Source: Halomonas sp. BDJS001 (GTDB lineage: Bacteria > Pseudomonadota > Gammaproteobacteria > Pseudomonadales > Halomonadaceae). From it: a stretch of 64,000 bases of DNA. This document shows positions 1-64,000 of this stretch, piece by piece. The notes below the pieces were generated by a model, which made no database searches, was not told the origin of the DNA, and saw nothing but the letters and a program-made list of their open reading frames with translations. Position 1 is the stretch's first letter. Each line of letters opens with the position of its first letter. The stretch spans positions 3,844,001 through 3,908,000 of the forward strand of contig NZ_CP110535.1 in the NCBI RefSeq assembly GCF_026104355.1, written 5' to 3'. A program made the position numbers and the translations under genes.

Positions 1-1209
1 CTGGAGGGCGAGTACGCGATTGATAGGCACGCCCTCACCAAACTGGTACATAACGCCTAACATGGTTTGAGCATCAGTATCTCCCTGTTCGGCGGCAAGA
101 CGGTACCAGTGCGCCGCTTCATGATCGTCTCGTTCAACGCCTGGGTTGTAACGGTACATAGCCCCCAGGTTGAATTGAGCCATTACGTCGCCCTGCTCTG
201 CGGCGCGACGGTACCACGTCATCGCTTTTTCTGGGTTTGGGGGAATACCTGCACCAAAATCATACATATAGCCTAATTCAAACTGTGCATCAGCATCGCC
301 CTGCTCGGCGGCCAGCCGAAACCAGTCTGCCGCTGCTCGCGCGTCTTGCTCAACGCCTTCTCCGTCTCGGTACATGATGCCCGTGTTGAACTGGGCAGAA
401 ATATGGCCTTGCTCAGCAGCCTGGCGATACCACCCCAACGCCTTGAGGCTATTTTGAGCAACGCCCAGGCCGGTATCGTACCGGTAGCCCACTCTAAACT
501 GCGCATCGGCATCCCCTTGTTCTGCGGCCCGGCGATACCACTCAGTCGCGGTATCCTCATTCTGGGTAACGCCCTCGCCATTGGCATACATATACCCCAG
601 TTGGTTTTGAGCGCCCATATGGCCGTTTTCAGCCGCAAGGGTAAATAGCCTTAAGGCGTCACTCATGCTTTGAGGAACGCCTTCGCCCCGATAGTAAAGC
701 CAGGCCAAGTTATTATAAGCATCAACCACTTCTTGGTCGGCGGCCAACTGAAACCACTCTATGGCTTTACTAAAATCCTGTACTACGCCTTCGCCATCGC
801 GGTACATAACACCTAAGTTATACTGTGCATCGGGAACACCCTGTTCAGCGGCAAGAAAATATAGCTCGGCCGCGTCACTAAAGCTTTGAGGAAGCCCAAT
901 GCCTAAGTAATACATCCCTGCCAGCATAAACTGGGCGTCAGGATGCCCCTGTTTTGTCGCGAGCCTAAGCCACGTGATGGCTTTGTTAGTATTTTTGGAT
1001 ACGCCATCGCCGTGACGATACATAGCACCAAGCTGATACTGTGACTCCGAATCACCTTGCTTAGCGCGTGCGACAAGCTGATCAAAATCTGCATTAACTT
1101 GGTCATCGGTATAAGCGCTAAGCGCTTCATTCATCGGCTGGGCTAATGCGGGTGAGGAGTATAAGAAAAGGGTGAGACTCAGAAGTGATATAGCAATAAG
1201 GTGAGGCAT
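1..1209 (-). CDS. Sel1-repeat (TPR-like) secreted protein, 3' end outside window
   Basis: Open from an ATG at 1209 to base 1 with no stop: 403 residues are visible and the C-terminus lies outside. An N-terminal signal peptide (MPHLIAISLL...SSPALAQ) predicts export. About ten Sel1-like units of 36 residues follow, each of the type AAEQGDADAQFxLGxMY..G.GV..N..KA..WYR. Sel1 arrays form alpha-solenoids for protein-protein contacts. An AGGGA ribosome site precedes the start. It lies downstream of the T6SS effector genes on the same strand after about 225 bp of intergenic DNA, so operon membership is unproven. Function beyond scaffolding cannot be assigned. Confidence 0.88.
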   Translation of the reverse strand, partial: MPHLIAISLLSLTLFLYSSPALAQPMNEALSAYTDDQVNADFDQLVARAKQGDSESQYQLGAMYRHGDGVSKNTNKAITWLRLATKQGHPDAQFMLAGMYYLGIGLPQSFSDAAELYFLAAEQGVPDAQYNLGVMYRDGEGVVQDFSKAIEWFQLAADQEVVDAYNNLAWLYYRGEGVPQSMSDALRLFTLAAENGHMGAQNQLGYMYANGEGVTQNEDTATEWYRRAAEQGDADAQFRVGYRYDTGLGVAQNSLKALGWYRQAAEQGHISAQFNTGIMYRDGEGVEQDARAAADWFRLAAEQGDADAQFELGYMYDFGAGIPPNPEKAMTWYRRAAEQGDVMAQFNLGAMYRYNPGVERDDHEAAHWYRLAAEQGDTDAQTMLGVMYQFGEGVPINRVLALQ

Positions 1210-1434
1210 GGCATGCAATCCCTGCACTGATCTTAATTTTACTTATCTTCTCAGACTATTTGTTGGATTTCTATACAAACCACTCATTTTCTTGATCTCA
1301 TGACTCCCACAAGGGCCTGAGCAACAAGGATCGAGAAATAAACAGAGGTGCCAACCGCCTTTGTCACAGCCTCTTGGTCAGAAAACCCCGAGGCTTAGTT
1401 CAGCATGATCGTTTTACCCGTACTACGACGCCGC
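1210..1434. other. intergenic region, nothing recognised
   Basis: About 225 bp between the Sel1-repeat gene and the DUF2569 gene. It is AT-rich near 1220-1300 and presumably holds the Sel1 gene promoter. I saw no convincing -24/-12 element and no strong terminator hairpin. Confidence 0.4.
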
Positions 1435-1935
1435 TTAAGCTGCCGAATTCTTTATAGCCTTTCCATCTCGACAATAGGTGTTAGCCACCCTCTTGGAGCG
1501 TAAAAAATAAAGAGTCCAGACAACCGACCATACCAGATTAAACATGGAAGAAGGGATTCTCTTGGCAAGAAAGTACTCTCCCGCTTCAGGTGGCATAATC
1601 GCTAGACAAAAGGCAAGAAGGCTAGCATTCAACAAAGGGCCAGAAAGCCATATTAGCAACACAACGATGTAACGCGTAATTTTCTTATTACTCGCATACA
1701 AAACAACTGCCATGCATAAATGGCAAAATACAAAAAAAGCAGAAGTGTAAGGCACAGTTTCTAAAAAATAATTAAACCAATCAGCATTTTCAACAACATC
1801 CTGCTCTCTTAAAAACTCTAGAATCTTGACCACAAAGATAAATGGAAGAATGATGCATACAACCCATATATAAAACATCAACCAACCACCTACACCTACT
1901 GGCTTGTTGGGGTAAGGTAAGTCCCTCTCAGTCAT
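1435..1935 (-). CDS. DUF2569-family membrane protein
   Basis: 166 residues from the ATG at 1935, which has a strong ribosome site (GAGAGGGA, about 7 nt upstream). The N-terminus reads MTERDLPYPNKPVGVGGWL, the GGWL motif being typical of DUF2569. At least four hydrophobic segments follow (WLMFYIWVVCIILPFIFVV, FFVFCHLCMAVVLYA, YIVVLLIWLSGPLLNASLL, FNLVWSVVWTLYFL). The open frame extends upstream to 2184 through a copied piece of a DUF2169 gene, but the internal start fits better. Sitting at the effector end of a T6SS locus beside a recombination scar, it could be an orphan immunity protein or hitchhiking cargo. Its function is unknown. Confidence 0.7.
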   Translation of the reverse strand: MTERDLPYPNKPVGVGGWLMFYIWVVCIILPFIFVVKILEFLREQDVVENADWFNYFLETVPYTSAFFVFCHLCMAVVLYASNKKITRYIVVLLIWLSGPLLNASLLAFCLAIMPPEAGEYFLAKRIPSSMFNLVWSVVWTLYFLRSKRVANTYCRDGKAIKNSAA

Positions 1936-1963
1936 TTCGATCCCTCTCTTCATTGATCCAAAG

Positions 1964-2183
1964 TTGGTGAAGGCGTCCTCGTCGGGCAGGCTATAGTGCC
2001 CGCCGAAGGCGTAGCGGTAGTCCAGCGGCACTTCGCTCACCGGTGTGGGGTCAGTGACCCGCCAGCCACCGAGCAGTTGCCAACGAAACTCCCGGGGCCC
2101 GCGCACGATCAGGCGTTTGTACACCGAGCCTACCTGTACCCGCACCTGCCAGGTGCTGCGCGGCTGCCCGGTGGGCGAGCGCA
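1964..2183 (-). pseudogene. duplicated internal fragment of the DUF2169 gene
   Basis: These 220 bp align without gaps to 5031-5250 inside the intact DUF2169 gene. I count about 18 differences by hand, so roughly 92% identity. The encoded piece (RSPTGQPRSTWQVRVQV through YSLPDEDAFTN) lacks both ends of the family domain. The frame stays open into the DUF2569 gene, so a 249-residue fusion from the ATG at 2184 is formally possible but has no compelling ribosome site. Best read as a scar of recombination or cassette exchange between DUF2169 copies. Confidence 0.85.
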
Positions 2184-2349
2184 TTAACTAAGTTTCCATA
2201 TATAAGCTAAAACACATGCAAATCAATTACCTGCACTTCATATCTGATCTACTTTTGCATAGACACTTATCGCAAGAAACACTCTAGCGACGAAATCGCA
2301 TTAACATTAAAATTGATTGTATCTAATATTGAATTAATTATTATTTTAT

Positions 2350-2805
2350 CTATCCTTTTGCGGCAATAAGAGGTGCGACTGTCTTTGAGAGAAACGCCGG
2401 GCTCTCATTATTAATCTGTTCCAACAACCAAGCCAAAGACTTCTTCGCATCCTGATTGGCATTCCGTGCTTGTAACGTCAACTGCCCCCGCGCAGAATCG
2501 CTATTAAGAACTCTCATAATTACGATAGATGCCCAAGCGGGAGAGGTATGGCACATAGTTGGTAAAGCATCGAGAAGTTCACAAGTATAGGTTCGATCAT
2601 CAAACGACTCTGCAGCATGAATAAGTGAATACATCCCCTCATCATATAAAGCGTCATCGCGAAGTAAACAGAGCAACGGCTTAATACTCGAAGCGCTACC
2701 GAATAAGGTTATTTTTGAAATAACCCTATCAATTTCTTGAACCTCACCACCATCAATTTTTCTTTCGAGCTCTTTGAGTGCCTCCTGAAGCGCTTCTTCT
2801 GACAT
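2350..2805 (-). CDS. Imm30-type immunity protein
   Basis: 151 residues. The central part (DEGMYSLIHAAESFDDRTYTC, then SPAWASIVIMRVLNSDSAR) matches the pattern I know for immunity protein family 30, small cytosolic proteins encoded next to polymorphic toxins. Its ATG follows the TAA of the upstream toxin gene directly (2805/2806), and its AGGAGGGG ribosome site lies inside the toxin 3' end, so translation is probably coupled. It is the expected antidote to the C-terminal domain of the DUF4150 protein. The family call is from pattern memory; the immunity role also rests on position. Confidence 0.75.
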   Translation of the reverse strand: MSEEALQEALKELERKIDGGEVQEIDRVISKITLFGSASSIKPLLCLLRDDALYDEGMYSLIHAAESFDDRTYTCELLDALPTMCHTSPAWASIVIMRVLNSDSARGQLTLQARNANQDAKKSLAWLLEQINNESPAFLSKTVAPLIAAKG

Positions 2806-4377
2806 TTATCTACCCCTCCTAAAAATAATTGGATGTGTGGTCTTGTTCTGCCGAACAAGCTCTTGTAGCTGCCGCCTTATATAGCTGTCATATAAACCAT
2901 CCTGCTGGTAAATGCGGCGTGCATCTCTGACTCCTGCAGCCAAAGCATCTCGAGGCATCATGCCACTATCTGCTCTCGTGCCGTATGTAAAAGTTCGCCT
3001 ATGCCTACCTCCCACTCCAGGTGTAGGTTGCTCCATGTTAATAGAAATCCCATCCTTTCTATTGACACCATGATTTGCCATATGGCTAGCAGAAGGGATG
3101 TGGTGAGGAGTAATATTATCCCCCTTAGTACCGGCAGCTTGAAGCACTCTATAAGGAGCGACATCCCCTTCTCCTGGCAGCAACTGATTATGACCACCAC
3201 CTTCCATATTAGTGGAATTTTGCTCTACCCGCAGCCCTTCGTTGCTACTTGACGTCCCGCCCCTATTGGCACTACCCGCCGCATCCCCTGCTCTATCAGT
3301 GCTCCGTACAACGTCCGCGACGTCATCCGCCTTACGTAGAAGCCTTACCCCCGGAATAACCGATACTGCCGTTAGCAGAGTCATCCCAGATGCAGCGAGA
3401 TAGCGGCCCTCTCCCCATAACTGTACCGTATCTTTGATATCCAAATAGGTGCCATACGGGGTGGCAACTTCGGCGGCAAACTCGCCCGCTGCGCGGGCCG
3501 ACTGGCCGGATGAGGAGCTATAGCGCACTTGGCGCTCGGCTTCTTGCTGCATATCTGCTGCACGATTAGCAGCCTCATCGACCTCAAAACTACTCTCGAT
3601 ATAGTCGTTACCGCTGATGCGCCCTTCCCTTAGCGCATCCATCAGGGCGTCTTGTTGAGCGCGGGTTTCGCCGACTAATTGCTGCACCTCCGCATAGAGG
3701 GCTTCTGCCTCAGCAGCGGTTTTGCCGTTCGGGTTGTCATTCAGAGCGTCGCGTAGCTCACCCACGCGTTCTAGGTTGGCTTCGCCCTGTTGCTGAAACC
3801 GCTCGGCTTCGCTGAGCGGCTCGCTGCTCTCTTCGGGCTGGCTGTTGACGCTTTCGGTGTTGGTGTGGACATAGCCCTTGGCGCCGCCTACCCCGGCGGC
3901 GTTGCAGTTGATCATGCTTTCGCTGCCGTCACGCACGACCGGCTGGCCGTTGGCTTTGACGTTGTCGTGCCCAGTCATGAACAGCACGTGGCCGCTGCCC
4001 TGGGAGGTGCCGGAGCCCACCCCCGATCCGGCGTTGCCCTCGGTGCCTTGGCATAAATCGCCGACCCGGTAGGTGCGTTGCCCGGCGGTGATCACGTTGG
4101 GCGAGTAGTTGACGGGGTTGCCCAACGTTGCACAGGAATCGAAACCCACAATCTTGTCGCCCACCTGACAAAAATCAGGGTGGCTGGTCAACGCTCTCCA
4201 TCGGGCCTCCGCATTACCGGCGTGACGGGCTTGGCCGCTAAGGGTTTCGCCTTGAGGTGACTCTCCCTGGGTATCGCGCGGTGTGCTGCTGTCAGCACCG
4301 GGTGGGCCGTCGCCCTCTTCGCACAGTCCGTCAGGTGTCACACACATGGGGGCTAGCTCGTGCGCGTTATCCGACAT
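2806..4377 (-). CDS. T6SS DUF4150 (PAAR-like) effector with nuclease-like C-terminal toxin domain
   Basis: 523 residues in three parts. Residues about 70-175 are a DUF4150/PAAR-like domain (CQVGDKIVGFDSCATLGNPV ... GSGHVLFMTGHDNVKANG ... MINCNAAG), which caps the VgrG spike. The middle is charged and helical, with a hydrophobic pre-toxin stretch (YLAASGMTLLTAVSVIPGV). The last ~110 residues (NITPHHIPSASHMANHGV ... GVGGRHRRTFTYG ... RDARRIYQQDGLYD) carry clustered histidines like the HNH/endonuclease VII toxin superfamily, but the exact family is uncertain. The gene overlaps the DUF2169 gene by 11 bp upstream and abuts an Imm30 gene downstream, a classic adaptor-effector-immunity order. Confidence 0.8.
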   Translation of the reverse strand: MSDNAHELAPMCVTPDGLCEEGDGPPGADSSTPRDTQGESPQGETLSGQARHAGNAEARWRALTSHPDFCQVGDKIVGFDSCATLGNPVNYSPNVITAGQRTYRVGDLCQGTEGNAGSGVGSGTSQGSGHVLFMTGHDNVKANGQPVVRDGSESMINCNAAGVGGAKGYVHTNTESVNSQPEESSEPLSEAERFQQQGEANLERVGELRDALNDNPNGKTAAEAEALYAEVQQLVGETRAQQDALMDALREGRISGNDYIESSFEVDEAANRAADMQQEAERQVRYSSSSGQSARAAGEFAAEVATPYGTYLDIKDTVQLWGEGRYLAASGMTLLTAVSVIPGVRLLRKADDVADVVRSTDRAGDAAGSANRGGTSSSNEGLRVEQNSTNMEGGGHNQLLPGEGDVAPYRVLQAAGTKGDNITPHHIPSASHMANHGVNRKDGISINMEQPTPGVGGRHRRTFTYGTRADSGMMPRDALAAGVRDARRIYQQDGLYDSYIRRQLQELVRQNKTTHPIIFRRGR

Positions 4378-5521
4378 GGCGCGCTCCTCCGGTGGATGAG
4401 GTCGCTGTCAGCGGTGTGCGCCGGATGCGTACCTGCTTGAGCGGGTCATCGAGCGGAAACAGTGCCCGCCAGGTGAGGCTAACGTCTTCCCGATCCAGGT
4501 CGATCACCACGCTGTCGAGGGCTAGCGGTGTATTGCCGCGCTGGCCACTGGCGTGTTCGGTGAGGGCTTGCAGGGCGATGCCGGGTAGCCGGGTGCGGTG
4601 GCGAAAGCGTTGGCGATCTCCCACCGTGATCGCGCGGCTATTGGCTAGGCAGTTGGTGAGGATCATCAGTTCGTCCCCGCGCAGGTAGTCAGGCGCGACC
4701 AGATCCGCCGGGGCGCTGTGGTGAAAGCGGTAGTCGAAGTCTTCGGGCCAATAGGGCAGCCGCTGGGTTCTCCAGTGGTCATCAAAAGTGCCTTGGTAAC
4801 TGACCCGGGGCTCCCACCAGGGGGCGATGGGCCCAAAGCCTGCCGGGGCCGGACGGTCAAAGGGTGAGGTGACCAGCCAGTCCGGATCTTCCAGTTGGGG
4901 CGCGGGTAGCCGGGTGACGGCGTTCAGGTCGGGCTTGAGGTACCGGGCAACCTCGCTGGATACCCGCTTGTAGTCCGCGCGGGACGGCAACCAGCCGCGT
5001 CCGGCGGGGTTATCGGGGTAGTAGAGCGTGTTGGTGAGGGCGTCCTCGTCGGGCAGGCTATAGTGGCCGCCGAAGGCATAGCGGTAGTCCAGCGGCACCT
5101 CGTTCACCGGTGTGGGGTCAGTGACCCGCCAGCCGCCGAGGAGTTGCCAGCGGAACTCCCGCGGACCGCGTACGATCAGGCGTTTGTCCACTGGGCCTAC
5201 CTGCACCCGCACCTGCCAGGTGCTGCGCGGTCGCCCGGTGGGCGAGCGCAGCGTGCCATGCACGTGCACTTCGGTGCTGAGTTTGCCGAGCAGCACGTCG
5301 CGGTCATCGGTGATGACCTGGGCATACAGGTTGTCGCTGTCACCCTCTAGCGTGGGATGCCAGCGAATCGGCTGCTGGTGGCTGGCTTCAAACAGCGGCC
5401 AGTTGTCTTCGGTGAAGCGGTAAGTGGCGCGTACCACCACCACGTCATACTCTTGGTCGCCCGGGCCGAGCTTGCGATACAGCGCATGGGGGAACGACGT
5501 TGGATTAATCACTTGCGCCAT
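4367..5521 (-). CDS. DUF2169 T6SS adaptor protein
   Basis: 384 residues. DUF2169 proteins are associated with loading DUF4150/PAAR-like effectors onto VgrG. The N-terminus MAQVINPTSFPHALYRKLGP and the block VDKRLIVRGPREFRWQLLGG followed by PLDYRYAFGGHYSLPDEDAL are typical. The ATG lies just after the vgrG stop, and the 3' end overlaps the DUF4150 gene by 11 bp, so vgrG, adaptor, effector and immunity form one unit. A 220-bp internal piece (5031-5250) is duplicated at 1964-2183. Confidence 0.88.
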   Translation of the reverse strand: MAQVINPTSFPHALYRKLGPGDQEYDVVVVRATYRFTEDNWPLFEASHQQPIRWHPTLEGDSDNLYAQVITDDRDVLLGKLSTEVHVHGTLRSPTGRPRSTWQVRVQVGPVDKRLIVRGPREFRWQLLGGWRVTDPTPVNEVPLDYRYAFGGHYSLPDEDALTNTLYYPDNPAGRGWLPSRADYKRVSSEVARYLKPDLNAVTRLPAPQLEDPDWLVTSPFDRPAPAGFGPIAPWWEPRVSYQGTFDDHWRTQRLPYWPEDFDYRFHHSAPADLVAPDYLRGDELMILTNCLANSRAITVGDRQRFRHRTRLPGIALQALTEHASGQRGNTPLALDSVVIDLDREDVSLTWRALFPLDDPLKQVRIRRTPLTATSSTGGARHVG

Positions 5522-5524
5522 GGA

Positions 5525-7750
5525 CTACCACCCCGGCGACTTAGCGTCGCTTGGTTCAGGGCCATCGCTTTCCTCGGCACTTCCCGGTGCGGGCTGGGCC
5601 GTGCCGGTGTTGAGCAGGACGTCATCGGGGCCGTCGACGTGTACCTTGGTGCCCGCCTTGACGTGGATCTCGCCGGCATCCAGGTAGATGGCGTCCTCAG
5701 TGAGCACCAGCCGGCTGTTGCCTACCTGCAGGGTGAGCTGGTTGCCGGCCTTGAGGGTGATATTGCGTCCAACATTGAGCGAGTGGTTGAGCCCCACCTG
5801 AGTGCTCTTGCTGAGCCCGACCAGGGTGTTCATGATCGCCCCAACGTTGAGGCTGTAGCCCAGGCCGACGTTTTCCATGCGGCCCATGCCAACGTTCTGC
5901 AGGTACGCCTTGCCAACGGTTTCGGTTTTGTTCTTGCCGACTTTGCTCGACCAGTTTTTGCCGATGCGGTCGGTTTCGTTGCCATCCACCGTTTTGCGGC
6001 GGTTCTTGTGCACGGTAAAGGTTTCGTTACCGTCCACGGTATGGGTCTCGTTGCCATGCACGGTGTGGACTTCATGGCGATGAACGGTGCGGGTTTCGTC
6101 GCGGTCGATGTCGGTGGTGCGATCACGAAAGACATGCAGGGTGCTGTCGCGCTTGATGTCCTCGGTGCGGTCGTTAAGGGTCAGCAGGTCGAGGTCTTTT
6201 TGGGCGTGCACCCAGATTTGCTCTTCGCCCGCTTCATCTTCAAAGCGCAGTTCGTTAAAGCCGTCCGCCTTGTGGCTTTGGGTGCGGATGACCGTGCGGG
6301 TTTTGTAGGCAGGCAGTGGGTAAGGCGGCCGGTTAACCGCGTGGTAGGTGCGCCCGGTGATCAGCGGCTGGTCCGGGTCTCCCTCTAAGAACGACAAAAT
6401 GACCTCATGCCCGATCCTGGGGATCGCCATACTACCGTAACCACCGCCCGCCCAGCCCTGGGCGACGCGCACCCAGCAACTGGCGGTTTCGTTAGCGGCG
6501 GAGTAGCGATCCCAGGGGAACTGCACTTTGACCCGGCCATATTTATCGCAGTAAATTTCTTCGCCCGCTGGCCCGACCACAAAGGCCACCTGGGGGCCAT
6601 CGACCCGGGGTTTGGGGTTGGGCACCGGGCGGAAGGTCTGATCCCGGGGCATGATCACCACTTCATTGTGGTAGCGGGTCATCAGCTCGCCTGCTTGCGC
6701 AGCGCTGCTCCCCCTATTGTTACTGTCATAGCCACCCCGCGCCATGCCGTCCTCTTCCAGGGCCTGGGGCTGCTCGCCGTGGTGCACCACCGAGACCACC
6801 TGCCAAGCGCGGTTGAGGCTGTCGATATCATGATCCGTCAGGGTAAAGCAGATCCCAGGAGCGAGCTCCGGCAGGTCGCTTTCCGCTTCGGCGGTGGTGG
6901 CGTCAGCGCGCAGCGATTCTAGACGGTGGCGGGTGAACGGCTTGCCGGAGGCGTCTTTCTTATAGCGCCCTGGGTAGTCGTAGTGTTCGTAATCCTCTCG
7001 CTGAGCGTGCTCCCCTAGATTGGGCGCCTGGTGTTCGTGTAGCTGGGCGTAAGGCGGGTTCTTGAAGCTATAATCCTTGAGTGTGGCCGAAGCGGGCCGT
7101 ACCCGGCTGACCTGGCGTAGCTTGCGCAAGTGACGTCGGGGCGGCGTGCCCCCGGCGCGGCTATGGTAGGTGCGTTCGCCGATATTGGGCAGTACCACCG
7201 TGGCATCGGCAAAGACCAAATGGTGTTTACCGCCCTCAACATTCTCAAACTCATGGAAATAGAAGCTGCCCTCTTCGGCGGCCACACGCTCGATAAAGGC
7301 CAGATCGGTCTCCCGATACTGCACCAGAAACTCTCGGTCGAGGGGCGTACGGGTGGTGGCAAACTCAACATCGGTGAGACCGCGCTCGCTGGTTAAGGTT
7401 GTGATCGCATCATAGGGCGAGGTGTCTTGAAAGATACGCGAGTTTTGGCGCAGCGATAGCCGCCACAGAGCGGGGCGAATCTCCACCCGGTAAAAGCTGC
7501 GCCGGTGACCGCGATCGCCGCGATGCAGTTCACTTATAATGCCGTGGACACGGCGTAGCGGTTCGCCGTCCTGCCAAATGGTGAGGGTTGCCTCCTGATC
7601 CAAACAGTCGGCGGGCGACAAATCATGGGTACGGCTGGCAAAGTCAACGGCAAGGGTAAACGGCTCCGACAGCGCCTCGCGGTGGGTAAAGCGCACCACC
7701 GCGATATCGTTAGCCCCAGGCAGCGTCAGGGTGAATTGTAAGCCCGTCAT
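5525..7750 (-). CDS. vgrG: VgrG spike protein (TssI)
   Basis: 741 residues from the ATG at 7750, chosen because AGAGGA lies about 8 nt upstream; an ATG at 7771 in the same frame lacks a site. The N-terminal ~370 residues are gp27-like (FTLTLPGANDIAVVRFTHRE ... FLVQYRETDLAFIERVAAEEG). The gp5 OB-fold follows (KYGRVKVQFPWDRY ... CWVRVAQGWAGGGYGSMAIP ... GHEVILSFLEGDPDQPL). Then come degenerate short repeats (TVDGNET, KVGKNKTETVGK, NVGMGRMENVGLG) forming the beta-helical needle, and a short tail. No extra enzymatic domain is visible. It trimerises at the tip of the Hcp tube and carries the PAAR-type effectors encoded on both sides. Confidence 0.97.
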   Translation of the reverse strand: MTGLQFTLTLPGANDIAVVRFTHREALSEPFTLAVDFASRTHDLSPADCLDQEATLTIWQDGEPLRRVHGIISELHRGDRGHRRSFYRVEIRPALWRLSLRQNSRIFQDTSPYDAITTLTSERGLTDVEFATTRTPLDREFLVQYRETDLAFIERVAAEEGSFYFHEFENVEGGKHHLVFADATVVLPNIGERTYHSRAGGTPPRRHLRKLRQVSRVRPASATLKDYSFKNPPYAQLHEHQAPNLGEHAQREDYEHYDYPGRYKKDASGKPFTRHRLESLRADATTAEAESDLPELAPGICFTLTDHDIDSLNRAWQVVSVVHHGEQPQALEEDGMARGGYDSNNRGSSAAQAGELMTRYHNEVVIMPRDQTFRPVPNPKPRVDGPQVAFVVGPAGEEIYCDKYGRVKVQFPWDRYSAANETASCWVRVAQGWAGGGYGSMAIPRIGHEVILSFLEGDPDQPLITGRTYHAVNRPPYPLPAYKTRTVIRTQSHKADGFNELRFEDEAGEEQIWVHAQKDLDLLTLNDRTEDIKRDSTLHVFRDRTTDIDRDETRTVHRHEVHTVHGNETHTVDGNETFTVHKNRRKTVDGNETDRIGKNWSSKVGKNKTETVGKAYLQNVGMGRMENVGLGYSLNVGAIMNTLVGLSKSTQVGLNHSLNVGRNITLKAGNQLTLQVGNSRLVLTEDAIYLDAGEIHVKAGTKVHVDGPDDVLLNTGTAQPAPGSAEESDGPEPSDAKSPGW

Positions 7751-7754
7751 AATT

Positions 7755-8297
7755 TCATCCTCTGGTTTCATTACTTAAGCAGGAGCCTGAGTTCTGACTA
7801 AAAGAAAAAGCGCTATCGTTTGATGACATTTTCTCAAGCCTGTAAAACCACCCATCAAAAAAAAACCAAAGCTCATCCCCTACCACTTCAAATACATAAC
7901 CAGGCTCGTTTAACCCAGCCTCATACACATTAAGCGTTGTAATAACATCTCTTCCTTGGCCATAGCCATAAAAGTTACCGTACCTTTCAACCGAACTAGG
8001 AACACTACCTTCAGCATTAAACACAGGATGTTCTTGAACTTCATAAACAGGATCTTCATAGCTAACACCATCCCAAAATAGAAACTTATTATCTTTTATC
8101 TCCACCTGCTTATTTAACTGATTGAAAGCGTCCCCTTTCGTTGTTAACCCGCCTCGGTAACGTTCGATATCTTCTACAGAGTAGATACCATATAGGGCTT
8201 GAACCGATTCGCTTGAGTCCACACTTTCAGCAGCTACAGAAAGAGAGACAACTAAAGCAAACAAAAGCAGCAAACCTGCCTTAATCTTCCTCACCAT
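7755..8297 (-). CDS. exported protein, putative immunity to the PAAR-lysozyme effector
   Basis: 180 residues from the ATG at 8297, which overlaps the effector stop (ATGGTGA) and has GAGGGAG about 9 nt upstream. A longer in-frame start at 8330 would put 11 residues before the signal peptide and is less likely. The N-terminus MVRKIKAGLLLLFALVVSLS followed by VAAES is a signal peptide with a likely type I cleavage site. The mature part is rich in Tyr, Phe and Glu (YGNFYGYGQGRDVITTLNVY, DELWFFFDGWFYRLEK). I recognise no domain. A periplasmic protein translationally coupled to a peptidoglycan hydrolase effector is best explained as its antidote. It ends 4 bp before vgrG. Confidence 0.65.
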   Translation of the reverse strand: MVRKIKAGLLLLFALVVSLSVAAESVDSSESVQALYGIYSVEDIERYRGGLTTKGDAFNQLNKQVEIKDNKFLFWDGVSYEDPVYEVQEHPVFNAEGSVPSSVERYGNFYGYGQGRDVITTLNVYEAGLNEPGYVFEVVGDELWFFFDGWFYRLEKMSSNDSAFSFSQNSGSCLSNETRG

Positions 8298-9175
8298 GTT
8301 TCGTAGACTCCCTCTGAAAACATCTTCCACTCTGCCGCACGTCGATTGATGAGCCCTTGATTAACTTCACCTTGGGATATATTCCATGCCTTCCATGCAT
8401 CCTCAAGAGAGGAGTAAGGCGTTTCCGCATTAGGATCGTTAATTAGTTTAGCGACTGAAGAAGTGCTAAATCCGCTAATACCCGTGTTATAAGCGAGCAT
8501 AACAGCGGCATCAAACTGATGAGGCTCAAGGGGCACGTTAATCACGTTATTGACGGTATCTACGAACGGTGCCAGGTCATCATCAAACAACTGCTCAGCT
8601 TGCTCAGGGGTAATGCCCTCTTGATAAATCGGCCACTCTTGTTTAGTAATAAGGTGCCCGTAGCCAATGGTAGCTCCGGGTACCCACTGGTCAATATCGT
8701 TACCTGTCTGGTCGTCATAAGGCATTAAACGTAGCCGTTCAATCCCCTTTAACCACTCGGTGCCCTCCGTACTTAGCGACATCGAATCAGCAGATGCCAT
8801 CGCTTCGCTTTCAGCCGAATCAGGGGCGGGCAAGTCCACTGCCGATGCCATAAAGGTCATCGCAGTTACTCCACTCGCGCTAGTAATATCTCCCCCTTCT
8901 CCTGACCCAGAGCCAATCACCACGCCGCCGCAATCCACTGCGTGGCCAGTTAATGCAACGGGTTTGCCATCAACAAAAATCGTACTGGAACCTTCAGCGA
9001 TACTGCGTGGATGCGGCGAGCTGCCCGGTCGTGCATGGGGTTCCAGCGGGTCGCCTAACCGCGCCACTGGCTTGTTATCCATCATAACCGTCGGACTACC
9101 GGCCACCACTGGCGAAGGCACGTAGCCGTTATGATCAGTACCTATGTCATCCACGAGTACAAATTTTTGTCCCAT
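8291..9175 (-). CDS. T6SS effector: PAAR domain fused to GH24-type lysozyme
   Basis: 294 residues. The first ~95 form a PAAR domain (DDIGTDHNGYVPSPVVAGSP ... MMDNKPVARLGDP ... STIFVDGKPVALTGHAVDCG), the sharp tip of the spike. After a linker comes a phage-T4-type muramidase domain from about residue 138: GIERLRLMPYDDQ places a glutamate where GH24 lysozymes have their catalytic one, and PGATIGYGH carries the downstream signature. The C-terminal half is helical (EPHQFDAAVMLAYNTGISGF, INRRAAEWKMF). Predicted action is cleavage of peptidoglycan in the periplasm of a competitor. A GGAG site precedes the start. The downstream exported protein is its likely immunity partner. Confidence 0.9.
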   Translation of the reverse strand: MGQKFVLVDDIGTDHNGYVPSPVVAGSPTVMMDNKPVARLGDPLEPHARPGSSPHPRSIAEGSSTIFVDGKPVALTGHAVDCGGVVIGSGSGEGGDITSASGVTAMTFMASAVDLPAPDSAESEAMASADSMSLSTEGTEWLKGIERLRLMPYDDQTGNDIDQWVPGATIGYGHLITKQEWPIYQEGITPEQAEQLFDDDLAPFVDTVNNVINVPLEPHQFDAAVMLAYNTGISGFSTSSVAKLINDPNAETPYSSLEDAWKAWNISQGEVNQGLINRRAAEWKMFSEGVYETW

Positions 9176-9245
9176 TACTCTTTCTCCAATCTTTGCTAAT
9201 GGCAGCTACCGTTCCCCTCATGTTTCTGCATCTGTTGCCTTACCT

Positions 9246-9857
9246 TTACTCATCCCACTTGGCTGGCGCTTCGTAGCTCGCTACCTCAAAAGCATCGACG
9301 TACATACGCTGAAAGCCCGCCGCTTCCAGGCTTTGAATCGCCGTGTGGCAACCCAGTGGTAGCCGCGTCTGTAGCGGTACGCCGCTTAAACTCAGCCGGG
9401 CAGCGGTCAGCAGGCGTGCACCATGGCCACTGCCCTTCCACTCTTGGCTGATAAAGAAGAAGCGCAGTTGCCAGGCGGCTTCGTCATCGGGTCGGCACGC
9501 CAACACCATCCCCAGCGGCGGGCCATCCCCATGGCGCAGGGCGAGTAAACGCCCCTGCCAGTGCTCAACGTGCTCTTGATCGCGCTGCAACCACACCTGG
9601 CGGTGCAGGGTAAATTCCAGTGCGCGGCGAAGCGTATCCAGGTAACCCTTATCACGCAGTACCCAGGGCGAATGCCCTTTTGCATCGGCGCGCTGAACGG
9701 CTTCGATAAAACTATCGAGATCCCCTTCGCGGGCGTTTTCAAGCGTGCGCGAAGCACCTTGGCCACTAGCGGCAGAGCCGCTATCTGCATGGCCACCTGA
9801 GTGGCCATGGGTCGCGATAGGAGTGTGGGAGAGCCATTGCTTAAGTTTCGTTAGCAT
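9246..9857 (-). CDS. GNAT-like acetyltransferase encoded in the T6SS operon
   Basis: 203 residues from the ATG at 9857 (MLTKLKQWLSHTP), which lies inside the last codons of tssM (17-bp overlap). Upstream in-frame starts would overlap tssM much further. After a low-complexity Gly/Ser/His stretch, residues ~60-200 look like a GNAT fold: LRFFFISQEWKGSGHGARLL resembles the acetyl-CoA loop (Q/R-x-x-G-x-G/A pattern) and CHTAIQSLEAAGFQR the usual C-terminal strand and helix. Substrate and role in secretion are unknown. The overlap implies coupled expression, so it may modify a T6SS component or effector. Confidence 0.65.
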   Translation of the reverse strand: MLTKLKQWLSHTPIATHGHSGGHADSGSAASGQGASRTLENAREGDLDSFIEAVQRADAKGHSPWVLRDKGYLDTLRRALEFTLHRQVWLQRDQEHVEHWQGRLLALRHGDGPPLGMVLACRPDDEAAWQLRFFFISQEWKGSGHGARLLTAARLSLSGVPLQTRLPLGCHTAIQSLEAAGFQRMYVDAFEVASYEAPAKWDE

Positions 9858-12800
9858 AGGGCCCTCGTTCTGCGTAAAGTGCCGACGGTAGCTGGAAGCC
9901 TGCGGCGGGCGAACGGGTAAAGGGATTGGGCGTGCTATCGGTAAATAGGCGATAACGCATAGCGCCCCCGTCAACGTTGAAACGAAGCTCTAACTCACGC
10001 TCATTGACGCTGGTGATGTCTGCCTCTTCCAACAGCCGGAACCAGGCCCAGGCGCCATCGCGAGTCATACTCCGCGGCGAGCGGTTTACCTGACTGGGCA
10101 CCATGGTAATGCGGCTATCGGTGCCGCCCCGCAGCGTATTCGGCCAAATCATCGATACCCGGCTGCTGGCACTGTGCGTGTATTCGATGAGTTGGCCATC
10201 GGCACTGATCACACTGCGACGCTTGTCGGGGCTTAAGCTGATCGGCTCTAGCGAGAACTCAACGTCTAGTGCGCCATCAGGGCCAAAGTAGGCTCGGCGA
10301 ATTTGCTCCGCCTGGGACACGGCGGCAAACACACTTTCACGCAGTAACGAATTGCCCTGGGTGTCCACCAACTGCTCAGGCGCACCTTCGATAAAGGGCT
10401 GCAGGTTATCCTGATAGAAGCTGTCGAGTATGCCTTCAGGCGCAAAGAAGGCTTCAAAGTCGCTTAGCGACGCATCTCGGCTGGCACTGGGCACCAGCGG
10501 ATAGCGCCCGGCTAAACGCTCTTGGTAAGGAGCCACCACCTCATCTATCCAAATATTTTCCAGGTGACTGATAGCGCTTGCCATGATGAGCTGCCAGCTT
10601 TGATCTGCCAGGCTTTTCAGCATGCCCGCCACCGGCTCGGGAGAGCTGTCAGCGATACGTTGCAGGCGATAAATGGGATCATCGCCGCGCAGCGATAAGC
10701 GGTCACGCGCGCCTATGAAAGCAGCGCGCCCTGGGTCGCTGGCTTCGTCTATCTCTAGCAGGTAATCACGCAGCTCCGTTACTGCTGACTTAATCTCTTC
10801 CAGCGAGGAGGGATCCCCCTCTTGAGCGTTGGAGAGCTTGTTAATCTCGGTAAACTGCTGTTCGATATCGTGGGCAAGCTGATAACGCGGCGAGTTCTGC
10901 AGCGCTTCGCGGGCTTCCTCGTCATCGTCAGGCAGTTCCGGATAGAGACGGGTATTATGCTCGACCGCCGCTAACAGACGGTCTAGCGGACGCTCGGCAC
11001 TGACCAGTGCATCAGCGACCACCGCCGCCTGGTGAATATCCGGCAAGGGCACCAGCAGCGTATTACGCAAGGCATCGCGCCAGCTCACCCGGTAGTCACT
11101 GACATAGTAGTCACGCAGAGCGTCTTGCAGTTGCTGCCGGTCGGCGTTGCTGAAGTTGATATCTTCGCGCTGATCCAGTACCCACAGGTCGATCAGAGCG
11201 AGTTCGGTTGCTCTATCAAGCTGTTGCAGGAAGTGGTTCTCGAAGCCGCCCCGGGTAACCAGATACGGCAGTTGCACATACGAGGGCTCATCGTTACGCG
11301 CCATAAACACCGTGTTGAACATCGACCCCACCTGACGGCGCAAATCGAGAGGATCTCCGCGACGGCTACTGTCAGCTTTCATGGTGGCGTAGACCCGCTC
11401 ATCCATAGGCACACGTGATAGGTCTTCTATCGCGGCGACTAAGCTGCCGCGCAGTGGTGCCATGGCGTATTCAGCACGTCGATTACCAGCGGCGACCTTG
11501 CTCTCCAAATCGCTGTGCTGCAGGGCGTAATCTAAATGGTCGAGCAGACGATCTTGAATTTCACCACGCTGAGGGAAATCCGACTGCCAACGCTGTGCCA
11601 TAAAGTCGTGTACGCGCTCAGGCTGGCGGCCACCGGCGTCAGACATCATGCGCAAAATTCGCAGCAGCGCCAGCTTGGCGTTACTGCCCTCCTCTTCGCG
11701 GTTCATGTCATCCATGATGCCCACCATCAAGGCTGGCAGGAACTGGTACTCCAGCATGGCTAAGTAGGCATTTTCTACCTGTCCGCCAATCACATGGCCT
11801 TGATAAAGCCCCATATCGGCAAGGAAAGGGGTGTGCGTGCGGTAGCCCTCGAAGGTTTGCATCGCATCACGCAGACGATCCAGCGGCGCCAGCATTTCGT
11901 AGCCCGTTGGGTCGTCGCTCTGAAACTCTTCGGGATGAGTGGCCAGGAAGGTTTCCGCCCGATGTTCGACGGTGGCAAGCGAGGTCGCGTTTTTCTGGTA
12001 GAAATGACTCCATCCACCAATCATTACCGCAGCCACTAACATGCAGCCAACAATGCATGCTTGGCGAATACGCTGTCGGCGATGGGCGACTTTGGCGTTA
12101 TCACCGGCCAGACCAGCTTCCGGATAAATGACTTTTTCAAACAGTTCTTCGGTGAAATACAGCGCGCTGCGCGTCGCCCGGTGCGCCGGCTGTACGCTTT
12201 CAGACATGCCATAACGGCGTGCCGCAGCATCCACGAAAGGATCCTCAGGTACCCCTTGTTGGTAGACCGAGGTGAAATACGTGCCGCGTACAATGGCCGC
12301 GGTGGAAAAACGGTCGCTGGAGAGCGCTTCATTGAGGAAACCTAGCAGCACATCGCGCAGCCCTGCTAGTTGGCGCACAAAGCGGAACACCGATTCCCGC
12401 TCTTCGCGGTCGCGGCACTCTACCAGCATGGTGGGCATCGCACGATTAAGCCGTTCCAACATGCTGTCGTAGGCGGCGGCGAACTCCTCTTCCCACTTTC
12501 CTGGTGTATCAATGGATTTAGCCGAGAAGGTAAAGCCTAGCGGCGCCCGCCGTGCCGCCCGCGAATAATGGCGGAAGAAATCGTCAAAACCGTGCAGCAA
12601 ATCCATTTTGCTGAAGGTGACGTAAACCGGTAAGCGGCTACCGTGGCGCTCCATCAGCTCACGCAGGCGGCTGCGTAATAAGGTGGCGTAAGCCTTACGT
12701 ACGGCGACCTGGGCGTGGCTAAGACGCGCTAAATCAAGCACCAGTACAACACCGTCCAGCGGGCGCCGTGGGCGGTTACGCTCTAGCCACTCAGTGAAGT

Positions 12801-13491
12801 GATCCCAGAGGCGGCTATTGAGTTCGACAGGCTCGCCTGTTTCCAGTGCGCCTTGGGTCAATAACTCGCCGTCGGGGTCGATCAGTACCGCTTTATCACC
12901 AATCCACCAGTCAAAGCCAAAGCGGTTTTTCTTGCTGCTGATACCTGAGGCTTTCATGACATTGGACAGCGCAAAGTTCTGCCCTGAGCGATTGACCAGG
13001 CTGGTTTTGCCCGCGTTTTCGACGCCCATGACCAAATACCAGGGGAGCCGGTAGCGGCTGCTGTCCCCGCCGCCAACACTATCAATAATTTCCGATAGTA
13101 CGTGGTTCAGCGAGGCTTCTTGTTGCTCGATACTCTCCTGTATGGGATCTGACTGATGCGACTCCACGTCCTGGGCGAGTTGATCAGCTTCACGCAGCCG
13201 ACGGGAGAGGCGCACTCCCCAAATCACCGCCACTAGCGTTGCCAACGCCAAGGTGGCCAATAAGCGATTGACCCAGGGACCTAACGGGTAGCTGTCACGC
13301 ACTTCCCAGCTTGGCCCTAACCACCAGATAGCTACCAACAGTAGTACGATCACCACGGCCCACATGGCCATGGTAAACCGCCCTAGCCCTTTGACTCTGT
13401 TAGCCTGCGCCTTGGCGCGGTTATGCGTGCTCTGCGCACGTGAAAAGCCGGGCACCCAGCGGCTCAGCCTTGATTTCAATGTTCCCCACAT
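9841..13491 (-). CDS. tssM: TssM (IcmF/VasK) inner-membrane T6SS component
   Basis: 1216 residues, normal for the family. Two N-terminal membrane segments (MAMWAVVIVLLLVAIWWLG and LLATLALATLVAVIWG) are followed by a cytoplasmic GTPase-like domain with a P-loop (MGVENAGKTSLV) and a third membrane segment near residue 480 (ACIVGCMLVAAVMIGGW). The long remainder is the periplasmic IcmF-related region that contacts TssJ. With TssL and TssJ it builds the trans-envelope complex. It is last in the structural operon, 57 bp after tssA, and its end overlaps the GNAT-like gene. Confidence 0.97.
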   Translation of the reverse strand: MWGTLKSRLSRWVPGFSRAQSTHNRAKAQANRVKGLGRFTMAMWAVVIVLLLVAIWWLGPSWEVRDSYPLGPWVNRLLATLALATLVAVIWGVRLSRRLREADQLAQDVESHQSDPIQESIEQQEASLNHVLSEIIDSVGGGDSSRYRLPWYLVMGVENAGKTSLVNRSGQNFALSNVMKASGISSKKNRFGFDWWIGDKAVLIDPDGELLTQGALETGEPVELNSRLWDHFTEWLERNRPRRPLDGVVLVLDLARLSHAQVAVRKAYATLLRSRLRELMERHGSRLPVYVTFSKMDLLHGFDDFFRHYSRAARRAPLGFTFSAKSIDTPGKWEEEFAAAYDSMLERLNRAMPTMLVECRDREERESVFRFVRQLAGLRDVLLGFLNEALSSDRFSTAAIVRGTYFTSVYQQGVPEDPFVDAAARRYGMSESVQPAHRATRSALYFTEELFEKVIYPEAGLAGDNAKVAHRRQRIRQACIVGCMLVAAVMIGGWSHFYQKNATSLATVEHRAETFLATHPEEFQSDDPTGYEMLAPLDRLRDAMQTFEGYRTHTPFLADMGLYQGHVIGGQVENAYLAMLEYQFLPALMVGIMDDMNREEEGSNAKLALLRILRMMSDAGGRQPERVHDFMAQRWQSDFPQRGEIQDRLLDHLDYALQHSDLESKVAAGNRRAEYAMAPLRGSLVAAIEDLSRVPMDERVYATMKADSSRRGDPLDLRRQVGSMFNTVFMARNDEPSYVQLPYLVTRGGFENHFLQQLDRATELALIDLWVLDQREDINFSNADRQQLQDALRDYYVSDYRVSWRDALRNTLLVPLPDIHQAAVVADALVSAERPLDRLLAAVEHNTRLYPELPDDDEEAREALQNSPRYQLAHDIEQQFTEINKLSNAQEGDPSSLEEIKSAVTELRDYLLEIDEASDPGRAAFIGARDRLSLRGDDPIYRLQRIADSSPEPVAGMLKSLADQSWQLIMASAISHLENIWIDEVVAPYQERLAGRYPLVPSASRDASLSDFEAFFAPEGILDSFYQDNLQPFIEGAPEQLVDTQGNSLLRESVFAAVSQAEQIRRAYFGPDGALDVEFSLEPISLSPDKRRSVISADGQLIEYTHSASSRVSMIWPNTLRGGTDSRITMVPSQVNRSPRSMTRDGAWAWFRLLEEADITSVNERELELRFNVDGGAMRYRLFTDSTPNPFTRSPAAGFQLPSALYAERGPYANET

Positions 13492-13548
13492 GAGCCTTTA
13501 ATCCTCGTCCCTAGTGATAAAGTCGATCATCGTTGCCATCCCCTGAGG

Positions 13549-15012
13549 TCATGTTCTAAGCGATGCCTGAAGCCGCGAAACCAGTGCTGGCTCCCACTGC
13601 TCTAAATCAAGTTCATTAACCGTTTGATGCAGCGTGCTGTAGTGCTGCTGGGCCAGCGTTTCTAGCCCCGCCTCTTTCAGCAAGTCAGCGCTGGCCAAAC
13701 GCCAATAAGTGCTCTCGCGGAGAGAGCGCGCCGACGCTAACCCCTGATCAAGCACCTGCAAAGCAGGCCCTAACCCTTCACTCCCCATGTAGGTACGCGC
13801 CTCTTCTAACCCTGCATGCCATGCTTCGCCGCCCCCCGAACTGTCATTTGCACCCGAGCCCGCGCCGCTATACAGCCACTGCTGTGTTTCGTTATCCAAA
13901 AAGGGCGAGCCATCGTTAAACGTTAACGACTCAATACCGGGGAGCCTTTCCACAAACCGCGCAGACTCATCACGAATAGCCTCAGCGCAGCGCGGCAGAC
14001 CTAGCCGTTTGGCCAGCTCGGCACTCAGGCGGTGCCCTTCTAGCCAGTAGGGGCTGACCGCGACGCTTTTCTCTATACGCTGCCAAAGCGCTTCGTCACC
14101 GCCGCGGGAAAGCGCCTCTCGATAATCAGCCACCCGGTCAGCAGCCACGGGGGCTAACTCGGTACGCCCCCCTTCCCGTGCAGCAGGTAACGCCTGGATG
14201 GCGCTCCAGATGGCATAGCGACGCAAGCGGTATGCCAGCGGCTCGCCCGGGTTTTGCTCGTTTAGAAAATCGGCCATTTTGAGCAGAGACTGTCGGTTGG
14301 CGCGCTCATTGCCTGCCTCCAGACGCAGTTCGGGGACTTTTGCCCCGCCGGGCTGCTCAACCTTTTCAGCCCCGCTGGAGGAAGAAGATGCGACCGTCCG
14401 CGCATCGCCACCGGACGCGTTGCCACCTTGAGAGTCCGATGCAGCACGGTTTTGATTAGGCTGTTTTTCATCCAGCAGGCGCATCAGCTCGTCTAGTGAG
14501 TCAGCGGGCAACTGTTTGTCCGCGGCTAACGTTTGCAGTTTTTCCAGCGAGTCGCGGCAGGCCAGAAACTCATCCTCGGCATTATGAAAGTCGAGGCCCG
14601 CGGCAAGCTTCAGCGTGCGTTGGGTAAATTGCTGAAACAGCCTGGGCCGCAACTTAGCCCCACGGGCTCCATTGAAGGGGTATGCCAACGCCCACCAGGC
14701 TTCAAGACAACCGGCCAGTAGCCTAAGGGAAAGCGCAAAACGTACACCATTGCCTTCATGCTGCAGGCAGTGAAGCAGGTGCCCCAACACCTTTAGGTCT
14801 TTGCCTTTGTGGCTGAGCATGGTGATTGCTAATGTCTCTGCCGTGTCCCAATCAACGTCTTGGTGCTGCAATGAACCGACTTTCATCATTTCAGCCTCAA
14901 GACGCAGGTAATCGGCGCTGTCCTCCAGCGCAACGCCAATCTCCTCGCCTCGCTCATTGGCGGGCAGGGGGGCTAGCAGGGGTTCAAGGTGACTATCCGC
15001 CGTTATACGCAT
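13549..15012 (-). CDS. tssA: TssA (VasJ/ImpA-type) T6SS cap protein
   Basis: 487 residues. The ATG at 15012 has GAGGAG about 6 nt upstream; a GTG three bases earlier is less likely. The N-terminal ImpA_N domain is clear (LEPLLAPLPANERGEEI ... LRLEAEMMKVGSLQHQDVDW ... KDLKVLGHLLHCLQHE ... LEAWWALAYPFNGAR). A Ser/Gly-rich linker (residues ~195-215) leads to a VasJ-like C-terminal helical region (WYRLRRYAIWSAIQ-like, SPYWLEGHRLSAELAKRLG). TssA proteins prime and coordinate sheath and tube assembly. Flanked by vasI and tssM. Confidence 0.93.
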   Translation of the reverse strand: MRITADSHLEPLLAPLPANERGEEIGVALEDSADYLRLEAEMMKVGSLQHQDVDWDTAETLAITMLSHKGKDLKVLGHLLHCLQHEGNGVRFALSLRLLAGCLEAWWALAYPFNGARGAKLRPRLFQQFTQRTLKLAAGLDFHNAEDEFLACRDSLEKLQTLAADKQLPADSLDELMRLLDEKQPNQNRAASDSQGGNASGGDARTVASSSSSGAEKVEQPGGAKVPELRLEAGNERANRQSLLKMADFLNEQNPGEPLAYRLRRYAIWSAIQALPAAREGGRTELAPVAADRVADYREALSRGGDEALWQRIEKSVAVSPYWLEGHRLSAELAKRLGLPRCAEAIRDESARFVERLPGIESLTFNDGSPFLDNETQQWLYSGAGSGANDSSGGGEAWHAGLEEARTYMGSEGLGPALQVLDQGLASARSLRESTYWRLASADLLKEAGLETLAQQHYSTLHQTVNELDLEQWEPALVSRLQASLRT

Positions 15013-15030
15013 CACGAACTCCTCTACCCA

Positions 15031-15690
15031 CTACCAGCGACAGGCGCTGCGCAGCGGTTGAATTTGCTGGCGCAGTCCTGATACATCAAAACGCAGCCCA
15101 TCCAGAGCCGCTGTATCACTACTCAACACAAGCTCGCTGGCACTCAATAACTGCCGCAGCGTTTCAATGGCGGGCAGGCCGCGTCCGCCGCTAACCACAT
15201 GGCCGTTATCGCGCACGCGCCACTGTTGAGTGACATCCCGCCCATCCGCGACGACTCGCAACGACACGCGAGCCGTATCCAAGGCATTGGGCAGGTGTAC
15301 CTGGAAGCGGGTAATTAACTTCTCGCAGGCCAGTACCAAGACGGGGCGCGGTGGGGTGGTGCCTCGTGCGGGCACCGTCATCAGCACTTGATCCCCCTCG
15401 GCGCTGACGATCAGGCCAAAGTCATCGGCGCTGCGTTTCTCCTCTTGGCTGATGACTGAGTGCCAGAGGGGAGGCAATTCAACGCTATCAGTGGGCGCGC
15501 GCTGCTCGTCCAGGAAAAGATTGTCGTAACAGCCCAGGCGATCCAAGCGCGAGCTTTCCTGGCCGCATTGACGCGCCTGCTCCAATAAAGCCGCACTATC
15601 CTCTGCCTGTAGGGCATTGCTCATGCTGAATAGCCAGAGGCAAATCAGTAGCCTGTACTGCCATCGGCAGCTTACGAATGTCACTTTCAT
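15031..15690 (-). CDS. vasI: VasI/TagO-family T6SS-associated exported protein
   Basis: 219 residues. An N-terminal hydrophobic segment (YRLLICLWLFSMSNALQA) is probably a signal peptide. The next part (LLEQARQCGQESSRLDRLGCYDNLF) and the conserved centre (DFGLIVSAEGDQVLMTVPARG ... PVLVLACEKLITRFQVHLP) match the VasI (VCA0118-type) accessory family. Its ATG overlaps the vasH stop (ATGA), so translation is coupled. The family is found only in T6SS loci; the precise role is not settled. Confidence 0.82.
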   Translation of the reverse strand: MKVTFVSCRWQYRLLICLWLFSMSNALQAEDSAALLEQARQCGQESSRLDRLGCYDNLFLDEQRAPTDSVELPPLWHSVISQEEKRSADDFGLIVSAEGDQVLMTVPARGTTPPRPVLVLACEKLITRFQVHLPNALDTARVSLRVVADGRDVTQQWRVRDNGHVVSGGRGLPAIETLRQLLSASELVLSSDTAALDGLRFDVSGLRQQIQPLRSACRW

Positions 15691-17270
15691 TTAGCATCCA
15701 GTTCTAGCAATTGGCATTTGTGGGAGAGCGTTCGCTTGGGTATTCCCAGGCTCTCTGCTGCAAGGGCACGATTCCCGCCGTAGTAAAGCAATCGCTGGCT
15801 AATCAATTGGGCTTCATAATCACGCACCGCTTGGCGCAGATCATGAATCTTACTCAGCGTGCCGTTGGCTTCTGGCGTCGCTGAATCAGACCCACTGTTG
15901 GTATCACTGGGCAGCAGCAAGGCTTCAATATCGCCACCGGCAGGGGTCATGGCGCAGGCATAATCGATCAAGTTTTTAAGCTCGCGTACGTTGCCGGGGT
16001 AATCACGCTCTTTTAGCTGCCGCAAAGCGGCGGGCGTGATCCCCATCTCACTGCGCTCTTCCCGGGCACAGAAATCAGCAACAAAGTGCTCGGCCAGGAA
16101 GGCGATGTCTTCACGCCGTGCCGAAAGCGATGGCAGCGAAAGCGGAAATTGGCCCAAGCGATAGTAAAGGTCAGCGCGAAACCGCTGCTCTTTGATCTGC
16201 TCGCGTAGCGGCTGATGGGTAGCCGCAATAAGACGCAGATCGGCGCAGCGTTCTTCGTTCGACCCTAGAGGCCGATAGCGACCACTCTCCAGCACTCTGA
16301 GCAACTTGGCTTGCAGCGCTAGCGGCATATCGCCGATTTCATCCAGAAACAGCGTACCGCCGTCGGCTTGGGCGATAAGCCCTTCTCTGGCTTGCTCAGC
16401 CCCTGAAAACGCTCCTTTGGAGTGGCCGAACAGCTCGGACTCCAGCAACGATTCGGGAATCGCGGCACAGTTAATCGCCATGAACGGTGCCTTGGCGCGT
16501 GCCGAGAAACGGTGGATCGCTCTGGCCACAAGATCTTTACCGGTGCCGGTTTCGCCCTGCAGTAACACCGCTAAGTTGGTTTCCGCCGCACGAATCACCT
16601 GCTGCCGAAGCTCTTGCATGGCGATGGAGTTGCCCAATAAATCGCTCGCAAGCTTGGCCGCTAACCCCTGGCGGCGAGTGGTGTCGTTGAGCTTAGCTAA
16701 CGAGTCACGCAAAACGGCTGATTTCTGGCGCTCTCCCTGGCTACTGGCCAGACGCGACCACAAGCGGCACAACAGGGTCTCGAAAGCCGCAAAATCGCTG
16801 CACTCCATGAGGCTCGTCAAGGTGGTCGCTTCCGTTACCAAGGCCAGCACACCCAGCCACTCCCGCGAACTATCCTGGAGCCGTAACGGCCTCACGTGTA
16901 GCCGCAAGTTGCCGCCCAAGGAGGCCATTTGGGCTTGAAAACCAGGGTGGTCCAGCCGGGTGCGCGCTTCTCCCACGCCCAGTGTCACCGGTTTGCCGGT
17001 GCGAATGGCATGGGCATAGGGGTGACTAAACTCATCACAGTTAAAGCGTGCCTCGCTATTATCGCGGCCCACCCAGCGACCACTGCTGTCTAAATAGAGG
17101 CACTCCACCCACTCCAGACCCAGGCTATTGGCCAGCAGCTGGCGACTGCGTAAGCGCAGCTCCCGCGGTGTAGTACTTTCAACCAGTGCAAGCGCCATGG
17201 GCATCGCCGCCAGCCCGGCTAAAGGCTGCGCTTCGCTAGCACTGCGCTGGTCAAGAGCCTTTACCTGCAT
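15687..17270 (-). CDS. vasH: VasH-type sigma-54-dependent activator of the T6SS
   Basis: 527 residues from the ATG at 17270, with a GGAGGTGG site inside the end of clpV. A longer frame to 17312 overlaps clpV and lacks a site. The N-terminal ~200 residues look like a GAF-type sensor region. The AAA+ domain has Walker A GETGTGKD, the sigma-54 contact loop as GAFSGA (canonical form GAFTGA), Walker B GGTLFLDEIGDMP and the sensor region LIAATHQPL. The Fis-type helix-turn-helix ends the protein (NRALAAESLGIPKRTLSHK). It should activate RNA polymerase-sigma-54, the obvious target being the hcp promoter at 29923-29939. Confidence 0.95.
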   Translation of the reverse strand: MQVKALDQRSASEAQPLAGLAAMPMALALVESTTPRELRLRSRQLLANSLGLEWVECLYLDSSGRWVGRDNSEARFNCDEFSHPYAHAIRTGKPVTLGVGEARTRLDHPGFQAQMASLGGNLRLHVRPLRLQDSSREWLGVLALVTEATTLTSLMECSDFAAFETLLCRLWSRLASSQGERQKSAVLRDSLAKLNDTTRRQGLAAKLASDLLGNSIAMQELRQQVIRAAETNLAVLLQGETGTGKDLVARAIHRFSARAKAPFMAINCAAIPESLLESELFGHSKGAFSGAEQAREGLIAQADGGTLFLDEIGDMPLALQAKLLRVLESGRYRPLGSNEERCADLRLIAATHQPLREQIKEQRFRADLYYRLGQFPLSLPSLSARREDIAFLAEHFVADFCAREERSEMGITPAALRQLKERDYPGNVRELKNLIDYACAMTPAGGDIEALLLPSDTNSGSDSATPEANGTLSKIHDLRQAVRDYEAQLISQRLLYYGGNRALAAESLGIPKRTLSHKCQLLELDAK

Positions 17271-17274
17271 GGCG

Positions 17275-19896
17275 CTATGCCACCTCCGCAGTAAAAGCGC
17301 CGCTCTCAGCATCCGTGCCCAGCACTACCCGACTGACGTTTTCGCGCCGCGCCATACGCTCAAGCAGCGCACGGGAGAGCGGCGGCAACAGTTCACCGTC
17401 GATCACCGACTCCAGCATGCGTGCGCCGTTTTCACTCCGCGTCGCACGTTTGCAAATTGCCTCGGCCAGGCTGTCATCAAGCACTACCTCGGCATGGCGA
17501 TGGCGCTCGCGGATGCGTGTTGCCAGGGTATCCAGCTTGGCCTTGACGATGTCACGCAGGGTATCGCCGTTCAGCGGCAGGTAAGGCACGACTTCCATTC
17601 GCGCCAACAGCGCTGGTTTGAAGAACTCAGCCAGCACCGGATAGAGCGCCGCGTCGAGTGCGGCTGGGTCATCTCCATAGCTGACGATAGCTTCGTAACC
17701 CAGGTTAGAGGTGAGGAAGAACAGTACGTTTTTGCAATCGATAACGCGCCCTTCCCCATCGGCCAATTCGCCTTTATCAAACGCTTGATAGAAGAGGTTC
17801 AGCACATCGGGGTGAGCTTTTTCGACTTCGTCCAACAGCACCACCGAATAGGGGCGCTGACGGATCGCTTCGGTGAGTAGCCCGCCTTCACCAAACCCGA
17901 CATACCCCGGCGGCGAACCAATCAGGCGTGAAACCGTATGCTTCTCTTGATATTCCGACATATTGATCGTGGTGAGGAATTGACGGCCGCCATACAACTG
18001 GTCGGCAATTTGCACCACAGTTTCGGTTTTACCTACACCGCTGGGGCCTACCAGCAGAAATGCACCCAATGGTCGCCCAGGGCGACGGAGATCAGCACGC
18101 GCGGTTAGCAAGTGGCGATGGATGCGCTCAATGGCACTGCCCTGCCCCTGGATTAGCGCATCCAGATGCGTGGGCAGTTCGGTGAGTCGCGTTAGCTCGT
18201 CGCTGGTCATTCGCTCGACCGGTACGCCGGTCCAATCACCAATTACCTGGGCAATCTGGGCTTCTTCAACGCTAGGGTTAACCAGCGCAAATGCCTCTTG
18301 CAGTTGGGCCAACTGCTGCTCCCGCTCAGCGAGCTCTTGATGAACACCCTCGGGTAGTTGATCAACGGCATCGCCCTCTGTTGCCTCTAGCAATTGGCGG
18401 TGTAGCGCCACAATGGCATCGACGCATTCGCGCTGCGCTTGCCAAGCGGCTTCCAGGCTTGCTAGCTCCTCTTCCAGCTTGGCTAAACGTTCGGTTAAGT
18501 CGTGGTGGCGTTCGCTATCAGGTTCGCGCCCCAGCAGTCGTTCACGTTCGACCTGATCGCGCTCACGTAGCGCGGCGATATGCTCACTCTGCAAGTGGCT
18601 TAGTTTGCGGGGTGGGGTATCCAGGGCTTGCGCCAACCGGGTACAGGCGGTATCCAGCACATCGATGGCTTTGTCGGGCAATTGACGACCCGCCAGATAA
18701 CGGGCAGAAAGCGCAGCGGCAGCTCGCAGACCACTATCGCCAATCAGCACACCGTGGGCGCGTTCATATACATCGCGCAGGCCGCGTAGAATCACCAGCG
18801 CCTGCTCAACGCTTGGCTCGGAAAGCGCAATCGGCTGGAAACGCCGCGAAAGCGCCGGGTCTTTTTCGAAGTACTTTTTGTACTCCCGCCAAGTGGTAGC
18901 TGCGATAGTGCGTAGCTCACCCCTTGCCAGGGCGGGCTTGAGCAAGTTGGCCGCGTCACCGCCGCCTTCCTGGTTGCCCGCACCGATCAGCGTGTGCGCT
19001 TCATCGATAAACAGCAGCGTAGGGCGCGGGGCGTTTTTGACTTCGTCGATCACCGCTTTCAGGCGTTTTTCAAATTCACCTTTCACCGCGGCACCGGCTT
19101 GCAGCGCCCCGAGGTCAAGGGTCAGTAGCTCAACATCGGCCAGCGCCGCGGGCACTTGCCCCGCCACAATGCGTGCCGCTAAGCCTTCTACCACGGCACT
19201 TTTACCCACCCCAGCATCGCCAATCACGATAGGGTTGTTTTTACGCCGACGCCCCAGGATATCGAGCATTTGGTCGATTTCCGGGTCACGCCCCAGGACA
19301 GGGTCAAGCTCACCATTGCGGGCTTGTTCGGTCAGCGAAGTGGCAAAACGTGCCAGTGCACTGTCATCGCCAGCAGAATGGGCAGTCTGGCGCTGGCTAG
19401 CGCCCGCACTCTCCCTGGGTGCTTCTGCTGAATCTGCTGTTAAGCGCTCTAAGTGGCGACGCAAATTTTCGCGATTGATATCTTCCAGTAGCGCCGTGCT
19501 CTTCGGCCCTAAGTAACGGGGGGCATTGTGCAGTAACGCCGTTAAAATCACGCCGCTGCGTAGCGCTTGATGACCGTACTCGGTGGCCGCCAGCAACCAT
19601 GCATCCTGGAGCAGCTCTACCAATAACGGTGAAAAGCTGGGTGTCGACACCTCAAGATCACGCGGCGGACGGCTCTCCTCCGCCATTCTTGCACGCAGTT
19701 CCTCGACATCGACATCAAGCGTTTCCAGCAGTATGCGCACATCACATAGCGGCTGGTCGACCAGTGCCAGCAGCAGGTGACCGGTGGTCACCTCAGGCGC
19801 TTGCTGTTCCGCGCACAGCACCGCAGCCTGTTCCAGGCCATGACGAGAAACGTCATTCAGTCGGCTAATAAGTGCCGGTAGCTCTACCCTAAGCAT
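17275..19896 (-). CDS. clpV: ClpV (TssH) AAA+ ATPase
   Basis: 873 residues. The N-domain has the Clp-N double repeat (LEQAAVLCAEQQAPEVTTGH, HQALRSGVILTALLHNA). AAA module 1 has Walker A GDAGVGKSAVVEG and Walker B LLFIDEAHTLIGAG. A ClpB-like middle coiled coil follows (LTERLAKLEEELASLEAAW). AAA module 2 has GPSGVGKTETVVQIA and VVLLDEVEKAHPDVLN. ClpV disassembles contracted TssB/TssC sheath for recycling. It sits between tssL (8 bp away) and vasH. Confidence 0.97.
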   Translation of the reverse strand: MLRVELPALISRLNDVSRHGLEQAAVLCAEQQAPEVTTGHLLLALVDQPLCDVRILLETLDVDVEELRARMAEESRPPRDLEVSTPSFSPLLVELLQDAWLLAATEYGHQALRSGVILTALLHNAPRYLGPKSTALLEDINRENLRRHLERLTADSAEAPRESAGASQRQTAHSAGDDSALARFATSLTEQARNGELDPVLGRDPEIDQMLDILGRRRKNNPIVIGDAGVGKSAVVEGLAARIVAGQVPAALADVELLTLDLGALQAGAAVKGEFEKRLKAVIDEVKNAPRPTLLFIDEAHTLIGAGNQEGGGDAANLLKPALARGELRTIAATTWREYKKYFEKDPALSRRFQPIALSEPSVEQALVILRGLRDVYERAHGVLIGDSGLRAAAALSARYLAGRQLPDKAIDVLDTACTRLAQALDTPPRKLSHLQSEHIAALRERDQVERERLLGREPDSERHHDLTERLAKLEEELASLEAAWQAQRECVDAIVALHRQLLEATEGDAVDQLPEGVHQELAEREQQLAQLQEAFALVNPSVEEAQIAQVIGDWTGVPVERMTSDELTRLTELPTHLDALIQGQGSAIERIHRHLLTARADLRRPGRPLGAFLLVGPSGVGKTETVVQIADQLYGGRQFLTTINMSEYQEKHTVSRLIGSPPGYVGFGEGGLLTEAIRQRPYSVVLLDEVEKAHPDVLNLFYQAFDKGELADGEGRVIDCKNVLFFLTSNLGYEAIVSYGDDPAALDAALYPVLAEFFKPALLARMEVVPYLPLNGDTLRDIVKAKLDTLATRIRERHRHAEVVLDDSLAEAICKRATRSENGARMLESVIDGELLPPLSRALLERMARRENVSRVVLGTDAESGAFTAEVA

Positions 19897-19904
19897 GCTA
19901 TCTC

Positions 19905-20750
19905 CTAACGATAAATCTGATCGAGTAAAGCTCTGACTTGCTCAGCCTGCTGATCCAGCGACCAAGAAAGCCCCAAATAAATACCCACCAAGGTAACGCC
20001 GAATAGGGCAAAGATGGCCCACAGCGGCAATCCCTCGTGCATTCCTTTGCCGCGCCCTTTCACCACGTGCCTAAGTGGCTGGGTCAGCAGCTCATCTGGC
20101 GGCTCGTCAAGTGACGCCAGTTGATCGCCAAGCGCGCGTACAATTTGGTCGTACTCTTCACGACCATGGGTTTTCACCCGGTAACGCCCCTCAAACCCAA
20201 GGCACAGGCACAAATAAATAAAGGCCAGCATGTCGCGATAGCGATGAGGCTCTTGCTGCAGCCGCGCGAGGATAGAGAAGACTTTTTCTCCCCCCCAGGT
20301 TTCGTTATGAAACCTCGCAAGCAACGAATGCTCAGCCCACACGCTCTGGCGCCCCCAAGGCATGCCCATCACGGTTTCATCGATAAACGAGCAGAGCACA
20401 TAACGGTAGGCGAGCAGTGTTGGGCGGTCATACCCCTGCTCGGTCAGCTCGATCTCGATTGAGGCAATCTCATCCACCACCTGGCGATAGAGGCGCTCGA
20501 TATCATTAGCGCCGTCTACCTGGCGAACGCGTACCGCCATGCCCAGCAGGCTGCTCGATGCATCGACCAGTGGGTTTAAGTTGTGCCCGCGCAGGCGAAA
20601 CCAGTAGTCCTCATCCGCATTTAGGTGTTGGGCATGGCTATGCACCAGTTGCTCCACACCGCTCTCTTTTATCTGGTCTTCATGGCGAACCGGCTCACCC
20701 AGCGGGTAGTCGTTTTTGGCGTCATCTTGATGCGTGGCAATATCTTGCAT
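19905..20750 (-). CDS. tssL: TssL (DotU/IcmH) inner-membrane T6SS component
   Basis: 281 residues. The cytoplasmic DotU domain is recognisable (NPLVDASSSLLGMAVRVRQ ... RYVLCSFIDETVMGMPWG ... NETWGGEKVFSILARLQQ ... FIYLCLCLGFEGRYRV). A single C-terminal membrane helix (LPLWAIFALFGVTLVGIYLG) anchors it. The short form lacks a peptidoglycan-binding OmpA domain. It pairs with TssM and docks the baseplate through TssK, encoded 3 bp upstream. Confidence 0.96.
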   Translation of the reverse strand: MQDIATHQDDAKNDYPLGEPVRHEDQIKESGVEQLVHSHAQHLNADEDYWFRLRGHNLNPLVDASSSLLGMAVRVRQVDGANDIERLYRQVVDEIASIEIELTEQGYDRPTLLAYRYVLCSFIDETVMGMPWGRQSVWAEHSLLARFHNETWGGEKVFSILARLQQEPHRYRDMLAFIYLCLCLGFEGRYRVKTHGREEYDQIVRALGDQLASLDEPPDELLTQPLRHVVKGRGKGMHEGLPLWAIFALFGVTLVGIYLGLSWSLDQQAEQVRALLDQIYR

Positions 20751-20753
20751 GGC

Positions 20754-22091
20754 TTAACTCCTGATCGCCCAAAACTGCATCTCCAACCCGGGGAACTCGC
20801 CAGCCACGTGGAAGGCAAAACCGCTTGCGCCATCCAGCATGCCCCAGGCTTCGCTTTGTCGGCTGAGTTGGAAATAGGTGTAGCCCGCGTGATAAGGCAG
20901 TTCGCGAGGGGCCACTGGAAGTGGATCCAAAGGCACACCCGGTAATTGCAGACTAATAAGGTCGCGAATACGCTCGACGCTGGCCACTTTGGTTTGCTGT
21001 AGAAACTGCTTACGCAGGCGCTCGTTGGGCATATCGGCGCGCACTGCCAGAATGAATTCGGCTGTTTCGAACAGGCTGGTATCCGAAAGCGGCGCCACCA
21101 GTAAGCCGAACTTCCGCGCCTGTATCTGAATGGCGATAGCGCGGGGTTCAAGCACGGTAGAGAGCGCTTGTCGCATCATCTGCATTAATGGCCGGAACCC
21201 GCGCTCGGGATGCTCATGGTCATAAGCAGGGCATTCGGGCGGTAAACGCGACTCATCGGTAAACGTCACCAGCTCACTGGCGATTTCATACATGGTGTCG
21301 TAGAGCCGTTCCGGATGAACTTGCCCCAGGCGTGACAAATGCTGAAAACGTGGCTGGGCACGGTTCAGTAGCTGTAACAGCATGAAGTCGGTCACATCGG
21401 CAACGCCTGCCTGATTGGGAGTAGACAGCCGCTGGGCAATATTACGCGCCCGCTCTCGCATCAAACCGGCCATTTCACCGACAAACCGCTGTAGGCTGGG
21501 CGCTGCCTGAACGTTCAGTAGCGTGGGTATAAACTCTTCATCAAGTACCAGACTACCATCCGGGCGGCGCTCTAAAATGCGCGTAACGGCTAAGCAGGCA
21601 TAGCCGCTGCGGTCTTCTTGCTCTAGCAGTAAGCGCGGTGAGACGCGGGCCACATCCAGGTCGGCCATATCACCATCGCGGGAGTGCAGATCACGTACAC
21701 TGCGCGGCGAAAGGCGGTAACGGGCAGGCAAATTGTCATCGGGCCAGCGCACTTCCCCGACGCTATCCGTGGCCAATGGCAAGCCTAAGTACACCACTTG
21801 GTTGGTAATGCCCGAGTCTGCCACTTCCAGCGCGGAAGGCTCTAAATCATCCTCAGGCAACTGGAAGGCAACGCCATCGGGCATGACGCCGCTCGCCCGG
21901 CTAATCGCAATCCGGCCAAAGCTTAAAAACTCGTTGTTCAATTCCAGGGTCAAAAATCCATACAGATAGTGGCTAACCCCTTTAAGCCGCGTATCAATCA
22001 ACCCTTCGAGGCTGCGCTGCTGCTGTTGAAAGTGTTGAGGCTTGATAAATAGCCCTTCACTCCATACCACGCGATTGCGACTGGCCATCAC
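20754..22091 (-). CDS. tssK: TssK baseplate adaptor
   Basis: 445 residues, typical length. The start NRVVWSEGLFIKPQHFQQQQ is the family signature, and FLTLELNNEFLSFGRIAISRASGVMPDGV continues the conserved N-terminal shoulder domain. The C-terminal head (PYHAGYTYFQLSRQSEAW) contacts TssL/TssM. It overlaps the tssJ stop by 4 bp, implying coupled translation. Confidence 0.96.
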   Translation of the reverse strand: MMASRNRVVWSEGLFIKPQHFQQQQRSLEGLIDTRLKGVSHYLYGFLTLELNNEFLSFGRIAISRASGVMPDGVAFQLPEDDLEPSALEVADSGITNQVVYLGLPLATDSVGEVRWPDDNLPARYRLSPRSVRDLHSRDGDMADLDVARVSPRLLLEQEDRSGYACLAVTRILERRPDGSLVLDEEFIPTLLNVQAAPSLQRFVGEMAGLMRERARNIAQRLSTPNQAGVADVTDFMLLQLLNRAQPRFQHLSRLGQVHPERLYDTMYEIASELVTFTDESRLPPECPAYDHEHPERGFRPLMQMMRQALSTVLEPRAIAIQIQARKFGLLVAPLSDTSLFETAEFILAVRADMPNERLRKQFLQQTKVASVERIRDLISLQLPGVPLDPLPVAPRELPYHAGYTYFQLSRQSEAWGMLDGASGFAFHVAGEFPGLEMQFWAIRS

Positions 22092-22627
22092 TCTTCCTTC
22101 CTTAGTTCTACTTCACTGTTGCGCAGATGAACCAGCAAGTGATAATTCTCTGAACTGGCTTTCACTTTGACGACTTTCTTCCACTCCGCCTCGTTTGGCT
22201 GAGCGTAGAAGGCAATCAAACCGATATAGCGCGTGTCCTCTTCAATGGCGAAGGGTTCATAGAACTTCCACTGGCCGGGTAGCAAGGTGAAGTCGTCATG
22301 GGCCAGATAGTTCGTACCCAACGCCGCTTCCAGATCCTCGCTGAGCTGATCCATGTCAGCGGCCATCAACATGGAGTCATCTTTGAGCTGCAAAATTTGA
22401 AAGCGCAGTGGCGTCCCTTCACCCTCCCTGTTCGGGTTCACATCGGGTTCTGCGACCATGCTTAAATCGACCAACGTGGGCTGGTCTTCCGGATAGCCCA
22501 CGGGTATCGAGGGGTCTAGCATGACCTCCCAGGCTTTACCGGCTGCTTCACGGGTCGAGGCACAGCCCGTGATCGACAGCAGCACGACAAGCACCCCAAT
22601 AAGCCCGAGGCTCTTGGACTTGCTCAT
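22088..22627 (-). CDS. tssJ: TssJ outer-membrane lipoprotein
   Basis: 179 residues. The signal peptide ends in a lipobox (LLSITGCAST), so the mature protein starts with a lipidated cysteine. The transthyretin-like body is as expected (VDLSMVAEPDVNPNREGEGT, LRFQILQLKDDSMLMAADMD, IALYR-type strand as YIGLIAFYAQPNEAEWK). TssJ anchors the TssJLM complex in the outer membrane. 4-bp overlaps with tagH upstream and tssK downstream indicate coupling. Confidence 0.95.
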   Translation of the reverse strand: MSKSKSLGLIGVLVVLLSITGCASTREAAGKAWEVMLDPSIPVGYPEDQPTLVDLSMVAEPDVNPNREGEGTPLRFQILQLKDDSMLMAADMDQLSEDLEAALGTNYLAHDDFTLLPGQWKFYEPFAIEEDTRYIGLIAFYAQPNEAEWKKVVKVKASSENYHLLVHLRNSEVELRKEE

Positions 22628-24090
22628 GCGTCCTCCCGCTGCTGGCGGCGGACAGACTGGTCATACGCCTGCTCAAAGACTTCCCAGAACAGTTTTTGGA
22701 AGCCTAGCTGGCGGCCTGAATTAAGCTCGTGGTAGTAGTGACGATACATCTCCCATGCCCAGCCGTTTTCATCTTCCATGCGCGTGCCGGCACCACGGTA
22801 AGCATGGAAACGTTTGAGTAGCGCTTCAGGTGAAAAGGCATCCAAAATAGCAGTTAGGGCGTACTCGATGGCTTCCTCAACGGCCGCTTGATGATGGCCT
22901 TGATGACGAAGGCATTCGCCCACTGCTTCGGGCGCCGAAAGGTGAACCGGGCTTCGCTGGGCCGAAAACATGGTTTCAACGGTGGCTTCATAAGCCTGAC
23001 CGAGACGCAGCGGGTTATCTTCGATGGGCTGCAAGCGACGGTCTCGAAGGGGATATTTGCTATCGTTTTGGGCCTGCTGAAGAGTGCGCAAGCCATTGAT
23101 AGCAGCCTTTAACGTTTGACCTGCTTCTTCAAGGAACGCCTGCTGTTCTTCGCTATCACGGAAGGGGATGTCGATATCCAGCCCCCTTAATAGCGGGTCA
23201 GCGCCCACATGGCCGAGTGAACGCCCACTAGGCTTTTGCCAGCGATCTTCTAACTGCTCGCCAACTGAACGTTCGAGGTCGTCTATTGCCCGCTCATCCA
23301 TGCTACTGCTCCTCTCTGTAGGGTTGCCTGCTGTATAGCCGTTCGGCGAATGACTGCTTGGTGAATAACCGCTTGTTGAGTGGCCGCCCGGTGAATAGCT
23401 GCCTGACTTGCGCTTGATCGCTGGCATACGAACAGCGCCTTCGCGCCGTTCCTGCTGGTCACGCCCCACACTTCCTTCACCGCGCCGCTCTGAACCCAGC
23501 AGCTCAGGCACTTCTTCAACGGATTCGGAAAGCTGAGCATTGGCAGAACGGGGGTCGAGCGCGGCCATTGGGTCTTCGTGCCCTACTCCACGCGCTACCC
23601 CACCCAGTGCCTCCATGGGATCTTCTTTTTTGGCGGCTTCCGCACGTAGCGGCTGGTCTTCTTGAACCAACGGACGGCCATAGGCATCTACCGCCTCCTG
23701 CTCTTCATTGACTAACGAAGCCAGAGGTTGGGCACCGGGCTGAGTGTTCTGGCGATTACCCAAATGCACTTTAAGACGGTACTCGCCGACCAGCACTTCA
23801 TCGCCCTCGCTCAAAGCGACCTTGCGGTTTCGCCCAATCGGCAGGGTGGCGCGATTGATAAAGGTGTGCCCGCTGCTGTCAATCAAACAGAACTTGCCAT
23901 CAATCTTGCTTACTTGGGCATGCTGGGGGCGAATGCGGCCGGCGTGGTCGTGCAATAACCAATCATCATCGGTTGAGGAGCCTAAGGTGCCCCCCACGTC
24001 ATGAAAGACGTGACTGCTTGTTGAACGGCCTTCTAGGCGCTCACTATTGGCAATGACCAGCGTTACAGCGGAAATTGGGTTGGCGTTCAT
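22624..24090 (-). CDS. tagH: TagH/Fha forkhead-associated T6SS protein
   Basis: 488 residues. An N-terminal FHA domain (residues ~25-115: GSSTDDDWLLHDHAGRIRPQ, HAQVSKIDGKFCLIDSSG, ALSEGDEVLVGEYRLKVHL) would bind phosphothreonine. A long Ser/Gly/Pro-rich linker contains a local repeat (YSPGGHSTSGYSPSSHSPNGY). The C-terminal ~200 residues form the T6SS-specific TagH domain (FSPEALLKRFHAYRG, MYRHYYHELNSGRQLGFQKL). No Ser/Thr kinase or phosphatase gene is visible in the locus, so any phosphorylation control would need an enzyme encoded elsewhere. Confidence 0.92.
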   Translation of the reverse strand: MNANPISAVTLVIANSERLEGRSTSSHVFHDVGGTLGSSTDDDWLLHDHAGRIRPQHAQVSKIDGKFCLIDSSGHTFINRATLPIGRNRKVALSEGDEVLVGEYRLKVHLGNRQNTQPGAQPLASLVNEEQEAVDAYGRPLVQEDQPLRAEAAKKEDPMEALGGVARGVGHEDPMAALDPRSANAQLSESVEEVPELLGSERRGEGSVGRDQQERREGAVRMPAIKRKSGSYSPGGHSTSGYSPSSHSPNGYTAGNPTERSSSMDERAIDDLERSVGEQLEDRWQKPSGRSLGHVGADPLLRGLDIDIPFRDSEEQQAFLEEAGQTLKAAINGLRTLQQAQNDSKYPLRDRRLQPIEDNPLRLGQAYEATVETMFSAQRSPVHLSAPEAVGECLRHQGHHQAAVEEAIEYALTAILDAFSPEALLKRFHAYRGAGTRMEDENGWAWEMYRHYYHELNSGRQLGFQKLFWEVFEQAYDQSVRRQQREDA

Positions 24091-24093
24091 TGT

Positions 24094-25113
24094 TTAACCT
24101 GTCATCTGAATACGCACTCGGCGGCGTTTTGAGGCGCTGCCGGACTCGGGATTAACAAAGGTGGTCCAGCCGAGCTGGCAGGTGCCAGCATCGCCTAACC
24201 GCATCGGTTTTACGGCGCTGGGTAGCAGCTCTAGCTCGAGGTCGTAGGCCAATGGCTCGCGCAGCACAAATTCAACCAAGGTGCGCAGTGGAGCATGCTC
24301 CCTGCCGTCGGGTAGGAAGTCGCGAAAGCGCTCCAAAGTAAGACCAAATAAACCCAGCACAAACTTGCCGTTCACATCCGCGACACGCTCTCCGGCCACC
24401 ACATCGCTGCCTAGCGTCATGGCTGCCATTCCACTTCGGCTGCGTTGATCCATAGGAATCTGAACCCAGCGATGCACCCACTCTTCTATCTGCACATCAT
24501 CAAGGTCAAAGCAGTGCCCAACGATGTTGCAGACAACATCAGGAGAACGCGAACGGCCTGCCAGTAAACCTGCATACGCCAGCATCTTGCTCCAGTTGAT
24601 AGGCGTCTCAACGCGTAGGTCACTGTCCGCCAACCCCACCAAAGCAAAAATAGCCGCCGAAAACCCATCGCTAGCACCGTCTTGATAGCGAATGTAGTGG
24701 CGATACTTACGCCAACTGCGGTGCACTAATGCCAGTAAGCGGTTATTGAAGAAATCCAGGAAATCGCCTGCAACACCATCGTGGTGGGCTGCCTCATGCG
24801 CTAATGTTTCAAGGTAGTAGCTGGGCAGCGGTGACTGCGATCCCTGCAGACCCAAGAAGCTCACTTCCAGCTCATAATGGCCCTCAGGCTGAAAAGCCAG
24901 TGAGAGCACATCGCTGCTGGGAAAGCCTAGTGACGCTGAAGCGCTATAGCGCACGCGCTCAAAGGCGGGCGCGCCTCGCTGGCCACACTCAAGGTCATCG
25001 CCATGATGACGATGCAGAAGCTCTACTAGTTGATAAAAATCGTAACGCCGCGCCTTTGCCATCAAAGGGGCAAGCGCTACATCAGAGGCTGCTGCCCCGA
25101 CTGTAAGGTCCAT
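24094..25113 (-). CDS. tssG: TssG baseplate wedge protein
   Basis: 339 residues. RRYDFYQLVELLHRHHG near the start and the central FNNRLLALVHRSWRKYRHYI are family signatures. TssG forms the baseplate wedge with TssF and TssE around VgrG. The first codons overlap the tssF end by 37 bp. An internal ATG at 25062 is possible but has no better ribosome site, so the upstream start is kept. Confidence 0.95.
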   Translation of the reverse strand: MDLTVGAAASDVALAPLMAKARRYDFYQLVELLHRHHGDDLECGQRGAPAFERVRYSASASLGFPSSDVLSLAFQPEGHYELEVSFLGLQGSQSPLPSYYLETLAHEAAHHDGVAGDFLDFFNNRLLALVHRSWRKYRHYIRYQDGASDGFSAAIFALVGLADSDLRVETPINWSKMLAYAGLLAGRSRSPDVVCNIVGHCFDLDDVQIEEWVHRWVQIPMDQRSRSGMAAMTLGSDVVAGERVADVNGKFVLGLFGLTLERFRDFLPDGREHAPLRTLVEFVLREPLAYDLELELLPSAVKPMRLGDAGTCQLGWTTFVNPESGSASKRRRVRIQMTG

Positions 25114-26840
25114 TTGTAGCGCTCGTGGTTTTGACGGTTAATAACATGCAGCTCATGAAACGAGTTGATGCTGGCGTATAACGAGAAGAACCGCGCCAGC
25201 ACACTGCCAAATAAGTACAGGCTGCCTTCATCGCCAAAGGCATCTTGATCCAGCGTCATGACCGAACGCAGACCACGAATGGGCAGGCCTTTTTTCAGCC
25301 GGTCAATGGGCTGTGTTTCAATGCTAACGATGCCTGCCAGCCGTTTTTGAGCCACTCGTTCGGCCTGCCGATCCACCAGGGCTCGGAAATCATAGGCACG
25401 CAATACTGAGCACAGGGCATCGCGCTCCAGCAGGGACAAGTAGTTAAGCGACAAATTAGAGATCAATGTCCATAGCAGACTGCCGTCTAGCGTGGGCCGC
25501 AACACTGGCGTGGGGCGCGTGATATTCTGAAACATGGCATAAGAGGGACTCTCTTCCGTCGAGTAACAAATATCGCCCACCGTCAAGCGCTCTGGCAGCT
25601 CTCGGTTGCTACACGTTAGCCCTAGCGAGACGGTTTCAGACATGCCTATGTAACTGCGCTCATCTCCCCGCACAAAGGAGATGTCGTGATCAAAGCCATC
25701 ACCACGCAAGCTGTCCCGCACGCGAAGACGGTAATAGGAGGCATCATTGCCCCGATCTCTCTTGACCTGGTGTTGAAAGCTTTCAAAAGGCACGTACTCA
25801 CGCGGCGTACCGCGCCCTTTACCGTTTTCGTTCTCTAACCAGCCCTCGACCTTATCAACACTAAAAATTTCATAGTGGCCGGGAGATCGACTATTGGGAT
25901 GAATGCGGTACTCACTACGCTCCCCGCTAACATCGACAGGCTCTGCATCGTGAGAGAACAGGTTGATCGCCGGCGAGCAATACAAGGCAAAATGCTCGTC
26001 TTTGACCCTGGCGTCGGTCGGTAAGGTACGCTCAAACTCTAGACGCAAAACAATTTTGTCTGCGGGAATGGCTGGCAAGTGCTGGTTCAGGCCTGTTACA
26101 TCAAAGAAATGGAAAGCCTCAGGAAAACACAAGTATTCCTGCAGTATTCGATACCCTTGATACACATTCCTTGGATAGGGCAATAGCGCATGGTGACGGT
26201 CAAAACCAACCGGCTGCAGCAACTGCTTGGGCAGGGGCAGCCGTTTACCGTCAATTTCCAGCTCCACGCGCGCTAAGTAGTGACTCATCCACAGATAAAG
26301 CGTACGCGCTGTATAAGCGTCTCCACCCAGGTGCAAACGTAAGGTATCCATCCCCATCGCGCTAAGGGGCTGATCACTATGTACGTCAAGCGCCAACTCA
26401 ACAATGGAGGCATCACGTGTGTGTCGCGACTCAACCCCCGCATGTTCCAGCGGATAGAGTGTTACGTCATGACACGTGCGGAACATGCAGGTAGTGCCAT
26501 CCACTGGCTTACTGGCTAATTCCGTACCTCGCTCCAGAAGCTGGTGGGTACTTAGCGCATGCCATGTAGGGGTAAATTGCACCACCGTCATACTAGGCAC
26601 CGGGCGCAAGTAGTTCGGCCATAGCATGCTGATCAGTGAATGGGTAAGTTCGGGGAACTCATCCTCCACTTTCTCGCGCATACGGCCAGTTAGAAAAGCA
26701 AAGCCTTCTAGTAGACGTTCAACATCAGGGTCGGTACTACGCTCTGACAAGAAGCGACTCAGGCCGGGGTTGCCCTCCGCAAATTCTCGCCCTTGGCGCT
26801 TCAGAAAATTGAGCTCGTCCCGGTAATAGCGATTTAGCAT
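25077..26840 (-). CDS. tssF: TssF baseplate protein
   Basis: 587 residues, the usual length. The N-terminus MLNRYYRDELNFLKRQGREF followed by AEGNPGLSRFL is the classic TssF start, and the conserved DPDVERLLEGFAFLTGRMREK follows. It builds the wedge with TssG (two TssF per TssG in known structures). The stop overlaps the tssG start by 37 bp, and tssE lies 18 bp upstream. Confidence 0.97.
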   Translation of the reverse strand: MLNRYYRDELNFLKRQGREFAEGNPGLSRFLSERSTDPDVERLLEGFAFLTGRMREKVEDEFPELTHSLISMLWPNYLRPVPSMTVVQFTPTWHALSTHQLLERGTELASKPVDGTTCMFRTCHDVTLYPLEHAGVESRHTRDASIVELALDVHSDQPLSAMGMDTLRLHLGGDAYTARTLYLWMSHYLARVELEIDGKRLPLPKQLLQPVGFDRHHALLPYPRNVYQGYRILQEYLCFPEAFHFFDVTGLNQHLPAIPADKIVLRLEFERTLPTDARVKDEHFALYCSPAINLFSHDAEPVDVSGERSEYRIHPNSRSPGHYEIFSVDKVEGWLENENGKGRGTPREYVPFESFQHQVKRDRGNDASYYRLRVRDSLRGDGFDHDISFVRGDERSYIGMSETVSLGLTCSNRELPERLTVGDICYSTEESPSYAMFQNITRPTPVLRPTLDGSLLWTLISNLSLNYLSLLERDALCSVLRAYDFRALVDRQAERVAQKRLAGIVSIETQPIDRLKKGLPIRGLRSVMTLDQDAFGDEGSLYLFGSVLARFFSLYASINSFHELHVINRQNHERYKWTLQSGQQPLM

Positions 26841-26858
26841 TCGGGCCTCGCAAGCCTA

Positions 26859-27290
26859 TCAGTTAAGACACTGATAGCGCTTATTATTGAGCAATAAGTC
26901 GATCGTAGCGTGGGCGTTATCTCGCCCTAACGCTACGGTGGCATGTACTTGAAAATGCAGCTGTAAGGGATCGCCATTATTGGGTAATGACTCAACTTCA
27001 ACATGCTGAACCCGTGGTTCAAAGCGCTCGATGCACTGCCGAATGGCGCGCTGGATATTCAGCTCTAAATCCAGCACGCCGATCGTTGCATCATTGAAGT
27101 CCAGCAACCCCAACTCAGGCTCACAGGCACTATTGCCCGGATGACTGTTGAGCAGCTCCACCAAGTGGCGTTTGATCGACTCAACAGTTTCCGCCAGCCT
27201 TTCATCCTCCCCATGCGCTAACGGCTGCTCGGGCATCGCAAGACGCTCAAACAGACGGCTACCTAGCAGGCTGCCATGGTGAATAGCCAT
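26859..27290 (-). CDS. tssE: TssE gp25-like baseplate protein
   Basis: 143 residues. The gp25/GpW lysozyme-like baseplate fold is indicated by SIKRHLVELLNSHPGNSACE, then LGLLDFNDAT and IQRAIRQCIERFEPRVQHVEV. TssE starts sheath polymerisation at the baseplate. It lies 15 bp after tssC and 18 bp before tssF. Confidence 0.95.
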   Translation of the reverse strand: MAIHHGSLLGSRLFERLAMPEQPLAHGEDERLAETVESIKRHLVELLNSHPGNSACEPELGLLDFNDATIGVLDLELNIQRAIRQCIERFEPRVQHVEVESLPNNGDPLQLHFQVHATVALGRDNAHATIDLLLNNKRYQCLN

Positions 27291-27305
27291 GATGGAGAGG
27301 TTCCC

Positions 27306-28787
27306 TTATTCCTTGTCGAGACGTCCGACTAATGACAGCTCAAAGTTGGCACCCATGTATTTAAAGTGCGGGCGCACCGACATGGACACCTGGTACCAGC
27401 CCGGATCGCCTTCTACATCAGACACTTGAATAGAGGCGGCACGCAGCGGGCGGCGGCTACGTACATCGGACGGCGGGTTCTCTTGGTCGGCCACGTACTG
27501 GCGGATCCAGGTATTTAGCTCACGCTCAAGGTCTTGACGCTCTTTCCACGACCCGATCTGCTCACGCTGGAGCACTTTGATGTAGTGAGCCAGACGGTTG
27601 ATGATGAACATATACGGCAGCTGAGTACCCAGCTTGTAGTTGGTCTCGGCGTCTTTACCTTCAGGCGTGTTCGGAAATACCTTGGGCTTTTGTACGGAGT
27701 TTGCCGAGAAGAAAGCAGCGTTATCACTGCCCTTGCGCATGGTTAACGAAATGAAGCCTTCTTCAGCCATTTCGAACTCGCGCCGATCCGTCACCAGCAC
27801 CTCGGTGGGAATTTTTGCCTGCAGTTGGCCCAGCGCCTCGTAGGTATGGACAGGCAAGTTTTCAACCGCACCGCCGCTTTGAGGGCCAATGATGTTCGGG
27901 CACCAGCGGTATTTAGCAAAGCTGTCGGTCAAGCGCTCGGCCAGCAGGTACGCCGTATTACCCCACAAATAATGATCGTGATCTTCACTGACGGTTTCAC
28001 GATAGTTAAATGTCTTGATAGGGTTTTCGACCGGGTCGTAGGGCATCCGCAGCAGGAAGCGAGGCGCCGTCAGGCCTAAGTAGCGCGCGTCTTCTGACTC
28101 ACGCAAGCTACGCCAGCGAGCGTACTTGGGCCCTTCAAAGATGGCTTTAAAATCTTTTATATTCGGCAGCTCTTCGAAGCTATCGATGCCGAAGAAGGAA
28201 GGTGCCACTGCTGACAGGAATGGTGCATGAGCCATAGCCCCTACAGCAGCCGTGTGCTGCAACAGCTTCATATCTGGGGTCGAGGGGGTGAAGTCGTAGT
28301 GACCGATAATTCCCGCTACCGGCTCACCGCCAAATTGGCCATACCCGCCTGCGTAAACGTGTTGATAGAGCCCGCTTTGGGTGATTTCCGGGGCAAACTC
28401 AAAATCATCCAACAGCTCTTCTTTGGTGGCGTGAAGCACATCAAGCTTAATGTTTTCACGGAAATCGGTGCGATCGACCAACAGCTTCAAGCCACGCCAT
28501 GCAGACTCCAACTGCTGAAAGCTAGTGTCGTGAAGAATCTCATCAACTTGCCGGCTAATTTTTCGGTCAAGTTCAACGATCATGCTATCCACTACGGCTT
28601 TATTAACCTGCGGAGCAGCATTCTCGCCGTTTAACAGTTCGGAAATAAAAGCAGCAACGCCTTGCTTGGCTACGTCGTAGCCCTCATCCGCTGGCGCCAT
28701 ACGGGTCTGCGCCATCACTTGATCAAGTAAAGAAACCTCTTCCTGAGCTTCCACCGTTTGACTTTTCTTTTGCGCCGTATCACTCAT
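27306..28787 (-). CDS. tssC: TssC (VipB) sheath large subunit
   Basis: 493 residues. Family blocks include SWRGLKLLVDRTDFRENIKL, SEDARYLGLTAPRFLLRMPY and the C-terminal VRPHFKYMGANFELSLVGRL. TssC and TssB form the contractile sheath around the Hcp tube. 53 bp separate it from tssB; no strong hairpin is seen in the gap. Confidence 0.98.
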   Translation of the reverse strand: MSDTAQKKSQTVEAQEEVSLLDQVMAQTRMAPADEGYDVAKQGVAAFISELLNGENAAPQVNKAVVDSMIVELDRKISRQVDEILHDTSFQQLESAWRGLKLLVDRTDFRENIKLDVLHATKEELLDDFEFAPEITQSGLYQHVYAGGYGQFGGEPVAGIIGHYDFTPSTPDMKLLQHTAAVGAMAHAPFLSAVAPSFFGIDSFEELPNIKDFKAIFEGPKYARWRSLRESEDARYLGLTAPRFLLRMPYDPVENPIKTFNYRETVSEDHDHYLWGNTAYLLAERLTDSFAKYRWCPNIIGPQSGGAVENLPVHTYEALGQLQAKIPTEVLVTDRREFEMAEEGFISLTMRKGSDNAAFFSANSVQKPKVFPNTPEGKDAETNYKLGTQLPYMFIINRLAHYIKVLQREQIGSWKERQDLERELNTWIRQYVADQENPPSDVRSRRPLRAASIQVSDVEGDPGWYQVSMSVRPHFKYMGANFELSLVGRLDKE

Positions 28788-28840
28788 AGGGATGCCTCGA
28801 ATACACTCCGGTTACTGGGCTAGCACGAAAATAAGGATGC

Positions 28841-29350
28841 TTAATCGTTACGATCAGGGTCAGAATCAAGCAGCTCTAGCTCCGCCAACAACTGCTGGCG
28901 CGTTTCGTCACTTTCGAGTAGCTTCTGCAAGCGATCACGAAAAGCAGGTACGTTGCCCAGCGGCCCCTTTAAGGCCACCAACGCCTCTCTTAATTCGACT
29001 AGCTTACGCAGCTCCGGCACCTGCCGAGCGATACTGTCGGGTGCAAAATCATGCAGTGATTTGAATTCCAAATTGACGGCCAAATCGCTTGCTTCACCCT
29101 CTTCTTGCAGCCGATTGGGTACCGCAGCCTGCAAACCAAGGTTTGCCTCGCGCATTACAGACTGGAAGTTATTCTTATCAACAGAAACGGCTTCGCGTTC
29201 TTCGATGGAGGTGTCTTCCTCCCCACCCTTGAAGTCACCGACCACCAATAACTTCAACGGCAGTTCAGTCTCGGCCTGCTGATCACCTGTAGCGGGGACA
29301 TATTTGATATTGATGCGCTCTTTCGGCGCGACCGTTCCTTGCTTAGCCAT
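28841..29350 (-). CDS. tssB: TssB (VipA) sheath small subunit
   Basis: 169 residues. ERINIKYVPATGDQQAETEL followed by PLKLLVVGDF, the ERE-type stretch and LEFKSLHDFAPDSIARQVPE are conserved. It is the first gene of the long minus-strand T6SS operon, so its promoter must lie in the 642-bp gap shared with hcp. The ribosome site (GGGCGAA) is weak. I could not find a convincing -24/-12 sequence for it. Confidence 0.97.
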   Translation of the reverse strand: MAKQGTVAPKERINIKYVPATGDQQAETELPLKLLVVGDFKGGEEDTSIEEREAVSVDKNNFQSVMREANLGLQAAVPNRLQEEGEASDLAVNLEFKSLHDFAPDSIARQVPELRKLVELREALVALKGPLGNVPAFRDRLQKLLESDETRQQLLAELELLDSDPDRND

Positions 29351-29574
29351 GGTTTTCGCCCGTAAAAATTAGAACATTTTCGATTCAAAAGAAGAATGCT
29401 TATTAATCGCGGAAAATTACCGTATTTACGTCTAAAGTACCAAATTCGCTTAAGCAAGCGTCGCTTTAGCTCATGGAGACAGAAATATCACAAAATCATT
29501 TTTTGCAGCCATTTTCGCGTCTTTTAGCGACAAGATAAGAAAATATTAATTAAAGCTAATTTAGATTCTATGGA

Positions 29575-29619
29575 TTTGTAAGATATTTCTTACAAAAACT
29601 GTCAGGGATTTCTTACAAA
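29575..29619. repeat. TTTGTAAG/CTTACAAA repeat cluster, possible operator
   Basis: TTTGTAAG (29575-29582) and CTTACAAA (29589-29596) form an 8-bp inverted repeat with a 6-bp spacer. ATTTCTTACAAA then occurs twice as a direct repeat (29585-29596 and 29608-29619), 23 bp apart, about two helical turns. Placement in the middle of a divergent regulatory region suggests binding of a dimeric regulator. The regulator is not known. Confidence 0.5.
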
Positions 29620-29802
29620 CGGCGAGCAGAATTCATACAAAAGGGGAGCTTAGCGGGAGTAGCTCAATCGTTTTTGAGCAACAAAATTATAGCCTCGATG
29701 GCCCTGTTCCTGCTTAAAACATAGGCAATTCCTCAGACATAAAGCATGGTCACGGAAGATGCAACTCTGCGTTACGCAGCGCATATGGTTGTAACAACAA
29801 GC

Positions 29803-29838
29803 GGGCAAGTTCTTGCCTGCTCAGGCAAGAACTTGCCC
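29803..29838. promoter_or_regulatory. 36-bp palindrome, likely upstream activator site for hcp
   Basis: Arms GGGCAAGTTCTTGCCTG (29803-29819) and its exact reverse complement (29822-29838) flank a 2-bp centre. Each arm is itself a palindrome-like unit GGCAAG-TT-CTTGCC. The centre lies about 105 bp upstream of the -24 element of the hcp promoter, a normal distance for a sigma-54 activator enhancer. VasH, encoded in the same locus, is the natural candidate; this is inference. Confidence 0.7.
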
Positions 29839-29844
29839 AACATA

Positions 29845-29858
29845 GGCAACTTCTTGCC
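29845..29858. promoter_or_regulatory. third copy of the GGCAAG-N2-CTTGCC site
   Basis: GGCAACTTCTTGCC repeats the units at 29804-29817 and 29824-29837 with one half-site changed. The starts are 20 and 21 bp apart, so all three lie on the same face of the helix, as expected for cooperative binding of an oligomeric activator. Confidence 0.65.
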
Positions 29859-29922
29859 CCGAAAACAAAACCCTCCGCCCCAAAAAACAAATAAGCCATT
29901 GATATTTAAATAATTTAAAAAA

Positions 29923-29939
29923 TTGGCCTTGAACTTGCT
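29923..29939 (+). promoter_or_regulatory. sigma-54 (-24/-12) promoter of hcp
   Basis: The sequence TTGGCCTTGAACTTGCT has the invariant GG (29925-29926) and GC (29937-29938) with exactly 10 bp between them, and matches TGGC-N7-TTGCT of the consensus. It lies 54 bp upstream of the hcp ATG. It fits control by the VasH-type activator encoded at 15687-17270. Confidence 0.85.
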
Positions 29940-29992
29940 CTAATGTTTGCGTCCAAGTGACAACCCTTAATTTTTCAGTCAAGGAGCAGACC

Positions 29993-30511
29993 ATGCCAAC
30001 ACCATGTTATATCAGCATCGAAGGCCAAACTCAGGGCAACATCACTTCAGGCGCTTTTACCCCTGACTCCGTAGGTAATATCTACGTTGAAGGTCATGAA
30101 GACCAAATGCTGGTGCAGGAATTCAAGCATGTCGTTACCGTACCCACTGACCCGCAGTCTGGTCAGCCGTCCGGTCAACGTGCTCACAAGCCCTTCATCT
30201 TCACCGTTGCTCTGAACAAAGCAGTACCGCTGATGTACAACGCGCTAGCATCGGGTGAAATGCTGCCCAATGTTGAGCTGAAGTGGTACCGCACGTCTGT
30301 AGAAGGTAAGCAGGAGCACTTCTTCACCACCACGCTGACCGATGCCACTATCGTCGACATCAACCTGCGTATGCCCCACGCCCAAGACATCCAAAAAGCT
30401 GAATTCACCCAGTTGATGGACGTATCACTGGCTTACCGTAAGATTGATTGGGAACACACTGTTGCCGGTACTTCTGGTTCCGACGATTGGCGCGCCCCGA
30501 TCGAAGGCTAA
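29993..30511 (+). CDS. hcp: Hcp (TssD) tube protein
   Basis: 172 residues from the ATG at 29993, which has AAGGAG 7 nt upstream; an in-frame GTG further up is not needed. MPTPCYISIEGQTQGNITSG and the end YRKIDWEHTVAGTSGSDDW are typical of Hcp1-type proteins. Hexameric rings stack into the secreted tube. It is the only T6SS gene on the plus strand, has its own sigma-54 promoter, and is followed by a strong terminator. This suits the large amounts of Hcp needed. Confidence 0.98.
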   Translation: MPTPCYISIEGQTQGNITSGAFTPDSVGNIYVEGHEDQMLVQEFKHVVTVPTDPQSGQPSGQRAHKPFIFTVALNKAVPLMYNALASGEMLPNVELKWYRTSVEGKQEHFFTTTLTDATIVDINLRMPHAQDIQKAEFTQLMDVSLAYRKIDWEHTVAGTSGSDDWRAPIEG

Positions 30512-30560
30512 GCGATTGCTATTAGCCTAGGCCAAGCCTGAATAGCAAGGCCTATAACAA

Positions 30561-30592
30561 ACGAAGCCCCTTCCAACCGGAAGGGGCTTCGT
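30561..30592. terminator. terminator hairpin between hcp and trpS
   Basis: A perfect 14-bp stem (ACGAAGCCCCTTCC with GGAAGGGGCTTCGT) and a 4-nt AACC loop, followed by a weak T run. It lies 50 bp after hcp and 58 bp before the end of the convergent trpS, so it may serve both strands. Confidence 0.85.
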
Positions 30593-30649
30593 CGTTTCTG
30601 CTTCTTGTGGTAGATATTTCGCTACTGGTCGTGCAACGTGGCTTAGGGA

Positions 30650-31672
30650 TTAAACAAACCGACCTAAACCAACGGTCGTCCGTAACCGATCCATTGTTAC
30701 AGCGGCTTCTTCACGGGCACGCTCAGCGCCTTTCTTCAGTACCGCCTCAATATGAGCGGGATCTTCCATCAGTGCGTTATAGCGTTCACGCGGCGCGCTC
30801 AAGTGGTCGTTCAAGTACTCAAACACCAGATCCTTAGCCGCGCCCCAACCAATACCGTTCGCGTACTGCTCACGCAGGCTGGCGGTCTCTTCCGCTGTCG
30901 CAAAAGCTGAATAGATCTGGTACAGCGTGCAGGTGTCAGGATCCTTGGGCTCACCGGGTTCCAGCGAGTTGGTCTTAATCTTACGCACCAGCTTCTGTAG
31001 CTTCTTCTCAGTCACAAACAACGGAATGGTATTGTCGTAGCTTTTGGACATCTTACGCCCATCCAACCCATTCAGTAGCTGTATTTTGTCGTCTACCACG
31101 GCCTCAGGCAGGGTAAAGTGCTGACCTTTGTACAAATGATTGAAACGTCCGGCGATATCGCGAGCCATCTCGATATGCTGAATCTGATCACGCCCCACCG
31201 GCACTTTATTGGCGTTAAACATTAAAATATCCGCCGCCATCAGCACGGGGTAACCAAACAGCCCCATGGTGATACCTTTATCAGGATCCTGGTTTTCCGC
31301 CTCTTCGTTCTCTGCCACTGCTGCTTTGTAGGCATGGGCTCTATTCATCAGGCCTTTGGCACAAACGCAGGAGAGCATCCAAGTCAGCTCAGGGATTTCT
31401 GGAATATCCGACTGGCGATAGAAAATCGCATTATCGGTATCCAACCCCATTGCCAGCCAAGTAGCAGCTATTTCCAAGCGAGACGCCTGCACACGCTTAG
31501 GATCCGGACACTTGATCAACGCATGGTAGTCGGCTAAAAAATAGAACGACTGTACGTTGGGATCCTGACTTGCCTCAATGGCGGGCTTGATCGCCCCGAC
31601 GTAGTTACCTAAATGTGGTGTACCGGTCGTAGTAATGCCGGTGAGAACGCGGGTTTTGGCGGTTTGACTCAT
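30650..31672 (-). CDS. trpS: tryptophanyl-tRNA synthetase
   Basis: 340 residues. Class I motifs are clear: the HIGH-type sequence [11 protein letters not shown] near residue 16 and the KMSKS loop ([13 protein letters not shown]). The dimer form and length are standard for bacterial TrpRS, which charges tRNA-Trp in the cytoplasm. It is probably monocistronic, ending convergently with hcp at a shared terminator. Confidence 0.98.
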
Positions 31673-31745
31673 GTTTTTTCAGACTCTTAGTTTTCAGGCT
31701 CTTAGGCAAATGGGACTATCATAACGCGCAGCATAACGAATGGCA

Positions 31746-33539
31746 TCATTGCCACCCCATGAGACGCCAGCCACTACCGTCTCCACCATCCGGCGCACCA
31801 TTTGATGGCTCTCCAAAAGTTCCCACAAGTAATTCATCGTAAACGATACTACCGCTACCGCTCACACTGACACTTCGCCCTTTTACACTGCCGAAAAAGC
31901 CCGAACCCGAATTAACCGAAACATTTGCATAAGGAGCGTACACATTTGCAACCACACGATTACTTGAGCTGAAACTCACCCCGGTGTCTGAACCTGAGTA
32001 GCCTGAAAACAGCGAAAAAGTTGCCTTACCGTTGCTGTTAACCGAGTTTGCTGCAGGCATATTAAGCACACTCCCGAAATCCGTTTTACCCGTGACAAAG
32101 ACCGTCAAGCTGCTGTCGGCATCAATGACCAACCCAGGCCCACCACCTCCCATCGTAAAGTTCCCATCCACTACAATAACCACGTCACCGCCACTGACCC
32201 TTAAAGACGGGGAGCTAGTTAGCGTCAGGTTATTTGTTCGGTAGATAATAGCTTGCTCGCCAAAAAGTGTATTTAGCTCGGGTGATGCATGATTAATCCA
32301 GCGGTTAACGTTCCAAGTTTGGTCATAGCGCTCCATTTTCTCTGGAGTAAATCGCCACTCCACATTAGGGTAAGCGCCCACCGTTATATCTCCAAGTGAA
32401 GTAAGCGTTTCTTGATAGCGAGAAATTTCTTCATTCAATGAGTTGCCAGCAAAGTCGGCTGTATCACAAGGCTGTTCTTCCGCTCTATTTAGAGTTATAT
32501 CGCTACGTTGAGAGAAATTAGCTCTATTAATGTCATCTATGTGATCAGAGGCAGGGGTTCGTTGAGAAATGATTTCTCCCCCTGCGTAGATGCCCTCACC
32601 TACGCTGGCGGACCAGTTACTCAAACGCACATCCCCCATGGCCCTTACGTTGCCGTCTACTCGTGTACTACTGCCAAATATGACATCGCTAAGGCTCTCG
32701 GCGTCACCACGTACGCGTCCCCCGCCAGCATTCAGATATATTGTACGGTTAGCCATTATGCTGCCAAATACTTGTGAAGAGCCGCTGAGAGTAACGGAGC
32801 CAAGTGCTTCTATGCCGCCATGAATCTTTTCATTACCACCAAGTACCACGTTCGCATTATCAGAGGTGGTGCGAATAAGAGGGATATCGTTCTCAGAAAA
32901 ACTGCCTGGCTGCCCACTCCAATCGCCTTCGCTTGAACGATAACTGCTGATAGTCGAGCCTCCGCCAGAAGACACCCCTTCACAACCCACTATCGAATGT
33001 TGGAAAGGTGCCGGACTTCCGCTGTTACCCTCACCGAAGGCATAAATCAGCCTCGACTGGCCTCGCGCACTTCGTCTCAAGCCATCGTCCTGCGCACTAA
33101 TGGCAATTTTGTCTTTTTCTAAGCGTTCAAACTCCAATACGAAATTTTTCATCAACGCATTTCGCACCTCGGTTTGCTCCTCTTGGCTTAACTCCTCATA
33201 GTTGCTGGGAAGCAGCTGTTTAAAAAAGTCATCTAGCGCATCCACATCAAGCAATTCCTCAAGTTCTCGCCCGCGCAAGCTTTTTATGTCGCCTATGGCA
33301 GCAAATTCATCATCATTGAATAGGCTAGAAAGATATTCACTGCGACGCTCCGAATTCTGAAAATCAGCCAGCGATGAAGACGTGCTCTCTGCGGTCATTT
33401 GTGCCTGGACAGAGGCGCGATAATTACCCGCCAGCCGCTCATCAATCAACGCACTCTGCATACCCGACATGCCTAACATTAGCGCGCCAGCGAGCAGTGC
33501 CATAACAATTACTAACGCTGCGCCTTGCTGCTGTTTCAT
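31746..33539 (-). CDS. pilX: PilX-like minor pilin/pilus assembly protein
   Basis: 597 residues, long for PilX. The N-terminus MKQQQGAALVIVMALLAGAL and the following LIDERLAGNYRASVQAQMTAES match the PilX_N domain; there is no GFTLIE box. The long C-terminal part is a repetitive beta-rich region (KIHGGIEALGSVTLSGSSQV, FGSIMANRTIYLNAGGG, VDGNVRAMGDVRLSNW) resembling a bactofilin-like or adhesin-type solenoid, closed by a WRLMGWQ tail. It should join the minor-pilin priming complex of a type IV pilus. Its start overlaps the pilW stop by 4 bp. Confidence 0.8.
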   Translation of the reverse strand: MKQQQGAALVIVMALLAGALMLGMSGMQSALIDERLAGNYRASVQAQMTAESTSSSLADFQNSERRSEYLSSLFNDDEFAAIGDIKSLRGRELEELLDVDALDDFFKQLLPSNYEELSQEEQTEVRNALMKNFVLEFERLEKDKIAISAQDDGLRRSARGQSRLIYAFGEGNSGSPAPFQHSIVGCEGVSSGGGSTISSYRSSEGDWSGQPGSFSENDIPLIRTTSDNANVVLGGNEKIHGGIEALGSVTLSGSSQVFGSIMANRTIYLNAGGGRVRGDAESLSDVIFGSSTRVDGNVRAMGDVRLSNWSASVGEGIYAGGEIISQRTPASDHIDDINRANFSQRSDITLNRAEEQPCDTADFAGNSLNEEISRYQETLTSLGDITVGAYPNVEWRFTPEKMERYDQTWNVNRWINHASPELNTLFGEQAIIYRTNNLTLTSSPSLRVSGGDVVIVVDGNFTMGGGGPGLVIDADSSLTVFVTGKTDFGSVLNMPAANSVNSNGKATFSLFSGYSGSDTGVSFSSSNRVVANVYAPYANVSVNSGSGFFGSVKGRSVSVSGSGSIVYDELLVGTFGEPSNGAPDGGDGSGWRLMGWQ

Positions 33540-34021
33540 GACGTAGGCTCTTCTGGTGAGATCGCTTTATTTCGCTCGCTGATGGTAAAGGTAATTTGAT
33601 CGCACGTGGCATCCACACCTTCTCGGCAATCGCCAATGGGCAACGTGACCAAGTGAGACACACCATCACCACTGGCTTCAGAAAGCGTTGGGCAGGCTGT
33701 CGCATCATCCACTTGGGCAAGATCAACGACTGGTTGGCTTTTATCCTCATTCTGCAAAACACAGTAATGACGCGTACCGCTTTCAGAGCTTCGCTCATCT
33801 GAGGTGATAGCGTAGTCACCAATCTTTCCTTTGCGACCTGCTTCAGTCAGGGTGCTTACCGCAAAAATTAAGGTCTCTTGCTTACGACTGACCTTGTCAA
33901 CGGTTTGAAACGTTTGAAAGGTCGTTAAAAAAAGCTGGCCAGACCCCAGAATAATCACCGTGCCAATGGCCATTGCGACCATTAGCTCCACTAGGGTAAA
34001 CCCGCCTTGGCGCTGTTGCAT
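33536..34021 (-). CDS. pilW: PilW-like minor pilin
   Basis: 161 residues. QRQGGFTLVELMVAMAIGTV is a type III prepilin signal cleaved by PilD after Gly, followed by the hydrophobic alpha-1 helix. The family's usual PilW body is short here (typical proteins are longer), so it may be a reduced version. It overlaps pilV and pilX by 1-4 bp, showing a tightly packed minor-pilin operon. Confidence 0.8.
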   Translation of the reverse strand: MQQRQGGFTLVELMVAMAIGTVIILGSGQLFLTTFQTFQTVDKVSRKQETLIFAVSTLTEAGRKGKIGDYAITSDERSSESGTRHYCVLQNEDKSQPVVDLAQVDDATACPTLSEASGDGVSHLVTLPIGDCREGVDATCDQITFTISERNKAISPEEPTS

Positions 34022-34449
34022 TATTGCACCTCAAGCCTTGGGAGGCGGAAGGTGTAGTCGAACTCATCATTCTCGTCATCGCCAAGTACCAGAATCACAT
34101 TAAAGCGGCACTTATCTTCGCCGCTGTCTCTGACGATGCGGCTTTCGCCTTTTTTGGCATTGCGAAGCGGGTTTTGGTCGTTATCCGCGAACCAAGCATC
34201 TTTCCACGCGTCCTCAACAGCTGAGCTGTCGATATCTTCACAGGTGTCACCTGGGTTTAGCGTGGTTAACGCCGCCCACAGCCGCTCTTGGGCATCTACG
34301 GCAGCGACGCTTGCCAAGGAGCGCTGGTAGCCAGCGTTCGCGCCATGCAGCGCTTTGAGCTGCATGGCGGCAACGCCAATCAGGCCAATCGAGAGAACTA
34401 CCAACGCGATGAGTGCTTCTATCAAGCTAAAGCCGCGCTGAGCGTTCAT
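34021..34449 (-). CDS. pilV: PilV-like minor pilin
   Basis: 142 residues from the ATG at 34449 (MNAQRGFSLIEALIALVVLS), preceded by GAGAGAG; a longer frame to 34527 would add residues ahead of the prepilin leader and overlap fimT. GFSLIEAL is the prepilin peptidase site, and MQLKALHGANAGYQRSLAS follows as in PilV. It overlaps fimT by 4 bp. Confidence 0.85.
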   Translation of the reverse strand: MNAQRGFSLIEALIALVVLSIGLIGVAAMQLKALHGANAGYQRSLASVAAVDAQERLWAALTTLNPGDTCEDIDSSAVEDAWKDAWFADNDQNPLRNAKKGESRIVRDSGEDKCRFNVILVLGDDENDEFDYTFRLPRLEVQ

Positions 34450-35036
34450 GACTCTCTCACTTTCCTGCGAATACTGCCCGTTGTACGAATCACCAGCGTT
34501 GCGGGAGTAGCGGATACCTTTCCCCACGTGGTCTGTAGCGTCATTTCGCAGGGTGAGTCAGGACAGCTGGAAATATCGGCGTCACCCAAGCTTTGAAAAG
34601 TGATTGATAACGCTTGGGCCGGTGAGACTATATTGGCAGACAGACCTACTCGGAGTATCTCACTCTCACTGCCTGCACCGCTTTGTACTACCCAATAGCA
34701 CCCTCCCGAATAACGGTAACGGGTACTCTCATCGCTGCCTTCACTCGTATCGTCAGCGATTTCGTTATTTCGACAGGCGTTAGGGCGGCGATTGGTCGTG
34801 GCGGTGTCAGGCGGAGAAAAGTTAACGGCTATATCGGTACGCTGCTTGATCGCCTCGCTGCGGGCATAGCTCAAGACCGAGATGATTTCATTGACGTCGC
34901 TGGCGAGCTGCTGACGGACAAGGAAGCCAGTAAAAGCGGGAACCGCGATAATAGCGATGATGGAGGCGATCACCAATGTGACTAACAACTCAATCAAGGT
35001 AAACCTTTGTTGACGCGTAGAATCACCAACAGGCAT
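34446..35036 (-). CDS. fimT: FimT/GspH-type minor pilin
   Basis: 196 residues from the ATG at 35036 (MPVGDSTRQQRFTLIELLVTL). The cleavage motif reads RFTLIE rather than GFTLIE: the residue before Phe is Arg, unusual because PilD cleaves after Gly. The GspH-like body is otherwise typical (NEIISVLSYARSEAIKQRTD). The start lies inside the end of the pilE-like gene. Whether this pilin is processed is an open question. Confidence 0.8.
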   Translation of the reverse strand: MPVGDSTRQQRFTLIELLVTLVIASIIAIIAVPAFTGFLVRQQLASDVNEIISVLSYARSEAIKQRTDIAVNFSPPDTATTNRRPNACRNNEIADDTSEGSDESTRYRYSGGCYWVVQSGAGSESEILRVGLSANIVSPAQALSITFQSLGDADISSCPDSPCEMTLQTTWGKVSATPATLVIRTTGSIRRKVRES

Positions 35037-35448
35037 TGGGTAACCTTTCGCCATTCGAATTGAGAGTAATATCACCGTCGCAGCCGTCATCTTGATCAGT
35101 GCTGGCGGCCAATAAATAGCCGTTGCCGCTAATAGTGACCGCAATCGTGTAGTTGTTTTCAGGAGAGGAGTTGTTGATAGGACAATCGCTATAGGTGTAG
35201 CTGCGCGTATAACAGCGCTCAAGCTCGGAAGCGGCCTGCATCAGGCCCGCATGAGCGTCGGTTCGCACTGATTTCTGCACATAGCGGGTATAGCTGGGGT
35301 AAGCAAAGGAGGCGACGATGCCAATAATCACCAGCACAATCATCAATTCAATGAGGGTAAAGCCGCGCTGGCCATTCAGCAAAGAACGACCAGGAAAAGA
35401 ATACGAAACATAGGACACGCGGCTCTGCTCCTGTATTAGTTGGCTCAT
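35023..35448 (-). CDS. pilE: PilE-like type IV minor pilin
   Basis: 141 residues. NGQRGFTLIELMIVLVIIGI is the prepilin cleavage site and alpha-1 helix, and the C-terminus has a cysteine pair (DQDDGC ... LPNACW) as in PilE/PilA proteins. The leader from the ATG at 35448 would be 28 residues, long for type IVa pilins; no clear ribosome site is seen, and a TTG or GTG start nearer the cleavage site is possible. First gene of the five-gene pilin operon, directly downstream of ispH as in related bacteria. Confidence 0.85.
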   Translation of the reverse strand: MSQLIQEQSRVSYVSYSFPGRSLLNGQRGFTLIELMIVLVIIGIVASFAYPSYTRYVQKSVRTDAHAGLMQAASELERCYTRSYTYSDCPINNSSPENNYTIAVTISGNGYLLAASTDQDDGCDGDITLNSNGERLPNACW

Positions 35449-35499
35449 ACCGTTTCAGTATGTCGCAAACTAATACGCATTGCATTACACAGCCTATGC

Positions 35500-36516
35500 T
35501 CAACTGCTGGCAATCACCTTTTCACGTAACTCCTTTGGCATCGAGAAGGTAATGGTCTCTTCACGGCCCTGTAGTTCTTCGGGTAAGTCAGCGCCCATGG
35601 TTTGCAGCTTGGCAATCACGCCTTTCACCAACACTTCTGGGGCGCTGGCACCTGCAGTTACCCCCACGCGGGCTACATTTTCAAGCCAATGCGGATCGAT
35701 CTGGTCAGCATTATCGATCAAGTGAGCAGGCGTACCCATTCTTTCCGAAAGCTCTCGCAGCCGGTTGGAGTTAGAGCTATTGGGGCTGCCCACCACCAGC
35801 AGTAAATCACTCTGAGCGGCTAGCTCGCGCACCGCATCCTGGCGGTTCTGCGTGGCGTAGCAAATGTCGTCATTGCGCGGCCCCTGGATGTCAGAAAACT
35901 TCTCGCGCAGCGCATCGATCACCTTGGCGGTATCATCCATCGACAGCGTGGTTTGGGTTACAAAGGCCAGCTTTGAGGGGTCATTTACCTCCAGCTTGGC
36001 GACGTCTTGTTCATCCTCTACCAGGTAGATACGCCCGCCGTGAGAGGTGTCGTAACGCCCCATGGTACCTTCGACTTCCGGGTGGCCTTCATGGCCGATT
36101 AAAATGCACTCCTGGCCACGTTTGGCGTAGCGCAATACTTCCAGGTGCACTTTCGTGACCAGCGGGCAGGTAGCATCGAATACCTTCAACCCACGCCGCT
36201 CAGCATCAGCTTGCACCGCACGGGAGACGCCATGGGCGGAGAAAATCACAATAACGTCGTCCGGCACTTCATCCAGCTCTTCAACAAACACGGCCCCTCG
36301 GGCACGCAGGGTTTCGACCACAAAGCGGTTGTGGACAACCTCGTGCCGCACATAGATGGGCGGGCCAAATACATCCAGCGCGCGATTAACGATATCGATG
36401 GCGCGATCCACGCCGGCACAGAAGCCACGCGGATTAGCCAGTTTGATTTGAATAGGCTGTGCTTGCTGCGCGTTTGCTGACTGCGTACTTGTTGACTGAG
36501 TACTGGGTAAATTCAT
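35500..36516 (-). CDS. ispH: 4-hydroxy-3-methylbut-2-enyl diphosphate reductase
   Basis: 338 residues from the ATG at 36516 ([10 protein letters not shown]), preferred over an upstream in-frame start. The three Fe-S cysteines are visible in [23 protein letters not shown] and [11 protein letters not shown], and [11 protein letters not shown] is conserved. It makes IPP and DMAPP in the last step of the MEP isoprenoid pathway. A short Gln/Ser/Thr-rich N-terminal extension precedes the core. The pair fkpB-ispH is a conserved neighbourhood. Confidence 0.97.
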
Positions 36517-36585
36517 AGTAGTGCCTTGATGCCCGAGGCATCTGCTTAGTAAGTTCGATCGCCGCCCACACATGGTAGGCTGAGC

Positions 36586-37032
36586 TTAGTGAGTGGTCAC
36601 CGGCTTGACCTCCAACACTTCCACCTCAAAGGTGAGCGTGCGACCTGCTAACGGGTGATTGAAGTCCACTTCAATGCGATCACCGTCAATGGTTTTGACC
36701 ACGCCTGGCAATTCCGTTCCCGCTTTGTCGGCAAACGACATCACCATACCAATTTCTGGCGCTTCATCGCCAAAATCGGCGCGTTTCAGGGTCTGAATAT
36801 TTTGCGGGTTATGCTGTCCGAACGCATGCTCTGGGGTTATCTGGAACGTCCCCTCCTGCCCCGCGGCCAACCCTTTAATAGGATGTTCAAAACCAGGCGG
36901 CAGGTTACCATCACCAAACTCGAAGGTGGCGGGCGCCTTATCTTTGGTGGAGTCCACCAAAGTGCCATCTTCCAGCTTTAAGGTGAAGTGCAGCGTCACT
37001 TCCATGCCTTCATCGATCTGGTAGTCGCTCAT
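36586..37032 (-). CDS. fkpB: FKBP-type peptidyl-prolyl isomerase FkpB (SlpA)
   Basis: 148 residues from the ATG at 37032; a TTG four codons earlier is the alternative. VTLHFTLKLEDGTLVDSTKD and FEFGDGNLPPGFEHPIKGLA form the FKBP part, and FGQHNPQNIQTLKRADFGDE the inserted chaperone flap of SlyD/SlpA proteins. No metal-binding His-rich tail follows, as expected for FkpB. Encoded between lspA and ispH in the usual order. Confidence 0.95.
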   Translation of the reverse strand: MSDYQIDEGMEVTLHFTLKLEDGTLVDSTKDKAPATFEFGDGNLPPGFEHPIKGLAAGQEGTFQITPEHAFGQHNPQNIQTLKRADFGDEAPEIGMVMSFADKAGTELPGVVKTIDGDRIEVDFNHPLAGRTLTFEVEVLEVKPVTTH

Positions 37033-37068
37033 CGCAGTTCTCAATAGTCAGTTGTTCTCAACGTTCGA

Positions 37069-37617
37069 TTAATGGGAAGCGTTGGCTGCTTTTTTGCGCC
37101 GCCGCTCACCCATAATGGATTCCCAGATTAACGCGACCGCGCCCAGGGTAATCGCAATATCTGCCACGTTAAACGCTGGGTAGTACCAACCGGCAACGTG
37201 AAACGATAAAAAGTCGACCACATAGCCATGCACCAGGCGGTCGTAAAGATTTCCCAACGCACCGCCAATAATTAACGGCAGCGCTATCGCCAGCAGTTTT
37301 TCGTCGTTTTTAATCCGTGCAAGCCACATCGTCAGCGCCACGCTGGCACCTACGGCAATCAAGGCGAAGAACCAGCGCTGCCAGCCGGGATGCGTGGCTA
37401 AAAAGCTGAACGCCGCGCCGGTATTGTGCAACAGAGTCAAATTAAAGAACGGCAGCACCTCTACCGGCTGTGCATACCCCAGTTGGCTACTGGCTATGTA
37501 CTTGGTGGCAAGATCCAAGGCAATCACCGCCACTGCCAACCATAGCCAGCGCAACGGCCGCTGCATTTTCGGCCGCACGTTTTTATCGGTATCACTAGGC
37601 GTGTTGTTATCAAGCAT
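37069..37617 (-). CDS. lspA: lipoprotein signal peptidase
   Basis: 182 residues from the ATG at 37617, which overlaps the ileS stop by 8 bp. Four membrane helices and the conserved boxes are visible: [22 protein letters not shown] and [13 protein letters not shown], containing the two catalytic aspartates. It removes signal peptides from prolipoproteins after lipidation, for example from TssJ. It has a basic C-terminal tail ([13 protein letters not shown]). Confidence 0.97.
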
Positions 37618-40441
37618 AGTAACGAATCTCGCCACTGCCTTCGGGGAGATTGCTGATACAGCGACCACACAGATCCGGGTGATCAACATGAGTACCAACA
37701 TCCGGGCGGTGGTGCCAGCAGCGCTCACACTTGGTGTTGTCGCTGGCTTTAACTGCGACTTTCAAGCTATCCAGCTCAGTCGCTTCTGCATCACTCGCAG
37801 CAGCCAGGGGCTTAAGCGTCACTTCACTGGTTAGCATCACAAAGCGCAGTTCATCGCCCAGTTTGGCCAGCGTCGCCTGCAGCTCGTCGCTAACATACAG
37901 CGTGACCTCGGCGGCCAAACTGCCTTTAATGACTTTGGCATTACGGGCGTCTTCCAGGCACTTGTTGACCGAGTGCTTGACCTCCAGCACCTGCTCCCAG
38001 AAGGCACGACCCAGCTCAGCGTTGTCGTCCAGACTGCCAAGGCCAGTGTAGTAGGTCTCCAGCAACACGCTGTCACCGCGCTTACCGGGGATATTCTCGT
38101 GAATCTCCTCAGCGGTGAAGGAGAGGATCGGTGCGATCCAGCGGCTCAGCGCTTCCACCACATGGTAGAGCGCGGTTTGCGCACTGCGCCGCGCCAGCGA
38201 GTCGGTTTGCGTGGTGTACTGGCGATCCTTGATGACATCTAGGTAGAAGCCACCCAGCTCACGGGCACAGAAACCGTGCACTTGCTGATAAACATCCAGG
38301 AAGCGGTACTCTTCGTAGGCTTTTTCGATCCGCGCCTGTAGTTGGTGAGCACGATCTACCACCCACTGATCCAGCGCCAGCATATCGCCAAACGCTACTT
38401 GGTTTTTCTCTGGATCAAACCCGTTAAGGTTCGAAAGCAGGAAGCGCGCGGTGTTACGAATCCGCCGATACACATCGGAGGTGCGCTTCAAAATCTCATC
38501 AGAGACGGCCATTTCGCCGGAGTAATCGGTGGAGGCGACCCATAGGCGCAGAATATCGCCACCCAGCTTGTCCATCACTTCCTGAGGCGCGACCACGTTG
38601 CCCAGCGACTTGGACTGCTTGCGGCCCTGGGAGTCGACAGTAAAGCCGTGGGTCAGCAACTGACGGTATGGTGGATGCCCGTCAATCGCCGAGCCGGTGA
38701 GCAGCGACGAGTGGAACCAGCCGCGGTGCTGATCGGAACCTTCCAGGTAGAGATCCGCCCGCGGGCCGTTTTCGTGGCCATGGGGGTGCGAGCCGCGCAG
38801 CACGTGGCGGTGGGTGGTGCCGGAGTCGAACCAGACATCCAGGGTGTCGGTGACTTTATCGTAATCCGCTGCTTCCGCGCCCAACAGCTCTGCCGGGTCG
38901 AGTTTGAACCAGGCGTCGATGCCCTCTTGCTCAACCCGCTTGGCCGCCTCTTCCATCAGCCCAACGGTGCGCGGGTGCAGCTCGCCGGTTTGCTTGTGCA
39001 AGAAGAACGGAATCGGCACGCCCCAGTTACGCTGACGGGAGATACACCAGTCTGGACGATTGGCGATCATGCTATGTAGGCGCGCCTGGCCCCAGGCAGG
39101 CGTAAACGCCGTGGCCTCGATGCCTTCAAGAGCACGTTCACGCAGGGTTTTGCCGTCTTTGCCTTTAATATCCATGCCCACAAACCACTGCGCCGTAGCA
39201 CGGTAGATCACCGGCGTTTTGTGGCGCCAGCAGTGCATGTAGCTATGTTTGATCGGGATATGCGCCATCAGCGCACCCACTTCGCGCAGTTTTTCGACGA
39301 TATGCGGGTTGGCTTTCCAAATCATCTGACCGCCAAAGAACGGTAGGTCGTCAACGTAAACGCCATTTCCCTGCACCGGGTTGAGCATGTCGTCAAACTC
39401 CATGCCATGTTCGCGGCAGGTAATGAAGTCATCCATGCCGTATGAGGGTGCAGAGTGAACGATACCGGTACTGCCCACTTCAGACTCGACGTACTCCGCC
39501 AGATAGACAGGTGAGAGGCGATCATAGAAGGGGTGGCGGAAATTGATCAGATCAAGGTTTTTGCCCTGGGTCGTGGCAATGACTTCGCCCTGCAAGTCAA
39601 AGCGCTCCAGGCAGCTCTCCACTAACTCTTCAGCCAGCAGCAGCAGACGCTCACCGGTATCGACCAGCGCATAGGTAAATTCGGGGTGGACGTTAAGCGC
39701 CTGGTTAGCGGGAATGGTCCAGGGCGTGGTCGTCCAGATGACCACGGCGGCGGGCTTCGCCAATTCGGTCAAGCCAAACGCAGCGGCAAGCTTGTCCGCC
39801 TCTTCTACCGGGAAGGCAACATCGATGGCGTCGGACTTCTTATCAGCGTACTCAACTTCGGCTTCCGCCAGCGCCGAGCCACAGTCAAAGCACCAGTTAA
39901 CCGGCTTCAAGCCTTTAAACACGTAACCCGCGTCGACCATCTCGGCTAAGGCACGCATTTCACCCGCTTCGTTGGCGAAGTTCATGGTGCGGTAGGGATG
40001 ATCCCAGTCGCCAATAATACCGAGCCGCACAAAGTCGGCCAGCTGTGTTTCTACTTGCGCACCCGCATACTCCCGGCATAGCTCACGGGCGTGCTCGGGC
40101 GCTAGGTGTTTGCCGTGGGTGGTTTCCACCTTGTGCTCAATGGGCAGGCCGTGGCAATCCCAACCCGGTACGTAGGGTGCATCGAAACCAGCCAAGTTTT
40201 TTGACTTAACGATAATATCTTTAAGAATTTTATTAACGGCGTGACCAATATGGATGCTGCCATTGGCGTAGGGAGGGCCATCGTGCAGCACAAACAGCGG
40301 CGCGCCCGCACGCGCTTCGCGCAGGCGCTGGTAAATGTTCATATCCTGCCACTTGGAAACCCGCCCAGGCTCCTGCTTCGGAAGCATGCCGCGCATGGGG
40401 AAATCAGTTTCAGGCAAATTCAGCGTGTGCTTGTAATCCAT
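37610..40441 (-). CDS. ileS: isoleucyl-tRNA synthetase
   Basis: 943 residues. The HIGH region is [19 protein letters not shown]. The KMSKS loop appears as KQSKS ([12 protein letters not shown]), a Met-to-Gln change in an otherwise normal enzyme. The CP1 editing domain and a C-terminal zinc site ([10 protein letters not shown] ... CGRC) are present, indicating the standard bacterial type. The gene lies 6 bp after ribF and overlaps lspA. Confidence 0.98.
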
Positions 40442-40447
40442 GGTCTG

Positions 40448-41485
40448 TCAGCCGTTGTCAGTATCGACGGCGTCATCCGCCGAAGAAGAATCATAAGAAA
40501 TCGTATCACGCCCAAGCGGGGCCGAGGCCAGCGGAAGAGAGTAGTCTTCCTTACCCTCCATCGCCGCAAAATAGCGGCGAGCGCGGGCCTGGTCACGCTC
40601 AATTTGCGCTTTCAGCGCTTCAAGGCCGTCAAATTTCACTTCGCCCCGCAGGCGTGCGCAGGGAAACACAGTCATGCGTTGGCCGTAGAGGTCAGCGTTA
40701 AAATCCAGCAGGTGCACCTCCAGCGTTGGCCGCTCCGACCCTACCGTGGGACGGAAGCCCACATTTGCCACCGCCGGGTAACGCTGGCCATCGTCTAGCT
40801 CAGCCACTACTGCGAAGACACCCCGCAGCGTTAACGGTTGAGGCATCAACGGCAAATTGGCAGTCGGTACACCAATGGTGCGCCCCAACTGCTGGTCGCG
40901 CACCACGCGGCCATGTAACGAATAGGCGCGGCCCAGCAAACGCGCAGCGGCAGAAAAATTACCGCTCGCCAGCAACGTACGCACCCGCGAACTGGAAACC
41001 CGCTCGTCATCCACGGTAAAGGTGCGGGTGTGCTCGACGCCGAAGCCCTGCTCCAGCCCGACCTCCGCCAGCAGCGCAAAATCACCGCGGCGATCACAGC
41101 CAAAGCGGAAATCATCGCCCACCACCAAGTGCTTAACGCCTAACCCATCAATCAACACCTGATCGATAAACTCGCGACCGGTGAGGCTGCGCAGAGCATC
41201 GTTAAACGGCAGAACCAGCACTTGCTCGGCGCCAAAATCGCGTAGTAACCGCACCTTCTCGCGCAGCCGGGTTAACCGCGGTGGCGCTTGCTCACCGGCA
41301 AAAAACTCCCGCGGCTGGGGCTCGAAAACGACCACTGTCAGCGGCACACTCCAGCGTGCTGCATGTTCACGGCACTGCTGCAGAATGGCTTGATGACCGC
41401 GATGCACACCATCGAAATTACCGATGGTGGCAACGCAGCCTCGATGAGCCGCTTTCAAATTGTGCAGACCTCGAATGACGCGCAT
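40448..41485 (-). CDS. ribF: bifunctional riboflavin kinase/FAD synthetase
   Basis: 345 residues. The N-terminal FMN adenylyltransferase domain shows ATIGNFDGVHRGHQAIL and VVGDDFRFGCDRRGDF. The C-terminal flavokinase domain shows GRTIGVPTANL and FRPTVGSERPTLEVHLLDF. It turns riboflavin into FMN and FAD. The last ~30 residues are an unconserved acidic/Ser tail. Position between murJ and ileS is conserved in gammaproteobacteria. Confidence 0.97.
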   Translation of the reverse strand: MRVIRGLHNLKAAHRGCVATIGNFDGVHRGHQAILQQCREHAARWSVPLTVVVFEPQPREFFAGEQAPPRLTRLREKVRLLRDFGAEQVLVLPFNDALRSLTGREFIDQVLIDGLGVKHLVVGDDFRFGCDRRGDFALLAEVGLEQGFGVEHTRTFTVDDERVSSSRVRTLLASGNFSAAARLLGRAYSLHGRVVRDQQLGRTIGVPTANLPLMPQPLTLRGVFAVVAELDDGQRYPAVANVGFRPTVGSERPTLEVHLLDFNADLYGQRMTVFPCARLRGEVKFDGLEALKAQIERDQARARRYFAAMEGKEDYSLPLASAPLGRDTISYDSSSADDAVDTDNG

Positions 41486-41549
41486 GGCACCTCAGCCGTT
41501 GGAGGACATAAAGCCTCTGATTATAACGAACACGCCCGGCGGGGTGCAG

Positions 41550-43133
41550 TTACGATTGCATTTTAAAATGACGAACGCGCAAACCCAGTGCCGCCAGCCA
41601 CGCAAAATAGAGCGAGCCGCCCAGTATGACTAACCCAGTGACCCAGCTTATCCGCTGCCAAAGCCCAAAGGTAAGCCACGCCTGCCAGTCGGGCGCTACA
41701 AAGTAGAGTGCCGCACACATCAATCCACTACCACCTATCAGTTGCACCGAATAGCGCTTCCAACCCGGCTGAAAGACCAATACTTGCTGCTTATAGAGCA
41801 GGTAGCCCAGCAAGCCCGCGTTTAAGAACGCAGAAAGCGCGGTGGCTAACGCCAACCCGGCATGTGCCAGTGGCCAAATCAGCAGTATGTTAAACACCAT
41901 ATTAGCGACCATGGCGATAATGCCTACCTTCACCGGGGTTTTGGTGTCTTGGCGAGCAAAAAAGCCCGGCGCCAATACTTTGATCAACATGAAGGCTACC
42001 AAACCGAAGGCATAAGCGCGCAGGCTCATCGCGGCCATCTGGATGTCGTTATCGGTCATCGCCCCGTAATGGAACAGCGTGATCAATAGCGGCTCAGCCA
42101 ATACTGCCAGCGCCAGCGCTGCGGGTAAGCCTAACAGCAATACAATACGGATAGCCCAATCGAGCATCGCCGCAAAGTGCTCTTTGGATTGGTCGGCATG
42201 GCGTTTAGAGAGCGCGGGCAGAATCACCGTCCCAATGGCCACCCCGAACACGCCCAGGGGTAGCTCGACCAAACGATCGGAGTAGTAGAGCCACGACACG
42301 CTGCCCGCTGCCAGCAGTGACGCCAAAACGGTATCCAGCAGTAGGTTAATTTGCGATACCGATACCCCAAATAGCGCAGGCCCCATAAGCTTTAGTATGC
42401 GCCGCACGCCCTCATGGGCAAAATTAGGCCAGGGTGTGGGCATCAAGCCCAAGCGCAGTAAAAACGGCACCTGAAAAACCAACTGGGCGGCCCCGGCGAT
42501 CAGAACACCCCAAGCCAGCGCCATGGCGGGCTCTTCCATTAGCGGCATTAAAAAAAGCGCCGCACCAATCAGCGAAAGATTCAGCAGCACCGGGGTAAAC
42601 GCGGGTACCGCAAAGCGGTTCCAAGTATTCAGTACGCTGCCAGAAAACGCGGTGAGCGAGATCAGCAATAAATAGGGAAATGTTAAGCGCAGCATGTCTG
42701 CGGTCAGCGCCAGCTTTTCCGGGTCACTGCCAAAACCGGGGGCAAACACCCAAATCAGCCACGGCGCGCACAACATGGCCACGGCGGTCATCAACGCCAG
42801 CACCGCCGTTAAGCTACCTGCAGTGGCATTCAGCAGTGCGCGTATCTCCTTCCGGCTGCGCTGGGTGGAGTACTCTGAAAGTACCGGCACAAAGGCTTGA
42901 TTGAAGGCCCCCTCGGCAAACAGACGGCGCAGAAAATTGGGAATTTTAAACGCCACAAAGAACGCATCGGCGCCATCCCCTGCCCCCAGCAAGGTTGCAA
43001 CGACAACATCGCGCGCCAGCCCCATCACCCTCGACAGCATGGTCATGGCACTCACCACAAGGCCCGAGCGCATTAGCCCACGACGGGCTATTGCGGTATC
43101 AAGGGAGGTATTGGGTGCTTTCTTCGCCGTCAT
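41550..43133 (-). CDS. murJ: lipid II flippase MurJ
   Basis: 527 residues with about 14 hydrophobic segments. SGLVVSAMTMLSRVMGLARD and the stretch AEGAFNQAFVPVLSEY are MurJ signatures. It flips lipid II across the inner membrane for peptidoglycan synthesis. It lies downstream of rpsT, separated by the rpsT terminator. Confidence 0.97.
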   Translation of the reverse strand: MTAKKAPNTSLDTAIARRGLMRSGLVVSAMTMLSRVMGLARDVVVATLLGAGDGADAFFVAFKIPNFLRRLFAEGAFNQAFVPVLSEYSTQRSRKEIRALLNATAGSLTAVLALMTAVAMLCAPWLIWVFAPGFGSDPEKLALTADMLRLTFPYLLLISLTAFSGSVLNTWNRFAVPAFTPVLLNLSLIGAALFLMPLMEEPAMALAWGVLIAGAAQLVFQVPFLLRLGLMPTPWPNFAHEGVRRILKLMGPALFGVSVSQINLLLDTVLASLLAAGSVSWLYYSDRLVELPLGVFGVAIGTVILPALSKRHADQSKEHFAAMLDWAIRIVLLLGLPAALALAVLAEPLLITLFHYGAMTDNDIQMAAMSLRAYAFGLVAFMLIKVLAPGFFARQDTKTPVKVGIIAMVANMVFNILLIWPLAHAGLALATALSAFLNAGLLGYLLYKQQVLVFQPGWKRYSVQLIGGSGLMCAALYFVAPDWQAWLTFGLWQRISWVTGLVILGGSLYFAWLAALGLRVRHFKMQS

Positions 43134-43188
43134 AAGCTATCCAGAAAAGGCCATCCAAAGAAACCATCCAAAGAGAATATCCAGACAC

Positions 43189-43214
43189 AAAAAACCGGCC
43201 GCAGCCGGTTTTTT
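43189..43214 (-). terminator. rho-independent terminator of rpsT
   Basis: AAAAAACCGGC (43189-43199) pairs perfectly with GCCGGTTTTTT (43204-43214) around a CGCA loop. On the minus strand the stem ends in six T, directly after rpsT and before murJ. The A/T arms would let it work in both directions. Confidence 0.9.
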
Positions 43215-43229
43215 ATGGCGCCTGCCGAC

Positions 43230-43496
43230 TTACGCCGCCAGTGCCTTAATACGCTTGTTCAAACGGCTCTTCAGGCGAGCTGCTTTCTTCTTAGACAGCA
43301 CGTCTTTGTCTGCAATACGGTCAACGACCGGTTGCATTGCCTTGAACTCTTCCATTGCCTTGGCGTGGTCGCCGGTGCTGATCGCTTTCACTACACGCTT
43401 GATGTAGGTGCGAACCATGCTGCGCTGGCTGGATTTCAGGACACGACGGTTCTCGGCCTGGCGGGCGCGCTTGCGAGCTTGCTTGCTGTTCGCCAC
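43230..43496 (-). CDS. rpsT: 30S ribosomal protein S20
   Basis: 88 residues, very basic: ANSKQARKRARQAENRRVLK and SKKKAARLKSRLNKRIKALA. The start is GTG at 43496 with a strong AAGGAG site. S20 binds 16S rRNA during 30S assembly. A small hairpin sits in its leader (43521-43540). Confidence 0.98.
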   Translation of the reverse strand: MANSKQARKRARQAENRRVLKSSQRSMVRTYIKRVVKAISTGDHAKAMEEFKAMQPVVDRIADKDVLSKKKAARLKSRLNKRIKALAA

Positions 43497-43520
43497 AGGG
43501 TATCTCCTTGGAGAATAAAG

Positions 43521-43540
43521 GTTGCCGATAAAACGGCAAC
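43521..43540 (-). promoter_or_regulatory. hairpin in the rpsT leader
   Basis: GTTGCCG (43521-43527) pairs with CGGCAAC (43534-43540) around a 6-nt loop, ending 24 nt before the GTG start. S20 represses its own translation in Escherichia coli, so a leader structure could matter here, but the resemblance is only positional. Confidence 0.4.
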
Positions 43541-43765
43541 GAAATTAAATATGTATTCGTCGGCTGCGCTGTCACAGCACGACGTTTCCGCAACAACCAA
43601 TTGATTTGGCAGGCGTATCATCCTACCAAAATGTGCAGCAGGCAGTCTAAATAAGCTGCCCGCCCACGGGTCTTGTCTGAGAGGATGGCGTAGTCTATCA
43701 CGCGCCAGGCCCGCTTGCTAGCAGTTGTCAATGAGTGCAAGGTGCTCAATGGCTCTCGGCCTGCC

Positions 43766-44521
43766 TTAGGGCACCGCCTGCCCCGTGGGCGCTAAAATTT
43801 TGCGCAAGAAGTGTCGCGTTCGCTCGTCTTTTGGTGCGGTGAACAGCTCCTCAGGCGGGGCTTGCTCGACGATACCGCCGTCGTCCATAAAGACCACTTG
43901 ATCGGCTACTTCCCGAGCAAACTGCATCTCGTGGGTGACCACGATCATCGTTTGGCGTTCTACTGCTAATTGCTTCATCAGGCTCAGCACCTCCTCGACC
44001 CACTGAGGATCAAGGGATGAGGTCGGTTCATCAAACAGAATCACATCAGCGTTGGCCGCCATCGCCCGGCCGATTCCCACCCGCTGCTGCTGGCCGCCGG
44101 AGAGTGACGCCGGATAAGCATCCGCTTTATCCGCCAAGCCAATGCGTTCGAGAATCTCTCTAGCGCGGGCATGGGCCTTGGCTTTGGGCATTTTGTCCAC
44201 CACGATCATACCCTCGCTGATATTCTCCAGCGCAGTTTTGTTAGCGAACAAGCCGTAGTTCTGAAACACAAACGCAGTACGCCGACGCAGCGCGAGAATA
44301 TCTGCCCGGCTGGCCTTCTGGGTATCGACACTCAGATCCCCTACCTGCAAACGGCCTGCATCAGGACGTTCGAGGAAGTTAATACACCGCAAAAGCGTCG
44401 ATTTACCTGTGCCGGAAGGGCCGATGATGACAATGATCTCGCCTTGGGCAAGGCTCAAGTCGATATCTTGAAACACCGTATGGCCATTAAAATGCTTGGT
44501 AATGCCTTGCAGCGAAATCAT
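43766..44521 (-). CDS. polar amino-acid ABC transporter ATPase
   Basis: 251 residues. Walker [14 protein letters not shown] signature [10 protein letters not shown], Walker [15 protein letters not shown] and the switch histidine in VVTHEMQFA are intact. The stretch [23 protein letters not shown] resembles the cystine-type (TcyC/TcyN) subgroup, so L-cystine or another polar amino acid is likely. It overlaps the permease gene by 4 bp. Confidence 0.93.
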
Positions 44522-45192
44522 CGTTGATAGGCCTTATTCAGGTAAATTTCTAACCGACGCTGCCCCCAGGAGAGTATTTCAACGATCACCCAGTAAATCA
44601 GCGCCACCAGCAAGAATGCCTCCAAGTAAAGGAAACTGCCCGCAGCCTCTTTTTGGGTAGCGCCCATCAACTCAGTCACCCCAAGCGTAAAGGCCAGTGA
44701 GGTCGCCTTGATCATGTCGATGAAATAGTTCATCAGCGTCGGCGTTGCCACGCGGGTCGCCTGGGGCAGAATGATACGCCGCATCAGTTGCGACTGGGTC
44801 ATCCCGATGGAGAGCGCGGCTTCTGTCTGACTACGGTCAATACCCACAATAGCAGCGCGGATAGACTCGGCCATGTAGGCAGAGAAGTGCAACGTTAGCC
44901 CTAACACAGCGGCAGTCACCCCGTTAATGGAAATGAGCGCATTAATCAGCTGGGGCAGGCCGTAATAAAACAAAAAGAGCTGTACCAACAGCGGCGTGCC
45001 GCGAAAAAAAGAGATAAACAGCAGCGCCACGCCATTCAACACAGGTACTTGCGACACACGCACCACAGCTAACAGGCAGGCGATTATCAGCGCAAAGAAC
45101 ATGGCAATTGTCGCCATCTGAATTGTGAGCGGCAGATAGCGCAGCAAAACCGGCAACAGCCCCCACATATACTCAAGGTTAAGCATGGTCAA
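44518..45192 (-). CDS. polar amino-acid ABC transporter permease
   Basis: 224 residues with about five membrane helices. The HisM-type N-terminus (GLLPVLLRYLPLTIQMATIA), SFFRGTPLLVQLFLFYYGLP and the EAA loop (EAALSIGMTQSQLMRRIILP) are diagnostic. Only one permease gene is present, so it should act as a homodimer. It follows the binding-protein gene across an 88-bp gap with a strong hairpin. Confidence 0.93.
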   Translation of the reverse strand: MTMLNLEYMWGLLPVLLRYLPLTIQMATIAMFFALIIACLLAVVRVSQVPVLNGVALLFISFFRGTPLLVQLFLFYYGLPQLINALISINGVTAAVLGLTLHFSAYMAESIRAAIVGIDRSQTEAALSIGMTQSQLMRRIILPQATRVATPTLMNYFIDMIKATSLAFTLGVTELMGATQKEAAGSFLYLEAFLLVALIYWVIVEILSWGQRRLEIYLNKAYQR

Positions 45193-45234
45193 TCAACATG
45201 GTAATAAAGCATAGCCAAATTGCGGATAAGCAAA

Positions 45235-45257
45235 CGGCCGTGGCAATGCCACGGCCG
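45235..45257 (-). promoter_or_regulatory. hairpin between binding-protein and permease genes
   Basis: CGGCCGTGGCA (45235-45245) and TGCCACGGCCG (45247-45257) form a 23-bp palindrome around one base. On the transcribed minus strand only a short T run (TTTG) follows. Such hairpins often stabilise the upstream mRNA or terminate in part, making more binding protein than permease. Confidence 0.65.
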
Positions 45258-45280
45258 CCTGAAGCGAATAGTTCCAACGG

Positions 45281-46051
45281 TTACGGCTGAGTGATATCAG
45301 TAGCGAACCACTTTTCGGATATCTCACTCAGCTCACCGCTTTCACGAAGCTCAGTAAGGGCTGCATCAACGCGGTCACGCTGCTCACGGCCCGCCTCGTC
45401 ATCACGAAACGGCAGCGCATTCTCAATGGTCGAGAACGGCTGGCCAGCCAGTTCCAATGGTAGGCCTTTCTCTTTAATGACCTGCGTAGCACTGACGCGA
45501 TCCATGACAAATGCCTCAACACGGCCTAGTGCCACATCCTGCTCGATGTTGGACTCGTAGGTGCGAATATCGATTTCATCTGCGTTCGGTTGTTCACGCA
45601 GTAGCTGCTCGTAGTTCGAGCCCAGATTAACCGCAACGCTTTTGCCGGATAAATCCTCCACACCTTGAACAGTATCATTACCCGCCCGCACCACGACCTG
45701 AGCACCGTCGTAAACGTAAGGCGAAGTGAACACATACTTCGCTTCACGCTCCGGGGTGATCGTAATCTGGTTAGCAATGGTATCGATACGCCCAGACTCC
45801 AGCATCCCCGCCAAGCCCGAGAAGCTCGCGGTAACAAACTCAATGTCATCACCGGTGATCTCACCCACGGCGTTCATAACATCAACTTCAAAGCCTTTTA
45901 GCTCGTCTTGCTCCACAAACGTAAAAGGGAAATAACCACCGGACATACCGACCCGAAGTGTATCGGCTTGGGCAGAGGCGGCTAACAACCCACTAGCAAC
46001 GCTCAACGAAAGGGCGGCCAGGGTTAGGTTAAGCTTACGGGGTAGTGGCAT
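45281..46051 (-). CDS. amino-acid ABC transporter substrate-binding protein
   Basis: 256 residues from the ATG at 46051 (MPLPRKLNLTLAALSLSVAS), a clear signal peptide ending ASAQA. The mature part is a family-3 solute-binding protein (LRVGMSGGYFPFTFVEQDEL, then KGFEVDVMNAVGE). The signature ITITPEREAKYVFTSPYVYD is typical. It binds the ligand in the periplasm for the downstream permease and ATPase. The longer frame to 46120 has no signal peptide at its start and was rejected. Confidence 0.93.
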   Translation of the reverse strand: MPLPRKLNLTLAALSLSVASGLLAASAQADTLRVGMSGGYFPFTFVEQDELKGFEVDVMNAVGEITGDDIEFVTASFSGLAGMLESGRIDTIANQITITPEREAKYVFTSPYVYDGAQVVVRAGNDTVQGVEDLSGKSVAVNLGSNYEQLLREQPNADEIDIRTYESNIEQDVALGRVEAFVMDRVSATQVIKEKGLPLELAGQPFSTIENALPFRDDEAGREQRDRVDAALTELRESGELSEISEKWFATDITQP

Positions 46052-46217
46052 GAGTCTGTTTCCTCGTTGGTCGGTAGTGCGACAATACGAATAACCACAC
46101 AAATAGTCATGAGGCATCAATGGAGACTATTTTAATCCTATGAAAAAAAGCATACAAAAGAATATTAAAATTAATTTTTATTCTCTTATTGAATATCAGC
46201 CACAGAGAGGCCTCTGG

Positions 46218-46895
46218 CTACTTCTGCCGGATGGCCAGGAACGTTTTTGGGGTAGCAATTTGGCGCTCGGCATCCAGCACGCTTCCGCCTAACGCAGCCA
46301 ACTCCTGTGTAAACGTCACGAGCTTCTCCAACTGCACCTTATCAAACCCGCGCCTGCGCTTGGTCTTTTTGAGGATCACGCTCACGCCCCCAATTAAGTG
46401 CTCATCTTGCTGGAAGGCCTCTGGGGAGGGCATTACACCAGGCGGGTAGGCATTGGCAATCCGCAATGGGTTTTGCGGAGTAACACCTGGCACGCTGTAA
46501 ACCTGGAATGCGGCATCATAGTGAGCTTCCCATTTCTGCAGGCACGAAAGCAGCTTTTTGTTGAGTGCAACATCCGGCTGGTCAAACATCACAAACAGCA
46601 CATGAGTGCTCTCTTCTACCGCGACAGGTGCCACCTCCTCTACGCTATCTTCGCTCTCGGGTAACGTAGAGGAGGTATTCATCTGTTTAGCAACAGCAGG
46701 AGGCTCAGCGGGAATTTCACTGCTCTCATCGGCTGGCACTGCCTGCCCAAGCCTTAGCCACTCTCCGCCACGCCACATTCCCCCTTCAAGTACACCTCTG
46801 CCCCCTAATAGAAAATACATGTAAATGACCAGGCTGTTGAAACTCAACCAGCCTGCAGCAATCGCTAAGGTTACCGCTAGTTTTTGCGGATCCAT
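46218..46895 (-). CDS. membrane-anchored protein with ZipA-like C-terminal domain
   Basis: 225 residues from the ATG at 46895 (MDPQKLAVTLAIAAGWLSFN), beginning with one membrane helix. A Glu/Pro-rich linker (~residues 45-95) joins it to a C-terminal domain: THVLFVMFDQPDVALNKKL, then ANAYPPGVMPSPEAF and VTFTQELAALGGSVLDAERQ. This order (N-terminal anchor, acidic/Pro linker, ~130-residue domain ending in LGG-x-VLD) resembles ZipA, the FtsZ-binding division protein, though it is shorter than usual ZipA. It may be a paralogue. Likeness is by eye and modest. Confidence 0.5.
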   Translation of the reverse strand: MDPQKLAVTLAIAAGWLSFNSLVIYMYFLLGGRGVLEGGMWRGGEWLRLGQAVPADESSEIPAEPPAVAKQMNTSSTLPESEDSVEEVAPVAVEESTHVLFVMFDQPDVALNKKLLSCLQKWEAHYDAAFQVYSVPGVTPQNPLRIANAYPPGVMPSPEAFQQDEHLIGGVSVILKKTKRRRGFDKVQLEKLVTFTQELAALGGSVLDAERQIATPKTFLAIRQK

Positions 46896-46943
46896 GGGGT
46901 GTCTTCCCGCCCAATGATGAACGTAAAATTTGGGCACCCGCAA

Positions 46944-47064
46944 AGTGGCGAGTGCCGAAGATAACTATTCATTATCGAGCAAACGCCGGGAAGATCAATT
47001 TTAGTGGGCTAAGTCATTAGTGGTAGAGGCCGTAGAAGCAGCAATGACCTCATCGACAAACTCA
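46944..47064. other. short intergenic stretch, nothing recognised
   Basis: About 120 bp between the ZipA-like gene and the end of the flagellin remnant. No promoter, hairpin or coding remnant could be supported. Confidence 0.4.
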
Positions 47065-47340
47065 TTAATCCAGCAGCGAAAGAACGCTTTGGGGATTCTG
47101 ATTTGCCTAAGCGAGCATCGAAACGCCTGCTTGCTGCAAACTCTGTGCGCGCCTCATATTAAATACCTCACATGGTCAGGATGAGCCCTCCAATAAGCGC
47201 CCCTATCAGTTGCTTCCCATCTTGAGTGAATATCTGAATGTCGTCATCCAAACCTAAAGAGTTGATTTTCAGTGCGATGTTAGTCGCACCGGCTGATATG
47301 TAAGCCAGCGAGACTGCGCAGGAGATAAATCTTTCAGAAA
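47065..47340 (-). pseudogene. decayed flagellin gene (3' remnant)
   Basis: On the minus strand 47067-47169 reads EVFNMRRAQSLQQAGVSMLA, a TAG (47107-47109), then ANQNPQSVLSLLD and a TAA (47065-47067). With Gln for the TAG this is the conserved flagellin C-terminus (RAQ-LQQAG-SMLAQANQ-PQSVLSLL). Upstream, in another frame up to about 47340, GATNIALKINSLGLDDDIQI and FTQDGKQL look like part of a variable surface domain. No flagellin N-terminus is seen. The gene is thus dead, by a CAG-to-TAG change plus frame loss and truncation. Confidence 0.72.
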
Positions 47341-47451
47341 TAGGGCCAAGAAGCTCAGTATATGTGATGCCCCACCTAGCTTAATCAGCAAAGGGCACAG
47401 CTCAACGGGCGTGAGTGGTGTCCTTACCAAACGCCTCTGTACAGAATGCCA

Positions 47452-47580
47452 CTACACTTTCTCAGCCCCGACAAAGAAATCCAAACGATGGGGTGGCACG
47501 GAAGTATCTAGGTACTGATTTTTAAAGACCCAGGGCGTTCCCAAGCTCAAGACGAGAGTCAGAATCTGAGTTCCGTCCAT
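47452..47580 (-). mobile_element. ISL3-type transposase N-terminal fragment
   Basis: About 42 residues from an ATG at 47580 (MDGTQILTLVLSLGTPWVFK, then NQYLDTSVPPHRLDFFVGAE) end at an early stop. The pattern resembles the start of ISL3-family transposases, before the cysteine-rich zinc finger, which is absent. Terminal repeats were not found. The open frame runs further upstream, but this is probably chance. Confidence 0.5.
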
Positions 47581-47678
47581 GCCATACCTACGGCTGCTGG
47601 GGAGATCATATTCTGATCCAGCTAAGGAAACGAATTCTACACCCAGCGTCGAAGAGCAAAAAAACAACATCGAAGTAA

Positions 47679-48516
47679 TTAATCATCATCCTTCAAAATA
47701 TTATTGATTACTAATGAAAGAAGCCTAGCACCATCCCCGCTTGGCATGAGGTGGGCAAAATCTCCAAAATAACTATCCACAAAACCTTCATCGTTGTAAA
47801 AATTGATTATCGGAACATCATAATCCAAATTAAACTCATTTTTCAGCTCTAAAAGACCAGAAAAGATACTTCCAAAATCTTTGCCAACTGCCTTTCTATA
47901 ATCAGATCTCACAGGTGGAATCACTACATAAACCTTATGTCCCATTCTCTGAGATAATGAAATTATTTTTGCTAAATAAAGATTAAAATCCTTACTAGCA
48001 TTATGCTTCATATGAGCTGACGAGCGAATATCGACGCCTATATTTTCAGATAAAAACCCTTTCCCAGTTGTCAAAAAACCTCTTTCTCCATTAATTTCAA
48101 CGTCGTAATCGTTAAAATGACCTTTTATCTTACTAGCTGACTCAACTAGCACTTCGTCATCATAAGTAAAGCCGAGATCAAAAAGTTCATTAACAGCTAC
48201 AGAAATTTCTTTTTCACTATTACTTCTCTCTAAAGAAAACCCAGAGGAAAAAACTGAGTAAAAAACAACTACATTTTTTTAAATTTGGCAAAGTGTTACA
48301 CACGTAACTATAAAGCCCAAAAGAGTGCTTCAAATCTAAAGACCTATAGCAAAGATTAAACGAATTATCACAATAACGAGGATCAAAGCCAAAATCACCA
48401 TGAGAGGAACCGACAACAATAGTTTCAATGGTATCTTTTTCTCTTTTCAACATCGTCCTTTTTGCTGCGAGAGTTCGTATTGCTTTATTTAAAAGCGGCG
48501 ACAATTTAATCTCCAA
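47679..48516 (-). pseudogene. SGNH/GDSL-like hydrolase split by a one-base frameshift
   Basis: Two frames join into one gene if one A is removed from an A7 run (T7 at 48274-48280 on the plus strand): the corrected product would be 278 residues. The 5' part has ETIVVGSSHGDFGFDPRYCD, a GxSxH-type first block; the 3' part ends with SYFGDFAHLMPSGDGARLLS, a D-x-x-H block, together typical of SGNH esterases. Across the run the text reads LPNLKN-VVVFYSVFSSGFS. As it stands translation would stop soon after the run. It could be a dead gene, a phase-variable one, or a base-call error. The strong AT bias suggests acquired DNA; such enzymes often modify glycans. Confidence 0.7.
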
Positions 48517-48769
48517 CTCACACCTCTTAAATTCAGTCGGTTGTTAACAACAAAACACACAAGAACAATTATAATAAAAATTATCATTAATAACATAATT
48601 TCTTAACAGGACAGAAACATACAAAATCTTTCAAAAAAACACATAACCCGAAGACCTGTCAACATTACTACGATTAAAAAAAGCATCTCTTTAAATCTTA
48701 ACAGATGCGCTATAACTTATCATCTATACTATCTAGTCCGAATTTCTCACTGGGTATAAACGAAAGAAG
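48517..48769. other. AT-rich intergenic region
   Basis: About 250 bp, very AT-rich, upstream of the broken SGNH gene and before the IS1380 scrap. It probably holds the promoter of the SGNH gene, but I could not choose a -35/-10 pair with confidence. Confidence 0.35.
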
Positions 48770-49009
48770 TTGAAGGTGTTAAAATTTCAGGGCCTCACAC
48801 CAAAAATAACACCAACAGCCGCTTCTAAAATGGTGCCTGAAAAACTGGCCTTCTCGCCACTCTCCCGCCGCAAAATTAAAGCTGATTTCTCCAGGGCTCA
48901 CATTACCTCCAACGCCGAATTACTCCTGCTTTGCGAAATCGATACACAATATCGCCTGATGCGTCGTTTGGCATCGGTGCTTCGTAATCGATCCAATAAC
49001 CACATCTAG
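48770..49009 (+). mobile_element. IS1380-type transposase N-terminal fragment
   Basis: The 79-residue frame contains KIKADFSRAHITSNAELLLL followed by CEIDTQYRLMRRLASVLRNR, closely following the N-terminal pattern of IS1380-family transposases (V-ADF-GG-ITSDAG-LLLREVD). The catalytic DDE part is missing. The flanking sequence changes to an IS66 scrap at about 49021. Confidence 0.65.
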
Positions 49010-49020
49010 ACAGTGATTGC

Positions 49021-49182
49021 TCAGACCAGTAATGTTTCTTTGCCACTGCAGGACAGTAGCGTGTTGAGGTCATCGTTGTTGAGAGTCAGCAGCGTCTCCA
49101 AGATGTGGTGTAAGTAGTCTTAGGGCCAGAGGCCATTGGCTTTGGCGGTTTCGATCAGGCTGCAGATCGCCACGCTGGACTG
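49021..49182 (-). mobile_element. IS66-type transposase C-terminal fragment
   Basis: The minus strand reads SVAICSLIETAKANGLWP, a stop, then DYLHHILETLLTLNNDDLNT to a TGA at 49021. SLIETAKANGL-PYxYL is the conserved IS66 TnpC end. One internal stop replaces the expected Tyr, and the upstream transposase is gone. Confidence 0.7.
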
Positions 49183-49254
49183 ATCGCAACTCCACCCACT
49201 GTCGGCCTTGTTGTCCGGCTAGCGATATCACCTTATTCTAGAGAGCGTAAAGCA

Positions 49255-50260
49255 GCCGTACTAAAAAAGTTATTGCCACCCCAGAATCGCAGTGTGGTAT
49301 TGGTCACCACTGAAGAAGTCATCTCTATCACGACGCTGTATAGTTGGCTAAAACAGTATCGAGAAAAAGGAGTACCTGTGGCTGGGTTATAACCCAAAGC
49401 CACAACGAGTGATCGCCTGATGCCAAGCTTGCTGTGGTCATCGAAACCGTCACCCTGTCAGAAACAAAGCTTAGTGCTTACTGCCGCGAAAAAGCCTTTA
49501 TCTCAAGCAGCACCAGGAGAGGAAAGCCGCTTACCTACAGGGCGCTGGCAATCAAGAAGACCAAGCAAAAACGGTACAAGACAACGTAAAGAAGACCGTA
49601 AAATGATCAAACGGCTCAAAGCAGAAGGACGCCGCAAAGACAGAGTCTTGGCGGAAACGACATCATTGCCGGTGCTTTCAAAAAGCTCGACACCTGTTAC
49701 GACAAAAACCCAAACGGCGGTAGAGGAAGTCTGACGCCTCTTGAGAAACGTGCAAGGCTTATTGGCTTGCTTGAAGCAGCGGTAAAAGTGGGGGGCGCTT
49801 CACGCTATAAAGCAGCGGCGATGATAGACATGAGCGAGCACGTGCTGAAACGCTGGCGTTCAGGATGTGGAGTGGTGGTGAGGATCAGCTTTCACACAAT
49901 GCACAAGGCAGTCAGCCACATCAGTTGACTCAAGAGGAGGAACAGTCCATTTTGAGCGCCTGTAATCGCCCCGAGTATCAGAGCCTGCCGCTGTCTCACC
50001 TAACTCGGAAGCGTTGTTCCTCACCGTCAAGTATTCGCCCACAAAGAGCTTTGCATCGCTAAGCGCGGTAAGTGACGGCTTCTGAGCGGCATCGAGGTGT
50101 CGACTGAGAACGTCTTGAGCACCGCAAAGCGGTTTACAAACGGGCTAAGCGCCGACCTACACAACACTGGTCGGGCAACACCCGAAACGGGGAGATGCTC
50201 GTTTCGATATGGCCCAATCCTGGAAAAGTGCACGAAATTGGGCGTAATAAACAGGCTGCT
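49255..50260 (+). mobile_element. decayed IS3-family transposase (both frames broken)
   Basis: Pieces in several frames follow IS3-family order: KKLLPPQNRSVVLVTTEEV then TLYSWLKQYREKGVPVAG (helix-turn-helix), KLSAYCREKAF-like residues near 49470, RQRKEDRKMIKRLKAEGRRKD (charged coiled coil), KRARLIGLLEAAVKVGGASR then YKAAAMIDMSEHVLKRW, and LTQEEEQSILSACNRPEYQS, the start of the second reading frame. Frameshifts and stops separate them. The integrase core after ~50100 is only faintly traceable. No intact terminal repeats were found. Confidence 0.7.
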
Positions 50261-50559
50261 TAGAGGCAGCCATTTGGACAACTGGGTTGAAAATCAACCC
50301 GAGCTAACATCGAGTACATTATTTTTACCTTGCTGGAACGTGATAACGCTTAGAAAGTCGTGATGAATACCAATATCATCCGTCAAGAGCTCACAAAGCA
50401 GCTGCACGCAACAGACCTATTAACGTATGCTCAGGTCTTTGACACACAGAATTAGCTAAAAGTGGCATCATCAGCGCGAAATATTTTATTATCTCACTTA
50501 AACAGCCAGTGCAAGCCTAAGAAATAGTCCTTTAAAAGCTATCAAACAAGGAGCAATGT
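50261..50559. other. intergenic region upstream of the acyl-sugar cassette
   Basis: About 300 bp of mixed decayed DNA and AT-rich sequence. It probably carries the promoter for the plus-strand cassette. An AAGGAG ribosome site at 50548-50553 belongs to the first gene. No other structure could be supported. Confidence 0.4.
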
Positions 50560-50805
50560 GTGAAAAACACTATTCAAAGAATTTTTCTAGAAGTTTTTCA
50601 GCGAGAAGCCAGGGGTAAGACACCTCCAGCTATCAATGACGATTTGATACTTTTAGAATCAGGGCTTGATAGCCTTGGTTTTGCTATCCTTGTTGTAGAG
50701 CTAGAAGACCAACTTGGTTATGACCCATTTTCGATAGCAGATGAAGCTTTCTATCCACAGACCTTTGGCGAGTTCGTAGAATTCTATGAAAAACACAAGC
50801 CTTAA
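50560..50805 (+). CDS. acyl carrier protein
   Basis: 81 residues, GTG start with AAGGAG upstream. The 4'-phosphopantetheine site is ESGLDSLGFAIL (Ser of DSL, about residue 38), in an acidic four-helix carrier as expected. The Gly after DSL-L differs from housekeeping AcpP (ADSLDTVE), so this is a specialised carrier. It overlaps the ligase gene by 20 bp, so the two are likely partners: the ligase would load an acyl group onto this ACP for sugar acylation. Confidence 0.92.
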   Translation: MKNTIQRIFLEVFQREARGKTPPAINDDLILLESGLDSLGFAILVVELEDQLGYDPFSIADEAFYPQTFGEFVEFYEKHKP

Positions 50806-52159
50806 ATCCCATCTTGAGGTTGTGACTGCGGCCAGTCCTGAACGTATTGCGATATATACGCCACATAAAAAAATCAGTTATTTGGATATCTGCGATATCA
50901 CGTGGGATCATAGCGGCAGCGCGGTTGTTGTTTATTGTAAAGACATTGTTGATCAGGCTCGAATGCTGATTGCTTTAGACGGTACAGCATCTTCTATTTG
51001 TCCAATCAGCACACGAATGTCCAAAACGGATATTTCGAGCATTTTAAACCAACATAGCTTTTCACATGTCGTAACTGACCTACCTATTGAAGAGACAGCA
51101 TTATTTACTGAGAAGGGTCTTACAATTGTTAGCACTTCAGAACCGAAGCCAGCAGCAACTGATGAGAAACCAGTAGAGTGGATTAAAACAACGTGGCTTG
51201 TGCCAACATCGGGGACGACTGCATCTCCGAAGTTAGTTCTGCATTCACTGGATACACTCGCTCGAATGGCTCTAAAAACAACTCAGACAGAATCTATGCC
51301 ACACGTCTGGGCACTATTTTACGATGTTACGCGCTTTGCTGGTTACCAAGTTTTCTTTCAAGCATTGCTTGGCGGTCATACCCTAGTCGTGCCTGACCTA
51401 ACAGCGCCGATGAATGAGTGTGTAAAATTTTGCTTACTTACTGGCGTAACTCATATATCTGCTACAGCTACCCTATGGCGAAAAATTTTGATGTGTCCTG
51501 GTAGTGAAAAACTCAATTTGCAGCAGATCACTTTAGGCGGTGAAGCAGCAGATGAGACAATACTAGTCGCACTAAATAAAAGTTTTCCTAGAGCACGTAT
51601 TACTCATGTCTATGCCTCAACAGAAGCAGGTGTAGGGATATCTGTCAGTGACGGTAAGGCTGGCTTTCCTCTTTCATTTTTAGATGACAATGCTGCCGTA
51701 GTGCAGAGTACTATACGTGATGACCACTTATTTTTACGCTCTCGCGGCGCTGGCCAACGTTATGCTGGTGAGCAAAGCTTATCTAACGAGGAGGGCTGGA
51801 TAAACACTGGCGACTTAGTAAGTGTAGAGGGAGACCGTTTTTACATTGTAGGAAGAGCAAGTGGGGTGTTAAATATTGGGGGGGACAAGGTAATACCAGA
51901 GCAAGTGAGGCACGTTCTTCTTGAGCACGAAAACATTTTAGAAGCACATGTATACGGAAAGAAAAACCCCTTCACTGGCACGTTAGTTGTAGCTGATATC
52001 AAACTACGTGATAGCTTGGATGAAAGTGAATCCAGAGTAGACATTGAAAATTTTATAACTGAAAAACTCGCACCATATCAGCGTCCTAAAGTTATTCGAT
52101 TTATTGATGAAATCAAAACAAATTTAACGGGAAAAATGGTACAAAAAAATGAACACTGA
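50786..52159 (+). CDS. AMP-forming acyl-ACP/CoA ligase
   Basis: 457 residues, an ANL-superfamily adenylating enzyme. The P-loop is VPTSGTTASPKLVLHS, followed by THVYASTEAGVGISV (A5-type motif), GWINTGDLVSVEGDRFYIVG (A7) and the C-terminal catalytic lysine in TNLTGKMVQKN (A10). Short for the family, with a reduced N-terminal part. Genetic overlap with an ACP at the 5' end and an SDR at the 3' end (11 bp) suggests that it loads a short acyl group onto the ACP. The substrate is not readable from sequence. Confidence 0.9.
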   Translation: MKNTSLKSHLEVVTAASPERIAIYTPHKKISYLDICDITWDHSGSAVVVYCKDIVDQARMLIALDGTASSICPISTRMSKTDISSILNQHSFSHVVTDLPIEETALFTEKGLTIVSTSEPKPAATDEKPVEWIKTTWLVPTSGTTASPKLVLHSLDTLARMALKTTQTESMPHVWALFYDVTRFAGYQVFFQALLGGHTLVVPDLTAPMNECVKFCLLTGVTHISATATLWRKILMCPGSEKLNLQQITLGGEAADETILVALNKSFPRARITHVYASTEAGVGISVSDGKAGFPLSFLDDNAAVVQSTIRDDHLFLRSRGAGQRYAGEQSLSNEEGWINTGDLVSVEGDRFYIVGRASGVLNIGGDKVIPEQVRHVLLEHENILEAHVYGKKNPFTGTLVVADIKLRDSLDESESRVDIENFITEKLAPYQRPKVIRFIDEIKTNLTGKMVQKNEH

Positions 52160-52877
52160 TCGTCAAGATACAGTAGTCGTTACAGGCGCTGCAAAAGGGC
52201 TTGGTTTAGCTATATCAAAGGAACTGGTTGCAGCCGGCTATAATGTCATTGGAATCGGACGTAACGTTACGCAAGAGTTTAATACGCTGCCTAGTGAACG
52301 CAGCCATTTCATTGAATTTGACCTCACGCAGATCGGAGAAATTCATGGACTGGTAAACGATATTATGGATTTAATAGGCCAAGCCCCATACGGGCTGGTA
52401 AATAATGCTGGAACTGGCCTTGATGGCTTACTTGCCACTCAGCACGCATCTGATATTTCGCGTGTATTAGCGCTCAACTTGGAAGCACCGATCACATTGA
52501 CAAAATATATGGTTCGGCAGATGATGAAAGTAAGACGTGGACGAATTGTTAATATATCATCAATAATTGCGCAGACTGGCTTTAGCGGCTTATCCGTTTA
52601 TGGCGCAACTAAAGCAGGTTTAGAAGGGTTTACACGTTCTTTATCACGAGAAGTGGGCCGTGCAGGCATCACTGTAAATTGTGTAGCGCCTGGTTACATG
52701 ATGACAGATATGACGCAAGGGTTAGCAGGGTCAAAGCTTGAGTCAGTCAAGCGTCGCGCGCCACTTGGTTTGCCAGATCCTTTACATGCGGCTCATGCTG
52801 TTCGATATTTGCTTGAACCCGGCGCGGAAAAAACCACTGGCACAATATTAACAGTCGATGGCGGCAGTACTGCATAA
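52149..52877 (+). CDS. SDR-family reductase, FabG-like
   Basis: 242 residues. Rossmann motif VVTGAAKGLGLAIS, LVNNAGTG and the catalytic Ser-Tyr-Lys set (NISSIIAQTG ... VYGATKAGLEG) are present, and the end (GTILTVDGGSTA) is FabG-like. In this context it most likely reduces a 3-oxoacyl group on the neighbouring ACP to 3-hydroxyacyl before transfer to an amino sugar. Direct action on a sugar is the alternative. Confidence 0.93.
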   Translation: MNTDRQDTVVVTGAAKGLGLAISKELVAAGYNVIGIGRNVTQEFNTLPSERSHFIEFDLTQIGEIHGLVNDIMDLIGQAPYGLVNNAGTGLDGLLATQHASDISRVLALNLEAPITLTKYMVRQMMKVRRGRIVNISSIIAQTGFSGLSVYGATKAGLEGFTRSLSREVGRAGITVNCVAPGYMMTDMTQGLAGSKLESVKRRAPLGLPDPLHAAHAVRYLLEPGAEKTTGTILTVDGGSTA

Positions 52878-52890
52878 TTAGGAGAGAACG

Positions 52891-53604
52891 ATGACTAATG
52901 ATTCTGTAGAAATAATAATTCATGGGTGCGGTGCCATGGCTATCGAGTTGGCTATGTATATAAATGATGTTACACACCATAGCGAGAACAGTGATAAGAA
53001 ACTGATCGTTACTGATATTGTTTCTAGTGAGTTTTCACGAGCGGACGACATTCAAAACGTTCTTGGTTATTCAGTATCTTTTCACAGCAGCATCACAAAT
53101 ATTGATCGCTTTGCAGAAAAAAAATCTATCATTAGCATAGGCACAGCCTTAACAGTCAAGCAAAAAAGATCTGAGATAAAGGCCGCAGGGGGAAAGTTCA
53201 TCACAATAATACACCCTAGTGCAGTAGTTTCATCACTTGCAAATATTGGGCAAGGAGTAATTGTTGCACCATTTGTTTTCATTGGCCCTTTTTCAAATAT
53301 CGGTGATAATGCGATAATAAACGTACATTCTACAATTGGCCACGATGTTTCAATTGGTTCTGGCGCCGTTATTTCCCCACATGTTGATGTCAATGGTGAA
53401 TCTAGCATTGGTGAATATACGTTTCTAGGTGCGGGAGTGGTTGTGGATCCACGCACAAACATTGGACGGTATTGTAAAATATCGTCTGGCACTGTTATTA
53501 AAAAAGACATATCAGACGGAATTTTAGCATTTGACCGAGAGTCACCTAAGAGCGTTAAGATGTTTAGCTCTGAAGATGGTAAGAGCTTGCTCAGTAAGCA
53601 ATAA
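52891..53604 (+). CDS. NeuD/PglD-type sugar acyltransferase
   Basis: 237 residues with an AGGAG site. An N-terminal PglD-like Rossmann-type region (IIIHGCGAMAIELAMYIND) is followed from ~residue 105 by a left-handed beta-helix of hexapeptide repeats (IHPSAVVSSLANIGQGVIVA, INVHSTIGHDVSIGSGAVIS, IGEYTFLGAGVVVDPRTNIG). The His in HSTIGHDV lies where PglD has its catalytic base. These enzymes N-acylate UDP- or dTDP-4-amino-sugars. With an ACP and reductase beside it, an acyl-ACP donor such as 3-hydroxybutyryl is plausible. Confidence 0.85.
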   Translation: MTNDSVEIIIHGCGAMAIELAMYINDVTHHSENSDKKLIVTDIVSSEFSRADDIQNVLGYSVSFHSSITNIDRFAEKKSIISIGTALTVKQKRSEIKAAGGKFITIIHPSAVVSSLANIGQGVIVAPFVFIGPFSNIGDNAIINVHSTIGHDVSIGSGAVISPHVDVNGESSIGEYTFLGAGVVVDPRTNIGRYCKISSGTVIKKDISDGILAFDRESPKSVKMFSSEDGKSLLSKQ

Positions 53605-54222
53605 TTTTAATGCTCGAAACATTAACTATTCTAGAGTTTTTAATATTAAAGTACAGCCCACTTATGATTAATTATCCACAGCAATCATCCTCTATTAGAT
53701 TAGCAAGTATTTGCAACTTTCTTTGTCGATAAGCTTTATGGCTAACCAGTAACACATGAGGGGGTGTGGCGTTACCTATGGCTCGTACCAAGGTCAAGAA
53801 AAAGCCAGTAGCTTCTTTGGTATAGAAAAAGCAGCTATAAAAGGATTTTAAAAGCTGTATCCAGATAGCTCGAAAAGTGCATAACCCGCTGATTTAAAAT
53901 AAATTTTATATTCTGCTATCAGCTGACGGACAACTACCATGCTTTAAATGATATTCATAAGGCCAACAAATACCGCTTTTCTACCAATTGAGGTTGATGC
54001 ATTCTGTCAGAATTAAGACATATTTAACTGGTTAAATCCGCTCGACTCAGAATTTCGCATTAAGGCCAGCTTTAAAAATTACGTCATGTCCATTACAGGT
54101 TGCGCAAGATTCATTGGTAGTGGTTCGCAAGGTTTCACACTGTCACAAAGCATTGATGGTTTTATGCAATCCACTGAGAAAACCAATTACGGGGCCTACT
54201 TAAAACAAGTATCGAGAGAAGC
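53605..54222 (+). pseudogene. decayed coding region before the aminotransferase gene
   Basis: Some 618 bp without an intact gene. The last ~70 codons are open and read WLNPLDSEFRIKASFKNYVM, SITGCARFIGSGSQGFTLSQ and SIDGFMQSTEKTNYGAYLKQ to a TGA that overlaps the next ATG (ATGA), the mark of a once-coupled gene. Upstream the frame is closed, and other frames give only scraps. I do not recognise the protein. It may be a lost member of the acyl-sugar cassette. Confidence 0.5.
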
Positions 54223-55335
54223 ATGAGCGATAAACCAATTTATGTGACAGAGCCTTACCTTCCACCGCTAGAAGAGTTCATTCCATATTTAGAAAAGATA
54301 TGGAAAAGCAAGCGTCTCACTAATAATGGGCCAATGCACCAACAGCTTGAAGAAGCCCTGTGCGAGTACCTAGGAGTACCTGAAATAGCGCTTTTCAATA
54401 ACGGAACTATAGCGCTCCTAACTGCTTTACAGGCACTGAGAATTACTGGCGAAGTTATTACTACGCCCTTCTCATTCGTAGCAACGGCACATTCCTTGAC
54501 TTGGAACGGCATTACACCTGTTTTTGTTGACATTGATCCTAACACTTTCAACCTTGATCCTAAAAAAATTGAAGCTGCCATTACCTCTCGCACTACAGCG
54601 ATCATGCCCGTTCATTGCTATGGAAATCCGTGTGATGTAAATGCTATTCAGGAAATTGCGGATAAATATAATCTCAAAGTTATTTATGACGCTGCGCATG
54701 CTTTCGGTGTTCAAGACGAAGGAGGCAGTATCTTAAGACATGGTGATTTAAGCGCGATAAGCTTCCATGCTACTAAAGTATTTAACACTTTCGAAGGCGG
54801 CGCTATCATTTGCCCTGATAAAAAAACGAAACAACATATCAATAACTTGAAAAACTTTGGTTTCGTTGACGAAGTTACCGTTGTTGCGCCAGGTATTAAT
54901 GGAAAGATGAGTGAAGTGAATTCAGCATTTGGTTTACTTCAGTTGAAATATATTGACGCAGCTCTTGAAAGTAGAAAGTTAGTAGACAAGCACTACAGGG
55001 ATGCGTTAAGTGAAATAAAAGGTATTAGATTATTGAAGCCCTTAGACCTTGAGAAGCATAATTTTTCTTATTTCCCAATAGTAATAGACAAGGAATATCC
55101 GATAAGCAGAGATAAACTTTACTTTTTATTAAGAGAAAAAAATATTTACGCACGCAGGTATTTTTATCCATTAATTAGCAACACCACCCATTACAATAGC
55201 AGATTTAAAGAAAATCATCTGAAAAATGCGAAGTCAATTTCTGAAAAGGTTATATGTTTACCTATTTTTCCGGAAATAGAGAAGATAGCGCTTTCAGAGA
55301 TTTCATCAGTTATTAGCAATCCAATTAAAAGGTAA
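54223..55335 (+). CDS. DegT/DnrJ/EryC1 nucleotide-sugar aminotransferase, VioA/FdtB type
   Basis: 370 residues, a PLP enzyme. The Schiff-base lysine lies in SFHATKVFNTFEGGA; TTPFSFVATAHSLTWNGITP and the acid pair in VIYDAAHAFG are typical. It resembles transaminases that act on dTDP-4-keto-6-deoxyglucose (for example VioA), giving a 4-amino sugar, but 3-amino enzymes look similar. It is distinct from PseC at 61785-62945. It would supply the amino group acylated by the NeuD-like enzyme. Confidence 0.85.
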   Translation: MSDKPIYVTEPYLPPLEEFIPYLEKIWKSKRLTNNGPMHQQLEEALCEYLGVPEIALFNNGTIALLTALQALRITGEVITTPFSFVATAHSLTWNGITPVFVDIDPNTFNLDPKKIEAAITSRTTAIMPVHCYGNPCDVNAIQEIADKYNLKVIYDAAHAFGVQDEGGSILRHGDLSAISFHATKVFNTFEGGAIICPDKKTKQHINNLKNFGFVDEVTVVAPGINGKMSEVNSAFGLLQLKYIDAALESRKLVDKHYRDALSEIKGIRLLKPLDLEKHNFSYFPIVIDKEYPISRDKLYFLLREKNIYARRYFYPLISNTTHYNSRFKENHLKNAKSISEKVICLPIFPEIEKIALSEISSVISNPIKR

Positions 55336-55514
55336 CAAAAAATGTAAACATATCGCTGCTTTTTTACCTCCGGCTCTGGATTGTGCTCTTAAATGAAAAA
55401 TGTTCGATTTTGTCAGCACGCAGAATTTCGTTATTTTAATCGTCGCAATTAATTTTCAAAAAAAAGCACTCAGCCCCACATTTATGTTAATTTAACTTTA
55501 GGTTAGCTAATCTT
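55336..55514. other. short AT-rich gap
   Basis: About 180 bp between the aminotransferase and the GT29-like gene. Very AT-rich. No ribosome site stronger than a weak AG stretch is seen, so the next gene may have its own promoter here. Confidence 0.35.
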
Positions 55515-57128
55515 ATGGTTATCATTAAAAAAAGATATTCGCTTTCAAAAAAAATAAAGTTAATAGTGAAAAATAATATTTTTTATCCTATTACTCAGAA
55601 CCAGGTTGACCGCATAGATAAACTGATAAGCTTAGAGCAAAGTCGAGGATACTCAGTTAGCCTATCAAGCTACGATTGGCGAATTTGCCTTATAGAGAAA
55701 CAAATACATCCTAAATTAACCATAACCTTACTTCTTCCTGACTTAGTTATAGAGCCAGAATATAGCATTCCAAAAAATAGCTTTTACACTAAATACAAGC
55801 ATGAGTATTTTTCAAAACATGGGCTTTACGGTAACGACTGCGATTGGTTTTTTTCTTTCAATCCTAGGAGGTACAATCTTGATTTAAAAGCTGTAAAAAA
55901 TGCAGCCATAGTAGAAAAAATAAAAATAACTAAAAGCTGTAAAAAAACGCCAACCAGAACTACTTTTTTGAGTGAAACATCTTTTATTAACTATATAGAC
56001 TATTCTTATAGATCAAGAAACATACACTCTGCAACCTGGAACTATAAATTTAAAAGCCATCTAGTTAGCATGGCCGACTACTTCCAACTTGAATATGTAG
56101 TTAACACGGTACGCGCAAAGGCAATTTTTCGTAGCATAAGTGAAGCTGCAAGCGAGGCTGAAAAAGTACCAAATTTGACACATGGGCAATCAATTGAATA
56201 TTTTTATCATAAATTGCAAGAAATAGATCCACTCCCTGACATTGATAGCTTTAAAACATTGTGGAAAAACTCCGTATTTATAAACAAGCTATCTGGGATT
56301 TATTTTGCTAAAGGTGATATAGAAAATTACATAAACTGTAAAAAAATAGAACTCAATGAATTACTTAAAATTCACTCTAACAAACCAAAGAACATAACGG
56401 AAAGTGTTCTCTTAAGTTCTTTGCACTCTCATATAACTAAAGGAACATCTGTTTTTAGAAATCGAAACATTAATGACCGAAAATTTGAAAATCTTATTTT
56501 TGGCAAAAGCGTAGCTATTGTAGGCTCGGCATCTACCGCTCAACCACAAGGCGCAGAAATTGATAACTTCGATATTGTTTCACGCATGAACTTTCCTGTC
56601 GACAACTCAGAAAACGTACTCTATTTAGGGAAAAGAACCGACGTAATATATAAATCAACATCTATTATCAGAAACGTAGACAACAATCAAAGTTCACAAA
56701 ATAGCGGGATTTTTTATAACTACTTATCTATTATTCCTTTGCTCAATAACGAGAACAATGCGCGAACTATACAGGAATTAGGAAACAACTTACTAACTAT
56801 GCCTCATTCGGCACCAAGAAGTTTAATCGACTTAATAACATTCTCACCAAGAAAAATAAAAGTTTTTAACTGCACTCTATATGCCAATATAAACAAAGCA
56901 TCCACTTATGATGAAAAATATAGAGAAAAAATTTCAAATCTTAATATTAAAAATTTATCTTTCACACAACAAGGAAAACTTATAAGCAATTTTTCGCATG
57001 ATTTCTGTTTAAATTTCTTATTAATGAAGTGCATGTATCTAGGAAATTTATATGAAGCTGATGATAAACTAAAAGAAGTTTTAGAAATGAGTCTTGAAAG
57101 CTACATAAACAACTTAGTCGAAGGGTAA
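55515..57128 (+). CDS. putative GT29 (sialyltransferase-like) glycosyltransferase
   Basis: 537 residues. The N-terminal ~330 residues have no motif I know. From ~residue 330, FGKSVAIVGSASTAQPQGAE, IDNFDIVSRMNFPVD and LGKRTDVIYKST follow the L-sialylmotif of GT29 (VVGNSG-x-GxEIDxxDxVxRMN ... GxxT). Near the C-terminus, NFSHDFCLNFLLMKCMY could correspond to the S-motif region. GT29 enzymes transfer a CMP-nonulosonic acid. The gene ends convergently with the pse operon, which makes such a donor. The family call is by eye and needs a structure-based check. Very AT-rich codon use marks it as acquired. Confidence 0.65.
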   Translation: MVIIKKRYSLSKKIKLIVKNNIFYPITQNQVDRIDKLISLEQSRGYSVSLSSYDWRICLIEKQIHPKLTITLLLPDLVIEPEYSIPKNSFYTKYKHEYFSKHGLYGNDCDWFFSFNPRRYNLDLKAVKNAAIVEKIKITKSCKKTPTRTTFLSETSFINYIDYSYRSRNIHSATWNYKFKSHLVSMADYFQLEYVVNTVRAKAIFRSISEAASEAEKVPNLTHGQSIEYFYHKLQEIDPLPDIDSFKTLWKNSVFINKLSGIYFAKGDIENYINCKKIELNELLKIHSNKPKNITESVLLSSLHSHITKGTSVFRNRNINDRKFENLIFGKSVAIVGSASTAQPQGAEIDNFDIVSRMNFPVDNSENVLYLGKRTDVIYKSTSIIRNVDNNQSSQNSGIFYNYLSIIPLLNNENNARTIQELGNNLLTMPHSAPRSLIDLITFSPRKIKVFNCTLYANINKASTYDEKYREKISNLNIKNLSFTQQGKLISNFSHDFCLNFLLMKCMYLGNLYEADDKLKEVLEMSLESYINNLVEG

Positions 57129-57186
57129 TGCTTTCAAAAAAACTAATTAAAAGTTTATGAATAAAACCTTACTACCTGCATCGAAC

Positions 57187-57229
57187 ACCTCCAAGACTAA
57201 AAGTTTTATAAAATCACTGTCTTGGAGGT
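57187..57229. terminator. long-stem terminator between convergent operons
   Basis: ACCTCCAAGAC (57187-57197) pairs with GTCTTGGAGGT (57219-57229), an 11-bp perfect stem. The 21-nt loop is AT-rich (AAAGTTTTATAAAAT) and may fold further. ATTATTT follows on the plus strand. It sits between the convergent GT29-like gene and pseI and probably ends both transcripts. Confidence 0.75.
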
Positions 57230-57244
57230 ATTATTTACAAATAA

Positions 57245-58276
57245 TTAGCGAACCGGGGTATTCGACTTAACATCCTGAGTTACTTTCTTTCCTAATATCT
57301 CTTTTAACATTTTGGGAGGCAAACCATATCCGGGTCTTACGCTTCTTACGGCATCTTCTGTAATAACATCTCCTGCTTTCAAATCCTTAACGAAATAAAG
57401 TGAGCGACGAAATTGAACATTACCCTGCTCGCTGGCTTTCCTACTATAGTTAACATGGCCGAGGGCTTTCCAGGCGACTTTACTGTTCTTGCATAATGCT
57501 GCCAAATCAGCGGGCTCTAGTGAGAAGCTATCGTCTGGGCCACCTCCGTTACGATCAAGTGTGAAGTGTTTTTCAATAAGAGATGCCCCCATCGCAATGC
57601 TGGCAATAGCGGTTGTGTTATCCAGTGTATGATCAGACAACCCTGTGACCAATCCAAAACGCTTTATCATGTCTGGAATCGTTTTTAAATTGTAATCTTC
57701 GGCAGGAGCAGGATAGCCACTCACACAATGTAAAATGGCTAACTCTTTACATCCACCTTCTCTCGCGGCTGTGATAGCTTCCTCAATTTCCTCTGCATTG
57801 GCCATGCCGGTAGATATAATCATGGGCTTGCCGGTAGCTGCGACATAGCGAATAAGCGCTAAGTCGACCGCTTCGAAGGAGGCAATTTTATAGGCTGGTG
57901 AATTCAGGTCTTCCAGCAGATCTACAGCGGTTGTATCAAAGGGGGAGCTGAAAATTGGAATACCTATCTTTTTAGCGTGTTCGAATAGAGGTTTATGCCA
58001 ATCCCAAGGTGTATGTGCCCAGTCATAAAGCTCATACAAAGTTTTTCCATCCCAGAGGCCGCCTTTAATCTGGAAATCAGGTAGATCGGAGTTCAGCGTG
58101 ATAGTATCCGGTGTGTATGTCTGAATTTTTAGGGCATCAGCACCCGCTTTTTTGGCTTCTTCTATTATACGAAAAGCCGTTTCAATATTGCCATTATGGT
58201 TGGCTGACATTTCGGCTATGATGTAGGTAGGCTGATTAGGACCAATTGTCTTACCGGCTATTACTACATTAGTCAT
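57245..58276 (-). CDS. pseI: pseudaminic acid synthase
   Basis: 343 residues. NeuB-family barrel: YIIAEMSANHNGNIETAFRI near the start, ADALKIQTYTPDTITL, FSSPFDTTAVDLLEDL, HCVSGYPAP and GLSDHT, with ASLIEKHFTLDRNGGGPDDS carrying metal and substrate ligands. A C-terminal SAF domain (RRSLYFVKDLKAGDVITEDA) follows. The YELYDWAHTPWDWHKPLF stretch is of the PseI type, condensing 2,4-diamido-altrose with phosphoenolpyruvate. Last gene of the operon, overlapping its neighbour by 8 bp. Confidence 0.95.
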   Translation of the reverse strand: MTNVVIAGKTIGPNQPTYIIAEMSANHNGNIETAFRIIEEAKKAGADALKIQTYTPDTITLNSDLPDFQIKGGLWDGKTLYELYDWAHTPWDWHKPLFEHAKKIGIPIFSSPFDTTAVDLLEDLNSPAYKIASFEAVDLALIRYVAATGKPMIISTGMANAEEIEEAITAAREGGCKELAILHCVSGYPAPAEDYNLKTIPDMIKRFGLVTGLSDHTLDNTTAIASIAMGASLIEKHFTLDRNGGGPDDSFSLEPADLAALCKNSKVAWKALGHVNYSRKASEQGNVQFRRSLYFVKDLKAGDVITEDAVRSVRPGYGLPPKMLKEILGKKVTQDVKSNTPVR

Positions 58277-58916
58277 TATTCAGCTTCTCCAAAGTAATCT
58301 TGTATTTTTGTCCATGCACCTCGAACCAGGCTGGGTAACGATCCGGGTCACACATCCGTAGTAGATCAAACTGTTCTGATATAGATTTCTCAGGATTTAT
58401 TTGACTATCTTGTGGACCTCGACACCGATAATAGCTAGGCACGGCAATGTCACTCTGAGGTTGTGGATCGATTTGATTTAATTGCTCAATAGCCTCTGTC
58501 ATTAACTCAAGCTCTGCCTCGAAAAGCAAATGATTCGCTTCGTACCAAAGGGCGGTTTTCTCTATCGGGATTTTTCGTTTGCGCCAGATTCGGCCGGTAT
58601 CTACTTGATTTTCAGCTTCCAAGAGGCTTAAGGTAATTTCTCTGGCACCATTCACTAATTCCCAAACATGAGGGCTCCACCCGCGGCCATATGGTAGATC
58701 GCTAGCGTGCAGAACTAGAGTATAGTTGTACCCTCTTCGATGTTGTTGCTTAATAATGTCAGAACAGGAAACTAAAAATAAAAAATCTCCGCCAGTGAGC
58801 TCTGATCGGGAGCGCGCAAGTTCAATCTCATGTACTGCCTTGTGCTGCTGCATCCAACGCTTCAAGTACACGTTAACAGGGTGGCTAGCGTCGCTACATA
58901 AAATGGTGATCTTCAT
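58269..58916 (-). CDS. formyltransferase-like protein of the pse operon
   Basis: 215 residues. VLHASDLPYGRGWSPHVWEL followed by VDTGRIW matches the formyltransferase core (H-x-S-x-LP ... DTG). The Asn that normally sits two residues before the His is Val here, a subfamily feature or a loss. It stands where other pse operons have the PseH N-acetyltransferase, and no PseH is seen. The inference is N-formylation of the 4-amino group of the altrosamine intermediate, giving a 7-N-formyl pseudaminic acid. It overlaps pseG by 4 bp and pseI by 8 bp. Confidence 0.75.
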   Translation of the reverse strand: MKITILCSDASHPVNVYLKRWMQQHKAVHEIELARSRSELTGGDFLFLVSCSDIIKQQHRRGYNYTLVLHASDLPYGRGWSPHVWELVNGAREITLSLLEAENQVDTGRIWRKRKIPIEKTALWYEANHLLFEAELELMTEAIEQLNQIDPQPQSDIAVPSYYRCRGPQDSQINPEKSISEQFDLLRMCDPDRYPAWFEVHGQKYKITLEKLNND

Positions 58917-60016
58917 AAGTTGTCCTCATGACTTAATACGGCAACCACACGCATGCACCCTTGGCCATCGCAGACTTTCTGGGATTTATCTGACATTCTC
59001 ATCAGCATTGTACTTTGGACTTTAAGCTCTTGAATCACCTCTCTGATCCGGGCATCGACGTCCTCCACAGTGGACATTTGAGCACAGCCCGTTTGCTCAA
59101 GCGCAGTTGCAATCAATCGTTGGTTGTTTGCTAGCACAATCATTATTGAAGGCAAGCCCAAGCAACACCGCTCCCAAGAGGTGCTTCCAGCGCCACCAAT
59201 TGAAAAATCAGCAGCACACATACGGTTTGCCATATCACTAACGCTAATACTCACCGCGGTCTGGAAAGAAAGCTTGGAGGCCTGCTTTTTTACAGCTTCA
59301 AGATGCGGAGCAAAATTCCCCATCACGATATCCAACTCAGTCTCTGGAGGTAGACCGCTGTTTGAAAGTGCTTTAAGTACCTTGCCAGTGACATTGGTTC
59401 GGTCACCCCCCCCCATAGAAATCAAGATACGTTTTAGTTTCGGTGAGCGCCTGCGCTTAAGACTGACCGACCTGAGGTCTGTGAATTCAGTACGAAGGAG
59501 CGCATACTTTGGCCCAATCAGTTGCTTGCAAGTCGGAGGAACCAATGTTTCATAATCAGAAGGTTCCCGGCCCAGATTTTGATCCAATAACAACGCACAG
59601 TCATGCTCCCGGTCAGCTAGGTCATCAATCGCCATAATGTGACCAACAGCGTGGACTAATGAGCGCTCCCACTTAGCATCAAGTCCGTAATGATCGACGA
59701 TTAACCAATCTGGGGCGTGTCCCATGAGCACCCTTAGCGTCTGCTCTGCATCAGTTTGCCAGGGAGCTTCTAACCAATCGGAGTGAGCCAAATCTGCTTT
59801 ATCATTGGCAAAAGTGCCCAACTGCTTAGGTGTATGCAGCACATGAAGTTCAAAATCTTTTTGAGTAATTAAGTTCCCCAAGTGGCCTTCGTGATTTCTA
59901 CAAATAAACAAGCACTGATGTCCTTGCCGACGTAATTCGTCAGCGAGGGCAAGGCAGCGCATAACATGGCCGGTGCCAATCTTAATAGATGCATCAACTC
60001 TAAAGAATATTTTCAT
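58913..60016 (-). CDS. pseG: PseG UDP-sugar hydrolase of pseudaminic acid synthesis
   Basis: 367 residues from the ATG at 60016 (MKIFFRVDASIKIGTGHVMR), the family start with a catalytic His in GTGHVMRC; an in-frame ATG at 60031 adds five residues. GT-B fold with ISMGGGDRTNVT and DFSIGGAGSTSWERCCLGLP in the UDP-binding half. It removes UDP from the diamido-altrose before condensation by PseI. No strong ribosome site, in an AT-rich gap after pseF. Confidence 0.94.
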   Translation of the reverse strand: MKIFFRVDASIKIGTGHVMRCLALADELRRQGHQCLFICRNHEGHLGNLITQKDFELHVLHTPKQLGTFANDKADLAHSDWLEAPWQTDAEQTLRVLMGHAPDWLIVDHYGLDAKWERSLVHAVGHIMAIDDLADREHDCALLLDQNLGREPSDYETLVPPTCKQLIGPKYALLRTEFTDLRSVSLKRRRSPKLKRILISMGGGDRTNVTGKVLKALSNSGLPPETELDIVMGNFAPHLEAVKKQASKLSFQTAVSISVSDMANRMCAADFSIGGAGSTSWERCCLGLPSIMIVLANNQRLIATALEQTGCAQMSTVEDVDARIREVIQELKVQSTMLMRMSDKSQKVCDGQGCMRVVAVLSHEDNL

Positions 60017-60051
60017 TGTGTTTAACGACATTTTTTATTTTAAGCATCATA

Positions 60052-60726
60052 TTATAAATCATCATCGGAGAATTTAGATAACAATACATTATAATCAGAG
60101 AGAGTATCTAAATCACAAACTTCTTCCTCTGGAACATCAAAAACAAAAAGATTATTGCTATAGAACGTTTTCTCTATTAAGAAAGAATCTTTTCTACCCC
60201 AATAAAACGTTCCATTGCTTACCCGAAATTTAGGCTGAAATTGAGATTGAACCCCCAGATAGTGAGGCAGTAGCAACTCAGCGCTTGCATTACTATCAAC
60301 TTTCAGGGCTTGTGCCGGCGAATAGTTATAAGATGAAACTCCCATAACAACATTAGCATTACGACTAGTTTCAAAAAGCTCAAAAGAACTCCTTAGTGTT
60401 CCAGGCTTTAATAATGCCGCTGTAGCATAAACACAACAAAATAAATCATAGTTGCCATTTAATAAAACATCTTCACATACTTCAGCTACTGTAGATCTGT
60501 CTTCTGCTAAAGAATGGCTCCTATTATAAACAAAAGCATCTGCAGCTTTAGCAATTTCAGCTATTTCATCATCTTCGGTTGAAACAATTATTTTTGAAAA
60601 AAGTTTGCTAGCTTGACAACAATCTATTACTCGTCCGAGCAATGGTTTACCGCCCAGAGGTAATACATTTTTCCGAGGAAGGCGCTTTGACCCTCCTCTT
60701 GCAGGTATAATCGCGACAGGTTTCAT
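60052..60726 (-). CDS. pseF: pseudaminic acid cytidylyltransferase
   Basis: 224 residues. The CMP-sugar synthetase start KPVAIIPARGGSKRLPRKNV and SEDDEIAEIA-type region (VSTEDDEIAEIAKAADA) are clear. PseF activates the nonulosonic acid to its CMP form, the donor for glycosyltransferases such as the GT29-like protein. Its ATG overlaps the stop of the frameshifted synthase (ATGA). Confidence 0.95.
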   Translation of the reverse strand: MKPVAIIPARGGSKRLPRKNVLPLGGKPLLGRVIDCCQASKLFSKIIVSTEDDEIAEIAKAADAFVYNRSHSLAEDRSTVAEVCEDVLLNGNYDLFCCVYATAALLKPGTLRSSFELFETSRNANVVMGVSSYNYSPAQALKVDSNASAELLLPHYLGVQSQFQPKFRVSNGTFYWGRKDSFLIEKTFYSNNLFVFDVPEEEVCDLDTLSDYNVLLSKFSDDDL

Positions 60727-61792
60727 GACAGATCTTTAACTGATAAAACATGCCCTTTGGGCAATGCTTTATTAAAGTACATATTAGTCATATTTTCATA
60801 CTGATCAGGTGCAATACCGTATCCAGGTCTCTTGAACTTTATTTTTGCTGAGGATAATTTTTGCCCTTCAGATACTGCTTCATCTAAAATTGCACTTCTT
60901 CTAATATTTAAACGGTTTGCTTTCTCTTGGTCAGTCATAATTCTGCGGGGTTCCCCCATTGCTTGCTCGACGTCTCGTATAGTGTTTACAAATTTTTTCA
61001 TTTCGTGTGGTTCGATAGACATTACATGCTCTACGCTTCGAGTCGTTTTGTCTTCTGTTATCGTTTTTTCTACCAAATTTGCCCAAGCGCTACTGCTGCG
61101 ACATCCATTATTTCACCAGGGGAATGGTCTGAATAGGCAACTGGGCATTTGAAAATTTTCTTTATATTTGGAAGCATATTGAGATTTATGCTATCAAGAT
61201 GTGCGGGGTAGCCAGAAGGGCAATTATGAATGATGATTTTATCGTTGCCCTCACTACGAATTACATCTACCGCTTGTTCGATTTCACCAAAAGTGGCATT
61301 ACCAGTATCTAACTGAAGGGACACTCCCAAATTAGCAATTTTTCTAAGCCAAGGAAGGTAGTTAACGTCTGCTGATGCTATCTTAACAGAATGGCAGCCA
61401 AGCGACTTTACCAACTCAAACCCCGCTTCATCTCCGATAGTTGCAAAAAAAGTAAGGCCCAGCTCATCTGCATACGTCTTAAGCTCTCTCCATGAACTTT
61501 CAGGCATGCTGCGCCTTCTAAAAATTTCATACAACGATTCAGATACCGTTTCAGTTTTGCCTGTCTGCTTATCAATTAATACATCGTAGCTGTACATCAA
61601 TCCTTTATCAGCCACAAGTTCGTCCGGATCAAAAATCTGAAACTTGACTGCGTCACCACCAGCTTCTGCAGCATGTCTAACCAGAAGTTTTGCACTTTCT
61701 AAGCCATTGTGTGTCGGGCCAGCTTCAAAAGTGATAAATGTTTTTTCGCCATCACCTACATATTTATCACCTATCTTTACGATATTAGTCAT
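60723..61792 (-). pseudogene. second NeuB-family nonulosonate synthase, frameshifted
   Basis: Two frames make one 356-residue NeuB-family protein if one G is added to the GGG near 61082-61085. The 5' part runs TFITFEAGPTHNGLESAKLL ... VKFQIFDPDELV ... HNCPSGYPAHLDSINLNMLP ... VAYSDHSPGEIMDVAAVALG; after the break LVEKTITEDKTTRSVEHVMS and a C-terminal SAF-like domain (LSSAKIKFKRPGYGIAPDQY) follow. Both halves look well conserved, so the break is recent or a base error. It is distinct from PseI in this operon, and its ATGA coupling to pseF and 8-bp overlap with pseC are kept. Confidence 0.85.
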
Positions 61793-62945
61793 CTAATAAT
61801 CCTTTAAGAATATTCGAAATCTTAATTGGTTCAGAAGTAGCCATATTTGGAAACATCGGAAGACTGATGGCTTCGCGGTAATACTGCATTGCTTGGGGGT
61901 AAGCGTATGGTTTAAACCCCATTTTCTGATAATAAGGCTGAGTATGAACGGGGATATAATGCAGGTTCACGCCTATTCCTTGTTCTCTCAGAGAGTCAAA
62001 AACTTGACGGTGTGTTTTGCGTATTGCACCTAGCTTCAGACGAATCACATATAAGTGCAGACCGGAATAACTATCTGGGTGCTGCCATGGCGTTGTTATA
62101 GGTAGGCCTTCTAAGAGTGCATTGTAGCATTTGGCCAGCTCATGGCGGCGACCGACATACGCATCTAATCGATCCATCTGGCTGATGCCAAGAGCAGCTT
62201 GTAACTCCGTCATACGATAGTTATAGCCTAGCTCCAACTGCTGGTAATACCAGGGGCCATCCGGCTCATGCGTCATTAGGTTCTGATCTCGGGTAATCCC
62301 GTGGCTTCGCATTAGGTTCATGCGGCTAGCCAGTTCGTCATCATTGGTCAGCGCCATACCGCCTTCAGCGGTGGTGACAATCTTTACCGGATGGAAACTG
62401 AAGACGGTAATGTCACTGTAGCGTCCACTGCCGATGTATTCGTCTTTATACTTGCCACCAATGGCGTGGGAAGCATCTTCAATGATGCTGAAACCAAAGC
62501 GTTGACTCAAGTCATAGATAGCTTCCATATCGCAGGGCTGTCCACACAAATGAACGGCCACCAATACTTTCGGTAGGCGGTTATACTGCTCGGCTTCTTG
62601 CAGCTTGAATTCAAGAGCCTTCGGACATAGATTGTAGGTTCTTGGGTCGATATCCACGAAATCGACCCAGGCACCGCAATACAATCCACAATTGGCAGAA
62701 GCCACGAAGGTAATCGGCGTCGTCCACAGCCAATCACCCGATCCCAACCCCAGCGCTTTGCAGGCGATGTGTAGGGCTGAAGTTGCGCTGTTTACAGCAA
62801 GCGCGTGTTTGGCATTCACATGCGCTGCTACTTTCTGCTCAAAAGCAGGCACTTTTGGGCCTTGTGTTAGGAAGTCTGAGGTCAATACATCAACTACAGC
62901 ATCAATATCAGATTGTGTGATATCCTGTCTGCCATATGGAATCAT
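61785..62945 (-). CDS. pseC: PseC aminotransferase
   Basis: 386 residues, PLP-dependent. YGRQDITQSDIDAVVDVLTS at the start and DFLTQGPKVPAFEQKVA are PseC signatures; the PLP lysine is in FSFHPVKIVTTAEGG, and LGYNYRMTELQAALG is conserved. It makes UDP-4-amino-4,6-dideoxy-N-acetyl-beta-L-altrosamine from the PseB product. It lies 2 bp after pseB and overlaps the next gene by 8 bp. Confidence 0.96.
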   Translation of the reverse strand: MIPYGRQDITQSDIDAVVDVLTSDFLTQGPKVPAFEQKVAAHVNAKHALAVNSATSALHIACKALGLGSGDWLWTTPITFVASANCGLYCGAWVDFVDIDPRTYNLCPKALEFKLQEAEQYNRLPKVLVAVHLCGQPCDMEAIYDLSQRFGFSIIEDASHAIGGKYKDEYIGSGRYSDITVFSFHPVKIVTTAEGGMALTNDDELASRMNLMRSHGITRDQNLMTHEPDGPWYYQQLELGYNYRMTELQAALGISQMDRLDAYVGRRHELAKCYNALLEGLPITTPWQHPDSYSGLHLYVIRLKLGAIRKTHRQVFDSLREQGIGVNLHYIPVHTQPYYQKMGFKPYAYPQAMQYYREAISLPMFPNMATSEPIKISNILKGLLDD

Positions 62946-62947
62946 AA

Positions 62948-63946
62948 TTAAATCTTGCCAATTTCGTTATAGTGATTATCAATCCAGTTTTTTAGCTCGT
63001 TGTCGGTCATCCATTCAGTGTTGTTATCGCTTGAGTACACAAAACCTTCGGGCACCTTTTTGCCATCTTTGATACGTTCTATAGAGTTTCCCCAGTTATT
63101 GATACTCGGCAATATCTTAAAGTGTTCCGTATACTCGTAGGTAAAGTGAGAATCTTCTGAACCAATCATTTGTTCATGTAGTTTTTCACCAGGACGAATA
63201 CCAACTATTTCTTGCTTGGCCTCAGGTGCAATAACGCGCGCCAAGTCTGTGACTCTCATCGAAGGAATTTTCTTTACATAAATCTCGCCACCAACCATGT
63301 CTTCAAAAGCATGCCAAACAAGTTTTACGCCCTGCTCCAGACTAATCATAAAGCGAGTCATGCGTAGATCAGTAATAGGTAGTACACCCTTGTCTTTGAT
63401 AGACATAAAAAACGGTATTACGGAACCACGTGACCCCATTACGTTGCCATACCGAACCACGGAAAATTTGGTTTCATGGCCACCAGCGTAGGAGTTACCC
63501 GCTACAAAAATTTTGTCAGATGCTAGCTTTGTAGCGCCATACAAATTTATGGGGCTGCTGGCTTTATCGGTGGACAGCGCAACTACCCCTTTAACCCCCT
63601 TGTCGATACATGCATCGATCACGTTCATGGCACCATTGATATTGGTCTTGATGCACTCAAAGGGATTATACTCAGCGGTGGGTACAATTTTTGTGGCGGC
63701 CGCATGTACTACATAATCCACGCCATCCAGTGCGCGATACATGCGCTCCCTATCACGCACATCGCCGATAAAAAATCTTAGCCGATCATCGTTTTGAAAC
63801 AGTTTGGCCATCTCCCACTGTTTCATCTCATCACGGGAGAAAATAATAACCCGACGTGGATTGAAGCGTGCAAGTAACATAGGCACAAAAGTATGGCCAA
63901 ATGAGCCGGTTCCACCGGTAATCAAAATTGATTTATCGTTAAACAT
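62948..63946 (-). CDS. pseB: UDP-GlcNAc 4,6-dehydratase (inverting)
   Basis: 332 residues from the ATG at 63946, with AAAGG upstream. A longer frame to 63985 lacks a site. MFNDKSILITGGTGSFGHTF has the Rossmann motif, VIIFSRDEMKQWEMAKLF is the PseB/FlaA1 signature, and the catalytic region has STDKASSPINLYGATK with Lys in place of the usual Tyr of the YxxxK start. It starts pseudaminic acid synthesis by 4,6-dehydration and C5 inversion. First gene of the operon in this window. Confidence 0.96.
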   Translation of the reverse strand: MFNDKSILITGGTGSFGHTFVPMLLARFNPRRVIIFSRDEMKQWEMAKLFQNDDRLRFFIGDVRDRERMYRALDGVDYVVHAAATKIVPTAEYNPFECIKTNINGAMNVIDACIDKGVKGVVALSTDKASSPINLYGATKLASDKIFVAGNSYAGGHETKFSVVRYGNVMGSRGSVIPFFMSIKDKGVLPITDLRMTRFMISLEQGVKLVWHAFEDMVGGEIYVKKIPSMRVTDLARVIAPEAKQEIVGIRPGEKLHEQMIGSEDSHFTYEYTEHFKILPSINNWGNSIERIKDGKKVPEGFVYSSDNNTEWMTDNELKNWIDNHYNEIGKI

Positions 63947-64000
63947 ATGCACCTTTCTCAAATGCGTAGAAAACCATGGAACCACTTTCTATCAGATCTG
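63947..64000. other. pseB upstream sequence at window edge
   Basis: Only 54 bp remain beyond the pseB start, enough for the ribosome site (AAAGGTGCAT) but too short to judge whether the operon starts here or continues outside. Confidence 0.5.

Follow-up and report, generated by a model that had tools for sequence, protein, structure and literature searches.

The window analysed here, a 64,000-nucleotide stretch of the Halomonas sp. BDJS001 genome, encodes a 537-aa protein whose last ~215 residues (about 320-537) are identified by a good chain of evidence as a divergent GT29-type domain. The reading that best fits the surrounding genes, to which we give an even chance, is a GT29-type CMP-nonulosonate transferase that uses a CMP-pseudaminic-acid derivative to modify flagellin or a flagellin glycan, in a flagellar glycosylation island. 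The gene (55515..57128, plus strand) is an unbroken ATG-to-stop frame, exactly where a preliminary description of this DNA had placed it. A search of the 4.97-Mb genome found it to be the sole strong copy, and over its whole length its product aligns with L055 (genome G978, 44% identity) and L056 (genome G930, 37%), proteins from two other genomes in the same family; together these observations indicate a real gene. The G+C content is 31-33% over 55-57 kb of the window, compared with 50-54% at 44-47 kb, and this low value suggests that the transferase island was acquired. A plasmid or phage source for the gene was rejected, as tblastn returned no match to either. Viral contigs from IMG/VR (L024-L038) carry canonical GT29-like genes, some with an extra N-terminal domain of ~300 aa fused to them.

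The assignment of the C-terminal domain rests on comparisons of several kinds. The Pfam family PF00777 aligned with residues 335-406 at 16 bits (E 0.008), rising to 17.9 bits for the isolated domain, so that the protein stays at 16.0-17.9 bits against a curated cut-off of 23. Since a single sub-threshold match is insufficient alone, relatives were gathered by whole-genome and collection searches. PF00777 was the sole Pfam family to recur among them, in 8 of the 12 A3 members (E down to 1e-7) and 9 of the 15 A5 members; the relative L004 clears the cut-off (23.9 bits), and the canonical relative L017 reaches 32 bits. A profile built from the clade only, with phage and canonical members left out, was run against 177,635 PDB sequences and gave the first five places to GT29 enzymes (ST6Gal1, E 6e-4; ST8Sia3, E 3e-3), and a profile from the three closest proteins again ranked them first (E ~0.1); phmmer with the lone window protein found no PDB match. 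Aligned by hhalign with the canonical bacterial and phage GT29 set, in which PF00777 is found in all nine members and PDB GT29 enzymes are matched at E 3e-7, the family scored 99.4% (E 5e-21) over 193 columns, spanning the whole domain. The AlphaFold2 model of the domain (mean pLDDT 68, pTM 0.69) drew on more distant rows, with the two closest homologues, L055 and L056, left out. ST8SiaIII accounted for its top four Foldseek matches (probability 0.89-0.99), the best at 0.98-0.99 with a TM-score of ~0.42 for this medium-confidence model, and the predicted domain has the GT29/GT42-type fold, a variant of GT-A. Beyond the core, the full-length model (mean pLDDT 52) was too weak to use. The profile and structure searches that the preliminary description had proposed thus both lead to GT29, and its description of the protein as GT29-like holds for the type of domain. 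Strict membership of the family is not claimed, because the protein scores below the Pfam cut-off and has Asn at the Glu position of its VS-like motif. The statement that GT29 is known chiefly from animals is outdated, since a 2018 paper had already described 23 GT29 sequences from bacteria, without assigning them a function (PMC5811610). Given these published sequences, the window protein is a new variant and not the first bacterial GT29.

The expected sialylmotifs are present in part. A sialylmotif-L-like stretch, correctly located at about residues 330-385 in the preliminary description, covers residues 332-379 (56508..56651, plus strand; SVAIVGSAS..GAEIDNFDIVSRMN..LGKRTDVIY), where it aligns with the L motifs of ST6Gal1 and ST8Sia3 and lies largely within the PF00777 alignment. 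Alignments A5 and A7 place a motif-S-like stretch at residues 429-452 (56799..56870, plus strand; MPHSAPRSLIDLITFSPRKIKVFN), in which the canonical P-S/T-x-G is altered and the SG replaced (PHSAPR). Tyr469 (56919..56921, plus strand), more than 90% conserved, is a candidate motif III residue. The VS-like motif, HDFCLN (56997..57014, plus strand), holds the candidate catalytic base His495, which is invariant in the alignments and followed by Asp, so that the VS-type HD pair is kept. The remainder of the motif reads H-x4-N in place of H-x4-E; other clade members have Gln, Ser or His at this position, and canonical GT29 members from phages also vary there. The replaced VS Glu and the lost motif-S SG, which count against the transferase reading, together with the low G+C of the island (31-33%), could point to a GT29-like protein that is regulatory or has lost its catalytic activity, an explanation that we regard as very improbable given the invariant His495, the intact frame and full-length homologues conserved at 37-44%. 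Compared with the GT29 enzymes of CAZy (ST6Gal1, ST3Gal1, ST8Sia3 and the bacterial members), the window protein has in common the L-motif Rossmann half, the motif-S position, the VS-type HD pair and the predicted fold. It differs in belonging to a separate deep clade, in lacking the motif cysteines, in a large extra N-terminal region, in the VS Glu to Asn change and altered PST-G motif, and in falling below the Pfam cut-off when taken alone.

In a tree of 26 domains, 16 bacterial rows, including the window protein, form one clade (support 100/99), from which the viral-contig proteins and one protein of Pseudomonas flexibilis are excluded; the finer placements are unsure owing to long branches. 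The N-terminal region (residues 1-313; 55515..56453, plus strand) is specific to the subfamily and possibly an acceptor-recognition module. As the preliminary description had found it unplaceable, so residues 1-330 gave no match in Pfam, NCBIfam or the PDB. No similarity was detected by hhalign between the N-terminal regions of different clade subfamilies. A profile that included the relatives' N-termini matched designed TPR proteins in the PDB; homology of the window N-terminus to these TPR-like regions was rejected, as hhalign found none. Such dissimilar N-termini on a shared core would be consistent with one catalytic core combined with exchangeable acceptor modules. A broader and more tentative proposal, which we consider rather unlikely as it stands, is that flagellin nonulosonate transferases would comprise, in addition to Maf and FlmG, a third class formed by this bacterium-specific, divergent GT29 clade, with a CMP-ulosonate-binding core, unrelated and exchangeable N-terminal acceptor modules, and CMP-sugars supplied by several types of synthase.

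The gene meets a pse operon head-on, as the preliminary description had stated; the two are convergent, with their 3' ends ~116 bp apart, and a 14-nt inverted repeat (57184..57232) between them is a possible shared terminator. The neighbouring CMP-nonulosonate pathway is also confirmed, by curated matches to PseI, PseG and PseC. On the minus strand lie pseI, for pseudaminic acid synthase (57245..58276; TIGR03586, 510.7 bits, cut-off 340); a formyltransferase in the pseH slot (58269..58916; PF00551, 28.9 bits, above cut-off); pseG, for the UDP-sugar hydrolase (58913..60031; TIGR03590, 319 bits, cut-off 153.6); a divergent pseF-like CMP-sugar synthetase (60052..60726; TIGR03584, 179.8 bits, below the 205.7 cut-off); a second NeuB-like synthase gene (60723..61792); the pseC aminotransferase (61785..62945; TIGR03588, 549.9 bits); and a pseB-type dehydratase (62948..63985; PF02719, 319 bits). 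The NeuB-like gene is split into two frames of 240 aa and 117 aa, and an intact 356-aa relative, 93% identical over the first part, occurs in L065 of the same genus. The slot between pseG and pseI is occupied in six family-mates by a curated PseH acetyltransferase, which suggests that formylation probably replaces acetylation in the window operon and that its product is probably 7-formamido pseudaminic acid. Past the operon, just outside the window, are genes for a 1168-aa GT4/GT2 glycosyltransferase, two flagellins and two FliDs. In L018, the two flagellin genes downstream of the pse operon (7732-8595 and 8850-9713) are of equal length with the same Pfam scores, and the FliD genes are in tandem (9889-11238 and 11413-12768).

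In the preferred reading, the C-terminal domain would act as an inverting GT29-type glycosyltransferase, its L-motif Rossmann half binding a CMP-activated nonulosonic acid and His495 serving as the putative catalytic base; the linkage formed is one that we infer. The donor would most likely be a CMP-pseudaminic-acid derivative from the facing operon, probably in the 7-formamido form, as the PseH slot is filled by a formyltransferase. The acceptor would most likely be flagellin or a viosamine-containing flagellin glycan, since the island holds the multi-domain 1168-aa glycosyltransferase, the flagellins and the FliDs, and the N-terminal ~310 residues would probably recognise it.

Against this reading, the transferase gene is not co-directional with the pse genes and closes a viosamine-type operon. 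Directly upstream is a VioA/DesI-like sugar aminotransferase (54223..55335, plus strand; PF01041, best NCBIfam TIGR04427 below cut-off), preceded by an acyl-amino-sugar set (50560..53604, plus strand) of an acyl carrier protein (putative, called by size and sequence), an AMP-binding ligase, an SDR/KR reductase and a NeuD/VioB-type hexapeptide transferase. This set and the aminotransferase resemble, by analogy, the viosamine island of P. syringae, which contains vioA, vioB, vioR and acp and is known to modify flagellin (PMC3927599). The main rival explanation is therefore a VioT role, in which the protein would use a dTDP donor to transfer an acylated 4-amino-4,6-dideoxyhexose (modified viosamine) from the co-directional operon, with the pse adjacency incidental. 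It is favoured further by aminotransferases 64-75% identical that adjoin a GT29-like gene in L010-L012 and L054-L056, usually with an ATP-grasp gene, including the pse-less loci L010 and L011. We nevertheless judge a VioT role unlikely. GT29-type enzymes of known activity use CMP-ketosugar donors, and L003, L013, L014, L015 and L023 have CMP-sugar genes with no close relative of the aminotransferase nearby. In addition, VioT of Pseudomonas syringae, although likewise encoded next to vioA/vioB/vioR/acp-type genes in a flagellar context, is a different protein of 1173 aa (PMC3927599), a size matched by the neighbouring 1168-aa glycosyltransferase. Between aminotransferase and transferase, the G978 and G930 cassettes have extra ATP-grasp and epimerase genes that are absent from the window, and G978 has a WbqC-like gene, of which the window has none there. 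ATP-grasp proteins repeatedly accompany the GT29-like gene and the VioA-like aminotransferase, in L010 (9705-10979), L054 (10954-12213) and L055 (7480-8721).

Wider neighbourhoods bear on the proposed CMP-nonulosonate donor. Of the 16 clade loci, 13 have a CMP-sugar synthetase or NeuB-type (NulO-synthase) gene no more than ~9 kb away, an association spanning Pseudomonadota, Chlorobiota and Bacillota. In L055, of the same genus, the head-on arrangement is repeated, with PseI 85% and the formyltransferase 83% identical. Three loci count against the preferred reading: L056 has no NulO gene nearby, its PseI being ~190 kb off on the same contig, and no NulO gene was present in the locus DNA examined for L009 and L052. 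Curated PseI was found in 5 of the 7 family genomes with a strong GT29-like match and in 44 of the 268 others (p 0.002 in a one-sided Fisher test that takes no account of phylogeny). Conversely, both Maf and a strong GT29-like match are absent from 38 of the 49 PseI-positive family genomes, so the GT29-like enzyme is not generally required for Pse transfer. In some relatives with neither Maf nor GT29-like genes, other candidates follow pseI: a PF07388 polysialyltransferase-like protein in L061 and, just under the cut-off, a PF05159 Capsule_synth-type protein in L065, which suggests that this operon position is open to different ulosonate transferases. GT29-like genes in several genera (L013, 10408-12024; L017, 5864-7486; L022, 14035-15741; L023, 9145-10761) adjoin genes for an HMGL-like (PF00682) enzyme of ~540 aa and a CMP-sugar synthetase, and the CMP-synthetase-like proteins of L010 and L053 are of a fusion type of ~447 aa, one half of the L010 protein being an RraA-like aldolase; such loci may encode pathways to undescribed CMP-ulosonic acids.

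The nature of the acceptor is a separate question. A CMP-nonulosonate transferase acting on LPS, capsule or another surface glycan instead of flagellin is a further explanation, slightly less probable than the VioT role. Several relatives occur in surface-polysaccharide loci (for example in G037, near ManC-type genes and one for an initiating sugar transferase, and in L010, near Glyphos_transf and GT2 genes), no flagellin was found near distant relatives of the transferase, which also weighs against the preferred reading, and bacterial GT29 was tied to LPS by its discoverers (PMC5811610). However, the nearest acceptor genes here are the flagellins and FliDs beyond the pse operon and the large glycosyltransferase, and the N-terminal region is subfamily-specific, both of which argue against this explanation.

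The flagellin NulO transferases on record are of the Maf and Flm types (PMC11339370, PMC7591256). Maf proteins (PF01973) have the role predicted here, the transfer of NulO within a flagellin island, and are similar in their central domain to CstII, a GT42 enzyme (PMC11339370). Maf identity was rejected for the window protein, as PF01973 had no match in the protein or its genome and hhalign against one Maf was blank. The suggestion of a pseudaminic acid transferase distinct from Maf therefore stands for the distinction, the genome having no Maf; the Pse donor is less secure, given the co-directional viosamine-type aminotransferase and the diverse CMP-sugar genes beside the clade. FlmG of Caulobacter, a flagellin Pse transferase, has the two-part layout predicted here (N-terminal recognition, C-terminal catalysis) and a CMP-Pse pathway. 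In FlmG a TPR N-terminus is joined to a GT-B catalytic half (PMC7591256), whereas the window protein has a GT29-like half and an unplaced N-terminus, a TPR-like signal arising only from the relatives' N-termini. The CMP-sugar attachment proposed for the window transferase is performed elsewhere by unrelated enzymes. Maf was detected in 7 of the 275 genomes of the family, and most of its Pse-making genomes are Maf-free; the clade offers a candidate Pse transferase. If true, this would extend the animal sialyltransferase fold to probable bacterial flagellin or surface-glycan modification, and the clade is relevant to the proposal that GT29 arose in bacteria. Elsewhere in the window, positions 1-31000 hold, judging from sequence alone, a type VI secretion cluster (VgrG, TssB/C, ClpV-like, IcmF-like) with PAAR-type candidate effectors.

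Follow-up and report, generated by a model that had tools for sequence, protein, structure and literature searches.

A branch of the sialic acid synthase family with a replaced manganese-ligand histidine lies in pseudaminic acid operons and has a member split by a frame loss in Halomonas sp. BDJS001

Nonulosonic acids decorate flagella and capsules. Sialic acid synthases are called metalloenzymes in one account of the family (PMC6795526), and another describes the manganese of NeuB as coordinated by two histidines and Campylobacter jejuni as having several NeuB synthases (NeuB1, NeuB2 and NeuB3), each for one sugar acid (PMC7591256). The region around phosphoenolpyruvate (PEP) and C1 is reported to be conserved in all three known isozymes, as is a Phe at the C2-specificity position for pseudaminic acid (Pse) synthases (PMC7371886). 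In the same superfamily, KDO8P synthases are reported to split into metal and non-metal enzymes through one residue (PMC3052366).

The window, a stretch of 64,000 nucleotides from the single 4.97 Mb contig of the Halomonas sp. BDJS001 genome, carries on its minus strand (57245-63985) genes in the order pseB, pseC, a NeuB-type gene, a PseF-like CMP synthetase gene, pseG, a formyltransferase-like gene and pseI. The first-pass annotation had placed a NeuB-type gene with a broken frame between pseC and pseF, and we find it there as two open frames of 240 and 117 amino acids. The features of the operon are as follows:

62948..63985, minus strand: pseB, UDP-GlcNAc 4,6-dehydratase (inverting); TIGR03589, 548.9 bits
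61785..62945, minus strand: pseC, UDP-4-amino sugar transaminase; TIGR03588, 549.9 bits
61070..61792, minus strand: N-terminal part of the NeuB-type protein, 240 aa; NeuB PF03102, E 2.3e-50, 171.7 bits (gathering score 22.1)
60723..61076, minus strand, in a different frame: C-terminal part of the NeuB-type protein, 117 aa; NeuB C-terminus E 1.8e-7, SAF domain E 9e-6
60052..60726, minus strand: PseF-like CMP synthetase; 179.8 bits, below the PseF equivalog cut-off of 205.7
58913..60031, minus strand: pseG, UDP-sugar hydrolase; TIGR03590, 319.2 bits
58269..58916, minus strand: formyltransferase-like protein, probably the N-acylation step in place of pseH; PF00551, E 1.1e-6
57245..58276, minus strand: pseI, canonical pseudaminic acid synthase, intact; TIGR03586, 510.7 bits against a cut-off of 340.25

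Both parts of the split gene score above the NeuB family threshold, the C-terminal part with 31.4 bits for NeuB (gathering score 22.1) and 26.6 for SAF (against 21), and they align end to end with the NCBIfam profile (length 329), covering 1-216 and then 219-328. The N-terminal part holds the TIM barrel as far as strand 8, the frame being lost immediately ahead of the catalytic Glu and of a position at which His has become Thr, and the C-terminal part holds the end of the barrel, with the motif EKTITED, and the SAF domain. The two frames join at approximately 61076-61083, at a short G run, and the coupling overlaps are kept, as had been claimed: the upstream frame shares 8 bp with pseC and the downstream frame 4 bp with pseF. 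Comparison with relatives revealed an intact 356-aa copy at the same operon position in Vreelandella subterranea (same genus), with 93% identity across its initial 237 residues and 87% identity to the C-terminal part over residues 238-356. A chance origin of the split gene is excluded.

The operon thus contains two different NeuB-family synthases, the split one and the intact PseI, as the annotation had also proposed. The split gene shares its fold and its operon with pseI, which would suit a plain pseI duplicate in decay, a reading to which we give practically no chance and which the tree refutes: identity to pseI is 31-32%, the two genes fall in separate clades, and relatives of the split gene occur at no fewer than 34 loci in several phyla. 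Specifically, in a tree of 72 rows (a quick search, without bootstrap) 33 rows form a clade, which we name NeuB-T, holding the split gene and its intact relatives, and the branch dividing them from 39 canonical rows, the PseI of the window among them, has SH-aLRT support of 100.

Whole-protein and pattern searches found NeuB-T in at least 34 loci, the window among them, from alpha-, beta- and gammaproteobacteria, Desulfobacterales, Myxococcota, Cyanobacteria, Bacteroidota, Fibrobacterota, Elusimicrobiota and others, with members at least 42% and non-members at most 38% identical to the query. It is rare at every level: 2/82 genomes of the genus, 2/275 of the family and, in drawn samples that both count the genome of the window, 2/369 of the class and 5/398 of the phylum. 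A single-protein search of viral records gave no relative, and phage records gave three distant matches (25-31% identity). Plasmid records gave two matches (34-37%), one of them the Mariluticola pse operon, and neither is NeuB-T, because both keep the canonical His. The intact V. subterranea protein scores 217 bits with the PseI profile TIGR03586, under the equivalog cut-off of 340.25, and three NeuB-T proteins score 266.6 (V. subterranea), 250.7 and 239.9 bits with the NnaB profile TIGR03569, under the cut-off of 399.65. The structure predicted for V. subterranea NeuB-T (27 sequences; pLDDT 92.9) finds PseI 8h2c and NeuB 1xuu as its best PDB matches (TM 0.82-0.86), and according to this model NeuB-T has a NeuB-like fold. 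The broken gene itself is ordinary and its family is not: NeuB-T is an undescribed branch of the sialic acid synthase family.

What sets the branch apart is its active site. We compared 32 NeuB-T with 76 canonical rows, after setting aside sequences of <300 or >420 aa, duplicates and four canonical rows below 100 bits, and took N. meningitidis numbering from the alignment. The residue that we take to be His236 of N. meningitidis NeuB, from the 2005 structure, is His in 76/76 canonical rows and is replaced in NeuB-T by Thr (31/32) or Asn (1/32); counted by loci among the matches listed, Thr is found in 33/34 and Asn in 1/34. Of the two Mn-ligand histidines expected of metal-dependent synthases, NeuB-T therefore has the first (32/32) and not the second. 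The Thr is not an artefact of the search, since 8/32 rows fail the one of our two search patterns that held EKTIT and five genomes came from the whole-protein search; the NeuB-T of locus L043 (576 aa, left out of the counts for its length) reads EKTLT. Five further changes accompany it, Asn29 to Thr, Ser154 to Asp and Asp247 to Glu in 32/32 rows and Leu180 to His and Gly245 to Ser in 31/32, and the six positions together divide NeuB-T from canonical rows almost perfectly. Among the papers listed by our literature searches, none described a NeuB subfamily without this His or a metal-independent NeuB, and no exception to sialic acid synthases being metalloenzymes is known to us.

Kept in 32/32 NeuB-T rows are the equivalents of Glu25, Lys53, Gln55, Thr110, Lys129, Ser132, Tyr186, Ser213, His215, Glu234 and Arg314. 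Most of these are described as pocket-lining residues (PMC6795526), and the others presumably line the pocket too. NeuB-T shares with NeuB/NnaB (TIGR03569; N. meningitidis 1XUU/1XUZ) the TIM barrel and SAF domain and most catalytic residues including Arg314, and differs from it in the Thr or Asn for one Mn-ligand His and in the changes at Asn29, Ser154 and Asp247. With PseI (TIGR03586; C. jejuni 8H2C) it shares the fold, the pse-operon setting and mostly a Ser at the 184 position, but apart from its low PseI score it has no Phe at the C2-specificity position. At that position, set four residues past Lys with the PseI Phe as guide, NeuB-T has Ala in 20, Gly in 8, Ser in 3 and Gln in 1 of 32 rows, and the canonical synthases of NeuB-T loci have Phe in 14/22 and Asp in 8/22. 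The Asp occurs in the partners at L009 (8222-9295), L025, L029, L030, L032, L033, L042 and L044; it is neither the Phe of Pse synthases nor the Gly of Neu/Leg synthases and marks another specificity group, often found with PIG-L and WbqC.

We favor, tentatively and at slightly under an even chance, the reading that NeuB-T is an active nonulosonic acid synthase whose carbonyl activation is altered, perhaps metal-free, and which makes a second sugar acid. Intact NeuB-T would condense PEP with a 2-acylamino sugar aldehyde; we infer this activity because the PEP and sugar residues are invariant. The carbonyl-activating metal site appears to have been rebuilt, since the metal ligand is lost across the whole clade, with Thr or Asn for one Mn-ligand His and with Asp and His at two other barrel-strand positions, and the enzyme may work metal-free, like the Asn-23 class of KDO8P synthases. 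The product would be a second nonulosonic acid beside that of PseI, and the neighboring non-canonical CMP synthetase would activate it. In the window strain the frame loss removes the barrel end and the SAF domain, and production of the second acid would be abolished, provided that the break is genuine.

Two observations on the active site count against this reading. In Caulobacter NeuB the mutation H245A, which changes one Mn-ligand His, is reported to give partial complementation only (PMC7591256), and H245 probably corresponds to the position lost in NeuB-T because its spacing from the catalytic Glu is 215 residues in both Caulobacter NeuB and V. subterranea PseI; loss of the His could therefore mean weak or no activity. 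In addition, the PEP phosphate may be disfavored by the Asp that stands in place of Ser154. A rival reading is that NeuB-T has lost catalysis, or has a regulatory role, and pairs with the canonical synthase by way of the domain-swapped dimer; the presence of a canonical synthase in 11/11 NeuB-T genomes searched whole would suit such a role, as would the lost Mn ligand. Dead partners usually lose catalytic residues, though, and here eleven are invariant in 32/32 rows, among them the Arg whose action is in the neighboring subunit; the canonical partners are moreover of two kinds (Phe or Asp at the C2 position). We consider a dead or regulatory role quite improbable.

The synthase reading must also account for the gene neighborhood. 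The usual order is pseB-pseC-neuBT-CMP synthetase, and full operons read B-C-T-F-G-I. Among the 34 loci in the matches listed, several of them cut by contig ends, pseC lies immediately upstream of neuBT in 22 and a CMP synthetase immediately downstream in 21, and pseB, pseG and a canonical synthase are present in 24 each. Where at least 8 kb is available on both sides (18 loci among the matches listed), a canonical synthase is found in 15 and a single CMP synthetase in 13. Against the 11/11 NeuB-T genomes with a canonical synthase, a phylum sample gave 60/150 under a more stringent cut-off, and these 60 include four NeuB-T genomes, one of them that of the window. The N-modifying genes differ among loci (formyltransferases, a PIG-L-like deacetylase, the hisH-hisF-wbpG amidotransferase, a class III aminotransferase), and neuBT is therefore tied to the core pathway and not to one acylation. 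That two synthases in one operon make two nonulosonic acids, as the annotation suggested, is possible, but the single CMP synthetase in 13/18 full loci makes two sugar acids awkward, and with mostly one PseB/PseC/PseG set per locus it is not obvious where a second sugar substrate would come from.

The CMP synthetases themselves are distinctive. When 91 CMP synthetases were placed in one tree (LG+G4, a quick search with many weak forks), 0/29 from NeuB-T neighborhoods fall within the canonical PseF clade, whose 16 rows include none with NeuB-T; most canonical rows were gathered through a PseF search, a choice that favors this split. The clade containing the CMP synthetase of the window consists solely of rows adjoining NeuB-T, and the similar Mariluticola plasmid operon (L013), which is without neuBT, has a PseF of the canonical clade. 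Such special CMP synthetases suggest that the product is not plain pseudaminic acid. Against the synthase reading, the 29 scatter over clades of 11, 9 and 6 rows plus three strays and do not form one clade. A check on small numbers agrees in direction with the split from the PseF clade: the PseF cut-off is exceeded by a CMP synthetase in 11/22 genomes that were chosen by PseI and gave no NeuB-T in the class and phylum searches vs 0/6 NeuB-T genomes. The value of 11/22 also shows that sub-threshold PseF-like enzymes are not limited to NeuB-T genomes.

The same observations bear on the possibility that NeuB-T performs other PEP or pyruvate chemistry, either modifying the PseI product before CMP activation or supplying an unusual acyl donor for acylation of the amino groups. 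Its CMP synthetase would then differ because it must accept the modified acid, consistent with the canonical-clade PseF of the Mariluticola operon, and the operons do resemble full pse operons with neuBT added and mostly carry one CMP synthetase. Furthermore, the changes of Asn29 to Thr and Ser154 to Asp and the loss of the His strike positions conserved in every canonical row, and the PEP and C1 region is described as common to all three known isozymes (PMC7371886). Opposing this, the site keeps without exception its Tyr, Gln and Glu as well as the Arg by which the N-acetyl sugar is positioned, which argues for a 2-acylamino sugar substrate. We know of no chemical precedent for such a reaction and regard it as unlikely. 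A parallel scheme (two acids) and a serial scheme (a modified PseI product) both fit the data, the parallel one fitting the residues better and the serial one the single CMP synthetase.

The gene reads as disabled in Halomonas sp. BDJS001, through either a recent event or a sequencing error. The annotation described both halves as well conserved and the break as perhaps recent. Relative to V. subterranea, dN/dS is 0.058 and 0.105 for the two NeuB-T halves, 0.067 for pseC and 0.099 for pseF, which bears out the conservation. Beyond the break dN is 2.0 times that before it, and the same ratio is 1.7 to 3.3 in six intact pairs, for which only dN ratios were used because most of these comparisons show saturated dS. 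Neither analysis showed selection to be relaxed since the break, and, because both halves are under purifying selection, the break is either recent, as suggested, or an artefact, an error fitting these values equally well. The annotation's further suggestion of a functional switch is not supported: in 50 bases inspected by eye at the junction there is no X XXY YYZ heptamer in frame ahead of the stop and no long repeat tract, and neuBT is split in none of the other 33 loci among the matches listed, one of which (L038) ends at a contig edge. We discarded a programmed frameshift for want of such a heptamer in these 50 bases.

An error of sequencing or assembly, with the gene intact in the living strain, concerns the break alone, and we lean against it while granting it a substantial chance. 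A short G run lies at the site of the break, the two halves are conserved, with a dN ratio inside the range of intact pairs, and among 110 V. subterranea genes checked in 1.26 Mb of this genome (a survey that left out 167 further genes with matches too weak or partial) the only other frame loss, in a subtilase gene, likewise lies at a short homopolymer run. On the other hand, 108/110 genes are intact and the genome is rated 100% complete, which indicates a low error rate. The frame-lost subtilase (S8) gene is at approximately 2004523-2005826 of the same contig, and pcnB, a candidate third broken gene, was discarded because its start is over-extended in the sister genome.

The operon of the window lies near two flagellin genes and genes that by eye resemble fliD, and that of V. 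subterranea lies near export- and capsule-type genes. From these surroundings, the sugar acid may go to flagellin in the window strain and to the capsule in V. subterranea. Tandem flagellin genes at 13732-14595 and 14850-15713 of L011, beyond the window, have identical products of 287 aa. Convergent with the pse operon, a plus-strand gene at 55515-57128 encodes a 537-aa protein with a weak match to a eukaryotic-type GT29 sialyltransferase (PF00777, E 0.0081, below cut-off), a candidate nonulosonic acid transferase. At 50560-55335 (plus strand) a carrier-protein-like ORF (81 aa, by eye), an AMP-ligase, an SDR, a hexapeptide acyltransferase and a DegT aminotransferase lie in a row and resemble a module for making and attaching an unusual acyl group. 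Between both gene blocks, 48152-50560 (about 2.4 kb) is without long open frames and is possibly decayed DNA. Judged by ORF translations only, 2806-30511 holds a gene block resembling a type VI secretion system.

Among described systems, the C. jejuni NeuB set, known here by description, resembles NeuB-T in having several synthases per genome, and differs in that the canonical rows aligned here keep the His without exception. Metal-independent KDO8P synthase (Asn-23 class) shares the superfamily and a subfamily-wide change of a metal ligand to a polar residue; there, in contrast, the change is Cys to Asn, the SAF domain is missing and the substrate is phosphorylated, so the likeness is one of analogy. 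If our reading holds, a widespread subfamily minus one metal ligand parallels the metal and non-metal split of the KDO8P synthases. The stronger claim, that NeuB-T is the first metal-independent branch of nonulosonic acid synthases and, together with its own groups of CMP synthetases, makes a sugar acid of none of the known Neu, Leg and Pse types in several phyla, concealed within pse operons by a generic name, we consider doubtful. NeuB-T would flag a sugar acid that current family models leave unnamed, and hints at a novel surface sugar of bacteria whose synthesis dispenses with the usual metal. The motif EKTIT, where EKHFT would be expected, provides a clear sequence marker for the branch that can be applied to any genome.
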